Shown here piece after piece: positions 1-64,000 of a DNA stretch of 64,000 nucleotides; position 1 is the stretch's first letter, and each line of letters opens with the position of its first letter. The notes beneath the pieces were generated by a model, which saw nothing but the letters and a program-made list of their open reading frames with translations, was not told the DNA's origin and did not search any database. Position numbers and translations under genes: made by a program. The DNA lies in NCBI RefSeq assembly GCF_000612585.1, contig NZ_JFCA01000017.1:1-64000 (forward strand), given 5' to 3'. This DNA is from Pseudomonas sp. CHM02 (GTDB taxonomy: Bacteria > Pseudomonadota > Gammaproteobacteria > Pseudomonadales > Pseudomonadaceae).

Positions 1-31
1 ACAGTGATTTGCGGCGGATGTGAGAGTGGAG

Positions 32-811
32 TTATTCGAGGTTCCGTGCCGAGTTGCTCAACGCCCGCGAACACTGCAACAACGCCGGCGCCAGCTGCCG
101 CTCGGCATCCGCCCTGCTCCACCGACTGGTCGGCGCCACCACATGCACCGCCGCCACCGGTCGACCATTCGCGCCCAGCACCGGCGCGCCAATGGTCATG
201 TCGCCCAGGAACAACTCCTGGCCATTCACCGCATAGCCCTGCTCGCGCACTTGCTGCAACGATTCCAGAATCTGGTCGACTTCAGTCAGCGTCTGGCTGG
301 TGTGCGCAATGCGCTGGCTGTTCTCGATCAACACCAGCGCTTCCTCCTGCGGCAACGCGCTCAGATAGGCGCGCCCCGACGCCGTGCAATACATCGGCAC
401 CCGCGAGCCGATCGGCATGTGCACGGGCACGAAGCCCGAGCTGACGAACCGCGCGATATAGGTCATGTCGTAGCCCGCAGGCTCGGTCAGGCACGACGTC
501 TCGCCGGTCAGTCGGGTCAACTCCGACAGAAACGGGTTGGCCACTTCGATCAACGAATGCGCATCCAGGTAACTGAAGCCCAACTCCAGTACCCGAGGTG
601 TGAGTTGGTAATGCCGGGTGCGCGAGTGTTTCCGAAGGTAACCCAGGCTTTCGAGGGTAAATACCATGCGCTGGGCCGAGCTTTTGGTCATGCCGGCAGC
701 CTCGGCCACCTCTGCAAGGCTCATGCTGCGGCGCTGGGCGCTGAATGCCTTGAGCACCGACAGGCCTTTTTCCAGGGATTGATTGTGCAGACTGTTGCGT
801 TCTTCGGACAT
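32..811 (-). CDS. IclR family transcriptional regulator
   Basis: The 259-residue protein has the usual IclR layout. A winged helix-turn-helix covers about residues 10-75 (EKGLSVLKAF, then MSLAEVAEAAGMTKSSAQR), and the IclR effector-binding domain follows from about residue 85 to the end. Length matches the family (about 250-270). It is transcribed away from the ABC transporter/oxidase operon starting at 1027, so by position it is the likely regulator of that operon; the effector is unknown. The 215-bp intergenic region is AT-rich and holds partly symmetric ATATCG/CGATA sequences near 881-897 that could be its operator. The family is clear, the regulatory target is inferred from divergence. 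Confidence 0.92.
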   Translation of the reverse strand: MSEERNSLHNQSLEKGLSVLKAFSAQRRSMSLAEVAEAAGMTKSSAQRMVFTLESLGYLRKHSRTRHYQLTPRVLELGFSYLDAHSLIEVANPFLSELTRLTGETSCLTEPAGYDMTYIARFVSSGFVPVHMPIGSRVPMYCTASGRAYLSALPQEEALVLIENSQRIAHTSQTLTEVDQILESLQQVREQGYAVNGQELFLGDMTIGAPVLGANGRPVAAVHVVAPTSRWSRADAERQLAPALLQCSRALSNSARNLE

Positions 812-953
812 GGCGGACTCGCGGTCAGGTCGATCAAGCGTGGCGATATTTCTACCTCAAATCACAAAAATAGACCACCAAATATCGCATATCGATACGA
901 ATGGTTCATTTTATCGATTTTCTATACCGACATACGATTTTTAACAATCGAAA

Positions 954-968
954 TGGCACAGAGCTTGC
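954..968 (+). promoter_or_regulatory. sigma-54 (RpoN) -24/-12 promoter
   Basis: TGGCACAGAGCTTGC matches the RpoN consensus TGGCAC-N5-TTGC exactly. The invariant GG (955-956) and GC (967-968) are separated by 10 bp. The predicted transcription start is near 980, about 47 bp before the ATG of the solute-binding gene at 1027. RpoN promoters need an AAA+ activator. None is adjacent, since the neighbour is an IclR protein, so a trans-acting activator or nitrogen control (NtrC) is inferred. Confidence 0.8.
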
Positions 969-1026
969 GATTTCATCGGCAGCCGCTCGCGGTACTGACT
1001 TTCCGTTTTCCTTCTGGAGTAACCCG

Positions 1027-1809
1027 ATGAACAGTCTTTCGCCCTTGTTTCGCCGCCTTGCCTTCGCTCTCTGCACCGCGTTCTGCGTCAGCGCCGTGCA
1101 CGCAGAAAGTGCGTCCTCGTACAAAGTCGGTGCAACGGCCAGTGGTTCGCCGTTCACCTTCCTCGACATCAAGAGCAACAGCATCCAGGGCGTGATGGTC
1201 GATGTCGCCGAGGCGGTGGGCAAGGCCGGCGGCTTTACCAGCCAGATCGAGCAGACCAACTTCGCTGCGCTGATCCCCTCCCTCACGTCCGACAAGCTCG
1301 ACTTCATTTCCGCCGGCATGCTCAAGACCGAAGAGCGCACCAAGGTCGTCGACTTCAGCGCCCCGGTGTATGCCTACGGTGAGGGCCTGATCATCAACGC
1401 CGACGACAATGCCGCCTACCCCGACCTTACCCCCCTCAAGGGCCAGGTCGTCGGCGTGCAGGCCGGTACGATCTTCTACGACCAACTGAACAAGCTTGGA
1501 ATCTTCAAGGAGATCCGCACCTATGACTCCATCGGCGAGATGGTCCGCGACCTGTCCCTGGGCCGCATCAAGGCCGCCGTGGGTGACCAGCCGGTGGTGG
1601 CCTACCAGATTCGCCAGAAGCTGTTCAAAGGCGTGAAGCTCGCCCCTGACTACAAGCCCACCAACGTCGGCGAAGTGTGCCTGGTGGTGCGCAAGGGCGA
1701 TGCGCAAACCCTCGAGCGCCTGAATACGGCCATTGCCAGCATCAAGGCGGACGGCACGCTGGACAGCATCCTCAAGAAGTGGGGCCTTGATACCCAGGTG
1801 CGTCCATGA
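1027..1809 (+). CDS. ABC transporter solute-binding protein, polar amino-acid family
   Basis: A family-3 (SBP_bac_3) periplasmic binding protein of 260 residues. The ATG at 1027 is chosen because it opens directly into a signal peptide (MNSLSPLFRRLAFALCTAFC, cleavage probably after VHA-ES) and has a TGGAG-type ribosome site just upstream; the longer open frame has no leader. Family landmarks include YKVGATASGSPFTF near the mature N-terminus, DFISAGMLKTEERTKVVDFS mid-protein and a C-terminal KADGTLDSILKKWG motif. It overlaps the permease gene by 4 nt (ATGA). Substrate is not readable from sequence. The coupled FAD oxidase suggests an amino acid, amine or opine-like compound. Confidence 0.9.
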   Translation: MNSLSPLFRRLAFALCTAFCVSAVHAESASSYKVGATASGSPFTFLDIKSNSIQGVMVDVAEAVGKAGGFTSQIEQTNFAALIPSLTSDKLDFISAGMLKTEERTKVVDFSAPVYAYGEGLIINADDNAAYPDLTPLKGQVVGVQAGTIFYDQLNKLGIFKEIRTYDSIGEMVRDLSLGRIKAAVGDQPVVAYQIRQKLFKGVKLAPDYKPTNVGEVCLVVRKGDAQTLERLNTAIASIKADGTLDSILKKWGLDTQVRP

Positions 1810-2474
1810 ACCCGGCTGAGTTCCTGCAAAACGCCCAGGACTTCTTGCCGATCCTGCTACAAGGCGCCTGGGTGACCATCCAGATCACCGTGCTGTCGTT
1901 CCTGCTCAGCAGCGCCATCGGCCTGGTGCTGGCGTTGCTCAAACTGTCGCCGATCCGGGCGCTGTCGTGGGTAGCGAGCACCATCATCAACGTGATCCGT
2001 GGCCTGCCGATCATTGTGCAGCTGTTCTACATCTACTTTGTGCTGCCCGACATGGGCGTGCACCTCACCGCGTTTTATGCCGGCGTAATCGGCATGGGCA
2101 TCGCCTACTCGGCGTACCAAGCCGAGAACTTCCGCACGGGCATCATTGCCGTCGAACAAGGCCAGCGTGAAGCCGCCGAAGCCTTGGGGATGCGCTCGGC
2201 GCTGATGATGCGCCGGGTGATCCTGCCGCAAGCGTTCCGCATCGCCCTGCCGCCCTATGGCAACACCCTGGTAATGATGCTCAAGGACTCGTCGCTGGTC
2301 TCCACCATCACCGTCGCCGAGATGACCCGCCAGGGCCAGCTGATTGCTTCGTCGACCTTCCAGAACATGACCGTCTACACCCTGGTCGCCCTGCTCTACC
2401 TGCTGATGAGCCTGCCGCTGGTGTATGGCCTGCGCCGCATGGAACAGCATCTGGGCCGGAGGAAAAAAGCATGA
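1806..2474 (+). CDS. ABC transporter permease, HisM/GlnP family
   Basis: A 222-residue inner-membrane permease of the polar amino-acid family, with about five hydrophobic segments. It carries the EAA loop that docks the ATPase ([26 protein letters not shown], residues about 118-143). Family hallmarks [13 protein letters not shown] and [15 protein letters not shown] are present. The start overlaps the stop of the binding-protein gene by 4 nt and its stop overlaps the ATPase start by 4 nt, so the three transporter genes are translationally coupled. A single permease gene implies a homodimeric channel. Confidence 0.92.
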
Positions 2475-3223
2475 TCGAGATTCGCCAACTGCAAAAACAC
2501 TATGGCAGCCACCGCGTGCTGCACGGCGTCGACCTCGACGTGGCCAAGGGCGAAGTGGTGTGCCTGATCGGCCCCTCGGGCTCGGGCAAATCCACCCTGC
2601 TGCGCTGCATCAATGCGCTGGAAGCCTACGACGGCGGGCACATCAATGTGTTCGGCGAAACCGTGCAGCGCGGCAGCAAGACCGTGCACGCCCTGCGCAG
2701 CCGCATGGGCATGGTGTTCCAGCGCTTCAACCTGTTCCCCCATCGCACCGTGCTGGAAAATGTAATGGAAGGCCCGGTGTACGTCAAAGGCGAACCGCCC
2801 AAGCAGGCCCGCGAAGAAGCCCTGGTGCTGCTGGAAAAAGTCGGCCTGAGTGCCAAGGCCGATGCCTACCCGGAACAACTCTCCGGCGGCCAGCAACAAC
2901 GCGTGGCCATCGCCCGCGCCCTGGCGATGAAACCCGAAGCCATGCTGTTCGACGAACCCACCTCGGCCCTCGACCCGGAACTGGTCGGCGATGTATTGGC
3001 CGTGATGCGTACCCTCGCGGACGAAGGCATGACCATGATCGTGGTCACCCACGAGATGGGCTTTGCACGGGAAGTGGCCGACCGTGTGTGCTTCCTGCAT
3101 GGCGGCTACATCGTTGAGAGCGGCGCGGCCGAGCAAGTGCTGGGTAACCCGCAACATCCGCGTACCCAGGACTTCCTGCGACGGGTGCTGCACCCCACCG
3201 GCGATACGCGGAGCCTGTCATGA
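2471..3223 (+). CDS. ABC transporter ATP-binding protein, polar amino-acid type
   Basis: A 250-residue ATPase of the GlnQ/HisP type. It has Walker [10 protein letters not shown] (about residue 36), Q-loop [11 protein letters not shown], signature LSGGQQQR, Walker [15 protein letters not shown] and the switch histidine in VVTHEMGF. The length is normal. It energises the permease encoded immediately upstream (ATGA overlap) and overlaps the following oxidase gene by 4 nt, which makes import and oxidation a single coupled unit. Confidence 0.95.
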
Positions 3224-4488
3224 AGTCATTGTGGTCAGCGACCGCGCCGTCGGTGGTGCCGACGCCTGCGTTGGGCGAGTCGGTGAAGGTGGACGTGGCG
3301 ATTGTCGGCGCGGGCTATACCGGCTTGTCCACGGCACTGCATCTGGCTGAGCGCGGCGTCAGCGTGTGCGTGCTGGAAGCCAACGAGCCCGGCTGGGGCG
3401 CCTCCGGGCGCAATGGTGGGCAGGTCAATCCCACGCTCAAATACGATCCCGAGCAACTGGTGCAAATGTACGGACCGGAGCGCGCCGAACCGCTGATCTC
3501 GACTGTGTCGAATTCGGCCGACCTGGTGTTCAGGCTGATCGAAAAGCACGGCATTGATTGCGCGCCGGTACGCAAAGGCTGGATGCAGGTGTCCTACAGC
3601 GAAAAAGGCGTTGCCGGGCTGCATGCGCGGGCGGATCAGTGGGCCAGGCGTGGCGTACCGGTGCAGCGCCTGGATGCGCCGGCGGTGGCTTCGCGCATGG
3701 GCAGTGATGCCTTTGCCGGCGGCTGGCTGGACGGCCGCGCGGGTGCGATTCAACCGTTGGCGTATGCCCGTGGATTAGTGGCCGCGGCGTTGGCGGCGGG
3801 TGTGCGGATCCATGGGCAGAGCGCGGTGACGAGCTTGCAACGCCAGGGTTCCGGCTGGCAGTTGCAGACCGCTGGTGGTGCACAGGTCATGGCCGATCAG
3901 GTCGTGCTTGCCACCAACGGCTACAGCGGCAACCTGTGGCCGGGCATGGCGCAAAGCATCCTGGCGGCCAACAGTTTTATCGTCGCCACCAAGCCTTTGA
4001 CCGGGCGCGCGGCCGAAAGTATTTTGCCGGGCCAGGAAACCGTTTCCACCGCACAAAGGCTGCTGCTGTACTTTCGCAAAGACAGCCATGGGCGCTTGCT
4101 GATGGGCGGACGCGGGCTGTTCAACGACCCCACCTCACCCACGGATTTTGCTCATCTGGAGCGTTCGTTGGCACTGCTCTTTCCACAGTTGGGGCCATTG
4201 GAATTCGAATACCGTTGGGCAGGCCGCATCGCGATCACGCGGGACTTCATGCCCCATGTTCACGAACCGGCGCCGGGGCTCACATTGGCGCTGGGCTGTA
4301 ACGGCCGTGGGATTGCGTTGTGTACCAGCCTGGGGCAGCAATTGGCTGGGCGGTTGTGCGACGGCAACGCCGAATTTGCGTACCCGGTGACGGCGTTGCA
4401 GCGTTTGCCGATGCATAATCTGCAGCGGTTTTACATTGGCGCAGGTGTGGCGTGGTACAGCTTGTTGGATAGACTGAATGTGAATTGA
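3220..4488 (+). CDS. FAD-dependent amine/amino-acid oxidoreductase (DAO/PuuB-like)
   Basis: A 422-residue flavoprotein of the DAO superfamily. The Rossmann FAD motif [19 protein letters not shown] lies at residues about 27-45, followed by [11 protein letters not shown], typical of gamma-glutamylputrescine oxidase and related enzymes. A C-terminal [18 protein letters not shown] completes the FAD site. The start overlaps the ATPase stop by 4 nt. Probable role: intracellular oxidative deamination of the compound imported by genes 1027-3223. Exact substrate is unknown; sarcosine-, D-amino-acid- and polyamine-oxidising relatives share this architecture. Confidence 0.88.
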
Positions 4489-4503
4489 ACTCGCCACGCC
4501 CCC

Positions 4504-4592
4504 CTGTGTGTGGGCTTGCTCGCGAATGCGGCGTATCAGTCACTGCATCTGGCGCTGACCCAGCGCTTTCGCGAACAAGCCCGCTCCCACAG
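4504..4592. repeat. REP doublet (inverted pair)
   Basis: Left half TGTGGGCTTGCTCGCGAA and right half TTCGCGAACAAGCCCGCTCCCACA face each other across about 32 bp, between the convergent oxidase and glutaminase genes. This is the usual REPIN layout of Pseudomonas. It may end transcription from both sides, but no U-tract is present. Confidence 0.75.
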
Positions 4593-4600
4593 GAACGATC

Positions 4601-5509
4601 TCAAAACACCGACCAACCAATCCGCTCACTCAACAACTCCAACGCTTTCATCCCCGCCAGCGAGTTACCCGCTGCATTCAACTCCGGCGACCACACGCAC
4701 ACCGTGAACTGCCCCGGCACCACCGCAACGATCCCGCCACCGACCCCGCTCTTGCCCGGCAACCCCACGCGATAGGCAAAATTCCCCGCCTCGTCATACA
4801 GCCCGCTGGTGGCCATGATCGAGTTGACTTGTTTGGTCTGGCGCGCGGTCAACACCTGTTCGCCGCTGTGGGCGCTCACGCCTTCGTTGGCCAGGAAGCT
4901 GAAGGCCCTGGCCAAGTCCAGGCAGCTCATCTGCAGCGCGCAATAGTTGAAGTAGCTGTGCAACACCGCGTCCACGTCGTTGTGGAAGTTGCCGAAGGAT
5001 TTCATCAGGTAGGCCATGGCCGCGTTGCGCGCGCCGTGCTGGGCTTCGGATTCGGCGACGACGCTGTTGACCAGGATCTGCGGGTTGCCGGACAGACGAC
5101 GAACGAAATCGCGCATTGACAAAATCGGCACGGCGAAACGCGATTGGTTGATGTCGCAAATCACCAGCGCGCCGGCATTGATGAACGGGTTACGCGGGCG
5201 GCCGCGTTCGAATTCCAGTTGCACCATGGAGTTGAATGGTTGTCCCGAAGGCTCGTGGCCCAGGCGTTCCCAGATGGTTTCGCCGCCGTGGTCGATGGCC
5301 TGCACCAGGCTGAACACCTTGGAGATGCTCTGCACCGAGAACAGCGTATCGGCATCGCCGGCGCAGTAGGCCGAACCGTCGTTGCCGTACACGGCGATGC
5401 CAAGCTGGTTGGCCGGCACATCGGCGAGCGCGGGGATGTAGTCGGCGACTTTGCCGAGGCCGATCAGGGGGCGCACTTCGTCGAGGATCGACGAGAGCAT
5501 CGCCTGCAT
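4601..5509 (-). CDS. glsA: Glutaminase (L-glutamine amidohydrolase)
   Basis: Hydrolyses glutamine to glutamate and ammonia. The serine-type glutaminase family (beta-lactamase-like fold) is recognised from [11 protein letters not shown], whose S-x-x-K holds the nucleophile (about residues 60-65). Other landmarks are [20 protein letters not shown] and [12 protein letters not shown] near the C-terminus. The ATG at 5509 is preferred over 5590 or 5524: it gives the family-standard 302 residues beginning [12 protein letters not shown] and has AGGACA at proper distance. The longer reading would overlap the next gene. It stands alone between REP and a small membrane-protein gene. Confidence 0.93.
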
Positions 5510-5564
5510 GTCTTGTCCTGTCATCTGGGTTTGAATCGCTGGCAAACGGGTCGCGGAGGATACT

Positions 5565-5909
5565 TCAATGCGCCCGAAAGCCCCACACAATCTCGACCAC
5601 CCGTTCGGCGATCACCAGGTACACCAGGATCAACAATACCTGCAGCGCCAGGTGATAGCGCAGCTTGGCGAGCCGGCGAATACCGTCGCTGATATTCAGG
5701 AGCATGAGCAGCGTCGACAGGATGATCAGGCCCCAGCCGGCCACGCTGGAGGCGAACACCCCGATAAACAAGTCACGCTGCCCAAGCAACGTATTGGTCC
5801 CCGCTGCAAACAACAGTGCACACACCAGCAGGTTTTTCACGTTGTCGAAGATCTGCGTGCTCAGATCGTTTTCCAACAACGCCATATAGCGTTTCCATAA
5901 CGTGCGCAT
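5565..5909 (-). CDS. Small inner-membrane protein, unknown function
   Basis: About 114 residues from the ATG at 5909; a TTG at 5939 would add ten residues (TSDPYPVPA) and cannot be excluded. Three hydrophobic stretches are visible: [37 protein letters not shown] and [19 protein letters not shown] short charged N-terminal helix precedes them. No catalytic motif was found. It lies 55 bp upstream of glsA on the same strand and could be co-transcribed. The protein looks conserved and genuine, but no function can be assigned. Confidence 0.7.
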
Positions 5910-5999
5910 GGCAGGTACCGGATAGGGATCGCTCGTCAATCAAAGTAGTCCAAATGCCCGTACACTGCACCGCGGCGCTTACTCCACGAGGATTTTTGC

Positions 6000-6347
6000 A
6001 TGAAATTGATGATCGGCCTGGCCGCCCTGCTGTTGGTATCGGCTTGCACCACAACCGCGTCCACCACGCCACCCGCCCAAGACTCCGCTGCGTCGACGTG
6101 CCTGGCCGGCGGCGGCACCATGAAGCAAGTCGGCAAGTTGCAGAGCTGGAAGTGCATCACGCCGTACAAGGATGCGGGCAAGGCATGTACCGATTCGAGC
6201 CAGTGCGAGGGTGAGTGCCAGACCAGCGTGACCACGCAAACAGGCACCACACCGATCAGCGGCACCTGCCAAGTGGATAACAGCCGCTTCGGCTGCTCGG
6301 CGACAGTGGAGAAAGGCAAGCTGGGGCGGGCGATCTGCATCGATTGA
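6000..6347 (+). CDS. Small cysteine-rich lipoprotein
   Basis: A 115-residue protein with a lipoprotein signal peptide: MKLMIGLAALLLVSAC, lipobox LVSAC, lipidated Cys16. The mature part is Thr/Ser-rich and then contains eight further cysteines (CLAGGG, WKCITPY, GKACTDSSQCEGECQ, GTCQ, FGCSA, AICID), which suggests disulfides in the periplasm. Ribosome site GAGGA lies 9 bp upstream of the ATG. It is divergent from the small membrane-protein gene with only about 90 bp between. Function unknown. Confidence 0.82.
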   Translation: MKLMIGLAALLLVSACTTTASTTPPAQDSAASTCLAGGGTMKQVGKLQSWKCITPYKDAGKACTDSSQCEGECQTSVTTQTGTTPISGTCQVDNSRFGCSATVEKGKLGRAICID

Positions 6348-6358
6348 CCGATACCCCC

Positions 6359-6442
6359 TGTAGGAGCCGGCTTGCCGGCGATGGCGTCCCCAGGTGCGAT
6401 GCAAATCTTGAGGGCCTATCGCTGGCAGCCGGCGCCTACAAG
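6359..6442. repeat. REP doublet (inverted pair)
   Basis: TGTAGGAGCCGGCTTGCCGG and, inverted, GCTGGCAGCCGGCGCCTACA flank about 40 bp between the convergent lipoprotein and hypothetical genes. Typical Pseudomonas REP sequence. Confidence 0.75.
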
Positions 6443-6453
6443 CGGGGCAGCGC

Positions 6454-6864
6454 TTAGAAATGCGCCACATCCGACACCTGCTCGTCCAGCACATCCCGCG
6501 CCAGCGCCCAGGCGCGATCCTTGGACTCCACCACCAGCAGCGGGTAGCCCCAGGCCTTGCCGAACATCACGGCAAACGGCTTCAGCGCCAGGCGCTGCGC
6601 GGTGCTGGGCTCCACCTGAATCATGCCTTTGACATAGGTACGCAGCGCCTGCTTGTTTTTCTTCATCCAGATCGACGCGTGCTTGCGCTCCTCGTGAGAG
6701 TGCTCGTGGTTGTTTTCATCCACGGATTTCTCGTGCAGCAGCACGAAGGATTGCTGGCGGGCCAGCAGGCTTTCGAAGGCCAGGAAGGCATCTTCCGGCC
6801 CGCCCTCGGTGGGTGCATCGAAGACGATTTTCACCACTGGGAATGTTGAACTGTCGAGTCGCAT
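6454..6864 (-). CDS. Conserved hypothetical protein, 136 aa
   Basis: From the ATG at 6864 (MRLDSSTFPVVKIVFDAPTE). A longer open frame exists upstream, but its sequence is the antisense of the AraC gene. The protein is soluble, with no signal peptide or membrane segment. It has a His/Glu-rich patch NNHEHSHEERKHAS at about residues 50-64, which might bind metal, and a predicted alpha/beta pattern (PFAVMFGKAWGYPLLVVES near the end, then WALARDVLDEQV). I do not recognise a named domain. It is divergent from the AraC regulator at 6985. Confidence 0.75.
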   Translation of the reverse strand: MRLDSSTFPVVKIVFDAPTEGGPEDAFLAFESLLARQQSFVLLHEKSVDENNHEHSHEERKHASIWMKKNKQALRTYVKGMIQVEPSTAQRLALKPFAVMFGKAWGYPLLVVESKDRAWALARDVLDEQVSDVAHF

Positions 6865-6984
6865 GGCAAAGCCCCTTGAGTAGCCGTTGATGAGAGTGAA
6901 TCTCATCATAAGGATCAACTCGCTGGACGGCATTGCACAGAATAGCCAGAATGTTTCGCAATTCAGCCAAGCCGTGAAGCCGCC

Positions 6985-7851
6985 ATGCAACGCCACCGCC
7001 TTGATCAACATGATCCCTCCAGGGTCAGGGACGCCGACCTGCTCCCGCGTGCCGTGGTGGCCGTGAACGCCACCAGCACGTCCGAGAGCTGGGAGCATGC
7101 CCCGCATTCCCATCGCAAGGGCCAACTGATGTACACCCTGCGCGGGGTGATTCATTGCCAGATCGAGGCTGGCATCTGGATCGTGCCGCCCCAGTGCGCA
7201 CTGTGGATTCCCGGCGGCCTGTCCCATGCCGCGCGCGGTTCCGGCGAAGCGCAGGTGTATTGCCTGTTGATCGACCCGGACGCCGCCGGCGACCTGCCCG
7301 CGCAATGTTGCACGCTGTCGGTGTCCGGCCTGTTGCATGAGCTGATCAGCAAGGCCGTAAGCTTCCCGCAACTGTACGAAGAAGACGGCGCACAGGGCCG
7401 CCTGATCCGCACGCTGCTGGACGAACTGGCCCAGGCGCCCATCGAGGACCTGCACCTGCCGATGCCCCAGGATCCGCGCTTGCGACGCCTGGCCGACAGC
7501 TTGCTGGCCGCCCCCGGCGACAAGGCCACGCTCGGCCAATGGGCCATGCGCATCGGCATGAGCGAGCGCAGCATGACGCGCCTGTTGCTGGAAGAATTTG
7601 GCTTGAGTTTCGGCCGCTGGCGCCGGCAGTTGCATGTGATCTTGTCTCTGCAACGCCTGGCCAGGGGCGAAAGCGTGCAGCGGGTCGCCCTGGACCTGGG
7701 CTATGAGAACGCCAGCGGCTTCATCACCATGTTCCGCAAGGCGGTAGGACAGCCGCCGGCACGTTACCTGGCGGATCGCGCCGGAGCGTCAACGGCCAAC
7801 GCCGCGGCGACCATTGCGCTGCACGCACTCCAGACGCCGGATCAGCGCTGA
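6985..7851 (+). CDS. AraC family transcriptional regulator with cupin sensor
   Basis: A 288-residue regulator. The N-terminal half is a cupin-type effector domain (APHSHRKGQLMYTLRGVIHC then PPQCALWIPGGLSH). The C-terminal 100 residues form the AraC double helix-turn-helix (WAMRIGMSERSMTRLLLEEFGLSFGRWRRQL and VALDLGYENASGFITMFRKAVGQPP). Length and order match the cupin-AraC (AraC_binding_2-like) group. It is divergent from the 136-residue hypothetical gene and its last 10 nt overlap the convergent RNase T2 gene. Effector and targets are unknown; a cis target at 6864 is possible. Confidence 0.9.
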   Translation: MQRHRLDQHDPSRVRDADLLPRAVVAVNATSTSESWEHAPHSHRKGQLMYTLRGVIHCQIEAGIWIVPPQCALWIPGGLSHAARGSGEAQVYCLLIDPDAAGDLPAQCCTLSVSGLLHELISKAVSFPQLYEEDGAQGRLIRTLLDELAQAPIEDLHLPMPQDPRLRRLADSLLAAPGDKATLGQWAMRIGMSERSMTRLLLEEFGLSFGRWRRQLHVILSLQRLARGESVQRVALDLGYENASGFITMFRKAVGQPPARYLADRAGASTANAAATIALHALQTPDQR

Positions 7852-8471
7852 ACCGGAATGCGAATGTCACCGCGGCGGCACTGGGTCTTCACGCTTTTGG
7901 GGCAGCCGGCAAAGCGCAGTTCCTTGCTCAGGCACACCCGCACTTCGGACAGCACGGTGCCCTTGCAGATGACCGCCACACTGTGATCGCCCATCGCGGG
8001 GTTGCTCTGGCGGAACAACTGTTCGATGTCGCGTGCTTCAAGGTAATTGGGCACATTGAACGGCTGCAGTTGCTGCGGAATCTGCACCGTGGCCAGCGCC
8101 GCATCAGTGGCCTCCAGATAACGCGAGGCATCCAGGCCGCTGCAGGTGCCATGCTTGGCCCACTCATGCTTGAGCAATGCCGGTGTGGGAAACATCAGCG
8201 CGCCCTTGGCCATGTCTTCTGCCGACAGCCGCGATTGCGAATCGCACGACGCCGGCCACCCACCCCGTGCGTACTGCGGCCAAAGCCCGTGCAGCACGAA
8301 CCCGTAGCCTTTGCCCGTGCACTGTTGATTGTTCGGGTGCGTCAGGCAAAACGTCGGCGACCACGACAGTGACAACACGTAAAAATCAAAATCCCCCGCC
8401 GGCCGCTGCTCTCGTGGTGCCGCGATTGCACTTGTGGCGATGGCGAGCCACAACATCATCCAGTACTTCAT
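7842..8471 (-). CDS. Ribonuclease T2 family protein, secreted
   Basis: A 209-residue secreted RNase. Signal peptide MKYWMMLWLAIATSAIAAP. Catalytic segments of the family are intact: CAS1 FVLHGLWPQY (about residues 58-67) and CAS2 HEWAKHGTCSG (about residues 103-113), giving the two active-site histidines. Eight or more cysteines suggest disulfide bonding in the periplasm, like E. coli RNase I. The 3' end overlaps that of the AraC gene. Confidence 0.92.
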   Translation of the reverse strand: MKYWMMLWLAIATSAIAAPREQRPAGDFDFYVLSLSWSPTFCLTHPNNQQCTGKGYGFVLHGLWPQYARGGWPASCDSQSRLSAEDMAKGALMFPTPALLKHEWAKHGTCSGLDASRYLEATDAALATVQIPQQLQPFNVPNYLEARDIEQLFRQSNPAMGDHSVAVICKGTVLSEVRVCLSKELRFAGCPKSVKTQCRRGDIRIPVQR

Positions 8472-8513
8472 CCCTGTGTTCCCTTAGAAAAATGAACAGC
8501 CAGCCTATTGCGA

Positions 8514-9494
8514 TTACCCGGGGTGATGAGGGTTACGTTGTAGCACCTTGTCGAGGATCCGATCGGTCTTCAGTGCCTCGATCGCCTGCGAAGGATGCTC
8601 GGCCTCCCCGCGAATGTGCGCATTCATGGCCAGCACATGGTGCCACTGGATATGCGCATGGCAAGGCACTTCCAGCACCTCGTCCACCTCGCCTTCAAGG
8701 CGCAGCGGCTGGTCTTCGAACACCGCAAACGTGATGCGCCCCTTGCTGCCGATCAGCTCGACCCTGTCTTCGCGGCGGTCGGCGACAAAGTTCCAGCAAC
8801 CCATGCCCAGCGCGCCGGATGCGAACGTCCAGCAGGCGGTCACCGCATCCTCGGCGGCGTAGCGCCCGGCCTGTCGCGCGGTATAGCCCGAGACCTCGAC
8901 GATATCCCCGGCCAGGTACTGGAACAGGTCGAACCCATGGCTGGCCAGGTCGGCAAAGTACCCCCCACCGGCAATGAGCGGGTCGGTGCGCCAATTGGCC
9001 GCGCTGGCATCGTCGGCGCCCGGTGGCTTGCACAAGGTCCAGGTCAGGTGACGCAATTGGCCAATGCGCCCGTCCTGCAGCCACTGGCGCACTTGCTGGA
9101 AACGCGGCAACGAGCGGCGGTAATACGAGACAAACAGGTGCAGGCCGGCACGTTCGAAGGTGCGCTGCATCAACGCACTTTGCTCGGCATTCAACGCCAT
9201 CGGTTTTTCGACACAGCAATGCTTGCCCGCGGCGGCCACCATCAGGCTGTATTCAAGGTGGCTGTCGGGTGGCGTGGCGATGTACACCGCGTCCACTTCG
9301 GGATCGTTGATCAGGGCCTGGGCGTCGGTGTAGAAGCGCGCAATGCCATGGCGTGTCGCATAATCGCGCACGGCTTCTTCACGGCGCCCCATTACGGCCA
9401 CCAGCGCAGAACCTGGCGCCTTGTAGAAAGCGGGCCCACTCTTCAACTCAGTGACACTGCCACAGCCGATCATGCCCCAGCGTACGGTGCTCAT
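8514..9494 (-). CDS. Gfo/Idh/MocA family NAD(P)-dependent oxidoreductase
   Basis: 326 residues from the ATG at 9494, chosen for its AGGAGA ribosome site; the longer frame to 9569 lacks one. The N-terminal Rossmann fold begins VRWGMIGCGSVTELKS. The family's CVEKPMALN segment (EKP lysine) lies at about residues 91-100, and GGYFADLASHGFDLFQYL carries the Asp/His pair of the active site. The substrate is probably a sugar, inositol or deoxy-sugar derivative, but nothing nearby identifies it. It runs divergently from the Nudix gene. Confidence 0.9.
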   Translation of the reverse strand: MSTVRWGMIGCGSVTELKSGPAFYKAPGSALVAVMGRREEAVRDYATRHGIARFYTDAQALINDPEVDAVYIATPPDSHLEYSLMVAAAGKHCCVEKPMALNAEQSALMQRTFERAGLHLFVSYYRRSLPRFQQVRQWLQDGRIGQLRHLTWTLCKPPGADDASAANWRTDPLIAGGGYFADLASHGFDLFQYLAGDIVEVSGYTARQAGRYAAEDAVTACWTFASGALGMGCWNFVADRREDRVELIGSKGRITFAVFEDQPLRLEGEVDEVLEVPCHAHIQWHHVLAMNAHIRGEAEHPSQAIEALKTDRILDKVLQRNPHHPG

Positions 9495-9621
9495 CTGCTC
9501 TCCTCGTCCGTTTTGATCAATCGGGCAGTATCCACATCCCCACACATCAGCGCCATAACCACTTAGCATGACAATTGCATTACACTTTTATGACATTCAT
9601 CCCACTGCGGGGGCACAGACG

Positions 9622-9984
9622 ATGAAAATAAGGGCCACGGTCATTTGCGAACACGAGGGGCATATCCTCTTCGTGCGCAAGGCCAGATCGAAATGGGCAT
9701 TGCCGGGGGGTAAGGTCGAACGCGACGAGCGCCCGGTCGGCGCGGCGGAACGCGAACTGGAAGAAGAAACCGGATTGAACGTGGACGGCTTGCTGTACTT
9801 GCAGGAACTGAAGGCCCGCGACACCGTTCACCACGTGTTCGAAGCGTCAGTCGTCAACATCGCCGATGCAAAACCTTGCAATGAAATCATCGATTGCCAG
9901 TGGCACCCTTATGGCGCCATGGATGAACTGGACACCACCGACGCCACCCGGCACATCGTCAAATCCTTCCTACGTCGCCTGTAG
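9622..9984 (+). CDS. Nudix hydrolase
   Basis: 120 residues from the ATG at 9622 (MKIRATVICEHEGHIL). An upstream in-frame ATG at 9568 would add 18 residues of less conserved sequence. The Nudix box is perfect: GGKVERDERPVGAAERELEE followed by ETGL fits GX5EX7REUXEEXGU, so Mg-dependent pyrophosphohydrolase chemistry is expected. Nucleotide or other diphosphate substrate unknown. It overlaps the 3' end of the convergent gene 9970-10683 by 15 nt. Confidence 0.88.
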   Translation: MKIRATVICEHEGHILFVRKARSKWALPGGKVERDERPVGAAERELEEETGLNVDGLLYLQELKARDTVHHVFEASVVNIADAKPCNEIIDCQWHPYGAMDELDTTDATRHIVKSFLRRL

Positions 9985-10683
9985 CTCAGCGCTCTGCCCG
10001 CTGGCCACCAGGCCTCGCTTCACCAAGCCATTCTCTTTCTGCCGTTCGACAAAGGATCTGACGAACGCGGCAGCGCCTGCATGCGCCACCGGAACCGCCA
10101 TGGCCTGGCGGATGGTCATGAAGTCATCCTGCACCAGGCGCCACTGTTCGCACACCAGGGTTTGCAGAAAGTCGCGCACGCCTGCCGCGGCGTCCAGGCC
10201 TTGCTCGCTGAACCAGTCCACGGCAGCGGCCGAAGTCGGTGCCCGCACCAGTTCGGCATGCTGCAGCGTGCGGCTCAGGTACAGGTCGTACGCCGCGCCC
10301 TGGCCAACGGCGATACGTCGGCCCGGCCCGTCCAGCTGGGCGACGTGGGTGAAGGGTGAAGCCGCTGCCACCAGGTAAGTGCCCTTGATCGCCACGTAAG
10401 GCGCGCTGAAGGCGATTTCCCGTTCACGCACCGGCTCGATCGCCAGAAATGCCACGCGCCATGCATCCTCGGCCAGTGCAGCGAAGACCTTGCCCGCCGC
10501 CTCGAACGTGATCAGTTGCAACTCGACACCCAGCTCTTCGGCCAGCGCCTTGGCGAGCGCCACGGAAACGCCCTGGGGCTTACCGCCCGGGCCGCGTTGC
10601 GCCAATACCGGATTGCCGAAGTTGATGGCGGCGCGCAGCACGCCATCGGGGGCCAGTTGTTGCAGTACCAATGGATCAGTCAT
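9970..10683 (-). CDS. Leaderless solute-binding-fold (SBP_bac_3-like) protein
   Basis: 237 residues resembling a family-3 binding protein: LRAAINFGNPVLAQ, a FLAIEPVREREIAFSAPYVAI segment (the usual ...ER...DFS.PY pattern) and LDGPGRRIAVGQGAAYDLYL. It starts MTDPLVLQQLAPDG with no signal peptide, so it is predicted to be cytoplasmic. Its ATG sits inside the end of the aconitase gene (8-nt overlap), so it is translationally coupled to that enzyme rather than to a permease. It may be an intracellular ligand sensor, or an enzyme that reused the fold, as cyclohexadienyl dehydratase did. No function is established. Confidence 0.75.
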   Translation of the reverse strand: MTDPLVLQQLAPDGVLRAAINFGNPVLAQRGPGGKPQGVSVALAKALAEELGVELQLITFEAAGKVFAALAEDAWRVAFLAIEPVREREIAFSAPYVAIKGTYLVAAASPFTHVAQLDGPGRRIAVGQGAAYDLYLSRTLQHAELVRAPTSAAAVDWFSEQGLDAAAGVRDFLQTLVCEQWRLVQDDFMTIRQAMAVPVAHAGAAAFVRSFVERQKENGLVKRGLVASGQSAELQAT

Positions 10684-13330
10684 CGAGCGCTCCTGGGCGG
10701 GTCCGTTGCACGGTCTTGCGGATCACAAACGGCAGCACGCCGCCGTGCACAAGGTACCCAAGCTCTTGCAGCGAGTCGAGACGCAGGGCAAGGGCGCTGT
10801 GCAAGAGGCTGCCGTCGGCACGCTCGATCTGCAGCGTGATCGGGTTTTCACCGACCTGCAGGTGTTCCAGGCCCAGGAACGTCAGGCGCTCACTGCCATC
10901 GAGCAACAAGTCCTGCACCGTTGCGCCGTCACGCAAGACCAACGGCAAAACGCCCATGCCGATCAGGTTGCTGCGGTGAATGCGTTCGATGCTGCGCGCC
11001 ACCACCGCCTTGATCCCCAACAGGCTCAGGACCTTGGCCGCCCAATCGCGGCTGGAGCCAGCGCCGTAGTTGATCCCGGCAAACAGCACCGTGGGCGTAC
11101 CGGCGTAGCTTTGCGCAGCGAGGTACAGCGGCTGGTAGGCGCTGTGGTCGGCAGTCCACGCCCACACGCCCTGGCGTGGGGGTTGCGTCGGGTCCAGCAA
11201 GTTGTTCAGGCGCGGGTTGGTGAAGGCGCCGCGCACCATCACTTCATGGTTGCTGCGCCGGGTCGAGTACTGGTTGAAATCCGCCTCGGCCTCCCCTCGT
11301 TCGCGCAACCACGCACCGGCCAGGCTCTCGGCCGGGATGGTGCCCGCCGGCGAGATATGGTCGGTGGTGACGTTATCACCCAACACCACCAGCGCCCGCG
11401 CATTGCGCACAACCAGGCTCGTTGCCGGCAACGGCTGCACATCCGCCAGGTACTGCGGGCGGCGCAGGTAGGTGGAATCGGGATGCCAGGCAAACTGCAC
11501 GCTGCCATCGGCCTCCAGCGCCTGCCAGTGATGCGTGCCCTGCCACAGCAGCTCACGGCGTTGCTGGAACAGCGCCGGGCGCACCACCTGCGCCACTTGC
11601 GCGGCCACCTCGGCATCGCTGGGCATCAACTCCGCCAGGTACACCGGCAGGCCTTGGGCATCCAGCGCCAGCGGACGGCTGGACAGGTCGATATCGATGC
11701 TCCCGGCAATGGCATAGGCCACGCACAGCGCCGGCGAGGCCAGATAACCGGCCGGCACTTGCGGGTTGACCCGGCCTTCGAAGTTGCGATTGCCCGACAG
11801 CACCACCACGCCCTTGAGCCCTTGCTCGGCGAAGGCTTGCACATGGGCCTCAAGGCTGCCGGAATTGCCGATGCAGGTCATGCAACCAAAGCCCGCCAGG
11901 TCAAAACCCAGCGCGGCGAAATCCTCCAGCAAGCCTGCCGCTTCCAGATAGTCCGCCACCACCCGCGAACCGGGCGACAGCGAGGTCTTCACCCACGGCT
12001 TGCGTCCGACGCCACGCGCCCGTGCATTACGCGCCAGCAGCCCGGCCTGGATCATCTGCGCCGGGTTGGCGGTGTTGGTGCAACTGGTGATCGCCGACAT
12101 CACCACCGCGCCGTGGGTCAGCGGCGCATCAAACGATGGCGCCACAAACTGCCGCCCGGCTTCGCCCTGCACGTGCTGATGAAACGAAGCGGCGGCGTTC
12201 GCCAACGACTGGCGTTGATGGGGCTGGTGCGGCCCGGCTACGCTGGGCTCCACCGTGGCCAGATCCAACTCGATCAACTCATCGAACTGCGGCTCCGGCT
12301 CGCCGGCCTGGTGCCACAAGGATTGCGCGGCCATATAGGCCGACACCTTGGCTAGCAACGGCGCTGGTCGCGCACTCAGTTCCAGATAGGAAAGGGTCTC
12401 GTCATCGAACGGGAAAAACACCACCGTCGCGCCATATTCCGGCGCCATGTTCGCCACCGTGCCGCGAGCCGCCCAACTCAGTGACGACAAGCCTGGCCCG
12501 GTGAACTCGACAAACTTGCCGACCATGCTGCGCTGGCGCAGCCGTTCGGTCACGGTCAAGGCCAGGTCCGTCGCCGTCACGCCGGGACGCAAGGCATTGC
12601 TCACGCGAATCCCCACCACCTGGGGGAACGGAATCGGCACCGGCTCACCGAGCATCGCCGCCTGCCCTTCCAGCCCGCCCACGCCCCAGCCCAGCACGCC
12701 GATGGCGTTGATCATCGGCGTATGGCTGTCGGTGGCGACCATGCAGTCCGGGTGCAGCAACACACCGCCGTCGGCGGCGGGACTTTCCCACACCACCTGC
12801 GCGATGGACTCCATGTTCATCTGGTGGATGATCCCGGTGCCCGGCGGGATCACCTTGAAGTTGTCCAGGCTGGCCTGGGCCCACTTGATGAAACGGTAGC
12901 GCTCGCTGTTGCGGCGAAAGTCGATGTCCAGGTTGGCATCCACCGCACCGGCTTCGGCGTAGTGTTCGACGATCACCGAGTGATCGATGGTCAGCACGGC
13001 GGGAATCGACGGGTTCACCGCCGTCGGGTCACCGCCGAGCTCCGCGACCACATCGCGCATCCCGGCAAAGTCCGCCAGGGCTGGCAGGCAGGTGGTGTCA
13101 TGGAACATCAGGCGGTTGGGCTGGAACGGCACCTCGCAGTCCGGTCCCGTCCCCGTCGCCCGTGCCAGCACCGGTGGCAGGGAGGCCGGGGCGCAACGGG
13201 CGATGTTTTCCAGCAGGATGCGCAGGGAATACGGCAACCGGTGCAACTGCGCGGGCGTCAGCAACTTATGCAGGTCGATATAGGCGTAGCGCTGCCCGTC
13301 GATGTCGAGGTGGTTGAGAAAGTCGCTCAT
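10676..13330 (-). CDS. acnA: Aconitate hydratase, AcnA-type paralogue
   Basis: An 884-residue 4Fe-4S hydro-lyase of the AcnA/IRP branch. Cluster cysteines lie in SAITSCTNTANP and GCMTCIGNSG. Other family blocks are TDSHTPMINAIGVLGWGVGG, the swivel-domain GAGSSRDWAAK and RSIERIHRSNLIGMGVLPL. The start (ATGAGCGAC) overlaps the aminotransferase stop by 4 nt. Housekeeping AcnA should lie elsewhere in the genome. This copy is embedded in a transporter/aminotransferase cluster, so it may act on a citrate-like or homoaconitate-like intermediate. AcnD (2-methylcitrate dehydratase) is less likely because no prp genes are present and the N-terminus is AcnA-like. Confidence 0.88.
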   Translation of the reverse strand: MSDFLNHLDIDGQRYAYIDLHKLLTPAQLHRLPYSLRILLENIARCAPASLPPVLARATGTGPDCEVPFQPNRLMFHDTTCLPALADFAGMRDVVAELGGDPTAVNPSIPAVLTIDHSVIVEHYAEAGAVDANLDIDFRRNSERYRFIKWAQASLDNFKVIPPGTGIIHQMNMESIAQVVWESPAADGGVLLHPDCMVATDSHTPMINAIGVLGWGVGGLEGQAAMLGEPVPIPFPQVVGIRVSNALRPGVTATDLALTVTERLRQRSMVGKFVEFTGPGLSSLSWAARGTVANMAPEYGATVVFFPFDDETLSYLELSARPAPLLAKVSAYMAAQSLWHQAGEPEPQFDELIELDLATVEPSVAGPHQPHQRQSLANAAASFHQHVQGEAGRQFVAPSFDAPLTHGAVVMSAITSCTNTANPAQMIQAGLLARNARARGVGRKPWVKTSLSPGSRVVADYLEAAGLLEDFAALGFDLAGFGCMTCIGNSGSLEAHVQAFAEQGLKGVVVLSGNRNFEGRVNPQVPAGYLASPALCVAYAIAGSIDIDLSSRPLALDAQGLPVYLAELMPSDAEVAAQVAQVVRPALFQQRRELLWQGTHHWQALEADGSVQFAWHPDSTYLRRPQYLADVQPLPATSLVVRNARALVVLGDNVTTDHISPAGTIPAESLAGAWLRERGEAEADFNQYSTRRSNHEVMVRGAFTNPRLNNLLDPTQPPRQGVWAWTADHSAYQPLYLAAQSYAGTPTVLFAGINYGAGSSRDWAAKVLSLLGIKAVVARSIERIHRSNLIGMGVLPLVLRDGATVQDLLLDGSERLTFLGLEHLQVGENPITLQIERADGSLLHSALALRLDSLQELGYLVHGGVLPFVIRKTVQRTRPGALDD

Positions 13331-14520
13331 AGTTGGCCGAACACACGCTCGATACGCACCAGGCCCCAGTCCAGTTCCTCGCGGGTGATGGACAACGGTG
13401 GCGCGATGCGCAGCACGTTCTCATGGGTTTCCTTGGTCAGCAGGCCTTCGGCGAGCAGCGCTTCGCAGATTGGCCGTGCGTCGCGGTCCAGCTCCACACC
13501 GACCCACAAACCGCGGCCGCGAATCTCACGGATCACCGGGGAGTTCATCGCCCGCAAGCGTTCCACCAGGTAGTGGCCCAATTGCGCGCTGTTATCGATC
13601 AACCCCTCTTCTTCCAGCACGTTCAAGGCTTCCAGGCCAATCGCGGCGGCCAGCGGGTTGCCACCGAACGTCGAGCCATGGCTGCCGGCGTCGAACAGGT
13701 CCATGATCGAGTGATCCGCGACAAACGCCGACACCGGCATGATCCCGCCGCCCAGCGCCTTGCCGAGGATCAGCGCGTCCGGGCGGATACCTTCATGCTG
13801 GAAGGCAAACCATTTGCCGGTACGGCCCAGGCCCGACTGGATTTCATCGAGGATCAGCAAGGTATTGGTTTCGTCACACAGCTGACGCAGCTCACGCAGG
13901 AACCCGGTAGGCGGCACGCGGATACCGGCTTCACCCTGGATCGGTTCGATCAGCACGGCGCAGGTGTCGGCGGTGATGGCCTGGCGAAAACTCTCGATAT
14001 CACCGAAGCGCGCCTCGGTGAAGCCGTTGCAGAACGGGCCGAAGTCGGCCTTGTAGTCCGGCTCGGAAGAGAAGCCGACAATCGTCGAGGTACGGCCGTG
14101 AAAGTTGTTGTCGGCCACCACGATCTTCGCCTGGTTCGCGGCGATGCCCTTGACCCGATAGCCCCAGCGACGGGCGGCCTTGATCGCGGTCTCCACGGCT
14201 TCGGCGCCGCTGTTCATCGGCAACGCGGAGTCGAAGCCACTGAGGCGGCACAGCGCCTTGAGGAAGTTGCCCAATGGCTCGCTGTAGAACGCGCGCGACA
14301 CCACGCTGATCTTGTCGATCTGCGCCACGGCGGCGGCGCGGATGCGCGGATGCACATGGCCGTGGCTGACGGCGGAATAGGCCGACATCATGTCCAGGTA
14401 GCGCTTGCCGTCATCGCCAATGGCCCAGACGCCCTCGCCCTTGACGATGACCACCGGCAGCGGCGAATAGTTATGGGCGCAGAATTGGTTTTCGAGGGTG
14501 ATTGCCGGGTTGGCGTGCAT
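13327..14520 (-). CDS. rocD: Ornithine--oxo-acid aminotransferase-like class III enzyme
   Basis: 397 residues from the ATG at 14520, which has AGGACA upstream. It is a class III PLP transaminase closest in look to ornithine delta-aminotransferase: LENQFCAHNYSPLPVVIVKGEG at the N-terminus, MNSGAEAVETAIKAARRW, LILDEIQSGLGRTGKW with the PLP-binding Asp, and LGKALGGGIMPVSA with the PLP lysine (about residue 250). The canonical reaction moves the delta-amino group of ornithine to 2-oxoglutarate, giving glutamate semialdehyde. Acetylornithine and GABA aminotransferases are alternatives. It is coupled by a 4-nt overlap to the aconitase and lies downstream of a deacylase that could supply its substrate. 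Confidence 0.85.
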   Translation of the reverse strand: MHANPAITLENQFCAHNYSPLPVVIVKGEGVWAIGDDGKRYLDMMSAYSAVSHGHVHPRIRAAAVAQIDKISVVSRAFYSEPLGNFLKALCRLSGFDSALPMNSGAEAVETAIKAARRWGYRVKGIAANQAKIVVADNNFHGRTSTIVGFSSEPDYKADFGPFCNGFTEARFGDIESFRQAITADTCAVLIEPIQGEAGIRVPPTGFLRELRQLCDETNTLLILDEIQSGLGRTGKWFAFQHEGIRPDALILGKALGGGIMPVSAFVADHSIMDLFDAGSHGSTFGGNPLAAAIGLEALNVLEEEGLIDNSAQLGHYLVERLRAMNSPVIREIRGRGLWVGVELDRDARPICEALLAEGLLTKETHENVLRIAPPLSITREELDWGLVRIERVFGQL

Positions 14521-14567
14521 GAGGTGTCCTGCCTGATAAAAATCTGAAAACATTGAAGATCTGCTGC

Positions 14568-14637
14568 AGGCGCTGGCTTGCCTGCGATGGCGGTACCTTT
14601 GACACACCGCTCTCGCCGGCAAGCCTGCTCCTACAGG
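14568..14637. repeat. REP doublet between deacylase and aminotransferase genes
   Basis: GCGCTGGCTTGCCTGCGATGG and inverted CGCCGGCAAGCCTGCTCCTAC lie in the 134-bp gap inside the minus-strand cluster. They could trim or stabilise the polycistronic RNA, separating expression of the upstream uptake genes from the downstream enzymes. Confidence 0.7.
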
Positions 14638-14654
14638 CTTGATCGCCTTTCAAT

Positions 14655-15773
14655 TCACGCGCTGAGAAGCTTGCCGCTGCGAATCGGTGTCGCACCGGAC
14701 ACGCGGCCCAGGGGGTCGCCCGGCTTCACAAAGCGCACATCACGACGCATGTACAACACGCCGTTGGTGTGGCTATGCACGGTCACCGTCTGGCCGCTAT
14801 GGGGGTCGACGATATCGAACAACGCCTGCCCTGCTTCAATCCGGCTGCCGACCGCCGCACGGTGCACCAGCACGCCGGCGCTCGGTGCATAGAACTGCTC
14901 GCTGCCTGCCAGCGGCGTGGCCGGGCTGCGCAAGGCGGGCAACGGCCGTGGGGTGCCTTCGATGGCGCCCAGGTGGGTGAGGTAATCAATGATCGCGGTG
15001 GCGTCATGGTCCGCCAGTTCATAGGACACATCACGCTGACCACGGTGTTCCACGGTCACGGCAATGCTGCTGTCGGGGATCGGGAATCGATCGCCAAAAC
15101 GCTCGCGCAAATTCACCCACAGCAGGTACAGCGCTTCATCAAAGGAGTTGGCTTGGGAATCGGTAGCCAGCAAAGTGGCCTCGGCACCGATGTAGCGCGC
15201 CAACGGCTCGATGGTCGGCCACACCGATTCACCGGTGTAGAGGTGCATCGCCGCTTCGCGGGAGCAGTGCAGGTCCAGCACGATGTCAGCATCGTGGGCC
15301 AGCAGCATCAGGGTCTGCTGCAGCGACTGGTATTCATCCATCGGTCGCGTGGCGCGCAGTGCCTCGCCCCAGGCGGTGCGGATCAGTTCACGGTTGGCGT
15401 CGATATCCTGGCTGAGCAGGTGTTCGATCTTGCCGGCGATTTCCGGGTACGGCACCGGGAAACCACGGTTGTAATTGCGGCCACTGCCCAGCTCGAAACG
15501 ACCGCTGGGTGCGCCCATGATGTATTGGCCCAGGCCGGCCGGGTTGGCCACGGCCACCAGCACGACCTGTGCATTCAGGCGACCGGCATTCTCCAGTGCC
15601 GCCAGTTGCCGGCGCAGGTGCGCGGCCACCAGCATTGCCGGGGTTTCATCGGCATGCAGCGCCGCCTGGATATAGATTTTCCGACCCGCCCCCACTGCAC
15701 CGTAATGCTCACTTTCCACGTGCCTGTGGGTACCTTGTGTCGCTTGCAGCAAGGGGTGTTGATTAAGTTTCAT
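14655..15773 (-). CDS. AstE/AspA-family zinc-dependent deacylase
   Basis: 372 residues from the ATG at 15773 (MKLNQHPLLQATQGTH); the longer frame upstream is repeat-derived. It is a carboxypeptidase-like zinc enzyme of the succinylglutamate desuccinylase/aspartoacylase superfamily. Zinc ligands are expected in YIQAALHADETPAM (HxxE, about residues 54-57) and the later LDLHCSREAAMH. The catalytic glutamate should be in AVTVEHRGQRD. A C-terminal beta domain (APSAGVLVHRAAVGSRIEAGQ) resembles a biotinyl-type hammerhead. It probably removes an N-acyl group or cleaves a small amide. The context suggests an N-acyl-ornithine, N-acyl-diamine or peptide imported by the neighbouring ABC system. Confidence 0.85.
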   Translation of the reverse strand: MKLNQHPLLQATQGTHRHVESEHYGAVGAGRKIYIQAALHADETPAMLVAAHLRRQLAALENAGRLNAQVVLVAVANPAGLGQYIMGAPSGRFELGSGRNYNRGFPVPYPEIAGKIEHLLSQDIDANRELIRTAWGEALRATRPMDEYQSLQQTLMLLAHDADIVLDLHCSREAAMHLYTGESVWPTIEPLARYIGAEATLLATDSQANSFDEALYLLWVNLRERFGDRFPIPDSSIAVTVEHRGQRDVSYELADHDATAIIDYLTHLGAIEGTPRPLPALRSPATPLAGSEQFYAPSAGVLVHRAAVGSRIEAGQALFDIVDPHSGQTVTVHSHTNGVLYMRRDVRFVKPGDPLGRVSGATPIRSGKLLSA

Positions 15774-15950
15774 AAAACAGAAGTCTCGATATTCGAGTGA
15801 TGGTTCTTGAGGAAACTTGCTTTTGAAAAGAGTATCGAGACCGGGTGATCGCCTGTAAGGGCGGCCAGGGCTATCTTGATCTGCAAAACCGATCAGCCGT
15901 GGGGCAAGGGGTTTTGTGGCGAGCTGGGTTGCTGTGCTGAGCACGGCGCT

Positions 15951-16084
15951 TGTGGTGAGCGGGCTTGCCCCGCGCTGGGGCGCGCAGCGGCCCCACCAAG
16001 GCCACCGCGTTTTTCCAGAGAAAACGCGGTGGCAGGTTTCGGGGCTGCTACGCAGCCCAGCGCGGGGCAAGCCCGCTCACCACA
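15951..16084. repeat. Nested-palindrome intergenic element, copy 1
   Basis: A 134-bp element bounded by TGTGGTGAGCGGGCTTGCCC and its inverse GGGCAAGCCCGCTCACCACA. Inside each arm is a second short palindrome (GCGCGCAGCGGCCCC; GGGCTGCTACGCAGCCC). The centre is a perfect 13-bp stem, 16001-16013 with 16021-16033, with loop TCCAGAG. It lies between the OprD gene (upstream) and the deacylase gene (downstream) on the minus strand. A related copy is at 48181-48306. Confidence 0.85.
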
Positions 16085-16175
16085 GCAAGCCCACTCACCA
16101 CAGCAAGTCTGCTCACCACGGCAAGCCCGCTCACCACAGCAAGCCCGCTCACCACAATAAGCCCGCTCACCACAG
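16068..16175. repeat. Six-copy 18-bp tandem repeat
   Basis: Six head-to-tail units of CAAGCCCGCTCACCACAG (units 2, 3 and 5-6 carry one to three changes) run without spacers. The unit equals the right-hand end of the adjoining nested palindrome, so the array looks like local amplification of that end. It occupies the 3' gap of the OprD gene. No spacers are present, so it is not a CRISPR array. Confidence 0.9.
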
Positions 16176-16217
16176 ACAACCCCTCAGGCCTCAACAAGAC
16201 CGCTGGCATTCACACGC

Positions 16218-17471
16218 TTACCAGAGTGCCAGGGTGTAGCCCAGCAGTACGCGGTTCTCGTTGACGTCGTTGTAGAAGTTGCCCTTGGCCAGGGCGTTGC
16301 GCCAACGCATCGACACGCCTTTGAACGGGCCGGTCTGCACCACGTAGCTGATGTCCAGGTCGCGTTCCCATTCACGGCCTTCGCCGTTGAAGCCGATCAC
16401 CTCAGCCGAATCACCCTTGGCGTACTTGATCCCGAACAGCAGGCCCGGCAGGCCCAGGTCGGCGAAGTTGTAGTCGTAGCGTGCGTGCCAGGCGCGCTCC
16501 TTGGTTTGGGTGAAGTTGGTGAACTGGTACTCGGTGAACAGGTAGCTGATCGAACCATCCAGGTAGGTGAACGGCGTGGTGCCGAACTGCCGCTGGAAAC
16601 CGCCACCGATGCTGTGGCCGCCGTACTGGTAGGTCAGGCGCGTACTCAGTGCACGGTTGTCGACATCACCCGCCAGGCCTGCACCGTCCTTGTCCGCCTT
16701 GAAGTAGCGCACGTCGGTTTTCAGCGTGCCGGGGCCCAGGCCGAAGCTGTTCTTGAAGCCGCCGTATTGCTGGTGGTAGATGCTGTCGAGCGCTGCGTAG
16801 TGATAGCTGAGCAAGGTGTTGGGGGTGAGCGAGTAATCGCCGCCGGCGAAGCGGAACTGGTCGCTGAGGGCCGTGCTTTTGTAGACCTTGCTGACCGTGG
16901 TCAGCTTCATGTCTTCGTAGTTGGTGGAGTCGCGGTCTTTAGCCTGGTCCAACTGACCGAGGCTGATCTTGAGGTTGCTGATGTCGTTGGACACCAGTTG
17001 CGTGCCGCTGAACGACTGCGGGAACAGCCGGCTGGTGTTGGGTTGCAGGGTCGGAAGGTCCGGCACCAGGTAGCCCACACGCAGTTCGCTCTTGGCGAAG
17101 CGGGCCTTGGCGGTCACACCGAGCTTGGAGTAGCTGTCGGAGGCGCGCTTGTCGCTGTCACGCTGCAGCAAGCCGGTACCGGATTTGTCCGGACTGGAGT
17201 CGAGTTTCAACCCGAGCATGCCCATGGCATCCAGGCCAAAGCCCACCGTGCCCTCGGTAAAGCCGGACTTGATGCCGAGCAAAAAGCCTTGGGCCCATTC
17301 GGCACGCACCGACTGGGTGGCTTCTTCGCGGTAGTCACGGTTGAAGTAGTAGTTCTTCAATTCCAGCGTACCGCTGCTGTCCTTGATGAAGTCGGCATGG
17401 GCGGCGAACGGGATCAACCCGCTGCTCACGACGCCAACGCCGGTGATGAGTTGAGTCAGGGATTTTTTCAT
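16218..17471 (-). CDS. OprD family outer-membrane porin
   Basis: A 417-residue 18-stranded porin of the OprD/Occ family. Signal peptide MKKSLTQLITGVGVVSSGLI..AHA; mature start DFIKDSSGTLELKNYYFNRD, the OprD hallmark. The repeated strand pattern ends with aromatic GYTLALW. AGGAGC lies 8 bp before the ATG. It follows the ABC importer genes in the same orientation with a 111-bp gap and is likely the outer-membrane entry for the same substrate. Some OprD-family members take basic amino acids and peptides (OprD itself arginine and small peptides), which fits an ornithine-like ligand. Exact substrate not readable. Confidence 0.9.
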   Translation of the reverse strand: MKKSLTQLITGVGVVSSGLIPFAAHADFIKDSSGTLELKNYYFNRDYREEATQSVRAEWAQGFLLGIKSGFTEGTVGFGLDAMGMLGLKLDSSPDKSGTGLLQRDSDKRASDSYSKLGVTAKARFAKSELRVGYLVPDLPTLQPNTSRLFPQSFSGTQLVSNDISNLKISLGQLDQAKDRDSTNYEDMKLTTVSKVYKSTALSDQFRFAGGDYSLTPNTLLSYHYAALDSIYHQQYGGFKNSFGLGPGTLKTDVRYFKADKDGAGLAGDVDNRALSTRLTYQYGGHSIGGGFQRQFGTTPFTYLDGSISYLFTEYQFTNFTQTKERAWHARYDYNFADLGLPGLLFGIKYAKGDSAEVIGFNGEGREWERDLDISYVVQTGPFKGVSMRWRNALAKGNFYNDVNENRVLLGYTLALW

Positions 17472-17538
17472 TTTTTTAAGCTCCTGGCAGTGTCATGGTT
17501 GGGGGTTTTTATTGTTCTTCGGGCATGGCTTCGCCGTT

Positions 17539-17561
17539 CGCGCAAATCGGTGATTTGCGCG
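17539..17561. terminator. Perfect hairpin between ABC ATPase and OprD genes
   Basis: CGCGCAAATC-GGT-GATTTGCGCG forms a perfect 10-bp stem with a 3-nt loop, 22 nt past the ATPase stop on the minus strand. No U-tract follows, so it may be an RNA-processing or partial-termination site, or an operator, rather than a strong intrinsic terminator. Confidence 0.45.
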
Positions 17562-17582
17562 GCGGGTGACGTCAGTCCTGGG

Positions 17583-19226
17583 TTACAGCGCTAGCGGTAC
17601 GGGGCCCTGGCGGATGCGGTAGCCACCGTTTTCAAGTTTCTCCAAGGGGCTGGCGGCGGCCAGCAACTTGCGGGTGTAAGGGTGTTGCGGGCGGTCGAAG
17701 ATCTCGTCGCGCGCGCCCATTTCCACCACCCTGCCCTCGCTCATCACCGCCACCCGGTGGGCGATGCGTTCCACCGCCGCCAAGTCGTGGGAGATGAACA
17801 GGCAGGCAAAGCCGTACTGCGCCTGCAGGCGTTCGAACAGCTCGAGAATCTGTTTCTGGATGGTCATGTCCAAGGCCGAGATCGGCTCGTCGGCAATCAC
17901 CAGGCGTGGGTGCCGCACCAACGCGCGGCCAATGGCGACACGCTGGCGCTGGCCACCGGACAGCTGGTGCGGGAAACGGTCGACAAACTGCTCGGCCAGG
18001 CCGATATCCAGCAGCGTCTTGGTGACGCGCTCACGCTTCTGCTCGGCGCTCATGCCTGGCACGTGGCGCAGCGGTTCGGCGAGGATGTCGCCGACCTTCA
18101 TGCGCGGGTCGAGGGACGAATACGGGTCCTGGAAAATCATCTGGCACTGCAACCGGTGTTCGCGGTTGCCGGACTTGAGGATGTCCACGCCTTCAAACTC
18201 GATGGCACCGGCACAGGCTTTGTTCAGGCCGACAATCGCGCGGCCCAGGGTAGTCTTGCCGGAGCCGCTGCCGCCCACCAGCGCCAGGGTTTCGCCCGGT
18301 GCGATGCTGAGGTTGGCCGAATGCACCACGCGCTTGAACGGCGTACGGCCCCACAAGCTGCGCGGGCCGGGGTGTTCGATGCACACGTCCCTGACCGTCA
18401 GCAGCGGGCCGTCGGCCTGAGGCAGGTCCGCCAACACCCCACGGCGTGGCAAGGCCTCGAGCAACTGCCGGGTGTACTCGGCCTTGGGCGCCAGCAGGAT
18501 CTGCTCGATGGTGCCCTGCTCCACCGCACGCCCTTCACGCATCACCACCACCTTGTCGGCGTAACGCGCCACCAGGGACAAGTCATGGCTGATAAACAGA
18601 ATCGCCGTGCCTTGCTCGCGGGTCAGGTCGAGCATCAGCTTCAACACATCCAGTTGCGCCAGGCAATCCAGCGCCGTGGTCGGTTCGTCGGCAATCAGCA
18701 GCGCCGGGCGCAGCAGCATCACCGAGGCGAGCATGATGCGCTGGCGCATGCCGCCGGAAAACTCGTGGGGGAACGCGGCCAGGCAGCGTTCGGCGTCCTT
18801 GATACCGATATGGCCGAGCATCTCCAGGCTGCGTTCACGGATCTGCGCGTCGGTGAGCTTGGTGTGCAGGCGCAGGCCTTCGGCCATTTGTTCGCCGATG
18901 CTCATGGACGGGTTGAGCGACACCATGGGTTCCTGGAACACCATGCCGATCTTGGCCCCGCGCAGATGGCGCAGTTGCTCCGGCTTGAGGCTGTTGAGAT
19001 CGTGGCCCTGGAACCGCACCTGGCCGCCACAGTGCTCCAGCGGCGGTGGCAGCAGGCCGATGGCGGCGCGGGCGGCCATGGTCTTGCCGCTGCCGGACTC
19101 GCCCACCAGCGCGACGATTTCCCCCGGCGCGATGGTGAAACTCAGGTCATTGACCGCCAGCGGGCCGTGGGCGCCGACGCGGATTTTCAGGTGATCGACT
19201 GCCAACAGTACGTCAGTCATGCTCAT
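17583..19226 (-). CDS. Peptide-type ABC transporter, fused double ATPase
   Basis: 547 residues containing two complete DppD/DppF-like ATPase domains. Domain 1 has Walker A GESGSGKT, signature FSGGMRQR and Walker B LLIADEPTTALD. Domain 2 has GGSGSGKT, LSGGQRQR and LVIADEPISALD. Each is followed by the oligopeptide/dipeptide C-terminal extension (QHPYTRKLLAA in domain 2). It starts in the permease stop (ATGA overlap; a second ATG two codons on is possible). It drives import through the permeases at 19223-21039. Such fused ATPases occur in the glutathione, nickel and opine/peptide families (GsiA-like). Confidence 0.93.
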   Translation of the reverse strand: MSMTDVLLAVDHLKIRVGAHGPLAVNDLSFTIAPGEIVALVGESGSGKTMAARAAIGLLPPPLEHCGGQVRFQGHDLNSLKPEQLRHLRGAKIGMVFQEPMVSLNPSMSIGEQMAEGLRLHTKLTDAQIRERSLEMLGHIGIKDAERCLAAFPHEFSGGMRQRIMLASVMLLRPALLIADEPTTALDCLAQLDVLKLMLDLTREQGTAILFISHDLSLVARYADKVVVMREGRAVEQGTIEQILLAPKAEYTRQLLEALPRRGVLADLPQADGPLLTVRDVCIEHPGPRSLWGRTPFKRVVHSANLSIAPGETLALVGGSGSGKTTLGRAIVGLNKACAGAIEFEGVDILKSGNREHRLQCQMIFQDPYSSLDPRMKVGDILAEPLRHVPGMSAEQKRERVTKTLLDIGLAEQFVDRFPHQLSGGQRQRVAIGRALVRHPRLVIADEPISALDMTIQKQILELFERLQAQYGFACLFISHDLAAVERIAHRVAVMSEGRVVEMGARDEIFDRPQHPYTRKLLAAASPLEKLENGGYRIRQGPVPLAL

Positions 19227-20101
19227 TTACTCATCCGTGGGTCAAGGCGGTCACGCAAGGCATCGCCACACAGGTTGAACGCCAGCAACGCCATGGCGAT
19301 GCAGACACCGGGAAACAGCCCCAGCCAGCTGGCCGTGGCGATATACGGCCGGCTGGCCGCGAGCATATTGCCCCAGGTCGCCGCCGGTGGCGGTACGCCC
19401 AGGCCAAGGAAGCTCAGCGAGCTTTCGGCGAGGATCGCCCAGCCGAACATGCTGGTGGCCAGCACGCACACCGGCGCCACGCAGTTCGGCGCGATATGGC
19501 GCAGCATGGTGTACAGCTCGGAGTTGCCGATCACCCGCGAGGCTTCGACAAACTCCTTCTCCCGCAGCGACAACACCGTGCCGCGCACCACCCGCACCAC
19601 CGACGGCGTATAGGCCAGGCTCAGGGCGAAGACGATGCCGTACAAGCTCGGGCCGATGATCGCCATCAACCCCAGGGCCAGCAGGATGCCGGGAAACGCC
19701 AGCAGCGCGTCGTTGATCATCATCAGGCCACGGTCGACCCAGCCGCGCAGGAAACCGGCCAGCAAGCCGAGGAACGTACCGGCGATAATCGCCATGCTCA
19801 CCGTCAGCACACTCACCCACAGGCTGGTGTGCGCGCCGATCATCAAGCGGCTCAACACATCGCGGCCGTATTCATCGGTGCCCAGCCAGTGCGCGGCGGT
19901 CGGCGCCTGCAACCGCGCCAGCAGGTTCAGCGCCAGCGGATCATGGGGCGTCCACACCAGGCCGAGCGCGGCCATGAGCAACAGCAAGCCCAACAGGAAC
20001 GCACCAATCAGTGCATTCAACGGCGGCACGCGCCAGGCCCTGGGGGCACGCACCGGTGCAGGCAGCAGCACCTCGGGTGCAACAGGAAGTGGCTTATTCA
20101 T
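19223..20101 (-). CDS. Peptide-type ABC transporter permease (DppC family)
   Basis: A 292-residue permease with six predicted membrane segments. The long N-terminal cytoplasmic arm (MNKPLPVAPEVLLPAPVRAPR) and the DPLALNLLARLQAPTAAHWLGTDEYGRDVLSR periplasmic segment are signatures of DppC/OppC. The ATPase-docking loop is around KEFVEASRVIGNSELYTMLRHIAPN. Overlaps of 4 nt with both flanking genes indicate translational coupling. Confidence 0.93.
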   Translation of the reverse strand: MNKPLPVAPEVLLPAPVRAPRAWRVPPLNALIGAFLLGLLLLMAALGLVWTPHDPLALNLLARLQAPTAAHWLGTDEYGRDVLSRLMIGAHTSLWVSVLTVSMAIIAGTFLGLLAGFLRGWVDRGLMMINDALLAFPGILLALGLMAIIGPSLYGIVFALSLAYTPSVVRVVRGTVLSLREKEFVEASRVIGNSELYTMLRHIAPNCVAPVCVLATSMFGWAILAESSLSFLGLGVPPPAATWGNMLAASRPYIATASWLGLFPGVCIAMALLAFNLCGDALRDRLDPRMSK

Positions 20102-21039
20102 AACTTAACCCTGGGGTCGAAGAGCGGGTACAGCAGGTCCACCAACAGGTTGACCAGCACATAGACAAAGGTCACCAGCAGCAGGCAGCCTTGCAGCACC
20201 GGGTAGTCCCGGGCGTAGATGGCATCGACCATCAGACGGCCGATGCCCGGCAGCGTGAACACGGTTTCCAGCACGGCAATGCCGCTGAGCAGGTTGCCGA
20301 GGATCAGCCCGATCAGGGTCAGGGTCGGCGCAAACGAGTTGCGCAGCGCATGGCGCCACAGCACCGCACGTTCCGACAGCCCCTTGGCGCGGGCATGGGT
20401 GATGTACTCCAGGCGCAACACCTCGATGGCACTCGCCCGCGCCATGCGGGTGATCGCGCCGAGTTCCACCAACGTCAGGGTGACAATCGGCAACACGATG
20501 AAGCTCAAGGCCTGCCACGGTGACTGGCCGAACGACACATAACCCACCACCGGCAACCAGCCCAGCTTGATGCCAAACGCATACAGCAACAGCAGGCCGA
20601 GCCAGAAGCTGGGGATCGACAGCAGCAGCGTCGCGGTCGAGACCACACTGAAGTCCAGCGCGCTGTCCTGCTTCCACGCCGACAGCAAGCCGGCCGGCAC
20701 CGCAATCAAGGCGGCCAGCAATACCGATACCAGCACGATCCCGGCACTCACCTGGAAGCGGTCGAGGATCAGCGGCAACACCGCCTCATTGGTGGTGATC
20801 GAATGCCCGAGGTCGCCGCTGAGCACCGCCTTCAGCCAGATCACAAACTGCACCGGCAGCGGCTGGTCCAGGCCCAGGGACGCACGTGCGACCTCCAGGC
20901 TGTGGGCATCGGCCATGTCGCCAAGCATCAGCAGCGCCGGGTCGCCCGGTACCAGGCGGATGATCGCGAACACCATCAGCGAGATCAGCAGCAAGGTCGG
21001 AATCGACATCGCCAGGCGTTGGGAGATAAAACGAAACAT
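20098..21039 (-). CDS. Peptide-type ABC transporter permease (DppB family)
   Basis: 313 residues from the ATG at 21039, which lies 2 nt past the stop of the binding-protein gene and has GGGAGC upstream; a 13-residue longer frame would overlap that gene. DppB hallmarks are RLAMSIPTLLLISLMVFAIIRLVPGDPA, the EAA loop EYITHARAKGLSERAVLWRHALRN and a C-terminal LLVDLLYPLFDPRVKL. It forms the channel with the DppC-type partner. Confidence 0.93.
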   Translation of the reverse strand: MFRFISQRLAMSIPTLLLISLMVFAIIRLVPGDPALLMLGDMADAHSLEVARASLGLDQPLPVQFVIWLKAVLSGDLGHSITTNEAVLPLILDRFQVSAGIVLVSVLLAALIAVPAGLLSAWKQDSALDFSVVSTATLLLSIPSFWLGLLLLYAFGIKLGWLPVVGYVSFGQSPWQALSFIVLPIVTLTLVELGAITRMARASAIEVLRLEYITHARAKGLSERAVLWRHALRNSFAPTLTLIGLILGNLLSGIAVLETVFTLPGIGRLMVDAIYARDYPVLQGCLLLVTFVYVLVNLLVDLLYPLFDPRVKL

Positions 21040-21041
21040 CC

Positions 21042-22604
21042 TCAATTGCTCCCGGAGGCTGGGACGTTGACGGTCCACAGGCGCGGCTTGGACACCGGCC
21101 AGGTGCGCAGGCCCTTGACGTAGTCACGGCTGGCGGCGATCGCGTTGCCGTTGTACATCGGGATCATCGGCACGTCCTTGATCATCTGCTGGTGCAGTTG
21201 GTCGAACAGCGCCTGGCGCTTGGTGATGTCGCCTTCGCGCTGGGCTTCACGCAGCCACTCGCGGGCCTGGGGGTTGTCCCAGACCTTGCGCGCTTCCTTG
21301 TCCTTGTCGCCGGTCATCGAGTCGAAACTCAGGGCCGGGTCGAGGCGTTCGGAGTACGGGAACGCCATCATCTGGTAGTTGCCGCTCTGGTAGCGCTCCA
21401 ACTGCGTGCCCCACTCGAGGGTTTCCAGTTCCAGGTTGATGCCACTCGCCTTGGCCATGGCCTGGACGAACACGCCCATGTCGAAAATCGCCGCGTAGCG
21501 TTTGTTGACGATCAGCTTGATCGGCTCGCCCTTGTAGCCAGCCTCACGCAACAACTGCGCGGTCTTGGCCGGGTCGAAGGTGTAGCCCTGGTCTTCGACG
21601 GCCGTGTGGTAATGGCTGCCGCTGGCGACCATCGAGTTGTTGGCCTTGGAACGCCCGCCGGTGAGCGCTTCGACGATTTGCGCCGAATCCAGGGCATGGG
21701 CGATGGCCTGGCGCAGGTGCACATCTTTGAGCAGCGGGTCGCGGGTCTGGAACAGCAACGCGTTGACCGACATGGTGCCACTGGAGGTCACGCGCACGCC
21801 GGGGTTGGCCGCCAGTTCGGTGGCGTCCAGCGGGGTGACGTCGATCAGCAGGTCGACGTTTTTCGACAGCAGGGCGGCTTTGGCGGCGGCCGGATCAGGG
21901 ATCACCAACAGGCGCACGCGGTCGAGGGTGGTGGATTTGTTGCCGGTGTAACCGTCCGGCTCTTTTTCATCACGGGCGCTGTAGTTGGGGTTACGCAGCA
22001 GTTCGACGTATTGACCGGGCTTCCATTCGCCCAGCTTGAATGGGCCGGTGCCCACCGGGGCCTTCCAGCTGCCATCGGCGTTGAGCGAGTCCGAGGACAG
22101 GATGCCGCTGCCGCCACATTCAGGCAGTGCAGTGCTGGTGAGGAACAGGCCATTGGGCTTGTCGAGGGTGAACACCACGGTGAGTGGGTCCGGGGCGCTC
22201 ATGTCGACGATCTTGGCGCCGCCATGGCCATCGAATTCAGGCGCGCAGCGCCATTGGGTCTTGGGGTCGAGGAAGCGCTTCCAGGTCCACAGCACGTCGG
22301 CGGACGTCAGTGCCTTGCCATTCTGGAACTTCACCCCGTCACGCAGGTGGAAGGTATACCGCAGGCCGTCGTCGGACACCTGCACGTCCTTGGCCAGCAA
22401 CGGGCCGACGGTGGCGTCTTCACGGAAGGCTACCAGCCCTTCGGTGATGTGCATGATCACCGCGTCGGAGTTGGTGTCGCGGTTCACACCTGGGTCGGTG
22501 CTGCGGATATCGGCGTTGAGCGCCACCTTCAACACACTTTCGGCGTGGGCAGTGCCCACCAGCGCCGCAGACAAAGCGCCTGCCAGGATAAAAGTCTTGT
22601 TCAT
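21042..22604 (-). CDS. Peptide-type ABC transporter solute-binding protein (family 5)
   Basis: 520 residues from the ATG at 22604; the frame also opens at a GTG four codons earlier, but AAGG spacing favours the ATG. Signal peptide MNKTFILAGALSAALVGTAHA. The SBP_bac_5 pattern is clear: ALNADIRSTDPGVNRDTNSD, the YTFHLRDGVKFQNGKALTSADVLWTWKR signature and a C-terminal DVPMIPMYNG. It is the first gene of the minus-strand cluster, behind a 379-bp regulatory gap shared with the LysR gene. Relatives bind dipeptides, oligopeptides, opines or glutathione. Confidence 0.93.
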   Translation of the reverse strand: MNKTFILAGALSAALVGTAHAESVLKVALNADIRSTDPGVNRDTNSDAVIMHITEGLVAFREDATVGPLLAKDVQVSDDGLRYTFHLRDGVKFQNGKALTSADVLWTWKRFLDPKTQWRCAPEFDGHGGAKIVDMSAPDPLTVVFTLDKPNGLFLTSTALPECGGSGILSSDSLNADGSWKAPVGTGPFKLGEWKPGQYVELLRNPNYSARDEKEPDGYTGNKSTTLDRVRLLVIPDPAAAKAALLSKNVDLLIDVTPLDATELAANPGVRVTSSGTMSVNALLFQTRDPLLKDVHLRQAIAHALDSAQIVEALTGGRSKANNSMVASGSHYHTAVEDQGYTFDPAKTAQLLREAGYKGEPIKLIVNKRYAAIFDMGVFVQAMAKASGINLELETLEWGTQLERYQSGNYQMMAFPYSERLDPALSFDSMTGDKDKEARKVWDNPQAREWLREAQREGDITKRQALFDQLHQQMIKDVPMIPMYNGNAIAASRDYVKGLRTWPVSKPRLWTVNVPASGSN

Positions 22605-22891
22605 GGATAAATGCACCTTAAATGATCCTTACGCTTGGGGTTCGGACGCTGGCAGGACCCAAAAAGAGGCACGGCCGAACACCTGGATAGTTGTTGTTGT
22701 TTTAGTCGCCTTCACGGTTGGCGAATGTTCCTGGACCGATCTTATTCTTCACGCGGCAAGCTTGAGAAGAACGCTCCGAGTGATCAGGCTCGGCTTTTCC
22801 GATCACCCCTCGAGCCGGTCACAACCTGCCCCCAGCCTACCGAAAAATCGGGGCCCGGAGCCGTTTGCATGCGTTCAAAAATAATGAACCT

Positions 22892-22908
22892 GATCGGCCA
22901 GACCGATC
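22892..22908. promoter_or_regulatory. Candidate LysR-type operator
   Basis: GATCGG-CCAGA-CCGATC is a perfect 6-bp inverted repeat with a 5-bp spacer and fits the T-N11-A style of LysR sites. It lies 75 bp upstream of the lysR-type start codon in the gap shared with the divergent transporter cluster. The remainder of the gap (22605-22983) shows no other clear element. Confidence 0.5.
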
Positions 22909-22983
22909 TGTGCGCACCTATAGTCATCAGATAAGCTGGCAGTCATTCAATGGTTTAAATGCTGAAACCCGAGGCAGTCCTTC

Positions 22984-23898
22984 ATGACACTCACCCATCT
23001 TCGTGCGTTCTGTGCCGTGGTCGAAAAAGGCAGCTTCCGCTCTGCCGCACGCCAGTTGGACGTGGCGCAAAGCACCCTGACCCAATCGATCCAGACCCTG
23101 GAAAAAGAACTCGGCGTGGTCTTGCTGCAACGCTCGAACCAAGGCATCAACCTGACCTCGGCCGGCGAAGTGTTCCTGGTACGCGCTCGCTCCATCACCC
23201 TGGACTGCGAACGCGCCCTGCTCGACCTGCAACCCTGGAAAGGCGAGCCCGAAGGCCATATCGATCTGGGCGTGACCTCCGAGCCCCTGGCCGAGCTGCT
23301 GGTGCCGGTGTTGAGCAACTTCACCCAACGCTTCCCGCGCATTCAGGTGCACGTGGCCAGCGGTACCACCAAGGGCCTGGTCGAAAAGGTCCGCGATGGC
23401 CGCCTGGATTTCGTGCTGTGCCCCCTTGCGCCGAACGTCACCGATATCGACCTGTCCATCGACCGCCTCTACAGTTCCAGCGCCGGTGTCATTGCGCGCA
23501 AGGGCCACCCGCTGGCCCACGCCAAATCGGTACAGGAGCTGGTGGACTGCCAATGGATCAGCGTACGTTCGACCGGCGTGATCGGTGGCGCGGAAAACCG
23601 TCTGGTCCAGCTGTTCCGCACCCAGGGCCTGGCACCGCCGAAGATCGCGATCACCACCGACTCGTTGCTGGAAACCCTGCATATCGTTTCGGAAACCGAC
23701 TACCTGACCATCGAACCACGCATGCTGCCGGGGATGAAGCTGTTTTCCAGCGCACTCACTACCATCGCCATCGAAGAACCCCTGGCACCCCGTGATGTGT
23801 GCCTGATCAGCCGCCGTTCCGCGCCCCTCACCGGGGTCAGCCAGGAACTCACCAGCATGCTGATTTCCTATTCCCGGCTGGTGCACCGCAGCCGTTGA
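22984..23898 (+). CDS. LysR family transcriptional regulator
   Basis: 304 residues. The N-terminal winged helix (MTLTHLRAFCAVVEKGSFRSAARQLDVAQSTLTQSIQTLEKELG) is canonical and the effector domain begins near residue 90 (GHIDLGVTSEPLAELLVPVL). It is divergent from the peptide-type importer and directly upstream of the serine hydrolase. It is therefore the natural regulator of both units; the ligand is probably an intermediate of that pathway. Confidence 0.93.
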   Translation: MTLTHLRAFCAVVEKGSFRSAARQLDVAQSTLTQSIQTLEKELGVVLLQRSNQGINLTSAGEVFLVRARSITLDCERALLDLQPWKGEPEGHIDLGVTSEPLAELLVPVLSNFTQRFPRIQVHVASGTTKGLVEKVRDGRLDFVLCPLAPNVTDIDLSIDRLYSSSAGVIARKGHPLAHAKSVQELVDCQWISVRSTGVIGGAENRLVQLFRTQGLAPPKIAITTDSLLETLHIVSETDYLTIEPRMLPGMKLFSSALTTIAIEEPLAPRDVCLISRRSAPLTGVSQELTSMLISYSRLVHRSR

Positions 23899-23922
23899 TC
23901 GCAACCCTTGCCGAGCCTTTTC

Positions 23923-25350
23923 ATGCCCCTGATTTCCTACGATGGTTTGCCCCGCGCCAGCGCCAGCAGCCTTGGCGTTGACCCCGACCAGTTGATCGCT
24001 TTTCTCGACACCGTCAAGGCGGCCGGCCTCGACCTGCATGGTTTTATGCTGCACCGCCACGGCCATGTCGTCGCCGAAGGCTGGACCTGGCCCGTAGACC
24101 CCAACGAGCCACGCGTGCTGCACTCCATGGCCAAGAGCTTCACCGGTTGCGCCATCGGCCTGGCCATCGAAGAAGGCTTGCTGGCGCTGGACGATCGGCT
24201 GGTCACCTTCTTCCCTGACGACGTCCCCGCGCACGCCGACCCACGCCTGGCCGACATGACCGTCGAACACCTGCTGACCATGCGCACCGGCCACGCCGGC
24301 AACACCTCCGGCTCCGTCTGGCGCGGCATCAGCACCAGTTGGATCGCGGAATTCTTCAAGATCCCCCTGGCCTACGCACCGGGCACCGAATACGTCTACA
24401 CCAGTGCGGCCAGCTACATGCTGTCGGCGCTGATCAACCGCGTCACCGGCCAGACCCTGCACGACTACCTCAAGCCGCGGCTGTTCCTCCCCTTGGATAT
24501 TCACAACGAAACCTGGGACCTCGGCCCCGACGGCGTGAACCCCGGCGGCAATGGCCTCACCGCACCGGTGTCGGCCGCGCTGAAACTGGCCGTGCTGCAT
24601 GCCCAGGACGGCGTATGGAATGGACAGCAGGTATTGCCAGCCGCCTGGGTCAAGGCCGCGACCCAACCCCAGGGTGGCCCGGATAGCCGTTATGGTTACC
24701 ACTGGATGATGAAGCCCAGCGGGGCCTTCAGCGCGCTGGGAGTGTTTGTGCAGATGGCCGCGGTGTACCGCGAGTACGGCGCGACGCTGGTACTGGTGGG
24801 CGGGATGAAAAACTCGGCGGCGATCCTCCCGTTTGTCGAAGCGTATTTCCCGGCGGCGTTTGCCAGCGGTGGCAGCCCTGGCGCGGATGCACGCCTGGAA
24901 CAGCGGCTGGCGAACATGGCCGAGCGCCCTGCACTGGTGTCTTTGTGTGCTGCGCCGGCAAATGCGAAGCGCGTGTTTGAAATGGCCGACAACGGGTTGG
25001 GTGTGCAGCAGTTGTCATTTGAGTTTGCGGGGGATGGCTTGACCTTCGAACTCAGCGACGGCCAGGCCACTCATACGTTGAAAGTGGGCGTTGATCACTG
25101 GCTCAGCGGCCTTACCAGCATGCCCGGCCGGGCGTTGCATCACGGTTATGAATTCAAGGACGCGCAGGTCGTGGCCGGTGCGCGCTGGCTGGATGAAAAG
25201 ACCCTGGAGATGACCTGGATCTATCCGCAGACGGCATTCAGGGACCGGGTGGTGTGCGTGTTTGATGGGGATGGCGTGAGTTTTGCGCGCACGGTTAACG
25301 TCAACAGCGCGGAGCGCGAGCAGGAAGTGTTGAGCGGCAGATCGCTCTAA
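23923..25350 (+). CDS. Serine hydrolase, class C beta-lactamase-like fold
   Basis: 475 residues from the ATG at 23923; the frame opens with a TTG five codons earlier. No signal peptide is seen, so it is predicted cytoplasmic. The catalytic SxxK is in HSMAKSFTG (about residues 64-72) and the second motif is YTSAASYM (YxS). The N-terminal 330 residues match the beta-lactamase/esterase/6-aminohexanoate-dimer hydrolase group. The last 140 residues form an extra beta-rich domain. It lies 24 nt after the lysR stop, so is probably co-transcribed. A peptidase, amidase or esterase acting on the substrate imported by the opposite cluster is inferred. Confidence 0.85.
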   Translation: MPLISYDGLPRASASSLGVDPDQLIAFLDTVKAAGLDLHGFMLHRHGHVVAEGWTWPVDPNEPRVLHSMAKSFTGCAIGLAIEEGLLALDDRLVTFFPDDVPAHADPRLADMTVEHLLTMRTGHAGNTSGSVWRGISTSWIAEFFKIPLAYAPGTEYVYTSAASYMLSALINRVTGQTLHDYLKPRLFLPLDIHNETWDLGPDGVNPGGNGLTAPVSAALKLAVLHAQDGVWNGQQVLPAAWVKAATQPQGGPDSRYGYHWMMKPSGAFSALGVFVQMAAVYREYGATLVLVGGMKNSAAILPFVEAYFPAAFASGGSPGADARLEQRLANMAERPALVSLCAAPANAKRVFEMADNGLGVQQLSFEFAGDGLTFELSDGQATHTLKVGVDHWLSGLTSMPGRALHHGYEFKDAQVVAGARWLDEKTLEMTWIYPQTAFRDRVVCVFDGDGVSFARTVNVNSAEREQEVLSGRSL

Positions 25351-25434
25351 GCTATCTGCCCCCCCACTGCACCCTCTCGCCACACACCACAACACGCGCC
25401 CTAGCCACAGTAAACCCGCTCACCTCAAAGAGGC

Positions 25435-28071
<2,637 letters not shown>

Positions 28072-28140
28072 TGGGTCCTCCATCGCCTACCGGGTGAGAG
28101 GCAGTGTAGAGCCCAATGACGTCCGGGTGCACATGAAGAC

Positions 28141-29550
28141 TTAGAAGAGGGCGTACGTGTAGTTGAAGATCAGGCGGGTTTGGTCCTGGTCGGCGGTGCC
28201 GGTGTTCTTGCCGTGATAGGTACCGGTACGGAAGGTGGTACCGAAGCCTTTCAGAGGACCTGCCTGCACGACGTAGTCCAGGCGGAAGTCGGTTTCGTTT
28301 TCCTTCTGGTCAGGGCCCCCGGCGACCTTCGACTTGATATCCGAACCGTCCAGGTAAGCCACGGACGCCTTCAGGCCAGGCACGTAGGCCTTGAAGTCAT
28401 AGGAGTACTGGCCAAAGTTGACCTGCTCGCCCGCGCGGGAGAACTGGCCGACCACGGCGTCGGTGAACAGGTAGAAGTCGCTGCCGCCGGCGCCTTGTGC
28501 GTGCGGGTCGGCCAGGCTGCCCTGGTTCACCCACACAAAGCCGCCGTCATCACCCACGCCAATGTGGCCGAGCATCAGGCTGCTGCCACCCAACTGGTAG
28601 GTGAAGGCTGCACTGTAGGTCTTGTTGTCCACTTCGTTGGCGTGCTTGGCGTAGCCGCCGTTGTTGTTGAACTGGTAGCCGCTTTCGCCGTTCTTGCCGT
28701 CGCTGGTGCTGTCGAAGTAGCGCAGGTCGGTCTTGAACGACTGGTCATTGCCCAGCGGCAGCACGTGGACCAGGCCGAAGTAGTTCTGTTTGTAGAAGTC
28801 CTGCAGTTGCGCGTAGTAGTACTGCAACGTCAGGTTTTTCGCGACGACGTTATCGGAAGAACCAAACGGCTTGTAGTCCACCCCGCCGAATTTGAAGCTG
28901 TCGCTGTCGCGGGTGCCGCCTGCCACGCTCAAGCCGGTGGAGTTGCTGGAGGCACGGCCTTCGGCGCGGTTCAGCTCACCACCGGTGAAGGTGACATTGG
29001 GAATGTCACTGGAGGTGAGGATGCCACCGTCAAAGGTCTGCGGGGCCACGCGGCTGTCGTTGGAAACCAGGATCGGCAACACCGGCGCCAAGCCGCCACC
29101 GACGTGCAACTCGGTCTGGGAAATGCGGAACTTCACATTGCCTGCCGCGCGGCCGAAGGAATCGGCAGGCTCGGTGCCGTTGTTCTTGGTCGGGAAGAAG
29201 CTGTTGCCGTTACCGGACAAGCCGGCACCGGCCGTGTGGCCATCGCCACCGTCCAGACGCAGGGCGCCGAAGGCCATGACGTCGAAACCGAGGCCAACGG
29301 TGCCTTGGGTGAAACCGGATTTGTAGTCAAAACGCAGCGCGGTGGCGGCTTCGCGCAGATCGTTGCTGGTCCCCGAGCGGTTGTCCGCGCTGTAGTACAT
29401 GGTCCGCGAACTGACGGACGCATGGCTGTCTTCCAGGAAGCCGCTGTGACCGTTGCCCGTACCCAGAGAGCCGAGCCCGAAATCATCAGCGAATGCGTGT
29501 TGTGCAAGAACGGCGGCGGTGATCGACAACGCCAGTGTAGAAATTTTCAT
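28141..29550 (-). CDS. OprD family outer-membrane porin (second copy)
   Basis: 469 residues. Signal peptide MKISTLALSITAAVLAQHAFA. Mature start DDFGLGSLGTGNGHSGFLEDSHASVSSRTMYY, then AALRFDYKSGFTQGTVGLGFD, a canonical OprD-family segment. It ends in an aromatic YTYALF. It is more divergent and longer than the copy at 16218 and has Gly/Asn-rich loops. Substrate unknown. No matching inner-membrane importer is adjacent. Confidence 0.9.
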   Translation of the reverse strand: MKISTLALSITAAVLAQHAFADDFGLGSLGTGNGHSGFLEDSHASVSSRTMYYSADNRSGTSNDLREAATALRFDYKSGFTQGTVGLGFDVMAFGALRLDGGDGHTAGAGLSGNGNSFFPTKNNGTEPADSFGRAAGNVKFRISQTELHVGGGLAPVLPILVSNDSRVAPQTFDGGILTSSDIPNVTFTGGELNRAEGRASSNSTGLSVAGGTRDSDSFKFGGVDYKPFGSSDNVVAKNLTLQYYYAQLQDFYKQNYFGLVHVLPLGNDQSFKTDLRYFDSTSDGKNGESGYQFNNNGGYAKHANEVDNKTYSAAFTYQLGGSSLMLGHIGVGDDGGFVWVNQGSLADPHAQGAGGSDFYLFTDAVVGQFSRAGEQVNFGQYSYDFKAYVPGLKASVAYLDGSDIKSKVAGGPDQKENETDFRLDYVVQAGPLKGFGTTFRTGTYHGKNTGTADQDQTRLIFNYTYALF

Positions 29551-29676
29551 TAACGACGGCCCCTAAACATTTTTTTATGTGCGTGGTGTGCATAACGGCG
29601 TTTTCATCCTTGCAAACGTGACGATTCTTTCATGCCGACCGGGGCGGACTCCGTGAAGAATTAGTTAGGAAAACCG

Positions 29677-29696
29677 CGTGAAAATGAAATTTCACG
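29677..29696. promoter_or_regulatory. Palindrome upstream of hglS, candidate operator
   Basis: CGTGAAAATGAAATTTCACG has perfect 7-bp arms (CGTGAAA/TTTCACG) around six bases. It is in the 289-bp gap between the divergent porin and hglS genes, about 145 bp before the hglS ATG. It could regulate either gene; no regulator gene is adjacent. The rest of the gap shows nothing further. Confidence 0.5.
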
Positions 29697-29839
29697 AAGG
29701 CTGTTTTTTGTCATATTTACGTCATCTCATTCATTTGCAGAATGAAGTCCTGAAGAATCTTCGTTTGCCAGTCGGCCTGCAGCTCAACAAAATCCGGGCA
29801 AAGGCCACCTTCATCGCCATAGCCATCAGGAATTTTTCT

Positions 29840-31216
29840 ATGCCCACCACCGCACATGTCAGCCCCGACGAGATCCGCAAGGGCTTTTCCAAGGCCATGT
29901 CCGACATGTACCGAGATGAAGTTCCACTTTACGGCGCACTGATGGAGCTGGTGGCCGAGACCAACGCCCGTGTGCTCGACACCGAGCCGCAGCTGGCGCA
30001 ACAACTGCAACGTACCGGTGAAATCCAGCGCCTGGACATGGAGCGCCACGGCGCGATCCGTCTCGGCACCGCCGCAGAGCTGGCGACCATCAGCCGCCTG
30101 TTTGCCGTGATGGGCATGCAGCCGGTGGGCTACTACGACCTGACCCCGGCCGGCGTGCCGGTGCACTCCACCGCTTTTCGCGCCGTGCATGAGCAGGCGC
30201 TGCAAACCAGCCCGTTCCGGGTGTTCACCTCGTTATTGCGCCTGGAACTGATCGAAAACCCCGACCTGCGCGCCTTCGCCGAAGCCGCACTGGCCAAGCG
30301 CTCGATCTTCACCCCCGGCGCCTTGGCGCTGATCGAACACGCGGAAAAGCACGGTGGCCTCAACGCCGAGAACGCCGATGAATTTATCCGCCAGGCCCTG
30401 GAAACCTTCCGCTGGCACCACACCGCCACCGTCACTGGCGCGCAGTACCAGCAACTGAGCGACCAGCACCGCCTGATCGCCGACGTGGTCGCCTTCAAGG
30501 GCCCGCATATCAACCATCTGACCCCGCGCACCCTGGACATCGACCAGGTCCAGGCCGCCATGCCCGGCAAAGGCATCACCCCCAAAGCCGTGATCGAAGG
30601 CCCGCCCCGCCGTCGCTGCCCGATCCTGCTGCGCCAGACCAGCTTCAAGGCCCTCGACGAACCCATCGCCTTTACCGACGCCCAAGGCAGCCACAGCGCG
30701 CGCTTTGGCGAGATCGAACAGCGCGGCGTAGCCCTCACGCCCAAAGGCCGCGCCCTGTACGACCAATTGCTGAACGCCGCGCGCGACGAATTGGGCGCCT
30801 TCCCGAATGAGGGCAACGCCGCACGTTATGTCGAATTGATGGAACAGCACTTCCAGGCGTTCCCGGATAACCACGCGCAGATGCGTGAACAGGGCCTGGC
30901 GTACTTCCGCTACTTCGCCACCGAACGAGGTTTGGCGGCGCGCGGCACTGCCGCTCAACCGCGCACGCTGGAAGCACTGATCGCGGCCGGCCACATCGAT
31001 GTGGAGCCGTTGGTGTATGAGGATTTTCTGCCGGTGAGCGCGGCGGGGATATTCCAGTCGAACCTGGGGGACGCGGCGCAGAGTCACTACGCGGCGAACT
31101 CGAACCAGGCTGAGTTCGAGAAGGCACTGGGGCGCCAGACAATTGATGAACTGAAGCTGTATGGCGAGACGCAGCAACGCTCGATCGATGAATGCACCAG
31201 GACGCTGCTGGCATGA
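29840..31216 (+). CDS. hglS: 2-oxoadipate dioxygenase/decarboxylase (DUF1338)
   Basis: 458 residues from the ATG at 29840 (MPTTAHVSPDEIRKGF), with AGGA upstream; the open frame before it is not protein-like. The family (YdcJ/HglS) is an Fe(II)-dependent VOC-fold enzyme shown in P. putida to convert 2-oxoadipate to D-2-hydroxyglutarate in D-lysine breakdown. Likely metal histidines are in GVPVHSTAFR (about residue 70) and HINHLTPR (about residue 227). A surface RRRCPILLRQTSF stretch carries arginines expected to hold the substrate. It stands alone here; other lysine-catabolic genes are not in the window. Confidence 0.88.
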   Translation: MPTTAHVSPDEIRKGFSKAMSDMYRDEVPLYGALMELVAETNARVLDTEPQLAQQLQRTGEIQRLDMERHGAIRLGTAAELATISRLFAVMGMQPVGYYDLTPAGVPVHSTAFRAVHEQALQTSPFRVFTSLLRLELIENPDLRAFAEAALAKRSIFTPGALALIEHAEKHGGLNAENADEFIRQALETFRWHHTATVTGAQYQQLSDQHRLIADVVAFKGPHINHLTPRTLDIDQVQAAMPGKGITPKAVIEGPPRRRCPILLRQTSFKALDEPIAFTDAQGSHSARFGEIEQRGVALTPKGRALYDQLLNAARDELGAFPNEGNAARYVELMEQHFQAFPDNHAQMREQGLAYFRYFATERGLAARGTAAQPRTLEALIAAGHIDVEPLVYEDFLPVSAAGIFQSNLGDAAQSHYAANSNQAEFEKALGRQTIDELKLYGETQQRSIDECTRTLLA

Positions 31217-31224
31217 AATGAAGT

Positions 31225-31283
31225 GCCCACCCGGCTCACCAGCGCAATCCTTGCGCCGCAACAGTCCCCAGAGCCGGGTGGGC
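31225..31283. terminator. Long-stem hairpin after hglS
   Basis: GCCCACCCGGCTC and its exact inverse GAGCCGGGTGGGC (13-bp stem, 33-nt loop) begin 9 nt after the hglS stop. Position suggests 3'-end formation, but the large loop and lack of a U-tract make the mechanism uncertain. Confidence 0.45.
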
Positions 31284-31351
31284 GGTCGGCATGATAGGCA
31301 GTGAGAAGAATCCTGTCCCCCAGACAATTCTGAATAAATATGTCGGGCCCT

Positions 31352-31454
31352 TGCTGGAGCGAGCTTGCGCGCGAAAAAACGTTAACGATGACGCAGCGCA
31401 TCAGGTTTATCGCGGCGTTCTCAAGTTTTTCGCGAGCAAGCTCGCTCCTACAGC
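31352..31454. repeat. REP doublet overlapping a coding end
   Basis: GGAGCGAGCTTGCGCGCGAA followed by GTTAACGATGACGC, and inverted TTCGCGAGCAAGCTCGCTCC. The right half lies inside the 3' end of the minus-strand gene 31407-31688. The GTTAACGATGACGC tail is shared with the REP doublet at 60325. Confidence 0.8.
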
Positions 31455-31688
31455 GGGCTGTTCGGGGGTTAGCCTTTCCACGATGTCGTCTTTGATCAAC
31501 AGCCGCTGCTTCTTCAGCCTCTCCACATCCTCATCGCTGGCGCTTGCCGACTCCGCCTTCAACACCTCCTTGTCAGCGTCGTCGTATTGAGTGAGCAGCG
31601 AGTCCAGGCGTTTGTCGCTCACCCTGCGTTCGTGAACGACTTCCTTGCTAAACCCCAAGTCCTGATACAGGTCGTGTTTCACTGGCAT
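31407..31688 (-). CDS. YdcH/DUF465 family protein with REP-encoded tail
   Basis: 93 residues from the ATG at 31688 (strong GGAGG). The body MPVKHDLYQDLGFSKEVVHERR...DEDVERLKKQRLLIKDDIVERL is the small coiled-coil DUF465 fold. The last 15 residues, AVGASLLAKNLRTPR, are encoded by the REP at 31417-31454: the original stop is gone and translation reads through the repeat. Family members are usually about 70-80 residues. Function of the family is unknown. Confidence 0.82.
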   Translation of the reverse strand: MPVKHDLYQDLGFSKEVVHERRVSDKRLDSLLTQYDDADKEVLKAESASASDEDVERLKKQRLLIKDDIVERLTPEQPAVGASLLAKNLRTPR

Positions 31689-31863
31689 GGCGTACCTCCG
31701 CAAGTAGATCAATGGCTGACGCCCTTGAAGCTAGACCATTGCGAGGGGTCTTGTCATGTTCGGGGGCAATACAGCCCCGTTCGTCGCAGCGCAGGCGTTT
31801 GGATCAAACCTTTGCCGCGCCCTGCCCTCCACTCTAGATAGCCACCCGAGGGAGACCGGTTTC

Positions 31864-33921
31864 ATGACGCATGCTGCCACCACTGTCGACACCCAATGCA
31901 TCAACACTATCCGCACCCTGGCCATGGACGCCGTGCAGAAGGCCAATTCCGGCCATCCGGGCACGCCCATGGGCCTGGCGCCGGTGGGCTATACGCTGTG
32001 GAGTCGCTTCCTGCGCTACCACCCGCAGCATCCGGACTGGCCTAACCGCGACCGCTTTGTGCTGTCCGTGGGGCATGCGTCGATGTTGCTGTATTCGCTG
32101 TTGCACCTGGCCGGCGTGGTAGAGATCGACGCCCACGGCAAGCGTTCCGGCCAGCCGGCGATCAGCCTGGACGATATCAAGCAATTCCGCCAGGCCGACT
32201 CCAAGACCCCAGGGCATCCGGAGTACCGCATGACCACCGGGGTGGAAACCACCACCGGGCCACTGGGCCAGGGGTGCGCCAACAGCGTGGGCATGGCGAT
32301 GGCGCAGCGCTGGTTGGCCGAGCGCTTCAACCGTAATGACAAGGTCTTGTTCGACTACAACGTCTACACCCTGTGCGGTGACGGCGACATGATGGAAGGC
32401 ATCAGCAGCGAAGCCGCGTCGATGGCCGGGCATCTGAAGCTGGAGAACCTGTGCTGGATCTATGACAACAACACCATCAGCATCGAGGGCCACACGGAGC
32501 TGGCGTTCAGCGAGGACCTGATCAAGCGCTTCCAGGCGTACGGCTGGCACACCCTGCACGTGACTGACGCGAATGACTTGCAGGCGCTGAGCACCGCGCT
32601 GGAGACCTTCAAGAGCAACACCGGTGCGCCGACCCTGATTGTGGTCGACAGCGTCATCGGCTACGGCTCGCCGCACAAGCACAATACCGCCGCAGCCCAC
32701 GGTGAACCGTTGGGCGATGACGAAATCCGCCTGACCAAAGCGGCCTATGGCTGGCCACAGGACTCGAGTTTCCTGGTACCCGACGAAGTCCGCACGGTGC
32801 TACGTGACGCGCTGGTCAAGCGCAGCCAGCCGCTGTATGAGGCCTGGCACCAGCACCTGTCGCAGCTTGAGCAATACGAGCCGGAACTGGCTGACGAACT
32901 GCGCCGCATGCGCGCCGGGGAAATGCCCGAGCATTGGCAGGATGATCTGCCGCACTTCGACAGCGACGCCAAGGGCGTGGCCAGCCGCGCCGCCGGGGGC
33001 GAAGTGCTGAATGCGTTTGCCCAGCAAATCCCCTGGCTGCTGGGCGGCTCGGCGGACTTGTCACCGTCGACCAAGACCAACCTCACCTTTGACGGTGCCG
33101 GCCGTTTCAGTGCCGACGACTACAGTGGGCGCAACCTGCACTTCGGCATTCGTGAACACGCCATGGGCGCAATCGCCAACGGGCTGGCGCTGTCCTACCT
33201 GCGGCCGTACACCTCGACGTTCCTGGTGTTCAGCGACTACATGAAACCGCCGATCCGCCTGGCGGCGATCATGGAGTTGCCGGTGGTGTTCGTGTTCACC
33301 CATGACTCGATTGGCGTGGGTGAAGATGGGCCGACACACCAGCCGATCGAACACCTCACGCAGTTGCGCGCCACGCCAGGGCTGTTGACGTTGCGGCCGG
33401 GCGATGCGAATGAAACCCTGGAGCTGTGGAAGGTGGCCCTGGCGCAAACCCATCGCCCGAGTTGCGTAGTGTTGTCGCGTCAGCCGTTGCCGACGCTGGA
33501 TCGCACGAAGTACGCAGCGGCGTCCGGGGCGGCCAAGGGGGCTTATGTATTGGCCGGTGCTGATCATCCCGAGGTCCTGCTGTTGGCGACCGGCAGCGAA
33601 GTCGGCCTGGCCGTGGCGGCTTATGAGCAGTTGAAGACCGAAGGGATTGCCGCGCACGTGGTGTCCATGCCCAGCTGGGAATTGTTTGAAGACCAGGACC
33701 AGGCCTACCGCGACAGCGTGCTGCCGCCAGCGGTGAAGGCACGGGTGGTGGTGGAACAGGCAGGCCCATTGGGCTGGGACCGTTATGTGGGCCAGACCGG
33801 CGCCAAGGTGGTGATGAACAGCTTCGGTGCGTCCGCGCCGTTGGCCAAGTTGCAGGAGAAGTTCGGGTTTACCGTGGAAAACGTCGTGAAGCAGGCCAAG
33901 CAACAAATCCAACAGTCCTGA
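31864..33921 (+). CDS. tkt: Transketolase
   Basis: 685 residues from the ATG at 31864, preceded by GAGGGAG. Thiamine-diphosphate enzyme of the pentose phosphate pathway. N-terminal NTIRTLAMDAVQKANSGHPGTPMG, TPP/Mg motif CGDGDMMEGISSEAASMAGHL...YDNN, and the pyrimidine-domain HDSIGVGEDGPTHQPIEHL are all intact. It is not next to the epd-pgk-fda genes that usually accompany the main Pseudomonas tktA, and it is slightly longer, so it may be a second transketolase. A REP doublet follows. Confidence 0.92.
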   Translation: MTHAATTVDTQCINTIRTLAMDAVQKANSGHPGTPMGLAPVGYTLWSRFLRYHPQHPDWPNRDRFVLSVGHASMLLYSLLHLAGVVEIDAHGKRSGQPAISLDDIKQFRQADSKTPGHPEYRMTTGVETTTGPLGQGCANSVGMAMAQRWLAERFNRNDKVLFDYNVYTLCGDGDMMEGISSEAASMAGHLKLENLCWIYDNNTISIEGHTELAFSEDLIKRFQAYGWHTLHVTDANDLQALSTALETFKSNTGAPTLIVVDSVIGYGSPHKHNTAAAHGEPLGDDEIRLTKAAYGWPQDSSFLVPDEVRTVLRDALVKRSQPLYEAWHQHLSQLEQYEPELADELRRMRAGEMPEHWQDDLPHFDSDAKGVASRAAGGEVLNAFAQQIPWLLGGSADLSPSTKTNLTFDGAGRFSADDYSGRNLHFGIREHAMGAIANGLALSYLRPYTSTFLVFSDYMKPPIRLAAIMELPVVFVFTHDSIGVGEDGPTHQPIEHLTQLRATPGLLTLRPGDANETLELWKVALAQTHRPSCVVLSRQPLPTLDRTKYAAASGAAKGAYVLAGADHPEVLLLATGSEVGLAVAAYEQLKTEGIAAHVVSMPSWELFEDQDQAYRDSVLPPAVKARVVVEQAGPLGWDRYVGQTGAKVVMNSFGASAPLAKLQEKFGFTVENVVKQAKQQIQQS

Positions 33922-33930
33922 CCCACAATG

Positions 33931-34014
33931 TGTAGGAGCCCGGCTTGCCGGCGATGGCGTTCTCAAGTTCTCCCTGGAACTCAAGGACGCGATCGCCGGC
34001 AAGCCGGGCGCCTA
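33931..34014. repeat. REP doublet (inverted pair)
   Basis: TGTAGGAGCCCGGCTTGCCGG and inverted CCGGCAAGCCGGGCGCCTA flank about 40 bp between the convergent transketolase and UvrA-like genes. Confidence 0.78.
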
Positions 34015-34021
34015 AAAGGAT

Positions 34022-36538
34022 TTAGAGTTCTTTGGCCAGGAACGGCGCAGTCCGGCTTTTCTTGCTCGTCGCAACCTTCTGCGGCGTGCAGCTGACCACC
34101 ACCTTACCCCCCAGATCCCCGGCCCCCGGCCCGATATCAATCACCCAGTCACTCTGCGCCACCACGCGCATCTCATGCTCCACCACAACCACCGTATGCC
34201 CCGCGTCCACCAAGTGGTTCAACTGGCTGAGCAAGCGGTCGACGTCGCGCGGATGCAAGCCGGTGGTGGGTTCATCCAGCACATACAAGGTCGCGCCCCG
34301 GGCATTGCGTTGCAGTTCGGTGGCCAGTTTGATGCGCTGCGCTTCGCCACCCGACAACTCGGTCGCCGGCTGGCCCAGGCGCAGGTATCCCAGGCCGATG
34401 TCCCGCAGCACCTGCAGCGAACGCAGCACTCCAGGCTGCTCGGCAAACACTTCTACCGCCTGTTCCACCGTCAGCCCCAGCACGTGGGCGATGCTCAAGC
34501 CTTGCCATTTGATCGCCAGGGTCTCGGGGTTGTAGCGCGCGCCGTGGCACGTCGGGCATGGCGCGTACACGCTGGGCATGAACAGCAATTCGACACTGAC
34601 AAATCCCTCGCCCTCACAGTTCGGGCAACGGCCCTTGGCGACGTTGAAGGAGAACTGCCCGGCGTCGTAATCACGCTTCTTCGCCGCCGGCGTGGCCGCG
34701 AACAGTTTGCGCACGTTGTCGAACAGCCCGGTATAGGTCGCCAGGTTGGAGCGCGGGGTGCGACCGATGGGTTTCTGGTCTACCTGCACCAGGCGGCGGA
34801 TCTGCTCCAGCCCGGCGCTGATCCGCCCGCCGCTGGTTTGCGGTGCGTCATCTTCCAGGCTCGGCTCTTCGTCGTTTTCCACCACGCGCCCAAGGCCTGC
34901 GCCCACCAGCTCCAACAGCGCCTGGCTGACCAGGCTGGACTTGCCCGAACCGGAAATCCCGGTGACCGCCGTGAAGCAGCCCAGCGGGAAATCGACGTTC
35001 AGGCCGTTGAGATTATTGCGCGTCACCCCTTCCAGTTTCAGCCACCCCGTGGGCTCGCGACGCTGCTGATTCGCCACGCGCTTGTCGGCAAACAGATACT
35101 CACGAGTCTGCGACGCCTCCACGTCCGCCAGCCCCGCGGGCGGGCCGCTGTACAGGACCTGCCCACCGTGCTCGCCGGCGGCCGGGCCGACATCGATCAG
35201 CCAGTCGGCACGGCGCATGGTTTCCAGGTCATGCTCCACCACAAACAACGAATTGCCTGCGGCCTTCAAGCGTTCAAGCGCGGTGAACAAGGCTTCGCCA
35301 TCCGCCGGATGCAAGCCTGCCGAGGGTTCATCGAGCACGTAGATCACGCCAAACAGCTGCGAGCCCAATTGGGTGGCCAGGCGCAAGCGCTGCAGCTCGC
35401 CCGATGACAGCGTTGGTGTACTGCGTTCCAGGGACAAATAACCCAACCCCAGTTCGGTCAAGGTGCTGACCCGCTCAAGCAGGTCCTGGGCGATACGCTG
35501 CGCGGCCAGGCGTTTTTCCACCGACAGTTTCATCTTGTCCTGCCCCGCCGCTACCGGCCGCAACAGTTCTGCCAATTGCGCCAACGGCAGTTGCGACAAC
35601 TCACCAATGTCGACGCCGGCAAACTTCACCGACAACGCCGCCTTGGTCAGCCGCTTGCCGTCGCACAGCGGGCAGGCGCTGCCCTGCATGAACTGCGAGA
35701 CGCGCTTTTTCATCAGTGCGCTTTGGGTGTGGGTGAAGGTGTGCAGGATGTAGCGCCGGGCGCCACTGAACGTGCCTTGGTAACTCGGTTCGAGCTTGCG
35801 CTTGAGCGCCTCGAGGGTCTGCTCGGGGGTGAAGCCGGCGTACACCGGGACGGTGGGGGTTTCTTCGGTGAACAGGATCCAGTCGCGCTGCTTTTTCGGC
35901 AGCTCGCGCCAGGGAATGTCCACGTCATAGCCCAGGGTCACCAGGATGTCGCGCAGGTTCTGGCCCTGCCACGCCAGCGGCCAGGAAGCCACCGCGCGTT
36001 GGCGAATGGTCAACGACGGATCGGGCACCATCAGCGCCTCGGTCACTTCATACACGCGGCCCAGGCCATGGCATTGCGGGCAGGCGCCTTGAGGCAGGTT
36101 GGGCGAAAAGTCCTCGGCATACAGCATCGCCTGGCCCGGCGGGTAACTGCCGGCACGGGAATACAGCATGCGGATCAGGCTCGACAGTGTGGTCACGCTG
36201 CCCACCGACGAGCGCGCACTTGGCGTACCGCGCTGCTGTTGCAGGGCCACGGCGGGCGGCAGGCCTTCGATGCTGTCCACATCCGGCACACCGACCTGGT
36301 CGATCAGGCGCCGCGCATACGGTGCCACCGACTCGAAATAACGCCGCTGGGCTTCGGCATACACCGTGGAAAAGGCCAGGGACGACTTGCCCGACCCCGA
36401 CACCCCGGTGAAGACCACCAAAGCGTCCCGTGGGATGTCCACATCAACGTTATGCAGGTTATGTTCGCGGGCACCGCGCACACGGACAAAGCCGTATTGC
36501 AGGGCAGTGATCGGAGGGATATCGCGCTGTGAAGTCAT
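34022..36538 (-). CDS. UvrA-like excinuclease ATPase paralogue (class II)
   Basis: 838 residues from the ATG at 36538 (the frame opens two codons earlier with TTG). Two ABC ATPase modules of the UvrA type: GVSGSGKSSLAFSTVYAEAQRRYFES and GISGSGKSSLVSQALL, signatures LSSGELQRLRLATQLGS and LSGGEAQRIKLATEL. Zinc-binding cysteine pairs lie in CPQCHGLG, CPLCDGKR and CPNCEGEGF...CPTCHGARYN. It is about 100 residues shorter than housekeeping UvrA, as in UvrA2/DrrC-like proteins that lack the UvrB-binding insertion. A role in damage tolerance or drug resistance is inferred. No SOS box was seen upstream. Confidence 0.88.
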   Translation of the reverse strand: MTSQRDIPPITALQYGFVRVRGAREHNLHNVDVDIPRDALVVFTGVSGSGKSSLAFSTVYAEAQRRYFESVAPYARRLIDQVGVPDVDSIEGLPPAVALQQQRGTPSARSSVGSVTTLSSLIRMLYSRAGSYPPGQAMLYAEDFSPNLPQGACPQCHGLGRVYEVTEALMVPDPSLTIRQRAVASWPLAWQGQNLRDILVTLGYDVDIPWRELPKKQRDWILFTEETPTVPVYAGFTPEQTLEALKRKLEPSYQGTFSGARRYILHTFTHTQSALMKKRVSQFMQGSACPLCDGKRLTKAALSVKFAGVDIGELSQLPLAQLAELLRPVAAGQDKMKLSVEKRLAAQRIAQDLLERVSTLTELGLGYLSLERSTPTLSSGELQRLRLATQLGSQLFGVIYVLDEPSAGLHPADGEALFTALERLKAAGNSLFVVEHDLETMRRADWLIDVGPAAGEHGGQVLYSGPPAGLADVEASQTREYLFADKRVANQQRREPTGWLKLEGVTRNNLNGLNVDFPLGCFTAVTGISGSGKSSLVSQALLELVGAGLGRVVENDEEPSLEDDAPQTSGGRISAGLEQIRRLVQVDQKPIGRTPRSNLATYTGLFDNVRKLFAATPAAKKRDYDAGQFSFNVAKGRCPNCEGEGFVSVELLFMPSVYAPCPTCHGARYNPETLAIKWQGLSIAHVLGLTVEQAVEVFAEQPGVLRSLQVLRDIGLGYLRLGQPATELSGGEAQRIKLATELQRNARGATLYVLDEPTTGLHPRDVDRLLSQLNHLVDAGHTVVVVEHEMRVVAQSDWVIDIGPGAGDLGGKVVVSCTPQKVATSKKSRTAPFLAKEL

Positions 36539-36840
36539 GTGCAACCTTGTCGGACAGAGAGCACGCGGCGCACCCGTTGCGTCAAGGCGTCGGGGCTCTA
36601 GGGCTTGCTCAGCAGATGAATGTCAGGACCAGCAGATACGGAGGCTGGCTTCCGGCGAAAACCGAGTCACTGTCGTTGTCGATCATGTACCCGCCCAGCC
36701 TTCACCACCATGGGTGCACACAAGCATGGCATGGTTGGGCCTGTGCAAAGAGAGGACGGGCGCAAAATTTTGAGCGCGCGTGAGGCGGATGGTTTCATCT
36801 CATATGACGCAGGGGGTAATAAGCGCAGAAGCCGCTGGCC
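36539..36840. other. Gap without a recognised gene
   Basis: The 302 bp between the UvrA-like start and the dnaE2 stop contain only short open frames with no ribosome site or family resemblance, no REP sequence and no clear hairpin. It should hold the promoter of the UvrA-like gene and the 3' end of the SOS transcript. I see nothing else in it. Confidence 0.5.
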
Positions 36841-39800
36841 TCAGTGAAAATCCCGACTGCGCACATGGATGCCTTCCAGCAGCGGCGTCAGGTCGGTCAA
36901 ACGCCCGGCGATCAAGTGCCGCACCTCGCCCACCGCCTCCCAGCGCCCATCCACTTTCAGCAGCCGCGCCCCCACCAGCGCCTGGCGTTGGCGCTCGGCC
37001 AGGTCGCGCCAGACCACCACGTTAAGGTTACCGAACTCATCTTCCAGGGTCACGAAGGTCACGCCGCTGGCGGTCCCTGGGCGCTGGCGGCCCGTCACCA
37101 AGCCGGCGACGCTGACAGGGCGACCGTGCTCGACCGCCCTCAGCTCCTGCGAACTGCGGCAACGGCGCTTGCGCAACTCGGCGCGCAACAGCGCCAGCGG
37201 ATGCGGGCCCAGGGTGGTGCCGACCGTAGCGTAGTCGGCGTGCAGGTCCTCGCCCACCGTCGGCGCGGGCAGCTCCACCACGGCTTCATCGGGGCTCGGC
37301 AGGCCGGCAAACAACCCCAGTTGCTTGTGCACGCCGGCCACCTCCCAGCGCGCCTTGTGGCGGTTGCCGGCCAGGGCCCGCAAGGCGCCGGCATCCGCCA
37401 GCAATGCCTGGGCGCGCGCATCCAGCCCGGCGCGGTCGTCCAGGTCGGCAATGTCGCTGAAAGCCCGACGCTGACGCGCCGCTTCGATACGCCGCCCGTC
37501 CTCTTCGCGAAACCCCGAGATCATGCGCAAGCCCAGGCGAATCGCAGGCTGCGCAGCGTCGATGGGTTCCAGGCTGCAATCCCAGTCGCTGGCCTGTACA
37601 TCCACCGGACGAATCTGCAAGCGATGGCGCCGCGCATCCTGCAGGATCTGGTCCGGGCTGTAGAAGCCCATGGGCCAGCTGTTGATCAGCGCACAGGCAA
37701 ACGCGGCCGGTTCATGGCACTTGAGCCAGCAACTGGCGTAGGTCAGCAAGGCGAAACTGGCCGCGTGGGACTCGGGAAAGCCATAGCTGCCAAAGCCCTT
37801 GATCTGCTCGAAGATCTGCGCGGCAAAAGCTTCGCTGTAGCCCTTTTTCAGCATGCCGGTGCGCAAGCGTTGCTGGTGCGGCTCCAGGCCGCCGTGACGT
37901 TTCCAGGCGGCCATGGAGCGGCGCAACTGGTCGGCCTCGCCGGGACTATAGTCGGCGGCGACCATGGCGATCTGCATCACTTGCTCCTGGAACAACGGGA
38001 TGCCCAGGGTGCGCTTCAGCACCACTTCCAGCTCCGGTGACGGATAAGTGACTTCTTCTTCCTTGTTACGCCGACGCAAATACGGGTGCACCATGCCGCC
38101 CTGGATCGGCCCGGGCCGCACGATGGCGACCTCGATCACCAGGTCATAGAACGTCTGCGGCTTGAGCCTTGGCAGCATTGACATCTGCGCCCGCGACTCG
38201 ATCTGGAACACGCCAATGGTGTCGGCCTTGCTGATCATTGCGTAGGTGGCCGGGTCGTCCTTGGGGATGTCCGCCAGGGAAAAGCCCCGGTTGCGAAGGC
38301 GGCGCAGCAGATCGAAGCAGCGGCGGATCGCGCTGAGCATGCCCAGGGCGAGAATATCCACCTTGAGCAGGCCGACGGCGTCGAGGTCGTCCTTGTCCCA
38401 CTGGATGATGGTGCGCTCGGCCATGGCGGCGTTTTCCACCGGCACCAGGGTGTCCAGCGGGTATTCGGAAATCACGAAGCCGCCGGGGTGCTGGGACAGG
38501 TGCCGGGGGAAGCCGATCAATTGCTGGGTCAGCGTGAGCACACGTCGCAGGATCGGGCTTTGCGGGTCGAAGCCGCCTTCGCGCAAGCGCTCCAGGGGCG
38601 GTGCGTCATCGCTCCAGCGCCCGCAGCATTCGGCCAGCGCGTTGATCTGGTCCGGCGGCAGCCCGAGGGCCTTGGCCACATCGCGCACCGCGCCGGCCGC
38701 GTGGTAGCTGCTGACCACCGCCGTCAATGCGGCACGGGTGCGGCCGTAGCGCTGGAACACGTACTGCAGCACTTCTTCGCGGCGCTCGTGCTCGAAGTCC
38801 ACGTCGATGTCCGGCGGTTCGTTACGCTCCTTGGACAGGAAGCGCTCGAACAGCATGCTCGTCAGGCTCGGATTGATCTCAGTGATGCCCAAGGCAAAGC
38901 ACACCGCCGAGTTGGCCGCCGAGCCCCGGCCCTGGCAGAGGATCGAACGGCTGCGGGCGAAGCGCACGATGTCGTGCACCGTGAGGAAATAACTTTCGTA
39001 GCCCAGTTCGCTGATCAGCGCCAGCTCGCTGTTGATTTGTTGCAGGGTCTTGGCATCGACCCCCTGGGGCCAGCGTTGGGCGATGCCCTCTTCGGTCACG
39101 GCGCGCAACCAGGATTTGGCGTCATAGCCACTGGGCACCAGTTCGCGTGGGTAGTGGTAGCGCAATTGGCTGAGGTCGAAGGTGCAACGACGGGCAATGG
39201 CCTGGGTCTCGTCGAGCAAGCGTTGCGGGTACAACGCGGCCAGGGCGTCGAGGCTGCGCAGATGGCGCTCGCCATTGGGGTGCAGGCGCGTGCCGGCCTC
39301 GGCCACCGATACGTGATGGCGGATGGCGGTCATGGTGTCTTGCAGCGCCCGGCGACCGCGTGCATGCATATGCACATCGCCGCAGGCTACGGCGGGAATG
39401 TGCAGGCTGGCGGCGAGGTCCAGGCGGTGTTCCAGGTGCCGCGCATCGTCCTGGCCGCAGTGCAGGTGCACCGCCAGCCACAGGCGTTCGGTGAAGGTGC
39501 GGCGTAGCCATTGGATCGAGGCCTGGGTGTCGCTGTCTTCGGCGACCCACAACGCCAGCAGGCCGGGCAGCGGTTGTTCGAAGTCTTCGTGCAGCAGGCG
39601 ATAACGGCCTTTTTCGGCACGCCGCCGGGCCAGTGTGATCAAACGGCACAGGTGCTGGTAGCCGATGAGGTCTTCCACCAGCAGCACCAGTTTCGGACCG
39701 TTCTCGATGCGCACCTCGCTGCCGATGATCAACGGCAAATCCACCGCCTTCGCCGCCTGCCAGGCGCGCACGATACCGGCCAAGGTGCACTCGTCGGTGA

Positions 39801-39912
39801 TCGCCAGGGCGCTATAGCCTTGGCGCTTGGCCCGCTCGAACAGCTCCAGCGCACTGGACGCACCGCGCTGGAAGCTGAAGTTGGACAGGCAGTGCAACTC
39901 GGCGTAACTCAT
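36841..39912 (-). CDS. dnaE2: Error-prone DNA polymerase III alpha-like subunit, ImuC/DnaE2
   Basis: 1023 residues. N-terminal PHP domain ([44 protein letters not shown]), then the C-family polymerase palm with the catalytic [19 protein letters not shown] motif. HhH and OB-fold ([27 protein letters not shown]) domains end the protein. Length matches DnaE2 (about 1030) rather than replicative DnaE (about 1170). It is the translesion polymerase of the SOS mutasome lexA2-imuA-imuB-dnaE2 and is the last gene of that minus-strand cassette, 127 bp past imuB. Confidence 0.96.
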
Positions 39913-39926
39913 GATCGCTACTGCCC

Positions 39927-40026
39927 GTAGGCGCTGGCTTGCCAGCGATGGTCGTTAACGGTGGCGTGGGCTCCCAGAGGGAACGCGGTGCCTGTGCGAT
40001 TTTCGCCGGCAAGCCGGCTCCTACAA
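39927..40026. repeat. REP doublet inside the mutasome cassette
   Basis: GTAGGCGCTGGCTTGCCAGCG and inverted CGCCGGCAAGCCGGCTCCTAC fill the gap between imuB and dnaE2. The unusual intra-operon position could reduce dnaE2 expression relative to imuAB. Confidence 0.75.
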
Positions 40027-40039
40027 GGGGGGGTAGTGT

Positions 40040-41452
40040 TCATGAGAACCAGCCTTGCAGCCATAGCCCATCGGTCTGCCCTAGGGTGCGGTAGGCCCAG
40101 CCTTGCTGGCCGGCGCGGGTCTGGATCAGGTAGTAGTCGCGGCGGATATCGGCACCGTCCCACCAGCCGGATTCGATGCGCTCCGGGCCCATCAGGATCT
40201 GTACGCCCTGCTCGGCCAGCAAGGTCGGCTCATTCAGCAGCCAACCGGGGCGTCGCACCCTGTTCAGGCTCGGGCACGGACTTTTATCCGCCGTCGCTTG
40301 CCAGGCGCATTCGGGCCGGTGGTCGGCGTGAAAGCGCAGGCCCTGCACAGCCTCATCCCCCAGGCGAGCACGCAGGCGCTCGCGCAATTGCTCCCAGGGC
40401 AAGGTCTGTTGCGGGCGGTCGTCGAACAGGTCCTGGCGCTGCGGCACGAACACCGGCAGGTCCTGGGCCACCAGGCGAAAACCGCGCACCGGCGAGGTGA
40501 CTTGGACGTGCTCCAGGCGCCCCCGGGCCAATTCAAACAGCATCGCCGGTTCGCGTTCGGCGCTGAGCAGGCCGACCTTGATCACCGTGTCCGGCACCTG
40601 CGCGTGTTCCAGGTGCAGGTCGAAGCGTTGCACGCCACTGTCGCGGCCACAGAGGAAGGCGGACAGATCACCGGTCAGGCGGCGCAGGGGAAACAGCAAC
40701 GCCTGATGGGATTGCACGTCGAAATTCAGCTCGATGCGCACGTCGAACTGGTCCGGCGGCTGATAAAACGCCAGGGCCAGCGGCCGCTGCCCGGTCAGTG
40801 CATCCAGGTGCCTGAGCAGGCTGGCATCAAAGCGTCGCGCCAAGGTGTGCCGAGGCAGCGCCTGCACGTGGGCCAGGGTGCGCAGGCCCATGCGCGACAA
40901 GGCCGTGGCGGCCTGCGGGTCGAGGCCCGCGCGGTCGATGGGCAGCGGCGCCAGCGCCTGCATCAAGCCGTCATCCTGCACCGCCAGGCCATCGTAGATA
41001 TTCGCCAGTACCCGTGCCGCTGCTGGGTTGGGTGCGGCAACGATACGGTGACGAAAGCCCAGCTCGCTCAACGCCTTGCGCAAGCGCGCTTCGAACTGCG
41101 GCCATGGCCCGAACAAGCCCAGGCTCGACTCGATTTCGAACAACAAGGCACGCGGGTAATACAGGCTGACCTGGGAACTGAACTGATAGGCCCAGGCGGC
41201 CAGGAATTGTTGGTGACGTTCGATCTCGGCCGGGTCGTATTCGGCGCAGGCAAAGGTCTTGACCAGGGCATGCGCCGCGGTCAGGGATTGGCCGGGGCGC
41301 AGGCCCAAGGCGCGGGCCGCGTCATTGACCGCTTGCAGCACACGTCGCTGCGGCGTGCCGGCCAGCAGGACCAGCGGTTGGGCAGGTTCGGGATGCACGC
41401 GCAGCACTCCGTCCAGCGCCAATTGCGGGAAAACAATACACACCCAGCGCAT
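40040..41452 (-). CDS. imuB: ImuB, catalytically inactive Y-family polymerase-like protein
   Basis: 470 residues from the ATG at 41452, 7 nt past the imuA stop with GAGG at the right distance; a nine-residue longer frame would overlap imuA. The Y-family fold is recognised by MRWVCIVFPQLALDGVL and the helix-hairpin-helix region LSRMGLRTLAHVQALPRHTLARRFD. The usual catalytic carboxylate cluster is not evident, as expected for ImuB, which acts as adapter between the beta clamp, ImuA and DnaE2. A C-terminal segment (WYWDGADIRRDYYLIQT-like) is typical of the family. Confidence 0.93.
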   Translation of the reverse strand: MRWVCIVFPQLALDGVLRVHPEPAQPLVLLAGTPQRRVLQAVNDAARALGLRPGQSLTAAHALVKTFACAEYDPAEIERHQQFLAAWAYQFSSQVSLYYPRALLFEIESSLGLFGPWPQFEARLRKALSELGFRHRIVAAPNPAAARVLANIYDGLAVQDDGLMQALAPLPIDRAGLDPQAATALSRMGLRTLAHVQALPRHTLARRFDASLLRHLDALTGQRPLALAFYQPPDQFDVRIELNFDVQSHQALLFPLRRLTGDLSAFLCGRDSGVQRFDLHLEHAQVPDTVIKVGLLSAEREPAMLFELARGRLEHVQVTSPVRGFRLVAQDLPVFVPQRQDLFDDRPQQTLPWEQLRERLRARLGDEAVQGLRFHADHRPECAWQATADKSPCPSLNRVRRPGWLLNEPTLLAEQGVQILMGPERIESGWWDGADIRRDYYLIQTRAGQQGWAYRTLGQTDGLWLQGWFS

Positions 41453-41459
41453 GGCAACC

Positions 41460-42074
41460 TCAATGCCCCGCCAGCGCAATCGGCGCCGGGTGGGCCAGCC
41501 CGCCCCGGCACTTGAGCACCCTTACTTGAGCGGGTTTGGCTTCGACCGCCAGACGCAAAGCCGCGGGCGAAGAATTGACCGCCTCACTCAAGGCACGCCA
41601 GGCAAACGCCAGGGTCTGCCCGGTCTCTGCCGCGACTTGCAGGCGCCGCAGCGCCCGGTCGTCGGCCTTGCGCGGCCAGCACAACACCGCGCCGCAACTG
41701 CCGGAACGCAGGCACTGCTCCACTGCCCACAGGGCATCGCGCTCCTCGGCCTGGATCACCGAGAGCAGACGCAAATCCACCCCGGCGTTCTGCCAGGCAT
41801 GGGGGTACGGCGTATAGGGCGGCGCGACCAATACAATGCGCTCCCCCGCCGCCGACAAACGCGCCAGGGTCGGCAGCACCAATTGCAACTCGCCCACGCC
41901 GTCCTTGGCCATGAGGATTTCACTCAAGGCCGCCTCCGGCCAGCCGCCCGTGGGCAACACTGCATCCAGCGCCGCCAGCCCAGTGGGGTGGACGCTGGCC
42001 GGTGGCACGGCGGGCCGGCCCTTCCAGACGCGCCCACCGTTGAACAGCGCGTCAAGGGCAACCACGGCGCCCAT
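41460..42074 (-). CDS. imuA: ImuA, RecA/SulA-like translesion synthesis accessory protein
   Basis: 204 residues with the ImuA pattern: MGAVVALDALFNGGRVWKGRP, then HPTGLAALDAVLPTGGWPEAALSEIL (RecA-like core with degenerate Walker A), QLVLPTLARLSAAGERIVLVAPPYTPYPHAW and a C-terminal conserved stretch. Its ATG overlaps the lexA2 stop (TGATG). It is needed with ImuB and DnaE2 for damage-induced mutagenesis in Pseudomonas and Caulobacter. Confidence 0.93.
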   Translation of the reverse strand: MGAVVALDALFNGGRVWKGRPAVPPASVHPTGLAALDAVLPTGGWPEAALSEILMAKDGVGELQLVLPTLARLSAAGERIVLVAPPYTPYPHAWQNAGVDLRLLSVIQAEERDALWAVEQCLRSGSCGAVLCWPRKADDRALRRLQVAAETGQTLAFAWRALSEAVNSSPAALRLAVEAKPAQVRVLKCRGGLAHPAPIALAGH

Positions 42075-42691
42075 CAGCCTTGCCTCACCAGGCCGCAGAA
42101 CACCCCTTCGATGGCCAGGTCCTGATCGGGCCCGACCACGATGGGCTGGTACGCGGGGTTGCGCGGCAGCAAGCGCACACGGTCACCACTGCGTTCAAAG
42201 CGCTTGATGGTCACTTCGCCGTCCAGGCGCGCTACCACAATCTGCCCGTTCAAGGCCTCGGCACTCCGACGTACGCCGACCAGGTCACCGTCGAGGATGC
42301 CGTCCTCGATCATCGAGTCGCCCTGCACCCGCAACAGGTAATCCGGGGTTTTCGCGAAGGTCGACGGGTCCAGTTGCAGGCGGCTGTGCACTTCGGCATC
42401 GGCACCGATGGGCAAGCCTGCGGCGACCCGGCCCAGCACCGGCACATCCAGCCATTCCGGGCGCGCCGGTTGGTTGAGCAGGCGAATGCCACGGGCCTGG
42501 TTGGGGTTGACCTCGATAAAACCGGCTTCAGTCAGTGCCAGCACATGCTTGCGCGCCACGCTGCGCGAGGCAAAGCCGAACGCCTCGGCGATCTCGGCAA
42601 GGCTGGGAGGTTGGCCCTGCTGCGCGATACGGTCGCGGATAAACGTCAGGATGGCGGTACGGCGGGGAGTTAGAGTCGTCATGGAGTACAT
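42074..42691 (-). CDS. lexA: LexA2 repressor, autocleaving SOS regulator
   Basis: 205 residues from the ATG at 42691, which has AGGAG five bases upstream; a second ATG three codons later lacks this. N-terminal winged helix (RRTAILTFIRDRIAQQGQPPSLAEIAEAFGF). Cleavage site Ala91-Gly92 in GRVAAGLP. Catalytic Ser126 (QGDSMIEDG) and Lys163 (GEVTIKRF), spaced 37 residues apart as in E. coli LexA. It is the first gene of the lexA2-imuA-imuB-dnaE2 cassette, hence the second LexA of Pseudomonas, which controls mainly its own operon. Confidence 0.94.
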   Translation of the reverse strand: MYSMTTLTPRRTAILTFIRDRIAQQGQPPSLAEIAEAFGFASRSVARKHVLALTEAGFIEVNPNQARGIRLLNQPARPEWLDVPVLGRVAAGLPIGADAEVHSRLQLDPSTFAKTPDYLLRVQGDSMIEDGILDGDLVGVRRSAEALNGQIVVARLDGEVTIKRFERSGDRVRLLPRNPAYQPIVVGPDQDLAIEGVFCGLVRQG

Positions 42692-42700
42692 TTGTACTCC
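42683..42700 (-). promoter_or_regulatory. LexA2 SOS box overlapping the lexA2 start codon
   Basis: GGAGTAC-AAAT-GTACTCC (reading the minus strand) is a perfect palindrome with the GTAC-N4-GTAC core reported for LexA2 of P. putida. It contains both the ribosome site and the ATG of lexA2, so repressor bound here would block at or after the transcription start. One strong box serves the whole cassette. Confidence 0.88.
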
Positions 42701-42892
42701 TGTGGGAAATTTCTGACAATAGCCGCTAGTCGCGCAGGAATTGACGAGAGCTGTCGAAACTTCCCACGTAACGGCCGGATAAGCTCTACTCCCCTCCCCT
42801 GAAAAGGTCCGCAAAGTCCCTCGCCTGATTACACAGTGCGAGGGATTGCGGATGACGTTATTTGTTTGGGCCCCGGTTGATGGGGCTGCCTC

Positions 42893-44953
42893 ATGATCGA
42901 AGTGACCAGCCAAACCATTGGTTATTTGGTACTGGCCGCCATGGATTCAAAGACGCGAGACGTCGAATCCGTCATCAGCGATTTCAAGCGCTGCCTCAAT
43001 CACTACGACGCCTGGGCGGAGAGCTTTTTCAGCTTTTCGGCGCTGGATATCGAGCAGGTCTTCAAGGTCGGGGATGAGGTGGCGCTGATAGCGCCGATCG
43101 ACCGCTCGCTGTTTCCCAGCACAATCACCGCGACCTGCCAGGCAGACGGCACGTTGACCCTGGTGCACCTGTTCCAAAGCACGCGATTTGTACCCATCGG
43201 CAACACGCCGGTGGTATTGCAGCGCGTCGACCCCAACGGCGGCCCACTGGGCGAGCCGATCCACAGGACCATCGGCCCGAGCGGCATTCTCGAAATCAAC
43301 GCGTGTGAGCGCGACCAGCAGTACCGGGTCAACTTCTATCCCAACGTTTCCAAGGCGCATTTCAAGGCCCTTTACGCCTCTTACCAGTCGATAATCGAAC
43401 CGCTGGAAGGCTGGCTGCGCAGTGAATGGGCCACTACCTTCGCTCCCTTGTGGAAGGACTATTCCGAAGCCAACTTTCTCAAGCGCTACCTCTCACTCCA
43501 CCAAGCCTACGCTCGCGGCTTTGGTGAGGCGCTGTATTCGCTCTGGGACAACATCAATGCACTGTTTCAGTGGCTTTTGAACCCATTGGTTTATGCCGAA
43601 AAGCTACTGCATTACCTGTCCCAGGATGAATTTGAAAAGCTGCTGAAGCTCGGTACCGAAAGCATCGCAAAAGGCTTGCTGGTGCTTAGCGATGAGCCAC
43701 TGCTGTTCGTTTATCTGTCGGCAATGGTCAGCTGGATGCGGATGTTGCCGCCGCCTTATATGAATGAGTTGCTGGGTGAAATCAGCGCCGAAATACTGAT
43801 CAATTGGCTGCTGTGTCTCGCTACCGCCGGGATGGGTATGGCGGTGCGAATGAGTGCGAAGGTGCTAGGCAGCATCAAGTCTCAGCGTGTGCGCAGATGG
43901 TTGGAGCACATGGCCGCGCAGCTCGGAAAGTTTCGTGTGGATGATCACACGGAGGTGGCTAAGCCGGTATTGCTCAGTAGCCAGGCCACGACAATCAAGA
44001 CGATCCCGGATGCGCCGTTGAAGGCGGGGGATCAGGTGGTTTCCAACGCGGTGCCGGTGGTTCGGGACAAGGCCACGCAACGGACGGTGTTGGTGCGGCA
44101 GGAGCTTGTGGATGACGCGCCTGCTTCTGCTCGAAACCTGAATGGTGATGCCGCCGCGTCTTCGGACAAGACCGCTACCAACGGCTGCCCGGTGTCCATG
44201 GTCACGGGCGAAGAACTGCTGACCCTCACCGATGGGGCGCTGGACGGGATATTGCCGTTTGAGTGGACCCGCTTGTACCGCACCAGTGCGGTGGAAATGG
44301 ATTGTGGGTTGGGCTTTGGCTGGAGTCATTCGCTGGCGCATCGGCTGAGTGTGTCCGGGGATTCGGTAGTGTGGACCGATCATGAAAACCGCTCCACCAC
44401 CCTGCCCTTGCCGACTGCCTCTCGACCTGCGATCACCAACAGTCTTGCCGAAGCGGCGATCTATTTGGGTACTGCGCCCGATGAACTGGTGCTGGCGCAG
44501 GCATCACGTTTCTACCACTTCCACGACGGTGTGCTGACGGCGATCAGCGATGCGTATGACAACCGCCTGCGTATTTCCCGGGATGTTTTGGGGCGCATTG
44601 AGCGGCTCGATAACGGCGTGGGGCGCTCGCTGTTGTTGCGCTATGCGTCGGGCCGCATTGAGGCGGTGGACTACCAAGTTCAACGCATCGTGGATGAGGG
44701 TCCGTATGTTTGGGTGACGGAACAGACCGTTGTTTCCTACACCTATGACGACCTTGGACGACTGATTTCAGCGACCAACACAGTCGGCGAAAGCGAGGTT
44801 TATCGGTACGACCAACAGCACGTGATTCTTGAACGCGGCTTGGCCGGTGGGGCGAGTTTCTTCTGGGAGTGGGAACGGTCTGGCAAGGCGGCGCGATGTA
44901 TTCGCGCATTGGGCCAGTTTTTCGCAGATGGACACGCGGTATGCCTGGGATGA
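42893..44953 (+). CDS. Rhs polymorphic toxin, N-terminal part (frameshifted gene)
   Basis: 686 residues before a premature stop. The first 330 residues are a Pseudomonas-type Rhs N-terminus without PAAR motif, with hydrophobic helices near residues 250-320 (LFVYLSAMVSW, LINWLLCLATAGMGMAV) suited to membrane insertion. A DUF6531 start of the Rhs shell follows near residue 430 (GCPVSMVTGEELLTLTDG), then the first YD repeats. Homology to Rhs core continues only to GKAARCIR (about 44905). After that the frame is nonsense, while the +1 frame carries on with HWASFSQMDTRYAW. An extra G near 44904-44906 explains this. Delivery by a type VI system is typical but no T6SS gene is nearby. Confidence 0.85.
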   Translation: MIEVTSQTIGYLVLAAMDSKTRDVESVISDFKRCLNHYDAWAESFFSFSALDIEQVFKVGDEVALIAPIDRSLFPSTITATCQADGTLTLVHLFQSTRFVPIGNTPVVLQRVDPNGGPLGEPIHRTIGPSGILEINACERDQQYRVNFYPNVSKAHFKALYASYQSIIEPLEGWLRSEWATTFAPLWKDYSEANFLKRYLSLHQAYARGFGEALYSLWDNINALFQWLLNPLVYAEKLLHYLSQDEFEKLLKLGTESIAKGLLVLSDEPLLFVYLSAMVSWMRMLPPPYMNELLGEISAEILINWLLCLATAGMGMAVRMSAKVLGSIKSQRVRRWLEHMAAQLGKFRVDDHTEVAKPVLLSSQATTIKTIPDAPLKAGDQVVSNAVPVVRDKATQRTVLVRQELVDDAPASARNLNGDAAASSDKTATNGCPVSMVTGEELLTLTDGALDGILPFEWTRLYRTSAVEMDCGLGFGWSHSLAHRLSVSGDSVVWTDHENRSTTLPLPTASRPAITNSLAEAAIYLGTAPDELVLAQASRFYHFHDGVLTAISDAYDNRLRISRDVLGRIERLDNGVGRSLLLRYASGRIEAVDYQVQRIVDEGPYVWVTEQTVVSYTYDDLGRLISATNTVGESEVYRYDQQHVILERGLAGGASFFWEWERSGKAARCIRALGQFFADGHAVCLG

Positions 44954-47738
44954 CAACGGGCAGGTCACGGTGTTTAACGCCGATGGCAGCCAGGAAGTCT
45001 ACGTGCATGACCAGCGGGCGCGGCTGGTGCAGCGGGTGGATCCTGACGGGGCCGAGCACTTCAAGTCCTACGATGACAAAGGCCGGCTGACGGTTGAGCA
45101 GGATCCGCTGGGCGCGATCACGGCCTACCAGTACGACGAAGCCGGGCGTCTGGTGGCGTTGTTTCCGGGGGATGATGAGCCGACGACCTACGAGCATGAC
45201 AATGGATTCGTACGGGTGGTGCGCCGTGGTGAAGCCGTCTGGAAGTATGAGCGCAATGATCAGGGCGATGTCACTCGTAAGACCGATCCTGATGGTCACG
45301 TTACGGACTACAGCTACAACAAATATGGGCAGCTGATTGGGGTTTGGTACCCGGATCACAGCTGTCAGCGGCTGGTATGGAATGAGCGTGGGCAGTTGCT
45401 TGAGGAGCAGTTGCCGAATGGTGAGATCAAGCGTTATCGCTATGACGATCTCGGGCGGCAGATTGCGCGGGAAGATGAGCACGGCGCGCTGACCCAGTAT
45501 CAGTGGGACAGCGTGGGTCGGTTGACTCGCGTTGTGCAGCCAGGCGGCGAGTTCAGGGAATACAGCTACAACCCCTACGGAAAAATCACCGCCGAACGCG
45601 ATGAACTGGGGAACATCACCCGCTACGAATACGCCGACGGCCTGCACCTGATCAGCCGCCGCATCAATGCCGATGGCAGCCAGGTCAACTACCGCTACGA
45701 CAACGCGCGTTTACTGCTGACCGAAATCGAAAACGAAGTTGGCGAAACCTACCGGCTCCAGTACCACAACAACGGCCTGATCCAGCAGGAAACCGGGTTT
45801 GACGGTCAGCGCACCGCTTACGTCTACGACCTCAACGGCAACCTTTCGGAGAAGACCGAACACGGCGATGACGGCAGTCAGTTGGTTACCCGCTACGAGC
45901 GCGATTACGCCGGACGCCTCGTCAGAAAAACCCTGCCCGACGGTGGCAAGGTTGATTACACCTACGACCGCCAAGGCAATCTCTTAGGCGTCGAAGACGG
46001 CCACTGGGCCCTGGCCTACGAATACGACACCCAAAACCGCCTCACCGCCGAACACCAAGGCTGGGGCACCCTGCGTTACGGCTACGACGCCTGCGGCCAT
46101 CTTCAAAACCTACGCCTGCCGGACAACAACCGCCTCACCTTCAATCACGACAAAGGCGGTCACCTCGCCACCGTCGAACTGAACGGCGCAGTACTCACCT
46201 CACACCTCTTCACCGCCGGCCGCGAACAGCAACGCCAACAAGGCCAACTGCTCAGCACTTACCAACACGACCACCAAGGACGCCTGTTCAACCAGAGCAT
46301 CAACGACGCCGAAGGCCCGCTATACCGCCGCCACTACGACTACGACCCATCCGGCAACCTCACCCGCCTGCTCGACACCCGCAAAGGCGAACACCGCTAC
46401 CACTACGCCCCCCTAAGCCGCCTCACCCGCGCCGACCACACCCAAGGCGAGCAAGAACGCTTCGGCCACGACCCCGCCGGCAACCTGCTCATGCAAGACC
46501 GCCCCGACATCGTCGCCGGCAACCGCCTGATGATCCAGGGCGATCACCACTACGACTACGACGCCTACGGCAACCTGATCCGCGAACGCCGCGGCAAAGG
46601 CCATCAACTCGTCACCGAATACCGCTACGACTGCCAGCATCGCCTGATTGGTATTAAAAAACCCAACGGCCAGACCACCAGCTACCGCTACGACCCGTTT
46701 GGGCGGCGTATCAGCAAAACCGTCGATGGCATAACCACCGAGTTCTTCTGGCAAGGCGACACACTCATCGCCGAACACCACGAGAACCGCCACCGCAGCT
46801 ACCTCTATGAACCCGACAGCTTCCGTCCACTTGCCTTACTGGACGGTTTCGGTCCAAAGGAAACCAAGCCCTACCACTACCAACTCGACCACCTGGGCAC
46901 GCCGCAGGAACTCACCGCTCTGGATGGCGAAATCGTCTGGTCCGCGCATTACCGCGCCTACGGCGAAATCAGCCGCCTCGACATCGGAAAAGTCGACAAT
47001 CCGCTGCGCTTCCAGGGTCAGTATTTCGATCAGGAAAGCGGGCTACATTACAACCGCCATCGCTACTACAATCCGGATATTGGTCGCTACCTGACGCCGG
47101 ATCCGGTGAAGCTGGCGGGTGGGATCAATGCGTACCAGTACGTGCCTAATCCTACGGGATGGGTTGATCCGTTAGGGTTAAGCTCATGTCCTGGCGGAGA
47201 TGGTTGCAAGCCAAGCGCTACTGCTAAAAACTCTGCGCCAAGTGTTAATGATGGAGAGCCAGCTTTACCACAACTGACGCGTGCTGAGCGTCAGGCAAGA
47301 ATTGATGAGCTGGCTGAGTCAAACATTCATCGCCGATTATCGGAACTCGAGATATCAATTCCAGGAGCACACTTCTTGGAAAAACATGGAGCTCAAACCT
47401 CATTGGAGTCCCAACTTGAACGGGTGACAACAGCTAGAAATCCAACTACCGGAAGAATCGAGACCTTTGACAGAGGAAGAAGAGCAGGTACACCAAGACC
47501 ACCCAGTGCTGCCACGCACTTTCTTAGTCACAGAGATCAATTCAATGCAATTGAGCGAGCCATTCTGATATTCAAACTTAATGGCCGAGCACAAACCCCA
47601 AGACCAATGAACATGGGTAAAGTTATCGGGGATGGTTATAAGAGAGACGGACTAGAATATGGAAAACAAACTAAAGCAGTTGTGCATTTGGATAGAGACG
47701 GAAAACCAATCACAGCCTATACGGAGTTCGACAGATGA
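44928..47738 (+). CDS. Rhs core and C-terminal toxin domain (frameshifted gene, second part)
   Basis: Continues the Rhs gene in the next frame; homology begins about 44907, first ATG at 44928 with no ribosome site. Dozens of YD repeats build the Rhs cage. The hyperconserved end FQGQYFDQESGLHYNRHRYY, GRYLTPDPVKLAGGINAYQYV and NPTGWVDPLGL marks the autocleavage site at about 47180. The last 183 residues are the variable toxin: AT-richer, with GAHFLEKHGAQTSLESQLERV, ATHFLSHRDQFNAIERAI and a terminal VHLDRDGKPITAYTEFD. The HxxxKHG and SHRDQ patterns recall nuclease toxins of the RNase A-like/BECR type, but that family call is tentative. Stop overlaps the next gene by 4 nt. Confidence 0.85.
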   Translation: MDTRYAWDDNGQVTVFNADGSQEVYVHDQRARLVQRVDPDGAEHFKSYDDKGRLTVEQDPLGAITAYQYDEAGRLVALFPGDDEPTTYEHDNGFVRVVRRGEAVWKYERNDQGDVTRKTDPDGHVTDYSYNKYGQLIGVWYPDHSCQRLVWNERGQLLEEQLPNGEIKRYRYDDLGRQIAREDEHGALTQYQWDSVGRLTRVVQPGGEFREYSYNPYGKITAERDELGNITRYEYADGLHLISRRINADGSQVNYRYDNARLLLTEIENEVGETYRLQYHNNGLIQQETGFDGQRTAYVYDLNGNLSEKTEHGDDGSQLVTRYERDYAGRLVRKTLPDGGKVDYTYDRQGNLLGVEDGHWALAYEYDTQNRLTAEHQGWGTLRYGYDACGHLQNLRLPDNNRLTFNHDKGGHLATVELNGAVLTSHLFTAGREQQRQQGQLLSTYQHDHQGRLFNQSINDAEGPLYRRHYDYDPSGNLTRLLDTRKGEHRYHYAPLSRLTRADHTQGEQERFGHDPAGNLLMQDRPDIVAGNRLMIQGDHHYDYDAYGNLIRERRGKGHQLVTEYRYDCQHRLIGIKKPNGQTTSYRYDPFGRRISKTVDGITTEFFWQGDTLIAEHHENRHRSYLYEPDSFRPLALLDGFGPKETKPYHYQLDHLGTPQELTALDGEIVWSAHYRAYGEISRLDIGKVDNPLRFQGQYFDQESGLHYNRHRYYNPDIGRYLTPDPVKLAGGINAYQYVPNPTGWVDPLGLSSCPGGDGCKPSATAKNSAPSVNDGEPALPQLTRAERQARIDELAESNIHRRLSELEISIPGAHFLEKHGAQTSLESQLERVTTARNPTTGRIETFDRGRRAGTPRPPSAATHFLSHRDQFNAIERAILIFKLNGRAQTPRPMNMGKVIGDGYKRDGLEYGKQTKAVVHLDRDGKPITAYTEFDR

Positions 47739-48109
47739 AAAAGAAACCAGACATCGCTATATTGCAAGGCTTTTTATTCACATACAGCATAGAGAACACC
47801 ATTGATTTAGAAAGAGAAGAAATCATAGTTTCAAAAAACGTAAACAACAACGCTGAACTCTCAGAGCTTTTCGATATTCTAACCAAGCCCGAATTCCTCT
47901 CATACAGAGAGGATGAGCAAATATGGTTCATAGAAACCATCGAGCATTACCTATCAAAAGGGGATGATTTCGAATCTGTCTTTTATCTATTTGACACACA
48001 CTTCGAAAACGACATAACTGACAAAAGAGCGTTCATGGCAATACTGCTTGAACGTCTCAAGAGTTACCACAACGAGGCCGACACACACAAATCAAAAGCT
48101 ATTAAATAA
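47735..48109 (+). CDS. Putative immunity protein for the Rhs toxin
   Basis: 124 residues, acidic and AT-rich, with no signal peptide or membrane segment. Start overlaps the Rhs stop by 4 nt (ATGA), the standard toxin-immunity arrangement. Predicted mostly helical (ELSELFDILTKPEF, EQIWFIETIEHYLS, FMAILLERLKSYHN). I recognise no named immunity family. The assignment rests on position, size, charge and composition. Confidence 0.75.
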   Translation: MKKKPDIAILQGFLFTYSIENTIDLEREEIIVSKNVNNNAELSELFDILTKPEFLSYREDEQIWFIETIEHYLSKGDDFESVFYLFDTHFENDITDKRAFMAILLERLKSYHNEADTHKSKAIK

Positions 48110-48180
48110 ACACAGAAAAATGAACCGTATTAGTTTAAAGGGCCAGCCTCGAAGACCAGTAAATTTGGTAACACCCCCCC

Positions 48181-48306
48181 TGTAGCACGCTTGCTTGCGT
48201 TGGGCCGCGCAGCGGCCCCAGTGCAGGCAGTGGGTACTCAGGTAAATCGGCATCTTCTGTTTTGGGGCTGCTGCGCAGCCCAACGCAGGGCAAGCCTGCT
48301 CACCAC
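48181..48306. repeat. Nested-palindrome intergenic element, copy 2
   Basis: Same architecture as the element at 15951: left end TGTAGCACGCTTGCTTGCG, inner GGGCCGCGCAGCGGCCC; right inner GGGCTGCTGCGCAGCCC, right end GGGCAAGCCTGCTCACCACA. The centre differs and lacks the perfect stem of copy 1. It separates the immunity gene from the convergent M20 peptidase gene. Confidence 0.8.
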
Positions 48307-48330
48307 AAAAGGGTGTCAATCAGCGGAAAA

Positions 48331-49560
48331 TCACCGCTTCGAAAGCTCCATAATCATCCGACTAAGCAGATAAACCCGCGGCACCACACTCTCCACCTCC
48401 GCGTACTCCTCCGGCGTATGAATATTCCCGCCAACAATCCCAAACCCATCCAACGTCGGCGTCCCTACCCCGGCTGACAAGCTGGCATCCGCCGCGCCAC
48501 CACTGCCCTCAATCGTCAACGTCTTGCCCAGTTCCCCATAAATCTCCTGGGCAATCGCCACCAACTTGTCCGACTCCGGCGTCTGTGGCATTGGTGGCAG
48601 CCCACGCTGCAGGCTGGTCTTCACTTCGGTCTCGGGGATCAGCTTGTTCGCCGATACGCGAGCGAGGTCTTTTTCGATGCGGTCAAATTCTTCTGGCAAG
48701 GCCGCACGTACGTCGGCCTTGGCGGTGGCCTGGTCGGGGATGACGTTGGTGCGGTCGCCGGCCTTGATCACGGTGAAGTTGATGGTGGTTTTCTTCTCTT
48801 CGTCGCCCAGTTTGCCCAGCTGCAGGATCTGGTGCGCCGCTTCCATGGCGGCGTTGCGGCCGAGTTCCGGGGCGACGCCGGCGTGGGCGGCCTTGCCTTT
48901 GACTTCGACCACGGCGGTGGCGCTGCCTTTGCGCCACACCACCAGGCCGTCGGCAGGGCGGCCGGGTTCGAGGTTGAGGGTGACGTCGTGGGCCTTGGCG
49001 GTTTTGCGGATCAGCTCGGAGGCGGCGTCGGAGCCGGTTTCTTCGCTGGCGTCGAGCAGGAAGGTGATCTGCGCGTAGTCCTTGAAGCCCTGGTCCTTGA
49101 GGACTTTGAGCGCATAGATGCCGGCGACGATGCCACCCTTGTCATCCATCACGCCGGGACCATAGGCGCGGCCGTCCTTGATATGAAACGGGCGCTCGGC
49201 AGCCGAGCCTTCCTTGAAGACCGTGTCCATGTGCGCCATCAGCAGGATCTTGGCTTTGCCGGTGCCCTTGAGGGTGGCAATTACATGACTGTTGTTGGCC
49301 GCTTTATCCGGCACCAACTCGATAGTGAAACCCAGCTGTTTCAGCTCATCAACGGCGATGTCGCGCACTTGAGTCAGGCCCGGCTCGTAGCCCGAACCCG
49401 AGTCGATGTTCACCAGGCGCTCAAGCAGTTTCAGGGCGTCGGCCTTGTACTGCTCGGATTGGGCCTGGATCTGTTTATGGGGTTCGGCGCTGTAGGCCGG
49501 CACGGCTACGGACAAGGCCAGGGTGGCGGCCAGGAGGGTACGGGAGAAGTTGAAGAGCAT
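48331..49560 (-). CDS. M20 family metallopeptidase, carboxypeptidase G2-like
   Basis: 409 residues from the ATG at 49560 (AAGGATC upstream). Signal peptide MLFNFSRTLLAATLALSVAVPAYSA, so periplasmic or secreted. All di-zinc features of glutamate carboxypeptidase (CPG2) are present: LMAHMDTVF (His, Asp), GPGVMDDKGG (bridging Asp), DASEETGS (catalytic and metal Glu), NLEPGRP and a C-terminal NIHTPEEY His. CPG2 of Pseudomonas RS-16 releases glutamate from folates; size and motif order fit that subgroup closely. Folate/glutamyl substrate is inferred from resemblance. Confidence 0.92.
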   Translation of the reverse strand: MLFNFSRTLLAATLALSVAVPAYSAEPHKQIQAQSEQYKADALKLLERLVNIDSGSGYEPGLTQVRDIAVDELKQLGFTIELVPDKAANNSHVIATLKGTGKAKILLMAHMDTVFKEGSAAERPFHIKDGRAYGPGVMDDKGGIVAGIYALKVLKDQGFKDYAQITFLLDASEETGSDAASELIRKTAKAHDVTLNLEPGRPADGLVVWRKGSATAVVEVKGKAAHAGVAPELGRNAAMEAAHQILQLGKLGDEEKKTTINFTVIKAGDRTNVIPDQATAKADVRAALPEEFDRIEKDLARVSANKLIPETEVKTSLQRGLPPMPQTPESDKLVAIAQEIYGELGKTLTIEGSGGAADASLSAGVGTPTLDGFGIVGGNIHTPEEYAEVESVVPRVYLLSRMIMELSKR

Positions 49561-49608
49561 GAACCGATCCTTGATTGTTGTTGGAGGGTGCCGCCACACC
49601 CTACCCCA

Positions 49609-50667
49609 CTAGACCGATCGCAACCAACTCCCCTGTACGGAACTGACGCGGTTTCGCCCGCTGCTCTTGGCCTCGTACAACGCCTGGTCAGCGTCATTCA
49701 GCCAACTGGTGGAATCGGCGTGGGTCGGCTGATACGGCGCCAGGCCGATGCTCAGGCTGACGCGCAGGGTCGGGTCCTGGGCGTAGGCCAGGGCGTTGAA
49801 GCGGTCGCGCAACGCGTCCATCACTTCGGTGGCACGGCTGAGGTCCATGTCCGGCAGGATCACGCAGAACTCGTCGCCACCGTAACGCCCGGCCAGGTCG
49901 GTGGCGCGCAGGTTCTGGCGCAGTACCTTGCTGAGTTGGCGCAGGACGATATCGCCGGTGACATGGCCGTAGGTGTCGTTGATAACCTTGAAGTGATCGA
50001 TATCGATCAACGCGATGGCAGCGCCTGCCGAACCGCGGCGGCAGCGTTGGAATTCGATCTCCAGATGATCTTTCCAGGCGCCGTGGTTGAGCAGGCCGGA
50101 CAAACTGTCCGTGCGGCTCAGGGCCAAGAGCTCGCGCTTGTGTCGCGCCAGGGTCACCGCCTGGCGGTAGCAGATCCAGCCCAGGGCCAGCGGATACAGC
50201 ATCAGGATCGGCAGGCAGGCGTAGAGCTGCGCCTGGGTGGTCACGGCGATGAAGGCCGGGGCAAACATCAACAATGCCGTGCCGATCCCCAGCGCCTGCG
50301 CCATCCATCCCGCCAGCATGAAACGGGGGCCGCCAATGGCCACGTTGTTCATGGTCATCATCGACAAGGTGGTCACACTGGGCAGTGGATTGAAGTGCAT
50401 GGCGCCGACCCAGAACCCACCGCAAAACGAGTCGAACAGCAAGTTGCGGCGTTCGCTTCGCAGTGCGTTGGCGGTGCGCAACGTCAGTTGAAACGCCAGG
50501 TGCGGCCAGACAAATGCGTTGATCAACATCCAGGCCCACACCCACCCGGCGGGATCCAGGGGATACATCCCGAACACCACGCAGACGAATCCGAGCGTCA
50601 GGCCGAGCATGCGGGACTTGTACAGCCGTGAAGCGAGCGGAAGTCCGTGTCCTTCTGCAGCTGACAT
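49609..50667 (-). CDS. MASE2-GGDEF diguanylate cyclase (AdrA-like)
   Basis: 352 residues. The N-terminal 170 residues hold about six membrane segments in MASE2 style (LTLGFVCVVFGMYPLDPAGWVWAWMLINAF, RNLLFDSFCGGFWVGAMHFNPLPS). The C-terminal GGDEF domain has an intact active site YGGDEFCVIL and a product-inhibition RxxD (RATD) five residues before it. DSLSGLLNHGAW is the usual domain start. Makes cyclic di-GMP from GTP. E. coli AdrA/DgcC with this layout controls cellulose production; exopolysaccharide genes lie 8 kb away. Confidence 0.93.
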   Translation of the reverse strand: MSAAEGHGLPLASRLYKSRMLGLTLGFVCVVFGMYPLDPAGWVWAWMLINAFVWPHLAFQLTLRTANALRSERRNLLFDSFCGGFWVGAMHFNPLPSVTTLSMMTMNNVAIGGPRFMLAGWMAQALGIGTALLMFAPAFIAVTTQAQLYACLPILMLYPLALGWICYRQAVTLARHKRELLALSRTDSLSGLLNHGAWKDHLEIEFQRCRRGSAGAAIALIDIDHFKVINDTYGHVTGDIVLRQLSKVLRQNLRATDLAGRYGGDEFCVILPDMDLSRATEVMDALRDRFNALAYAQDPTLRVSLSIGLAPYQPTHADSTSWLNDADQALYEAKSSGRNRVSSVQGSWLRSV

Positions 50668-50749
50668 GGCGGGATGAGATCCTGAGTGAATGCCAGGAGT
50701 CTATCAGGGGACCGGCAATTCGCCACTACCGCTCATAAGCTCAGCGCCC

Positions 50750-51382
50750 TCAGCGGGAAAAGCCCCGCGCCAGCATCACCGCCACGCCCAGCAACAGCAC
50801 CGCCGTGATGCGCTGCCACAGCACTCGGCGCCTGGGGTTTTCCAGCACATGCTTGATGCGCTGGCCGAAGTAGCCATACAGGCAGCCACTGGCGAATTGC
50901 AGTACCAGGAACGTCAGCCCGAGGATGGCGATGTCCATCGTCGAACTGTGCTCCCCGGCCCCGGCGAACTGGGGGAACACCGCACTGAACATGATGAGGG
51001 TCTTGGGGTTGGAAAAACCAGTCAGCAACCCTTTGCCAAACAGACTGCGCGCCCCCTCTGCCGCGCCGCCGCGGTCCAGCGACAGGCCGCTGCTGGTCCA
51101 CTGCTTGTAGGCCAGGTAAAGGATGTAGGCCACACCGACGATCTGGATGCCCTGGGTGATGGCAAGGTTGCCCTTGATCACTTCAGAAAAGCCCACTGCG
51201 AAAACCAGGATCGAAATCAGGTACGACACGCTGGCACCGATTTGCGCCGGGATCGAACTGCGCAAGCCGTCGCGCAGGCCCAGGCTCAACAGCAGCAGGG
51301 TCATGGGGCCGGGGCTGAAGGTCATGGTGGCGCAGAACAGCAGGAAGTAGAGAAATGAAGAGAGGGTCAATGTGCTTGTCAT
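50750..51382 (-). CDS. LysE family amino-acid exporter
   Basis: 210 residues from the ATG at 51382; the longer frame is antisense to the MocR gene. Six-segment LysE/RhtB transporter: FLLFCATMTFSPGPMTLLLLSLGLRDGLRSS at the N-terminus is the family signature, GFSNPKTLIMFSAVFPQF the second. Exports an amino acid or related small molecule. It is divergent from a MocR-type regulator, a common pairing in which the regulator controls the exporter. Confidence 0.92.
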   Translation of the reverse strand: MTSTLTLSSFLYFLLFCATMTFSPGPMTLLLLSLGLRDGLRSSIPAQIGASVSYLISILVFAVGFSEVIKGNLAITQGIQIVGVAYILYLAYKQWTSSGLSLDRGGAAEGARSLFGKGLLTGFSNPKTLIMFSAVFPQFAGAGEHSSTMDIAILGLTFLVLQFASGCLYGYFGQRIKHVLENPRRRVLWQRITAVLLLGVAVMLARGFSR

Positions 51383-51468
51383 GGCCTGGAACCTGGGAAA
51401 GAGAGCCGGCAGTCTAGGCAGTTGGCATTGCACAGGGCAGGTAAAGTGAGGCCTAATCCGCCCGAACT

Positions 51469-51492
51469 TCACCGGTAAAATCACCGGCAAAG
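51469..51492. promoter_or_regulatory. Direct repeats between LysE and MocR genes
   Basis: TCACCGGTAAAA and TCACCGGCAAAG follow each other directly, 14 bp before the MocR start codon; a related AGGTAAAG lies near 51439. MocR regulators bind direct repeats, so this is a plausible operator, tentatively autoregulatory given the position. Confidence 0.45.
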
Positions 51493-51505
51493 ACAAGGAA
51501 GCTGC

Positions 51506-52918
51506 ATGTTCGTTTCGGCCATAACCTTTGTAGAGGGCACCCCCAAGGTGCAGCAGATCGTGCAGGCGTTCAGCCAGGCTATCGAAAGTGGCGAATGGAC
51601 GCCCGGCAGCAAGCTGCCATCGGTGCGCGAACTGACCCAGACCCTGGGCGTGAGCAAGTTCACCCTCAACGAAGCCCTCGACCGCCTGCGCGGGCGCAAC
51701 CTGCTGACGTCCAGCCAAGGCCGGGGTTATTTCGTGGCAGTGGACAGCGTCCGCCCAGCCCTGGCGACGTGGGTGGAACTGCTGCCCCAAGACCTGCTCA
51801 GCGTATTGCGTCGTCCCCTTGCCACGGCCTACGGCGACCTGCGCCCCGGCGGCGGCCACTTGCCCGAGGCCTGGCTGGACAACGACGCGATTCGCCAAAC
51901 CCTGCGCAGCGTGGTCCGAGCGCCGTCACTGCGCATCGCCGGGCTGGGCACGCCGGCCGGTTTACTGCCGTTGCGCCAGGCCCTGCAACAGAAACTGCAT
52001 GGCGAAGGCTTGTCGGTGTCGCTGGAACAGATCATCACCACCCCCAACACCGTGCAAGGCCTGGACATGCTGATGCGCCTGCTGGCACGCCCCGGCGACA
52101 CCGTGCTGCTCGACGCCCCGTGCTATTTCAACTTCCATGCCAACCTGGCATTGCACGGGGTCAAGGGGGTGACGATCCAGCGCCGGCCCGATGGCTTTGA
52201 CTTCAACGCGCTCGAACAACTATTGGCGGAACATCGCCCCAGCCTGTACCTCACCACCAGCGTGCTGCAGAACCCCACCGGCCATTCCCTCAGCCCAAGC
52301 CAGGCGTTTCGCCTGCTGCAACTGACCCAGCAATACGCTTGCCATATCATCGAGGATGACCTCTACGGCGACCTGCACCCCAACCCACCGCCGCGCCTCG
52401 CCGCCCTCGCCGGCCTGGACCAGGTCACCTACCTGTCGGGCTTCTCCAAGATTCTCAGCGCGAACACCCGCGTCAGTTTCGTGGTCGCCGCTCCGCAATT
52501 GGCGGCCAACCTGACCAATATGAAGTTGATGAGCGGCGGCGTGACCTCGGAGCTGTTCGAACAGATCGTGTACCGCATGCTCAGCGAAGGCAGCTACGCC
52601 AAGCACCGCAAGCGGATGGTGCAGCGCTTGATGGAGGCCGGTGGACGGGTCGAGCAATGGCTCAAGCGTTGCGGCTGCGAACTGCCGATGGGCTATGAAG
52701 GTGGGATGTTTATCTGGGCGCACCTGCCGCCGGGCATCAACGGCGAACTGCTGGCCCAGGCGGCATTGAAAGAAGGCATGGTGTTGGCGCCGGGCGCGTT
52801 GTTCGGCTATGACCCGGCACACCGCGATTCGATGCGTTTCAATGTGGCCCACAGTGATGAGCCACAGGTACAACAGATGTTCGAAACGCTGTTGATCAAG
52901 GCTTCGCACGCCCCTTGA
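51506..52918 (+). CDS. MocR family regulator (GntR helix-turn-helix fused to aminotransferase fold)
   Basis: 470 residues. N-terminal GntR winged helix ([44 protein letters not shown], residues about 18-65), then a fold type I aminotransferase domain with PLP lysine in [17 protein letters not shown] and the Asn/Asp contacts in NPTGHSLS and [14 protein letters not shown]- or amino-acid-responsive regulator, divergent from the LysE exporter it probably controls. Its 3' end overlaps the convergent sigma-54 activator gene by 23 nt. Confidence 0.93.
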
Positions 52919-53975
52919 GCATGCCGTGATTGACCAGCAAGGTACGCATGGCGTTACGGGTGATCCCCAGCAGATCCGCCGTGCGCAGTTGGTTGAAACC
53001 ACAGAATGCAAAAGCCTCGCGCACGATCAAGTCTTCGATATCGTGCAGCAACGTATCGCCGGGCACGTCGAACAACCGCAACAACTGCTCGCGTATCACC
53101 TCCTGGGGAATGCGCGGTGCACTGCCGTTGGCGCTGGCGTGCAGTGCACTGAGCCCGGCGGAAAACTTGAGGTGGCTGGGCATGATCGGTTTGTCACCGG
53201 CCACCAGCAGCGCCAGGTGCACGACGTTTTCCAGCTCACGGATATTGCCCGGCCACGGGTAGTCCAGCAGCGCCTGGGTGGCGGACTCGGAGAGCATCGG
53301 TTCGGCGATTTTCAACTTGGCGCTGTACAGCCGGCGGAAGTGCTCCACCAGCGGCAGGATATCCAGCGGGCGTTCCCGCAAGGGCAGCACCTGCACCTGG
53401 GCGACGTTGATGCGATAGAACAGATCGAGACGGAAATTACCCGCCTCCACCGCCTGTTCCAGGTCGATGTTGGTGGCGGTCACCAGGCGGATATTGATCT
53501 TGATCGGTTTGCGCGAGCCCACGCGCACCACTTCCTGCTCCTGCAACACCCGCAGCAACTTCACCTGCAAAGGCAGCGGCAGGTCGCCGATTTCATCGAG
53601 GAACAACGTGCCGCCATCGGCTTCTTCAAACCAACCGATACGCCGCCCCGAAGCACCGGAAAAAGAGCCGGCTTCATGGCCGAAAAATTCACTCTCCGCC
53701 AGGTTCTCGCTGATCGCGCCACAGTTCACCGGCACAAACGCCCCGGTGCGACCGCTGGCACTGTGGATGTAACGCGCCACCAGCTCCTTGCCGGTACCGG
53801 TCTCGCCATTGATCAATACCGGCGCTTCGCTGGGACCGACGCGTTTCAAGTAATCGAGCAGTTGCAGCGAGCGCGGATCGGAAAATACCAGGGCCTTGGC
53901 GCGAATCGACAACGGGTCTTTTTCACCCTGGGGCAAGGTCAGGATCGGCGTGGGCTGCCCGTGGGGACGGTTCAT
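52896..53975 (-). CDS. Sigma-54-dependent activator without sensor domain
   Basis: 359 residues from the ATG at 53975. After a 35-residue lead it goes straight into the AAA+ domain: Walker A GETGTGKE, Walker [14 protein letters not shown], and the sigma-54 contact loop reads GSFSGA instead of GAFTGA. The C-terminal Fis-type helix-turn-helix is present ([24 protein letters not shown]). There is no receiver, GAF or PAS domain, as in PspF and SfnR; it must be controlled by expression or a partner protein. SfnR-like is the best comparison. Confidence 0.9.
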
Positions 53976-54126
53976 GAACAATTTCCCGGCGGCGAGATAA
54001 ACAGAGTGAGGGTGACTTTACCCAGCCGCAGATATAACTAGAAATATTAAAAATTCATTAGTACATAACCGTTTATCGGAACTACTCCACAGCCAGACCC
54101 TGTCATTCCGGCATTTTTGCTTCGTC

Positions 54127-54152
54127 GTGTATCTCCCCATCGCCAGATACAC
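54127..54152. promoter_or_regulatory. Inverted repeat upstream of the response regulator
   Basis: GTGTATCT and AGATACAC, an exact 8-bp inverted repeat with a 10-bp spacer, lie about 80 bp before the response-regulator ATG in the 255-bp gap shared with the divergent sigma-54 activator gene. One helical-turn spacing suits a dimeric regulator, perhaps autoregulation. Confidence 0.5.
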
Positions 54153-54230
54153 TGCAATACAAAGGGCACAAGGCAAGGCTGCCGCCACTGGCTAGACTGC
54201 GCCCCAATGAGAATTTACGAGGAAGGCAGC

Positions 54231-54971
54231 ATGGATCATGTCGATCACATCCTGATCGTCGATGACGACCGGGAGATCCGCGAATTGGTGGGCAACTACC
54301 TGAAGAAAAACGGTATGCGCACCACTGTGGTTGCCGACGGTCGCCAGATGCGCAGCTTCCTCGACACCACGCCGGTGGACCTGATTGTGCTGGATATCAT
54401 GATGCCCGGCGACGACGGCTTGCAGCTGTGCCGCGAACTTCGAGTAGGCAAGCACAAGGCCACGCCGGTGCTGATGCTCACGGCGCGCAATGATGAAACC
54501 GACCGCATCATCGGCCTGGAAATGGGCGCCGACGATTACCTGGTCAAACCTTTCGCCGCCCGTGAACTGCTGGCACGTATCAACGCCGTGTTACGCCGCA
54601 CGCGGATGCTGCCGCCGAACCTGGTGGTCAGCGAGACCGGACGCCTGATCCGCTTCGGCCGCTGGCGCCTGGATACCACCGCCCGCCACCTGCTCGACGA
54701 AGACGGCACCCTGGTGGCCCTGAGCGGCGCCGAATACCGCCTGCTGCGAGTGTTCCTCGACCACCCCCAACGCGTGCTCAACCGCGACCAGTTGCTGAAC
54801 CTGACCCAAGGCCGCGACGCGGATCTGTTCGACCGCTCCATCGACCTGCTGGTGAGCCGCCTGCGCCAACGCCTGCTGGATGACGCCCGTGAACCGGCCT
54901 ACATCAAGACCGTACGCAGTGAGGGCTACGTGTTCTCCCTGCCGGTGGAAATCCTCGGGGCCGATCAATGA
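54231..54971 (+). CDS. OmpR family response regulator
   Basis: 246 residues from the ATG at 54231, after GAGGAAGG; upstream in-frame starts are not protein-like. Receiver domain: acidic pocket VDDDREI, phospho-acceptor Asp55 (IVLDIMMPGDDG), Thr in LMLTARNDE and Lys in LVKPF. C-terminal winged helix runs from about residue 145 (RFGRWRLDTTARHLLDEDG to RSEGYVFSLPVE). Overlaps its kinase gene by 4 nt. Signal unknown. Confidence 0.95.
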   Translation: MDHVDHILIVDDDREIRELVGNYLKKNGMRTTVVADGRQMRSFLDTTPVDLIVLDIMMPGDDGLQLCRELRVGKHKATPVLMLTARNDETDRIIGLEMGADDYLVKPFAARELLARINAVLRRTRMLPPNLVVSETGRLIRFGRWRLDTTARHLLDEDGTLVALSGAEYRLLRVFLDHPQRVLNRDQLLNLTQGRDADLFDRSIDLLVSRLRQRLLDDAREPAYIKTVRSEGYVFSLPVEILGADQ

Positions 54972-56272
54972 AGCTACGATTTGGCTGGCCACGCACCCTG
55001 GCGTCGCAGCTGTCGCTGATCTTCCTGATCAGCCTGGTGTGCGCCCATGGCTTGTCCTTCAGCGCGCAGTTCTACGAGCGCTATATCAGTGCGCGCACCG
55101 CCATGCTGGGCAACCTGGAAAACGATGTGTCCACCTCGATCGCCATTCTCGACCGTTTGCCCGCCACCGAGCGCGCCAGTTGGCTGCCGCGTCTCGACCG
55201 GCAGAATTACCGCTACCTGCTCGATGCCGGCGAAACCGGCGCGCCGATGAGCAGCGACGATGCCCCCATGGCCGCCACCTCGATCGCGGACGCACTGGGC
55301 GAACACTACGCGCTGACCTTTCGTGACATCCCCGGCATGCAGAAACACTTCCAGGCGCACCTGACCCTGGCCGATGGCAGCCCGATCACCATTGATGTAC
55401 GCCCCGCCGCCCTGCCCGTCGCCTATTGGCTGCCAGTGGTGCTGGTACTGCAACTGGCGCTGCTGCTCGGCTGCACCGGGTTCGCCGTGCGCCTGGCCAT
55501 CCGCCCGCTGACTCGCCTGGCTCGCGCTGTAGAGACCCTCGACCCGAATGCCCACCCCACGCCGCTGGACGAAAAGGGCCCGACCGAAGTCGCGCATGCC
55601 GCCGCCGCGTTCAATGAAATGCAAAAACGCATCGCCGAATACCTCAAGGAACGCATGCAGATCCTCGCGGCGATTTCCCATGACCTGCAAACCCCGATTA
55701 CCCGCATGAAGCTGCGTGCCGAATTCATGGAAGACTCCGCCGACCGCGACAAACTCTGGAACGACCTCGGCGAAATGGAGCACCTGGTGCGCGAAGGCGT
55801 GGCCTATGCGCGTAGCGTTCATGGCGCTACCGAAGCCAGCCACCGGATCAACCTCGACGCTTTCCTCGACAGCCTGGTGTTCGACTATCAGGACATGCAC
55901 AAACAGGTCAGCCTCAGTGGCAAAAGCGCGGTGGTGCTCGACACCCGCCCTCATGCCCTGCGCCGGGTGCTGGTGAACCTGGTGGACAACGCACTGAAGT
56001 TCGCAGGCAGTGCCGAGCTGGAAGTGGGCTCGACGGCGAACGGAGAATTGTCGATCAAGGTACTGGACCGTGGGCCCGGGATCGCCGAGGACGAACTGGT
56101 GCAGGTGATGCAACCGTTTTACCGCGTGGAGAGCTCACGCAATCGCGGCACCGGTGGCACCGGGCTGGGGTTGGCGATTGCGCAGCAACTGGCGGTGGCG
56201 ATAGGCGGCTCGTTGACCTTGAGCAATCGAGCGGAAGGTGGCTTGTGTGCCGAGATTCGCCTCGTGCTTTAA
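54968..56272 (+). CDS. Sensor histidine kinase
   Basis: 434 residues. Two membrane segments (SLIFLISLVCAHGLSFSA and YWLPVVLVLQLALLLGCTGFAV) frame a periplasmic sensor of about 120 residues with no recognised fold. HAMP follows (IRPLTRLARAVETL). Phospho-acceptor His238 in ISHDLQTPITRMK; N box NLVDNALKFAG, G boxes DRGPGIAED and GGTGLGLAIAQQL. Cognate to the preceding OmpR-type regulator. EnvZ-like overall layout. Confidence 0.94.
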   Translation: MKLRFGWPRTLASQLSLIFLISLVCAHGLSFSAQFYERYISARTAMLGNLENDVSTSIAILDRLPATERASWLPRLDRQNYRYLLDAGETGAPMSSDDAPMAATSIADALGEHYALTFRDIPGMQKHFQAHLTLADGSPITIDVRPAALPVAYWLPVVLVLQLALLLGCTGFAVRLAIRPLTRLARAVETLDPNAHPTPLDEKGPTEVAHAAAAFNEMQKRIAEYLKERMQILAAISHDLQTPITRMKLRAEFMEDSADRDKLWNDLGEMEHLVREGVAYARSVHGATEASHRINLDAFLDSLVFDYQDMHKQVSLSGKSAVVLDTRPHALRRVLVNLVDNALKFAGSAELEVGSTANGELSIKVLDRGPGIAEDELVQVMQPFYRVESSRNRGTGGTGLGLAIAQQLAVAIGGSLTLSNRAEGGLCAEIRLVL

Positions 56273-56458
56273 TTTGAAGCCGGGTTAACGGCTGCACTGC
56301 AGCCTCCCGTCTAACTGATAATATCTAACCGCCTGCTGCCGCTAACCCATTGACGTAAGATATTTATCGCACACTAAAAAACTGCACTAGCATATGTGCA
56401 ACATCGTACAAACTTCTCCATATCCCCCTCTCTGCCGCGCTCCGCTACCCCGAAACAA

Positions 56459-56482
56459 GTGGCAAATGTTAAAATTTGTCAC
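56459..56482. promoter_or_regulatory. AT-rich inverted repeat before the winged-helix regulator
   Basis: GTGGCAAAT and ATTTGTCAC (8 of 9 matching) surround six bases, about 86 bp before the ATG at 56568, in a 295-bp AT-rich gap after the kinase gene. Candidate operator. Nothing else stands out in the gap. Confidence 0.5.
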
Positions 56483-56567
56483 GTTTTGGCGGAATCAATT
56501 CGATTAGTATCTAAACGCTAGCCGCGATTGATCTGACGGCCTTGCATGCCGGAAAAGGGAGTAGGTG

Positions 56568-57296
56568 ATGCATTTTTCCAATGTCCTCGCTATTGCACGG
56601 ACTCAGTCTAAATCGGAGGATTTCAGAGAGCTTATAGTTCGCACTGTAGCGGATGATTTAAAAGTCGATACACGTTACTACGAGCAACTAATTGACACCC
56701 AGGAAAGTCACGGAAATTACCGCGCGATCATCATAGAAATCGATACGCCCTCGGCCAGCAATCTAACGCTGGACATAATAAGAAAAACCCGAGACAAAAA
56801 CCCAGGCTGCACCATATTTGTCGTTGTCACCTTTGCCTCTACCCTGAGCAAAACAAAATACTACCTGGCGGGTGCGGATTACTGCATCAAGGTGGTAGAG
56901 ACCTCCCCCGAAAAAAAGTTGAGTCTGTTTGACGCTTTTCTCCGCGAGGGCGCTCGACTGAATCGTTGTGGCCTGGTACTCGATCAGGACCGCATGTGCA
57001 TTTACGGTGATGGCAAAAAGCTAGAAATCTCCTTCGTCGAGATGAAAGTATTGGAAGCGCTTATCCAGCGTCGACTGCTCAGTCATAATGAAATCGCAGC
57101 TGTCATGGGGCTGAATACCAAGTACTACGACTCCAGAGCACTGGAAAAGTCTATTAGCCGCCTGCGCAGCAAAATCAAGGCACACTACGGTGAAAATATC
57201 ATTCAGAATATTCGAGGCTATGGCTACAAGCTAAGCCTGGGCCTTATTTGCGCCAGCCATTTTCAATCCGCCAAGGAGAGGTCGAATCGTGAATAG
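56568..57296 (+). CDS. Atypical OmpR/PhoB-type winged-helix regulator
   Basis: 242 residues from the ATG at 56568 (a GTG one codon before is also open). The C-terminal 95 residues are a PhoB-type winged helix (KLEISFVEMKVLEALIQRRLLSHNEIAAVMG to ISRLRSKIKAHYGENIIQNIRGYGYKL). The N-terminal 120 residues keep a receiver-like alpha/beta pattern (FSNVLAIARTQS, YRAIIIEIDTPSASN, CTIFVVVTFAST), but the acidic pocket is not evident, so phosphorylation is unlikely. AT-richer than neighbours. The stop overlaps the next gene by 8 nt. Confidence 0.82.
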   Translation: MHFSNVLAIARTQSKSEDFRELIVRTVADDLKVDTRYYEQLIDTQESHGNYRAIIIEIDTPSASNLTLDIIRKTRDKNPGCTIFVVVTFASTLSKTKYYLAGADYCIKVVETSPEKKLSLFDAFLREGARLNRCGLVLDQDRMCIYGDGKKLEISFVEMKVLEALIQRRLLSHNEIAAVMGLNTKYYDSRALEKSISRLRSKIKAHYGENIIQNIRGYGYKLSLGLICASHFQSAKERSNRE

Positions 57297-57984
57297 CGAC
57301 AAAATATGCCGTGACCAACTGATGGACTTCAATCTTGCCAGGCAAGCCATCGTTGATCGCAGTCATGCACTGTGGGGCAGCGAAATAAGCATCGTGTGCC
57401 CGCACAATCATGCACGGTCTGAAAGTGCCTACAACGAGGCCTTGCAACGTATAAGCGCACGGCATAAAGCGTCCAATCCAGCGTTGAGTCATAAGTTTCT
57501 ATGCATCGACCAAGCGGCCTTGATGAATGAAGATCTGCACAACAAGATTATTCAGACTGCCCGCGCTCTGGAAAAGCACAAACAACCGTTGACCCTCAGT
57601 ATCAATAACCCGTTGGACGCACTTCCCGGCCCGGTTGAACGCAGGGCAATGGTCTACCAGTTATATAAGTTGAAAGACCAATGCGGCCTATCGCTGGCTT
57701 ACAATAATTACAGGCTTGATACAAAACAGACCGACCTGCTGATTGACCTCGAGCTCTACGACTATATAAAAATGCCTTTTCCGGACTCCGCCCTTCGGCT
57801 GAGTCTGAATACCCGCTCCGATCTGTTCGACCGTCTCTACGACCGCATGCTAGAGCTGATCAGCGCGACGCGGGTGTGCTTCATTGCCGACACTGTCGAG
57901 TTCGCCGACAGTGCACTATTGGCTAAAAACCTGCCGTTCGAATACTTTCAGGGCGGTTATTACTCGCCTGCTGATTACCTATAA
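57289..57984 (+). CDS. Degenerate EAL-domain protein
   Basis: 231 residues. The outline of an EAL phosphodiesterase domain is visible: FNLARQAIVDRSHALWGSEI corresponds to the usual F..RQPI.D....GYEL start, CGLSLAYNNYRLDT to the ..LALDDFG segment, and CFIADTVEFADSALLAKNLPF with FQGGYYSPADYL to the AEGVE.....GC...QGYY.S.P end. The DDFG aspartates and the AEGVE glutamate are not kept (YNNY; ADTVE), so cyclic di-GMP hydrolysis is unlikely. A ligand-binding or protein-interaction role as in YdiV or CsrD relatives is inferred. Coupled by 8-nt overlap to the preceding regulator. Confidence 0.7.
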   Translation: MNSDKICRDQLMDFNLARQAIVDRSHALWGSEISIVCPHNHARSESAYNEALQRISARHKASNPALSHKFLCIDQAALMNEDLHNKIIQTARALEKHKQPLTLSINNPLDALPGPVERRAMVYQLYKLKDQCGLSLAYNNYRLDTKQTDLLIDLELYDYIKMPFPDSALRLSLNTRSDLFDRLYDRMLELISATRVCFIADTVEFADSALLAKNLPFEYFQGGYYSPADYL

Positions 57985-58015
57985 CACCTGTACCTTCCTA
58001 CTCTCGGTGGACACT

Positions 58016-58675
58016 ATGAGCTCCCTCAAGAAATACGCCTTCACGCCCACACTTCCCGCTATTGCATTGCAGGATTTTTCGCCCAATGCAGAGTTATTTC
58101 ATTACGATGTAAACGCACCAACCATGACAGAAACAGGCGATAAAAAACGCGAATTCAATTCGCGCCAAGCCAGGCACAGCGATCACCCGCGACTGAATAC
58201 TTATGTCATTACTCATACCATCAACTTACCCTCTTACCCTTTTAACGCTGTGCGACAAGAATCCAGGACGCCAATGCCAAAGGATCATGACAGCGCGCCG
58301 AATAACCATGTTCATCCTCCGGAAATAAACGCCGACCGAAGTCAACTTTACCCACAGGATTTCTGGCTGCTGACCCAGCATGACCGAATCCTGGCGAAGG
58401 GTGGCCTGCGTATTTCATTGACCGCCATTGAATCCGCACTGATAAAAAAGATGCTGCACCATGAAGAACGCGTGGTCAGTAAAGAGGAGTTGATCCGTAA
58501 TATCGGGCGCGAACCCGAGTTATATCGCGGCCTGGAAATGTGCCTGAGCCGCCTGCAGGAAAAGTTCAAGCGGGCCAACGACGGGGAACGTCTGTTTCGT
58601 GCGGTAAGGAATCGGGGTTATTGCCTCACGCAGAAAATCAAGAAGCCACTCGAGCTGACTCAATCGCGCCGTTAA
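58016..58675 (+). CDS. Second winged-helix regulator of the trio
   Basis: 219 residues from the ATG at 58016, 31 nt past the EAL-like gene; the longer open frame overlaps that gene. The C-terminal 100 residues are a PhoB-type winged helix (LRISLTAIESALIKKMLHHEERVVSKEELIRNIG to FRAVRNRGYCLTQK). The N-terminal 120 residues are polar, probably disordered, and match no receiver. Not a paralogue by close identity to the regulator at 56568, but the same DNA-binding family. Presumably acts on the exopolysaccharide genes that follow. Confidence 0.78.
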   Translation: MSSLKKYAFTPTLPAIALQDFSPNAELFHYDVNAPTMTETGDKKREFNSRQARHSDHPRLNTYVITHTINLPSYPFNAVRQESRTPMPKDHDSAPNNHVHPPEINADRSQLYPQDFWLLTQHDRILAKGGLRISLTAIESALIKKMLHHEERVVSKEELIRNIGREPELYRGLEMCLSRLQEKFKRANDGERLFRAVRNRGYCLTQKIKKPLELTQSRR

Positions 58676-58886
58676 CATAAAAAACACCACATAATTTACC
58701 ATTCACCCTGCCTACTGACACACTCTTATACCTGCCTTTTTTTAACGCCCTCTTCTAATAATAGTACGCCGACCTTGTTATAAGTCGTCAGCCAATGCCC
58801 CCTGCCGTTCATTACTATCCGTGGGTACGCGACTGCGCGTGCCTGTCGTTTTTGTGCGGTATTGCGCCGCGTGTTTAAACCCAGCC

Positions 58887-58900
58887 ACCACGTGCGTGGT
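58887..58900. promoter_or_regulatory. Short palindrome before the phosphoglycosyltransferase gene
   Basis: ACCACG-TG-CGTGGT is a perfect 6-bp inverted repeat ending 19 bp before the ATG at 58920, just ahead of the ribosome site GGGAGC. It could be an operator or a small leader hairpin. The rest of the 244-bp gap shows no firm signal. Confidence 0.4.
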
Positions 58901-58919
58901 TACCACCGGGAGCAGAACT

Positions 58920-60311
58920 ATGCTGAATAATACTAGAATGCATCGCAACCTGACCCCCAAGGGTTTGACGTTCTGGGGCCAGTGGACGCTTGCATCGGGT
59001 TTGGTTGTAACATTATTGTTTATGTTGGTCTTTTTGAAGACCGGCCAACTTGAGTACAACTATCGAATCCTAGCAGCCTTTACCATACTGGCCTCGCTAC
59101 CGGCTTATAGCCTGTGCGATGTTTACAGCAAGAAAGATGACTATGGCGTAGGACTCGGGCGATTGTTCATGGGCTGGCTACTTACCGTGGGCATATTGTT
59201 TGCAGTGGGTGTCGCCTGCAATGCCAGTTCATTGTTTCCCTTGGAAATCTTACTGTTATGGGCCGCGGTCAGTTACCCACTGTTGGCACTGTGTTATATC
59301 CCTTTGCACAGCCTGTCCCGGTATTACCATCGACAACTTCATCAACGGCACAAGTCATTGATTGTGGGCACCGGCAAACTCGCCGTCGACCTGGCCAAAA
59401 CCCTCTCCCGCCAGAAGCGTTCACCCTTGGTCGGGCTGGTTGGCAGCTACGCCGATGCTGTCCACGATGCGCAACCGCAGATACTCGGTGAGTTGCCACA
59501 GTTGCCGCAATTGATCCGCCAGCATGGCATTCGCCGGCTCTACATCACCCACTCACTGCAGGACGCCACCCACATCGAGGCGTTGTACCTCAACCTGCTG
59601 GAGATCAGCGTGGATGTGATCTGGGTACCCGACCTCAACAACATGCTGCTGCTCAATCATTGCGTGGCCGAAGTGGATGGGCTGCCGGCGATTTTCCTCA
59701 ATGAAAGCCCACTCACCAGTCGCCCCACCGCCGCCTTGAGCAAGTCATTGCTGGACAAGAGCCTGGCCTTGCTGGCCATCATCGCTCTGAGCCCGTTGTT
59801 GTTGCTGTTCGCCTTGCTCATCAAGCTCACCTCACCCGGCCCGGTGATTTTCAAGCAGGACCGGCATGGCTGGAATGGCCAGGTGATCAAGGTGTGGAAA
59901 TTCCGCTCGATGCGTGTGCATGACGACCACGAGGTACGCCAGGCCAGCCGTAACGATTCGCGCATCACCCCCGTGGGCCGGTTTATCCGCCGTACCTCCA
60001 TCGATGAGTTGCCGCAGCTGTTCAACGTGCTGCAGGGCGATATGGCACTGGTCGGCCCCCGCCCCCATGCGATTGCGCACAACGACTACTACTCAGGGAA
60101 GATTCACGCCTACATGGCGCGCCATCGCATCAAGCCGGGTATCACCGGCCTGGCGCAAGTCAGTGGCTGCAGGGGCGAGACCGAGACCCTGGAGAAGATG
60201 CAGAAACGCGTGGATATCGACCTGCGTTACATCAACACCTGGTCGCTGTGGCTGGATATCAAGATCCTGATCAAGACACCGTTTACGCTGCTCTCGAAGG
60301 ACATTTACTGA
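58920..60311 (+). CDS. Undecaprenyl-phosphate phosphoglycosyltransferase (WcaJ-like)
   Basis: 463 residues from the ATG at 58920. Four or five N-terminal membrane segments, a central CoA-binding-like domain (KSLIVGTGKLAVDLAKTL) and a further membrane helix (LALLAIIALSPLLLLFALLIKL) lead to the catalytic bacterial sugar transferase domain: KVWKFRSMRV, SIDELPQLFNVLQGDMALVGPRPH with the DE pair, and PGITGLAQVSG. It transfers hexose-1-phosphate to undecaprenyl phosphate, the first step of exopolysaccharide assembly. No other glycosyltransferases follow on this strand. Confidence 0.92.
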   Translation: MLNNTRMHRNLTPKGLTFWGQWTLASGLVVTLLFMLVFLKTGQLEYNYRILAAFTILASLPAYSLCDVYSKKDDYGVGLGRLFMGWLLTVGILFAVGVACNASSLFPLEILLLWAAVSYPLLALCYIPLHSLSRYYHRQLHQRHKSLIVGTGKLAVDLAKTLSRQKRSPLVGLVGSYADAVHDAQPQILGELPQLPQLIRQHGIRRLYITHSLQDATHIEALYLNLLEISVDVIWVPDLNNMLLLNHCVAEVDGLPAIFLNESPLTSRPTAALSKSLLDKSLALLAIIALSPLLLLFALLIKLTSPGPVIFKQDRHGWNGQVIKVWKFRSMRVHDDHEVRQASRNDSRITPVGRFIRRTSIDELPQLFNVLQGDMALVGPRPHAIAHNDYYSGKIHAYMARHRIKPGITGLAQVSGCRGETETLEKMQKRVDIDLRYINTWSLWLDIKILIKTPFTLLSKDIY

Positions 60312-60324
60312 CCCTCTGGAAACG

Positions 60325-60410
60325 CGTTCGCTCGCGAAGAACGTTAACGATGACGCGGGTTGCCTGGATGCCCCTTCGTCCTCAGTTCTTCGCGAGCGGG
60401 CCACCCCTAC
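60325..60410. repeat. REP doublet (inverted pair) with GTTAACGATGACGC tail
   Basis: CGTTCGCTCGCGAAGAACGTTAAC and inverted GTTCTTCGCGAGCGGGCC separate the convergent transferase and yjbH genes and just touch the yjbH stop. Confidence 0.72.
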
Positions 60411-62482
60411 TCGGTGATCTTGTCGATATTCTTGTAGAACAGCTCACTGTCGCGCCCATCCGTCATCGAATGCAGTGAATAAGCACGGTTCAAGCGTGCC
60501 CCGCCGTCGCGGGTCAAAGGTGCCCACACCAGATTGGCGCGGCGCATGGTCGACAGGCTCATCAGCTCATCGAAGGGAATGGACAGGTAGAGCCCCTTGT
60601 CGAAACTGCCTTCACCAAACTCCTCCTTGGAGACGTTGGTACGCGTAACCCATGCCCCGATACGCACGCCGTTGTTGAATTCCCGCGACAGGTCCAGCGT
60701 CGCGCCCCAGTCCCTGGCCAGGTAGCGGCCGACACTCAAGGCGCCCTGCAGGTTGAACGGCAGATCGGTATAGCCGGTGATATGCCCGGTCACGGTACGG
60801 TAATCACGCAGGCTGAAATCCTGCTCGAAACCGCGTTGGCGCACGTAGTTGAGATCCGCACCCACCGCCCACCCCTTGCCCATTGGCCGGTACAGCACTT
60901 CACTGCCGACACCGGCATACATCGATTCCAGCAAACCGCCATAGACCATGCCGTACAGGTCCTGGTCCAGGCGCTGAGCATGGTTGAGCTGGAAGGTCGG
61001 CAGGGTCACATCGGCGCTGGTCATGTATTGGCGCAGGTCGGTGCGTACCCGCGGCAAGCCGCTGGGCGCGTCGTAGGTGAAACCGTCGTAATTGTTCAAC
61101 AGGTTGACGCTCAGCAAGCCACTCCACCAGGTGTTGCGGGTGAAGCGGTATTCAGCGTCGAGGTCGGCGGATATCTGGTAGAGCAAGCCATCCGGCCCAC
61201 CGACGTTCTGCTTGTAGCCAAGGCCTGCGCCATAGCTGAAGGCTTTGGGAGGCTGGGTGTAGAGCACTGTCTGTGTGCGCTCGCTGGCGCGATTGACCTC
61301 GACTTGGCGGTGCAGGGTCTGCAGGTCCTGGCGGTTGTTGACCACCTCGCGAAAGGTCGCTCGGGGCACGCTGGTTTCCTCGATCGGCATGGCATAGCGC
61401 TCGCTGACCAGGGTGAACCAGTCGATCTGGTCATTCACGCTGTTATCCAGGATGCGACTCGCGCGCCCCACGGCCTTGGCGCTGTAGAAATAGCGCTGCT
61501 GTTCGCCATACACCAACAGCTCCGGCCCTCGCTGGGTAATGCGTTGCACGTTGTAGCCCGCATTGTCATGCAGACGCTGGGACACGGCGGCCCAGTCCAC
61601 TTGGTCCATCGACGTAGCGGGCGCCTGCGACGGCAGCTTGGGCGCCGGCGGATCGTAGGTTTTCGCAGGCGCCTTGCGGCTGACGAAGTTGGTGTGCAGG
61701 GTGATGCCGAACATCGCGGTGTTGCCACGCTCCCAGGCAGCACTCACGTCGATGGAGTCGGCGACCTTGTAGACCAAGCCGAGGTTGACCGGCGAATCCT
61801 GACGAAAACTGTTGTCCCGTGGCTCGTTCTTGTAGTCGTTGCCCTCCACTTCGAGCTTGAGGCTCAGCGGCGCCCAGGGTGTCTGGTAGGCAACACCGCC
61901 AAACAGCGCGGGCCGCCCGCGAAAGTAGCCGTTGGAGAAACTGCCGGAGCCTTCGGCGGTGGGCCGTTCATTGAAGCGGTCATCCAGCGCGCCGATCGGG
62001 TTGCCGAAATCGCCGCGACTGCCCAGGTAACCCCAGGCAATGCCGGCACTGAAATCCAGATCACCGTAACGTTTGCTGGCCACCAGGTACTCGCTGGAAA
62101 ACAGCCCGGTGCCACCCAGGTCCATGAGCCCCAGTGCCACTTCCGGTAGCCAGTGGCTCTCCTGATAAAGGCGCACTTTGGCATCGACGGCCTTGTCCTT
62201 GTAACTCTGGCCGCCGCTGAACGACTCGGGCCCATAGGGGCGGTTGGTGATCGCGGTGTAGCGGAAGGTGCCTTCCAGCCAGTCCAGCGGCTGCGCCGAG
62301 AAACTGTAGCGGCTGTACGGTTCGGTACGGTTGGCGTTCACGCTGAGTTCGCCGGCGGGCGCCATGCGGGCGGTGGGGGTTTGCAGCAAACCCACGCCGC
62401 CGAAATCGCTTTGGGTGTAACGGGGATCGCCGTGCACGACGCCACAAGGCACCAGCAGCACGGCTGCAATACATAATTTCAA
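60407..62482 (-). CDS. yjbH: YjbH/GfcD family outer-membrane protein
   Basis: 691 residues. Signal peptide MKLCIAAVLLVPCGVVHG. Mature DPRYTQSDFGGVGLLQTPTARMAPAGELSVNAN is the YjbH-domain start. Two beta-barrel-like halves are joined by a central alpha/beta linker (SMDQVDWAAVSQRLHDNAGYNVQRI). In E. coli yjbEFGH and gfcABCDE this protein is required for export or anchoring of extracellular polysaccharide. Last gene of the minus-strand yjb operon; overlaps yjbG by 4 nt. Confidence 0.9.
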   Translation of the reverse strand: MKLCIAAVLLVPCGVVHGDPRYTQSDFGGVGLLQTPTARMAPAGELSVNANRTEPYSRYSFSAQPLDWLEGTFRYTAITNRPYGPESFSGGQSYKDKAVDAKVRLYQESHWLPEVALGLMDLGGTGLFSSEYLVASKRYGDLDFSAGIAWGYLGSRGDFGNPIGALDDRFNERPTAEGSGSFSNGYFRGRPALFGGVAYQTPWAPLSLKLEVEGNDYKNEPRDNSFRQDSPVNLGLVYKVADSIDVSAAWERGNTAMFGITLHTNFVSRKAPAKTYDPPAPKLPSQAPATSMDQVDWAAVSQRLHDNAGYNVQRITQRGPELLVYGEQQRYFYSAKAVGRASRILDNSVNDQIDWFTLVSERYAMPIEETSVPRATFREVVNNRQDLQTLHRQVEVNRASERTQTVLYTQPPKAFSYGAGLGYKQNVGGPDGLLYQISADLDAEYRFTRNTWWSGLLSVNLLNNYDGFTYDAPSGLPRVRTDLRQYMTSADVTLPTFQLNHAQRLDQDLYGMVYGGLLESMYAGVGSEVLYRPMGKGWAVGADLNYVRQRGFEQDFSLRDYRTVTGHITGYTDLPFNLQGALSVGRYLARDWGATLDLSREFNNGVRIGAWVTRTNVSKEEFGEGSFDKGLYLSIPFDELMSLSTMRRANLVWAPLTRDGGARLNRAYSLHSMTDGRDSELFYKNIDKITE

Positions 62483-63249
62483 GGCGTGACCTCGGCCAGG
62501 GGTTGGGTGGCGAGAAACTCGGCCAATTGCTGATTCAGTTCAGGCGTGGGTGGGTCCAGATCGTCGCTACGGATCGGCACCAGCAGCGTGCTGCCGGGCG
62601 CCGGCGGCAGGCCGTCTTCGCGATTCCATGGGGCAATGCCCAGGCGCGTGACGCGGCCGTCGGGCTGGATCAGCCACAGGTAATCGGTGTCCGACTCGGT
62701 CAATGAGGGGCAGGCGCGGAGGTAGTCGCGGGCCAGTTGCAGCGACTTGAACGCCAAGGTGCAGGCAGTGGGGACAGCGCCCAGCACGCGGACACTGTCG
62801 GGTCGCGGTGGGTAAACCAGGCGATCGCCATCGCTGACCGGCAGATTGGCCGCAAAGCCGACCTCCACTGCCACCGGGTCGAGCATGGCCACCTGGCGGC
62901 CGGTAATCGGTAATGACAACACCTGTTGGTAGAGTCGCGCCGCAACATCAGCGCGGTTCTCACGCCCGGCCGCCAAAGCCGCCTGGCGCAGGGTGTTCAG
63001 GTCAAACAGCACGCCGGCCTTGAGCCGCGCCTGGCGTTCGAGCAGCGGCTGGTGCAGCCAGGCCGCCCCCAGCCAATAGCCTTGGGCATCCGGTTGAGCC
63101 GCCGTGATCACGTCCAGCAAGCGCGCGTCCGGTTGTACTTGGATCGCTCCCGGATTGCGCACCTGGCCACTGACCGTGATGGTCGCGGCCAGGCACACAG
63201 GGGCACAGCTGCATAACAGGAGCAACGCCCCGAGTCGTCGAACAGTCAT
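62479..63249 (-). CDS. yjbG: YjbG/GfcC family periplasmic capsule-biosynthesis protein
   Basis: 256 residues. Signal peptide MTVRRLGALLLLCSCAPVCLA. Starts ATITVSGQVRNPGAIQVQPDARLLDVI, a SLBB-like beta-grasp unit. Then a helical insert (LLERQARLKAGVLFDLNTLRQAAL) and a second beta-grasp region (NLPVSDGDRLVYPPRPDSVRVLGAV) follow, the GfcC layout. Soluble periplasmic partner of the YjbH-type protein. Overlaps both neighbours by 4 nt. Confidence 0.9.
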   Translation of the reverse strand: MTVRRLGALLLLCSCAPVCLAATITVSGQVRNPGAIQVQPDARLLDVITAAQPDAQGYWLGAAWLHQPLLERQARLKAGVLFDLNTLRQAALAAGRENRADVAARLYQQVLSLPITGRQVAMLDPVAVEVGFAANLPVSDGDRLVYPPRPDSVRVLGAVPTACTLAFKSLQLARDYLRACPSLTESDTDYLWLIQPDGRVTRLGIAPWNREDGLPPAPGSTLLVPIRSDDLDPPTPELNQQLAEFLATQPLAEVTP

Positions 63250-63899
63250 CGGGCGTCCTTGCGGGTCGGTTGCAGCTGGGTGATGGTCAGGCTCAGGTTG
63301 GGCGTGAGGTGCTGTTCGCTCTGCACGATAAAACCGTCGTCGGGGTCGACCCAGTAACGGTTGCGTGCATGAAAGCCGGCGACCTCTATGTCTTCGTCCA
63401 CGCGCAGCAAGGCGTAGGGCTTATCGAGGATCTCGACGGTTTCGATACCCTTGCGAGTCATGCGGCTGGTGACCGTGAGGCCCACGCGATAACCACCCAC
63501 CAGGTCGATCTGCCGTGTACTGCGGTAACCGTCCGGCACACGGTGCAACCCCTGCTGGAAGGGTGATTGGCCCTGCCAGCGCGTACCATCCAGGTCGGTG
63601 CCGAGGCCCACCGTGCGCACCACCAGGCCATCGCGCACCAGCAGCACCTGCTTGCCGGACGCAACCCAGAATTGCAGGTCGCCGCGCTGGCGAATCAGCG
63701 CCATTACCCCTTCGCTGGACACCGTGGTGACCTTGACCTGAGGAAATGGCACGGCATCCACCTGAGCCTGGGTCAGCACCAGCGGCGAAGGCCCGGCCAC
63801 GGCGGCCTTGAAGGTGTCCACGGAAGCCGTCATCAGCGGGTTGCAGCCACACAACAGCCACGCCAACCCCGTGTAAGTCGCGAATTTCAGACTGTTCAC
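63246..63899 (-). CDS. yjbF: YjbF/GfcB family lipoprotein
   Basis: 217 residues from a GTG at 63899, preceded by AAGGTGG. Lipoprotein signal MNSLKFATYTGLAWLLCGC with lipobox LCGC and lipidated Cys19. The body (VSSEGVMALIRQRGDLQFWVASGKQVLLVRDGLVVRTVGLG, RSTRQIDLVGGYRVG) is the beta-rich GfcB fold. Second gene of the yjbEFGH-like operon. Confidence 0.88.
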   Translation of the reverse strand: MNSLKFATYTGLAWLLCGCNPLMTASVDTFKAAVAGPSPLVLTQAQVDAVPFPQVKVTTVSSEGVMALIRQRGDLQFWVASGKQVLLVRDGLVVRTVGLGTDLDGTRWQGQSPFQQGLHRVPDGYRSTRQIDLVGGYRVGLTVTSRMTRKGIETVEILDKPYALLRVDEDIEVAGFHARNRYWVDPDDGFIVQSEQHLTPNLSLTITQLQPTRKDAR

Positions 63900-63911
63900 G
63901 CAGGTACCACC

Positions 63912-64000
63912 TTATCGGCTGCTGGCTTCGCTCAGGTTGTTCTGGGTCGATGCGCCGATACCGACGATCGTGGCGGAAGGGATCAGTTGGCTGATAAAGC
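63912..64000 (-). CDS. C-terminus of a small protein upstream of yjbF (partial)
   Basis: The last 29 codons of a gene that starts beyond the window: ...FISQLIPSATIVGIGASTQN, ending EASSR and stop, 12 nt before the yjbF GTG. By position it corresponds to YjbE/GfcA, a short secreted Gly/Ser/Thr-rich protein; the composition is compatible but too short to prove it. Confidence 0.5.
   Translation of the reverse strand, partial: FISQLIPSATIVGIGASTQNNLSEASSR

Follow-up and report, generated by a model that had tools for sequence, protein, structure and literature searches.

A candidate self-activating capsule switch of two winged-helix proteins and a degenerate EAL protein upstream of wcaJ in Pseudomonas

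Three small genes (ORF1, ORF2 and ORF3) precede wcaJ in the window, the whole stretch of 64,000 nucleotides that was analysed. We propose, with a probability of about 0.73, that they form a dedicated self-activating capsule switch, the counterpart of pflu3655-3657 of P. fluorescens SBW25, in which ORF1 and ORF3 would act through a common operator motif and ORF2 would have an accessory role.

Layout of the locus

56467 to 56481, plus strand: putative operator TGTTAAAATTTGTCA upstream of ORF1, from conservation of [T/C]GTTA-N6-GTC
56505 to 56510, plus strand: TAGTAT, presumed -10 element of the ORF1 promoter, 24 nt past the operator GTC
56568 to 57296, plus strand: ORF1, pseudo-receiver and OmpR/PhoB winged helix, 242 aa (Pfam, structure model)
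57289 to 57984, plus strand: ORF2, stand-alone degenerate EAL protein, 231 aa, GTG start (model, structure search)
58016 to 58675, plus strand: ORF3, winged helix with eroded N-terminal receiver, 219 aa, ATG at 58016 (Trans_reg_C)
58776 to 58790, plus strand: putative operator TGTTATAAGTCGTCA upstream of wcaJ, from conservation of [T/C]GTTA-N6-GTC
58813 to 58818, plus strand: TACTAT, presumed -10 element of the wcaJ promoter, 23 nt past the operator GTC
58920 to 60311, plus strand: wcaJ, undecaprenyl-phosphate glucose phosphotransferase (TIGR03023, 436.9 bits, cut-off 410.75), start codon placed by eye
60407 to 62482, minus strand: YjbH, capsule locus (PF06082, 810 bits)
62479 to 63249, minus strand: GfcC-like protein, capsule locus (PF06251/PF20616)
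63246 to 63899, minus strand: YjbF/GfcB lipoprotein, capsule locus (PF11102)

The preliminary description of this DNA had placed three small genes here, the first two overlapping by 8 nt, ahead of an exopolysaccharide gene. Both the coordinates and the overlap were confirmed, and wcaJ directly follows ORF3 with capsule genes beyond it. The trio adjoins the upstream side of a colanic-acid-like wcaJ...wzb capsule locus, which extends past the end of the window to wzc and wzb (from locus L106) and encodes there Wza, ManC, WcaI, Fcl, Gmd, WcaF, Wzy, a Wzx-like protein, Wzc and Wzb. The reading frames are conserved across many species and are therefore not due to chance. The GC content of the ORFs is 0.476–0.507, against 0.618 for the window, and this is the lowest 2.1-kb stretch in the 64 kb. 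The AT-richness pointed out earlier is real; a recent acquisition is not needed to account for it, as ORF1 was found in 97 of 398 genomes in the genus, and MvaT silencing of an AT-rich target would be an equally fitting account.

Conservation of the gene order

The grouping of the three genes as a unit is borne out in other genomes: one scan showed the order ORF1-ORF2-ORF3-wcaJ, on one strand, in every one of its 54 Pseudomonas loci. ORF1-ORF3-wcaJ was seen in 22 of the 23 loci of the first set, L046 being the exception. Among 20 further ORF1 loci, drawn from less similar matches only (33–48% identity), ORF2 was missing or decayed in 17, with remnants in 6 of the 20, and it is therefore not essential everywhere. 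One clade lacks ORF2 altogether and in a second it is decaying, with ORF1, ORF3 and the operator retained. The core of the module comprises ORF1, ORF3 and the operator, and ORF2 is accessory. One ORF2 counted as intact (L048) has an apparently frame-shifted C-terminus.

Beyond the genus, a search of 194 genomes of the order with profile A1 (E ≤ 1e-8) returned two, both of the same genus and one of them the present genome. The sole non-Pseudomonas locus of the scan (L103, from Vibrio) is a weak match (24%, E 1e-4) and closer to an ordinary EAL profile than the remaining rows are.

Close matches to the diguanylate cyclase at 49609–50667, pointed out earlier for its proximity, occur in no more than three of the fetched loci (L049, L062 and L067; many loci are short-flanked). 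Its linkage is not generally conserved, and we see no sign of a conserved partner.

The two-component pair at 54192–56272 was rejected as a part of the module because it is rarely linked, again among many short-flanked loci: at >60% identity, its response regulator occurs in L049 only and its kinase in L049, L109 and L112.

ORF1 and ORF3 as winged-helix proteins

Both ORF1 and ORF3 carry a winged-helix DNA-binding domain (Trans_reg_C, 37.2 and 37.9 bits, respectively; Pfam cut-off 26.2). A recognition segment, LE...SRL..K, is common to the two, and their DNA-binding halves are near-invariant between clades. Neither window protein matched the Pfam Response_reg domain. The N-terminal half of ORF1 was modelled as a receiver fold (best Z 14.4, rmsd 2.6, 120 residues aligned). 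Receiver function is ascribed to a phospho-acceptor, an acidic pair and the residues equivalent to T88 and K108 of ORF1. The phospho-acceptor position of ORF1 is occupied by E57 and the acidic pair is absent; over 21 rows, position 57 is E in 12, I in 5, D in 3 and V in 1, none has an acidic residue at positions 7–11, and T88 and K108 are retained in 18. Model and residues together suggest that ORF1 has kept the receiver fold and lost its phosphorylation chemistry, and these residues make control of ORF1 by phosphorylation unlikely. Judged by its sequence, the N-terminal receiver of ORF3 appears eroded; its counterpart in L041 retains Response_reg (35.6 bits, cut-off 30.2). An OmpR/PhoB receiver with phospho-acceptor aspartate and acidic pair is found in neither protein, in agreement with the original view of both as PhoB-type proteins lacking working receivers. 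ORF1 is interrupted by a transposase gene in L038.

ORF2 as a degenerate EAL protein

Against the Pfam EAL model (PF00563), ORF2 scored 19.8 bits (E 5.5e-4), below the cut-off of 31.3. Its structure model (pLDDT 83, pTM 0.81) gave 98 Foldseek matches at E ≤ 0.001, the best 50 of which were EAL proteins or EAL-containing modules. The structure search returned YahA as best match (Z 19.5, rmsd 3.2, 212 residues aligned), with the best 50 all EAL. Profile–profile comparison with the EAL domains of its own genome gave a probability of 98.0% over 215 columns (E 3e-13); this control profile comprised 19 of the 21 own-genome domains, L144 and L147 being left out as too short or containing stops. We regard it as settled, at the level of the predicted structure, that ORF2 is a full EAL barrel, as had been suggested for the protein starting at 57289. 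Of the two outcomes named at the outset as refuting that suggestion, a lack of EAL similarity in the predicted structure and a lack of conserved linkage, neither occurred.

Active EAL phosphodiesterases hold metal through E, N, E, D and D and use K, E and Q in catalysis. Mapping of these residues by alignment and by eye showed that the window ORF2 retains E32, K161, E204 and Q221. The metal-binding asparagine is replaced by C72, the glutamate of AEG by D201, and the DDFG aspartates, already reported as lost, by N139 and N140. The EITE glutamate is also lost (S104/N106 region), and the residue after EAL is neither R nor W. The window protein does not hold the full set of metal ligands and catalytic residues of an active phosphodiesterase, and we predict that it is catalytically dead. 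Over 46 rows, E32 is retained in 44 (2 gaps), K161 in 44, E204 in 44 and Q221 in all 46; the first DDFG aspartate, replaced in the window protein, persists in 25 of the 46.

By analogy with other EAL proteins, the dead pocket might bind uncleaved c-di-GMP, and ORF2 would then be a receptor that relays the signal to ORF1 or ORF3 and places the capsule under c-di-GMP control. The retained pocket residues and the rows keeping the first DDFG aspartate are consistent with this, and the structure-search rows include the ligand-binding FimX and LapD, EAL proteins that relay c-di-GMP in other pathways. However, the window ORF2 has lost the metal-holding asparagine and glutamate and both DDFG aspartates and has neither R nor W after EAL, the fetched loci (many short-flanked) show no conserved GGDEF neighbour, and ORF2 has been lost in lineages that retain ORF1, ORF3 and the operator. 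We consider a receptor role possible but doubtful.

A candidate operator upstream of ORF1 and wcaJ

The motif [T/C]GTTA-N6-GTC, first spotted by eye, is present on the forward strand in all 88 distinct sequences upstream of ORF1 and in 82 of 84 upstream of wcaJ (83 of 84 on either strand), the counted sequences being related to one another. Mononucleotide shuffles gave means of 2.40 for ORF1 and 1.35 for wcaJ, with largest values of 7 and 4. For the TGTTA form alone, the counts are 87/88 upstream of ORF1 and 63/84 upstream of wcaJ, where dinucleotide shuffling gave means of 0.65 and 0.90. TAnnnT follows the motif at 23–24 nt in 83 of the 88 ORF1 promoters and 82 of the 84 wcaJ promoters. The motif has the form of OmpR-like tandem half-sites; we take it to be an operator, with ORF1 and ORF3 as the presumed binding proteins.

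A stricter pattern has three matches in the whole genome, every one in this locus. Genome-wide, this pattern is no rarer than its reversed control (3 versus 3 in the own genome, 75 versus 77 in 19 genomes), so its position, not its rarity, stands out: in the 19 ORF1-bearing genomes, 46 of the 75 strict matches lie ≤40 kb from ORF1, and each genome has one <3 kb from it. Sequences upstream of ORF2 (0/72), YjbF (0/47) and YjbH (0/53) lack the motif, which is a weak control because these stretches are largely coding DNA. Upstream of ORF3, the motif was observed in 14 of 34 sequences, always on the minus strand; 13 of these occurrences fall at a single position towards the end of ORF2.

The operator could instead be owned by another regulator, with ORF1–3 acting elsewhere, for example downstream of that regulator. 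The motif was identified by comparison, and in control genomes where ORF1 is missing the capsule locus is apparently missing as well. Five genomes without the motif cluster had 0, 0, 0, 0 and 1 strict matches and no match to ORF1 or YjbH. The entire capsule locus is probably missing from these controls, which therefore cannot separate ORF1/ORF3 from another regulator. Against a foreign owner stand the near-constant spacing at which the motif precedes the gene of the regulators themselves in all 88 sequences, its OmpR-like tandem form and its clustering at this locus, and we regard such an owner as unlikely.

The counterpart in P. fluorescens SBW25

A module of this kind was not known to the preliminary description. 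From position and gene count, however, we infer that the trio corresponds to pflu3655-3657 of SBW25, likewise three genes directly upstream of wcaJ in a colanic-acid-like wcaJ...wzb locus, and known capsule activators. The available parts of the SBW25 accounts report, from transposon and expression work, that pflu3655-3657 activate this capsule: 14 insertions fell in pflu3654-3657, the capsule is diminished or lost when these genes carry insertions, no transcript changes more than that of pflu3655, and the promoter upstream of pflu3655 is on in capsulated cells (PMC4357382, PMC6519391). A non-polar pflu3656 insertion lowers capsulation, as does one in pflu3657, and capsule-switching rpoD mutations fall in the part of sigma-70 that reads the -35 element (PMC6519391). 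The switch is bistable and self-reinforcing, with a proposed positive feedback in which RsmA/E, acting against ribosomes, would set how much of the regulator proteins is made (PMC4357382, PMC6519391). In the window, the leader RNA has no unusual fold (z 1.29) and Rfam has no match in 56200–59000; 6 of 32 leaders (L028, L033, L053, L062, L067 and L125) lack the GGA that immediately precedes the ribosome site, so RsmA/E binding is compatible with the leader and not supported by it.

The available text of the 2015 SBW25 paper describes most of the regulator region as without significant database matches. In difference from the trio as described here, the words “EAL” and “winged” are absent from the texts of PMC4357382 and PMC6519391, and their available parts name no operator. 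The folds and the operator thus appear to be undescribed in print as far as the literature searched shows, an impression that we do not hold firmly. The Pap polysaccharide of F113 was set aside, with a different locus, a galactose-type transferase and no “YjbH” in the available text.

The SBW25 genetics also bear on whether ORF2 might be a YdiV-like anti-activator that holds a winged-helix partner off DNA and brakes the switch. ORF2 is a stand-alone degenerate EAL protein similar in size to YdiV, which affects DNA binding by Fur in E. coli according to the available text of PMC7515728, and decay of ORF2 in one clade would be tolerable for a brake. The lowered capsulation after non-polar pflu3656 insertion is, however, the opposite of what brake loss would give (PMC6519391), and this analogy seems to us quite unlikely to hold. 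A decaying two-component system without present role, conserved by hitch-hiking with the capsule locus, would match the eroded receivers, the split ORF1 of L038 and the ORF2 remnants, but is already disfavoured and highly improbable given the near-invariant DNA-binding halves, the retained operator and the phenotype of the SBW25 mutants (PMC4357382, PMC6519391).

Proposed mechanism and significance

In the self-activating capsule switch that we favour, ORF1 and ORF3 would be OmpR/PhoB-type proteins no longer driven by phosphorylation. They would bind tandem TGTYA half-sites ([T/C]GTTA-N6-GTC) abutting the -35 region of the trio and wcaJ promoters, with further sites possible before wza, gmd and wzb, and would act as class II activators that bring in sigma-70 polymerase. 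Autoactivation would complete a loop of positive feedback, and the output of this loop would follow the amount of ORF1-ORF3 protein. ORF2 would raise this output, probably through contact with ORF1 or ORF3, and what is left of its pocket might hold a ligand in doing so.

The box is asymmetric (TGTTA, then NGTC) and has a constant orientation before ORF1. A tentative extension, which on balance we would not yet adopt, is that the module represents a non-enteric analogue of RcsAB, in which an ORF1-ORF3 heterodimer would occupy the asymmetric box at the -35 of its own and the wcaJ promoters and ORF2 would set the loop gain. If so, contact with the activator may let the SBW25 rpoD mutations work directly at both promoters, whether in addition to the ribosome route that has been proposed or in its place.

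Evolved bistability has been studied in depth in the SBW25 capsule switch, whose regulator genes can now be given predicted folds through their presumed counterparts here. With a candidate DNA element through which the loop could be closed, the switch becomes directly testable by single-base changes with bistability as readout. The trio would also be a further case of a dead EAL protein tied to transcription factors by gene order, for which the natural losses of ORF2 are ready-made controls.

Comparison with known systems

OmpR/PhoB response regulators share with ORF1 and ORF3 the winged-helix DNA-binding domain, and the tandem half-sites near -35 are typical of this family; they differ in that ORF1 appears to have lost phosphorylation chemistry (E57, no acidic pair) and ORF3 to have an eroded receiver. 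The YdiV protein of E. coli and Salmonella, which contacts FlhD, resembles ORF2 as a stand-alone EAL fold that has lost catalysis and is thought to act by protein contact. In contrast to YdiV, ORF2 lies between two winged-helix genes, and the SBW25 genetics suggest a positive rather than negative role. The BluF-BluR system likewise pairs a dead EAL protein with a DNA-binding regulator, but BluR is MerR-like and BluF carries a BLUF sensor, neither of which occurs in the trio.

RcsA and RcsB control colanic acid in enterics. They are NarL/LuxR-type proteins, whereas ORF1 and ORF3 are of the OmpR/PhoB type, and the available SBW25 accounts state that these regulators have no homology to the Rcs phosphorelay (PMC4357382, PMC6519391). 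The likeness to the trio lies in the architecture: a pair of DNA-binding proteins of which one lacks a functional receiver, an asymmetric box and a polymer of colanic-acid type.

Layout and conservation of the trio

The trio consists of two OmpR/PhoB-type winged-helix genes (ORF1 and ORF3) with a degenerate EAL gene (ORF2) between them, and as a module it is real, conserved and very probably functional.

56568-57296, plus strand, ORF1, first gene of the trio
57289-57984, plus strand, ORF2, second gene
58016-58675, plus strand, ORF3, third gene, with wcaJ next

The 8-nt overlap of ORF1 and ORF2 proposed in the preliminary description is present, and 31 nt separate ORF2 from ORF3. The source genome comprises 6.66 Mb in 132 contigs, and the named-record relatives of the window are Pseudomonas, which we take to be of the fluorescens group sensu lato. 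Elsewhere in the window, RHS-repeat proteins (42893-47738) are followed by a 124-aa protein (47735-48109) for which no Pfam match was found; this is possibly a toxin-immunity arrangement.

ORF1 was detected in 97 of 398 genomes of the genus (E <= 1e-25) and ORF2 in 24 of 199 sampled from it (E <= 0.001), while the ORF2 profile matched 2 of 194 genomes sampled from the order (E <= 1e-8), both of the same genus. The order ORF1-ORF2-ORF3-wcaJ on one strand was found in all 54 Pseudomonas loci of one scan, the conserved linkage on which the preliminary description depended. In a first set of loci, ORF1, ORF3 and wcaJ occurred in order in 22 of 23, accompanied by ORF2 in 20 of these 22; ORF2 was a remnant in locus L047 and strongly diverged in L048, and locus L046 held an ORF2 relative only. 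Among 20 further ORF1 loci, all selected from less similar matches (33-48% identity), ORF1 and ORF3 were both present in every case and wcaJ was in place in 18; ORF2 was intact in 3, reduced to a C-terminal remnant in 6 and undetected in 11. A WcaJ tree with 83 rows, rooted only at its midpoint, explains the "ORF2 intact" state with two changes: ORF2 is absent from one clade, of five rows, and has decayed in another, of eleven, where seven rows have a remnant and four have no ORF2 (support 92). Because ORF2 was lost or decayed where ORF1 and ORF3 remain, the latter two are the core and ORF2 is accessory.

The ORF2 relative in L046 (genome G138, 9589-12981) shows 30% identity, with DNY replacing DDF. 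No trio or capsule genes were found within the 20 kb fetched, and the gene lies upstream of those for a GGDEF-EAL protein and a small protein with weak similarity to a molybdopterin oxidoreductase domain. Proteins of this type are possibly the family from which ORF2 originated.

Winged-helix proteins and the EAL-fold protein

ORF1 and ORF3 both contain a C-terminal Trans_reg_C winged helix above the Pfam cut-off. The N-terminal half of ORF1 was modelled as a receiver (pLDDT 78 for the model overall). In an alignment with the adjacent response regulator, the phospho-acceptor of the latter corresponds to position 57 of ORF1; among 21 rows this position is occupied by E (12 rows), I (5), D (3) or V (1). 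None of the rows has an acidic residue at positions 7-11. The window's ORF3 gave no receiver match; since its counterpart in locus L041 retains a Response_reg match (35.6 bits, above the cut-off), the ORF3 receiver is, judging by sequence, eroded along this lineage. The earlier view of two PhoB-type regulators lacking working receivers agrees with the absent acidic pair and mostly absent D57 of ORF1, and with the missing receiver match in ORF3.

Locus L038 (genome G005, 10499-12609) contains a natural break of ORF1, in which an ISL3-type transposase gene separates the receiver from the winged helix with capsule genes still adjoining. ORF1 may also be broken in L032 (G179) and L135 (G549), where the match is in two parts, lying in different frames or separated by a stop.

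The EAL match of ORF2 was below the Pfam cut-off. Its AlphaFold2 model (46 rows; pLDDT 83, pTM 0.81) was identified by structure searches as an EAL barrel, and alignment of its profile with that of 19 same-genome EAL domains, spanning 215 columns, gave a probability of 98.0 (E 3e-13). The EAL fold first suspected from sequence is borne out by this confident model and the structure search. Residues E32, K161, E204 and Q221 are retained in 44 to 46 of the 46 rows, and position 201 is D in 44. Most rows have C or R at position 72 and S or A at position 104. Position 139 is occupied by D (25 rows) or N (18) and position 140 by G (19), N (18) or D (7) in nearly all rows. The DDFG aspartates are gone from the window's ORF2, as had been noted, with NN at 139-140. 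Given the roles of the EAL residues usually required for activity, these losses predict a catalytically dead protein that retains some pocket residues.

A predicted operator before ORF1 and wcaJ

The motif TGTTA-N6-GTC, first noticed by eye, is common to upstream alignments of 32 ORF1 and 26 wcaJ sequences. Counting distinct sequences only, it is present within the 330 nt that precede the gene in 87/88 cases for ORF1 and 63/84 for wcaJ; shuffling by dinucleotides, repeated 20 times, gave means of 0.65 and 0.90 (largest 2 and 3). No match was found upstream of ORF2 (0/72), YjbF (0/47) or YjbH (0/53), stretches that are mostly coding DNA. Upstream of ORF3 it was found in 14 of 34 sequences, always on the minus strand, which a site of the same kind at the end of ORF2 would account for. 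Strict matches on the opposite strand at the ORF2 end, ~1.4 kb from the ORF1 start, were seen in genomes G409 (2848431) and G511 (4220652).

The broader form [T/C]GTTA-N6-GTC is present on the forward strand in 88/88 ORF1 and 82/84 wcaJ upstream sequences, counts that are not independent since these sequences are related (20 mononucleotide shuffles, either strand: means 2.40 and 1.35, largest 7 and 4). At the ORF1 promoter the predicted operator lies ~100-120 nt before the gene, and its flanks and six middle letters vary between clades. A -10-like TAnnnT follows 23-24 nt after it in 83/88 ORF1 and 82/84 wcaJ promoters.

In a 90-kb scan with a matrix built solely from ORF1 promoters, the next ranks after the ORF1 site and its overlaps went, in order, to 65509, 79768, 70788, 929 and 58773; the match at 929 is unrelated.

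Operator-like sites on the window's contig
65509, before wza, matrix scan
79768 (matrix scan), also 79739, before wzb
70788 (strict match 70791), before gmd, matrix scan and strict form
58773 (strict match 58776), before wcaJ, matrix scan and strict form

Genome-wide, the strict form TGTTANAANNNGTCR matches at three positions (56467, 58776 and 70791), all at the trio/capsule locus, and its reversed control likewise at three. Across 19 genomes with ORF1 there were 75 strict matches versus 77 for the reversed control; 46 of the 75 lay <= 40 kb from ORF1, with one within 3 kb in 19/19 genomes. The gmd-side site recurs ~14 kb from ORF1 in five genomes (G017, G175, G409, G511 and G555). Five genomes without ORF1 gave 0, 0, 0, 0 and 1 strict matches; these also have no YjbH match and are therefore poor guides to the regulator to which the operator belongs.

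Proposed mechanism and comparison with SBW25

OmpR-family proteins bind tandem half-sites, often substituting for a poor -35. TGTYA-like repeats with a 10-bp step end where the -35 would start, before the regulators and before wcaJ, so that one element would serve both autoactivation and capsule activation. With the phosphorylation chemistry lost, the activity of ORF1 and ORF3 should track how much of each protein is made, which is what translational control of a bistable loop would require. The predicted non-enzymatic ORF2 would act as a positive helper by contact. This step, suggested by gene order and by the pflu3656 phenotype in P. fluorescens SBW25, is the weakest of the mechanism. MvaT prefers AT-rich DNA, and the AT-rich trio block fits silencing by this protein. 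In SBW25, MvaT deletion increased capsulation, and all three switch-causing rpoD changes lay in the -35-reading helix-turn-helix (PMC6519391); such changes could act directly at activator-dependent promoters like those of ORF1 and wcaJ.

Past the window, the minus strand encodes Wza, ManC, Gmm, WcaI, Fcl, Gmd, a family-2 glycosyltransferase, a nitroreductase-like protein, WcaF, a pyruvyl transferase, Wzy, Wzc and a Wzb-kind phosphatase, together with a MatE/Wzx-like protein matched below the cut-off. The trio had been thought to belong to no described module. This does not hold if the positional match with SBW25 is right, since that trio is known genetically from two reports (PMC4357382, PMC6519391); the literature searched, as far as its text was available, yielded no description of the protein folds or of the operator. 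In SBW25, pflu3655-3657, directly upstream of the capsule locus, are required for full capsule (PMC4357382, PMC6519391): 14 insertions fell in pflu3654-3657 (PMC4357382), non-polar insertions in pflu3656 and in pflu3657 lowered capsulation, and pflu3655 was raised 572-fold in the capsulated cells of one line relative to its ancestor (PMC6519391). A positive feedback loop with RsmA/E and ribosome control is proposed there for SBW25 (PMC6519391). The window's trio is the counterpart of pflu3655-3657 by position and gene number only, and the locus that follows resembles the SBW25 wcaJ-wzb locus, pflu3658-3678 (PMC4357382).
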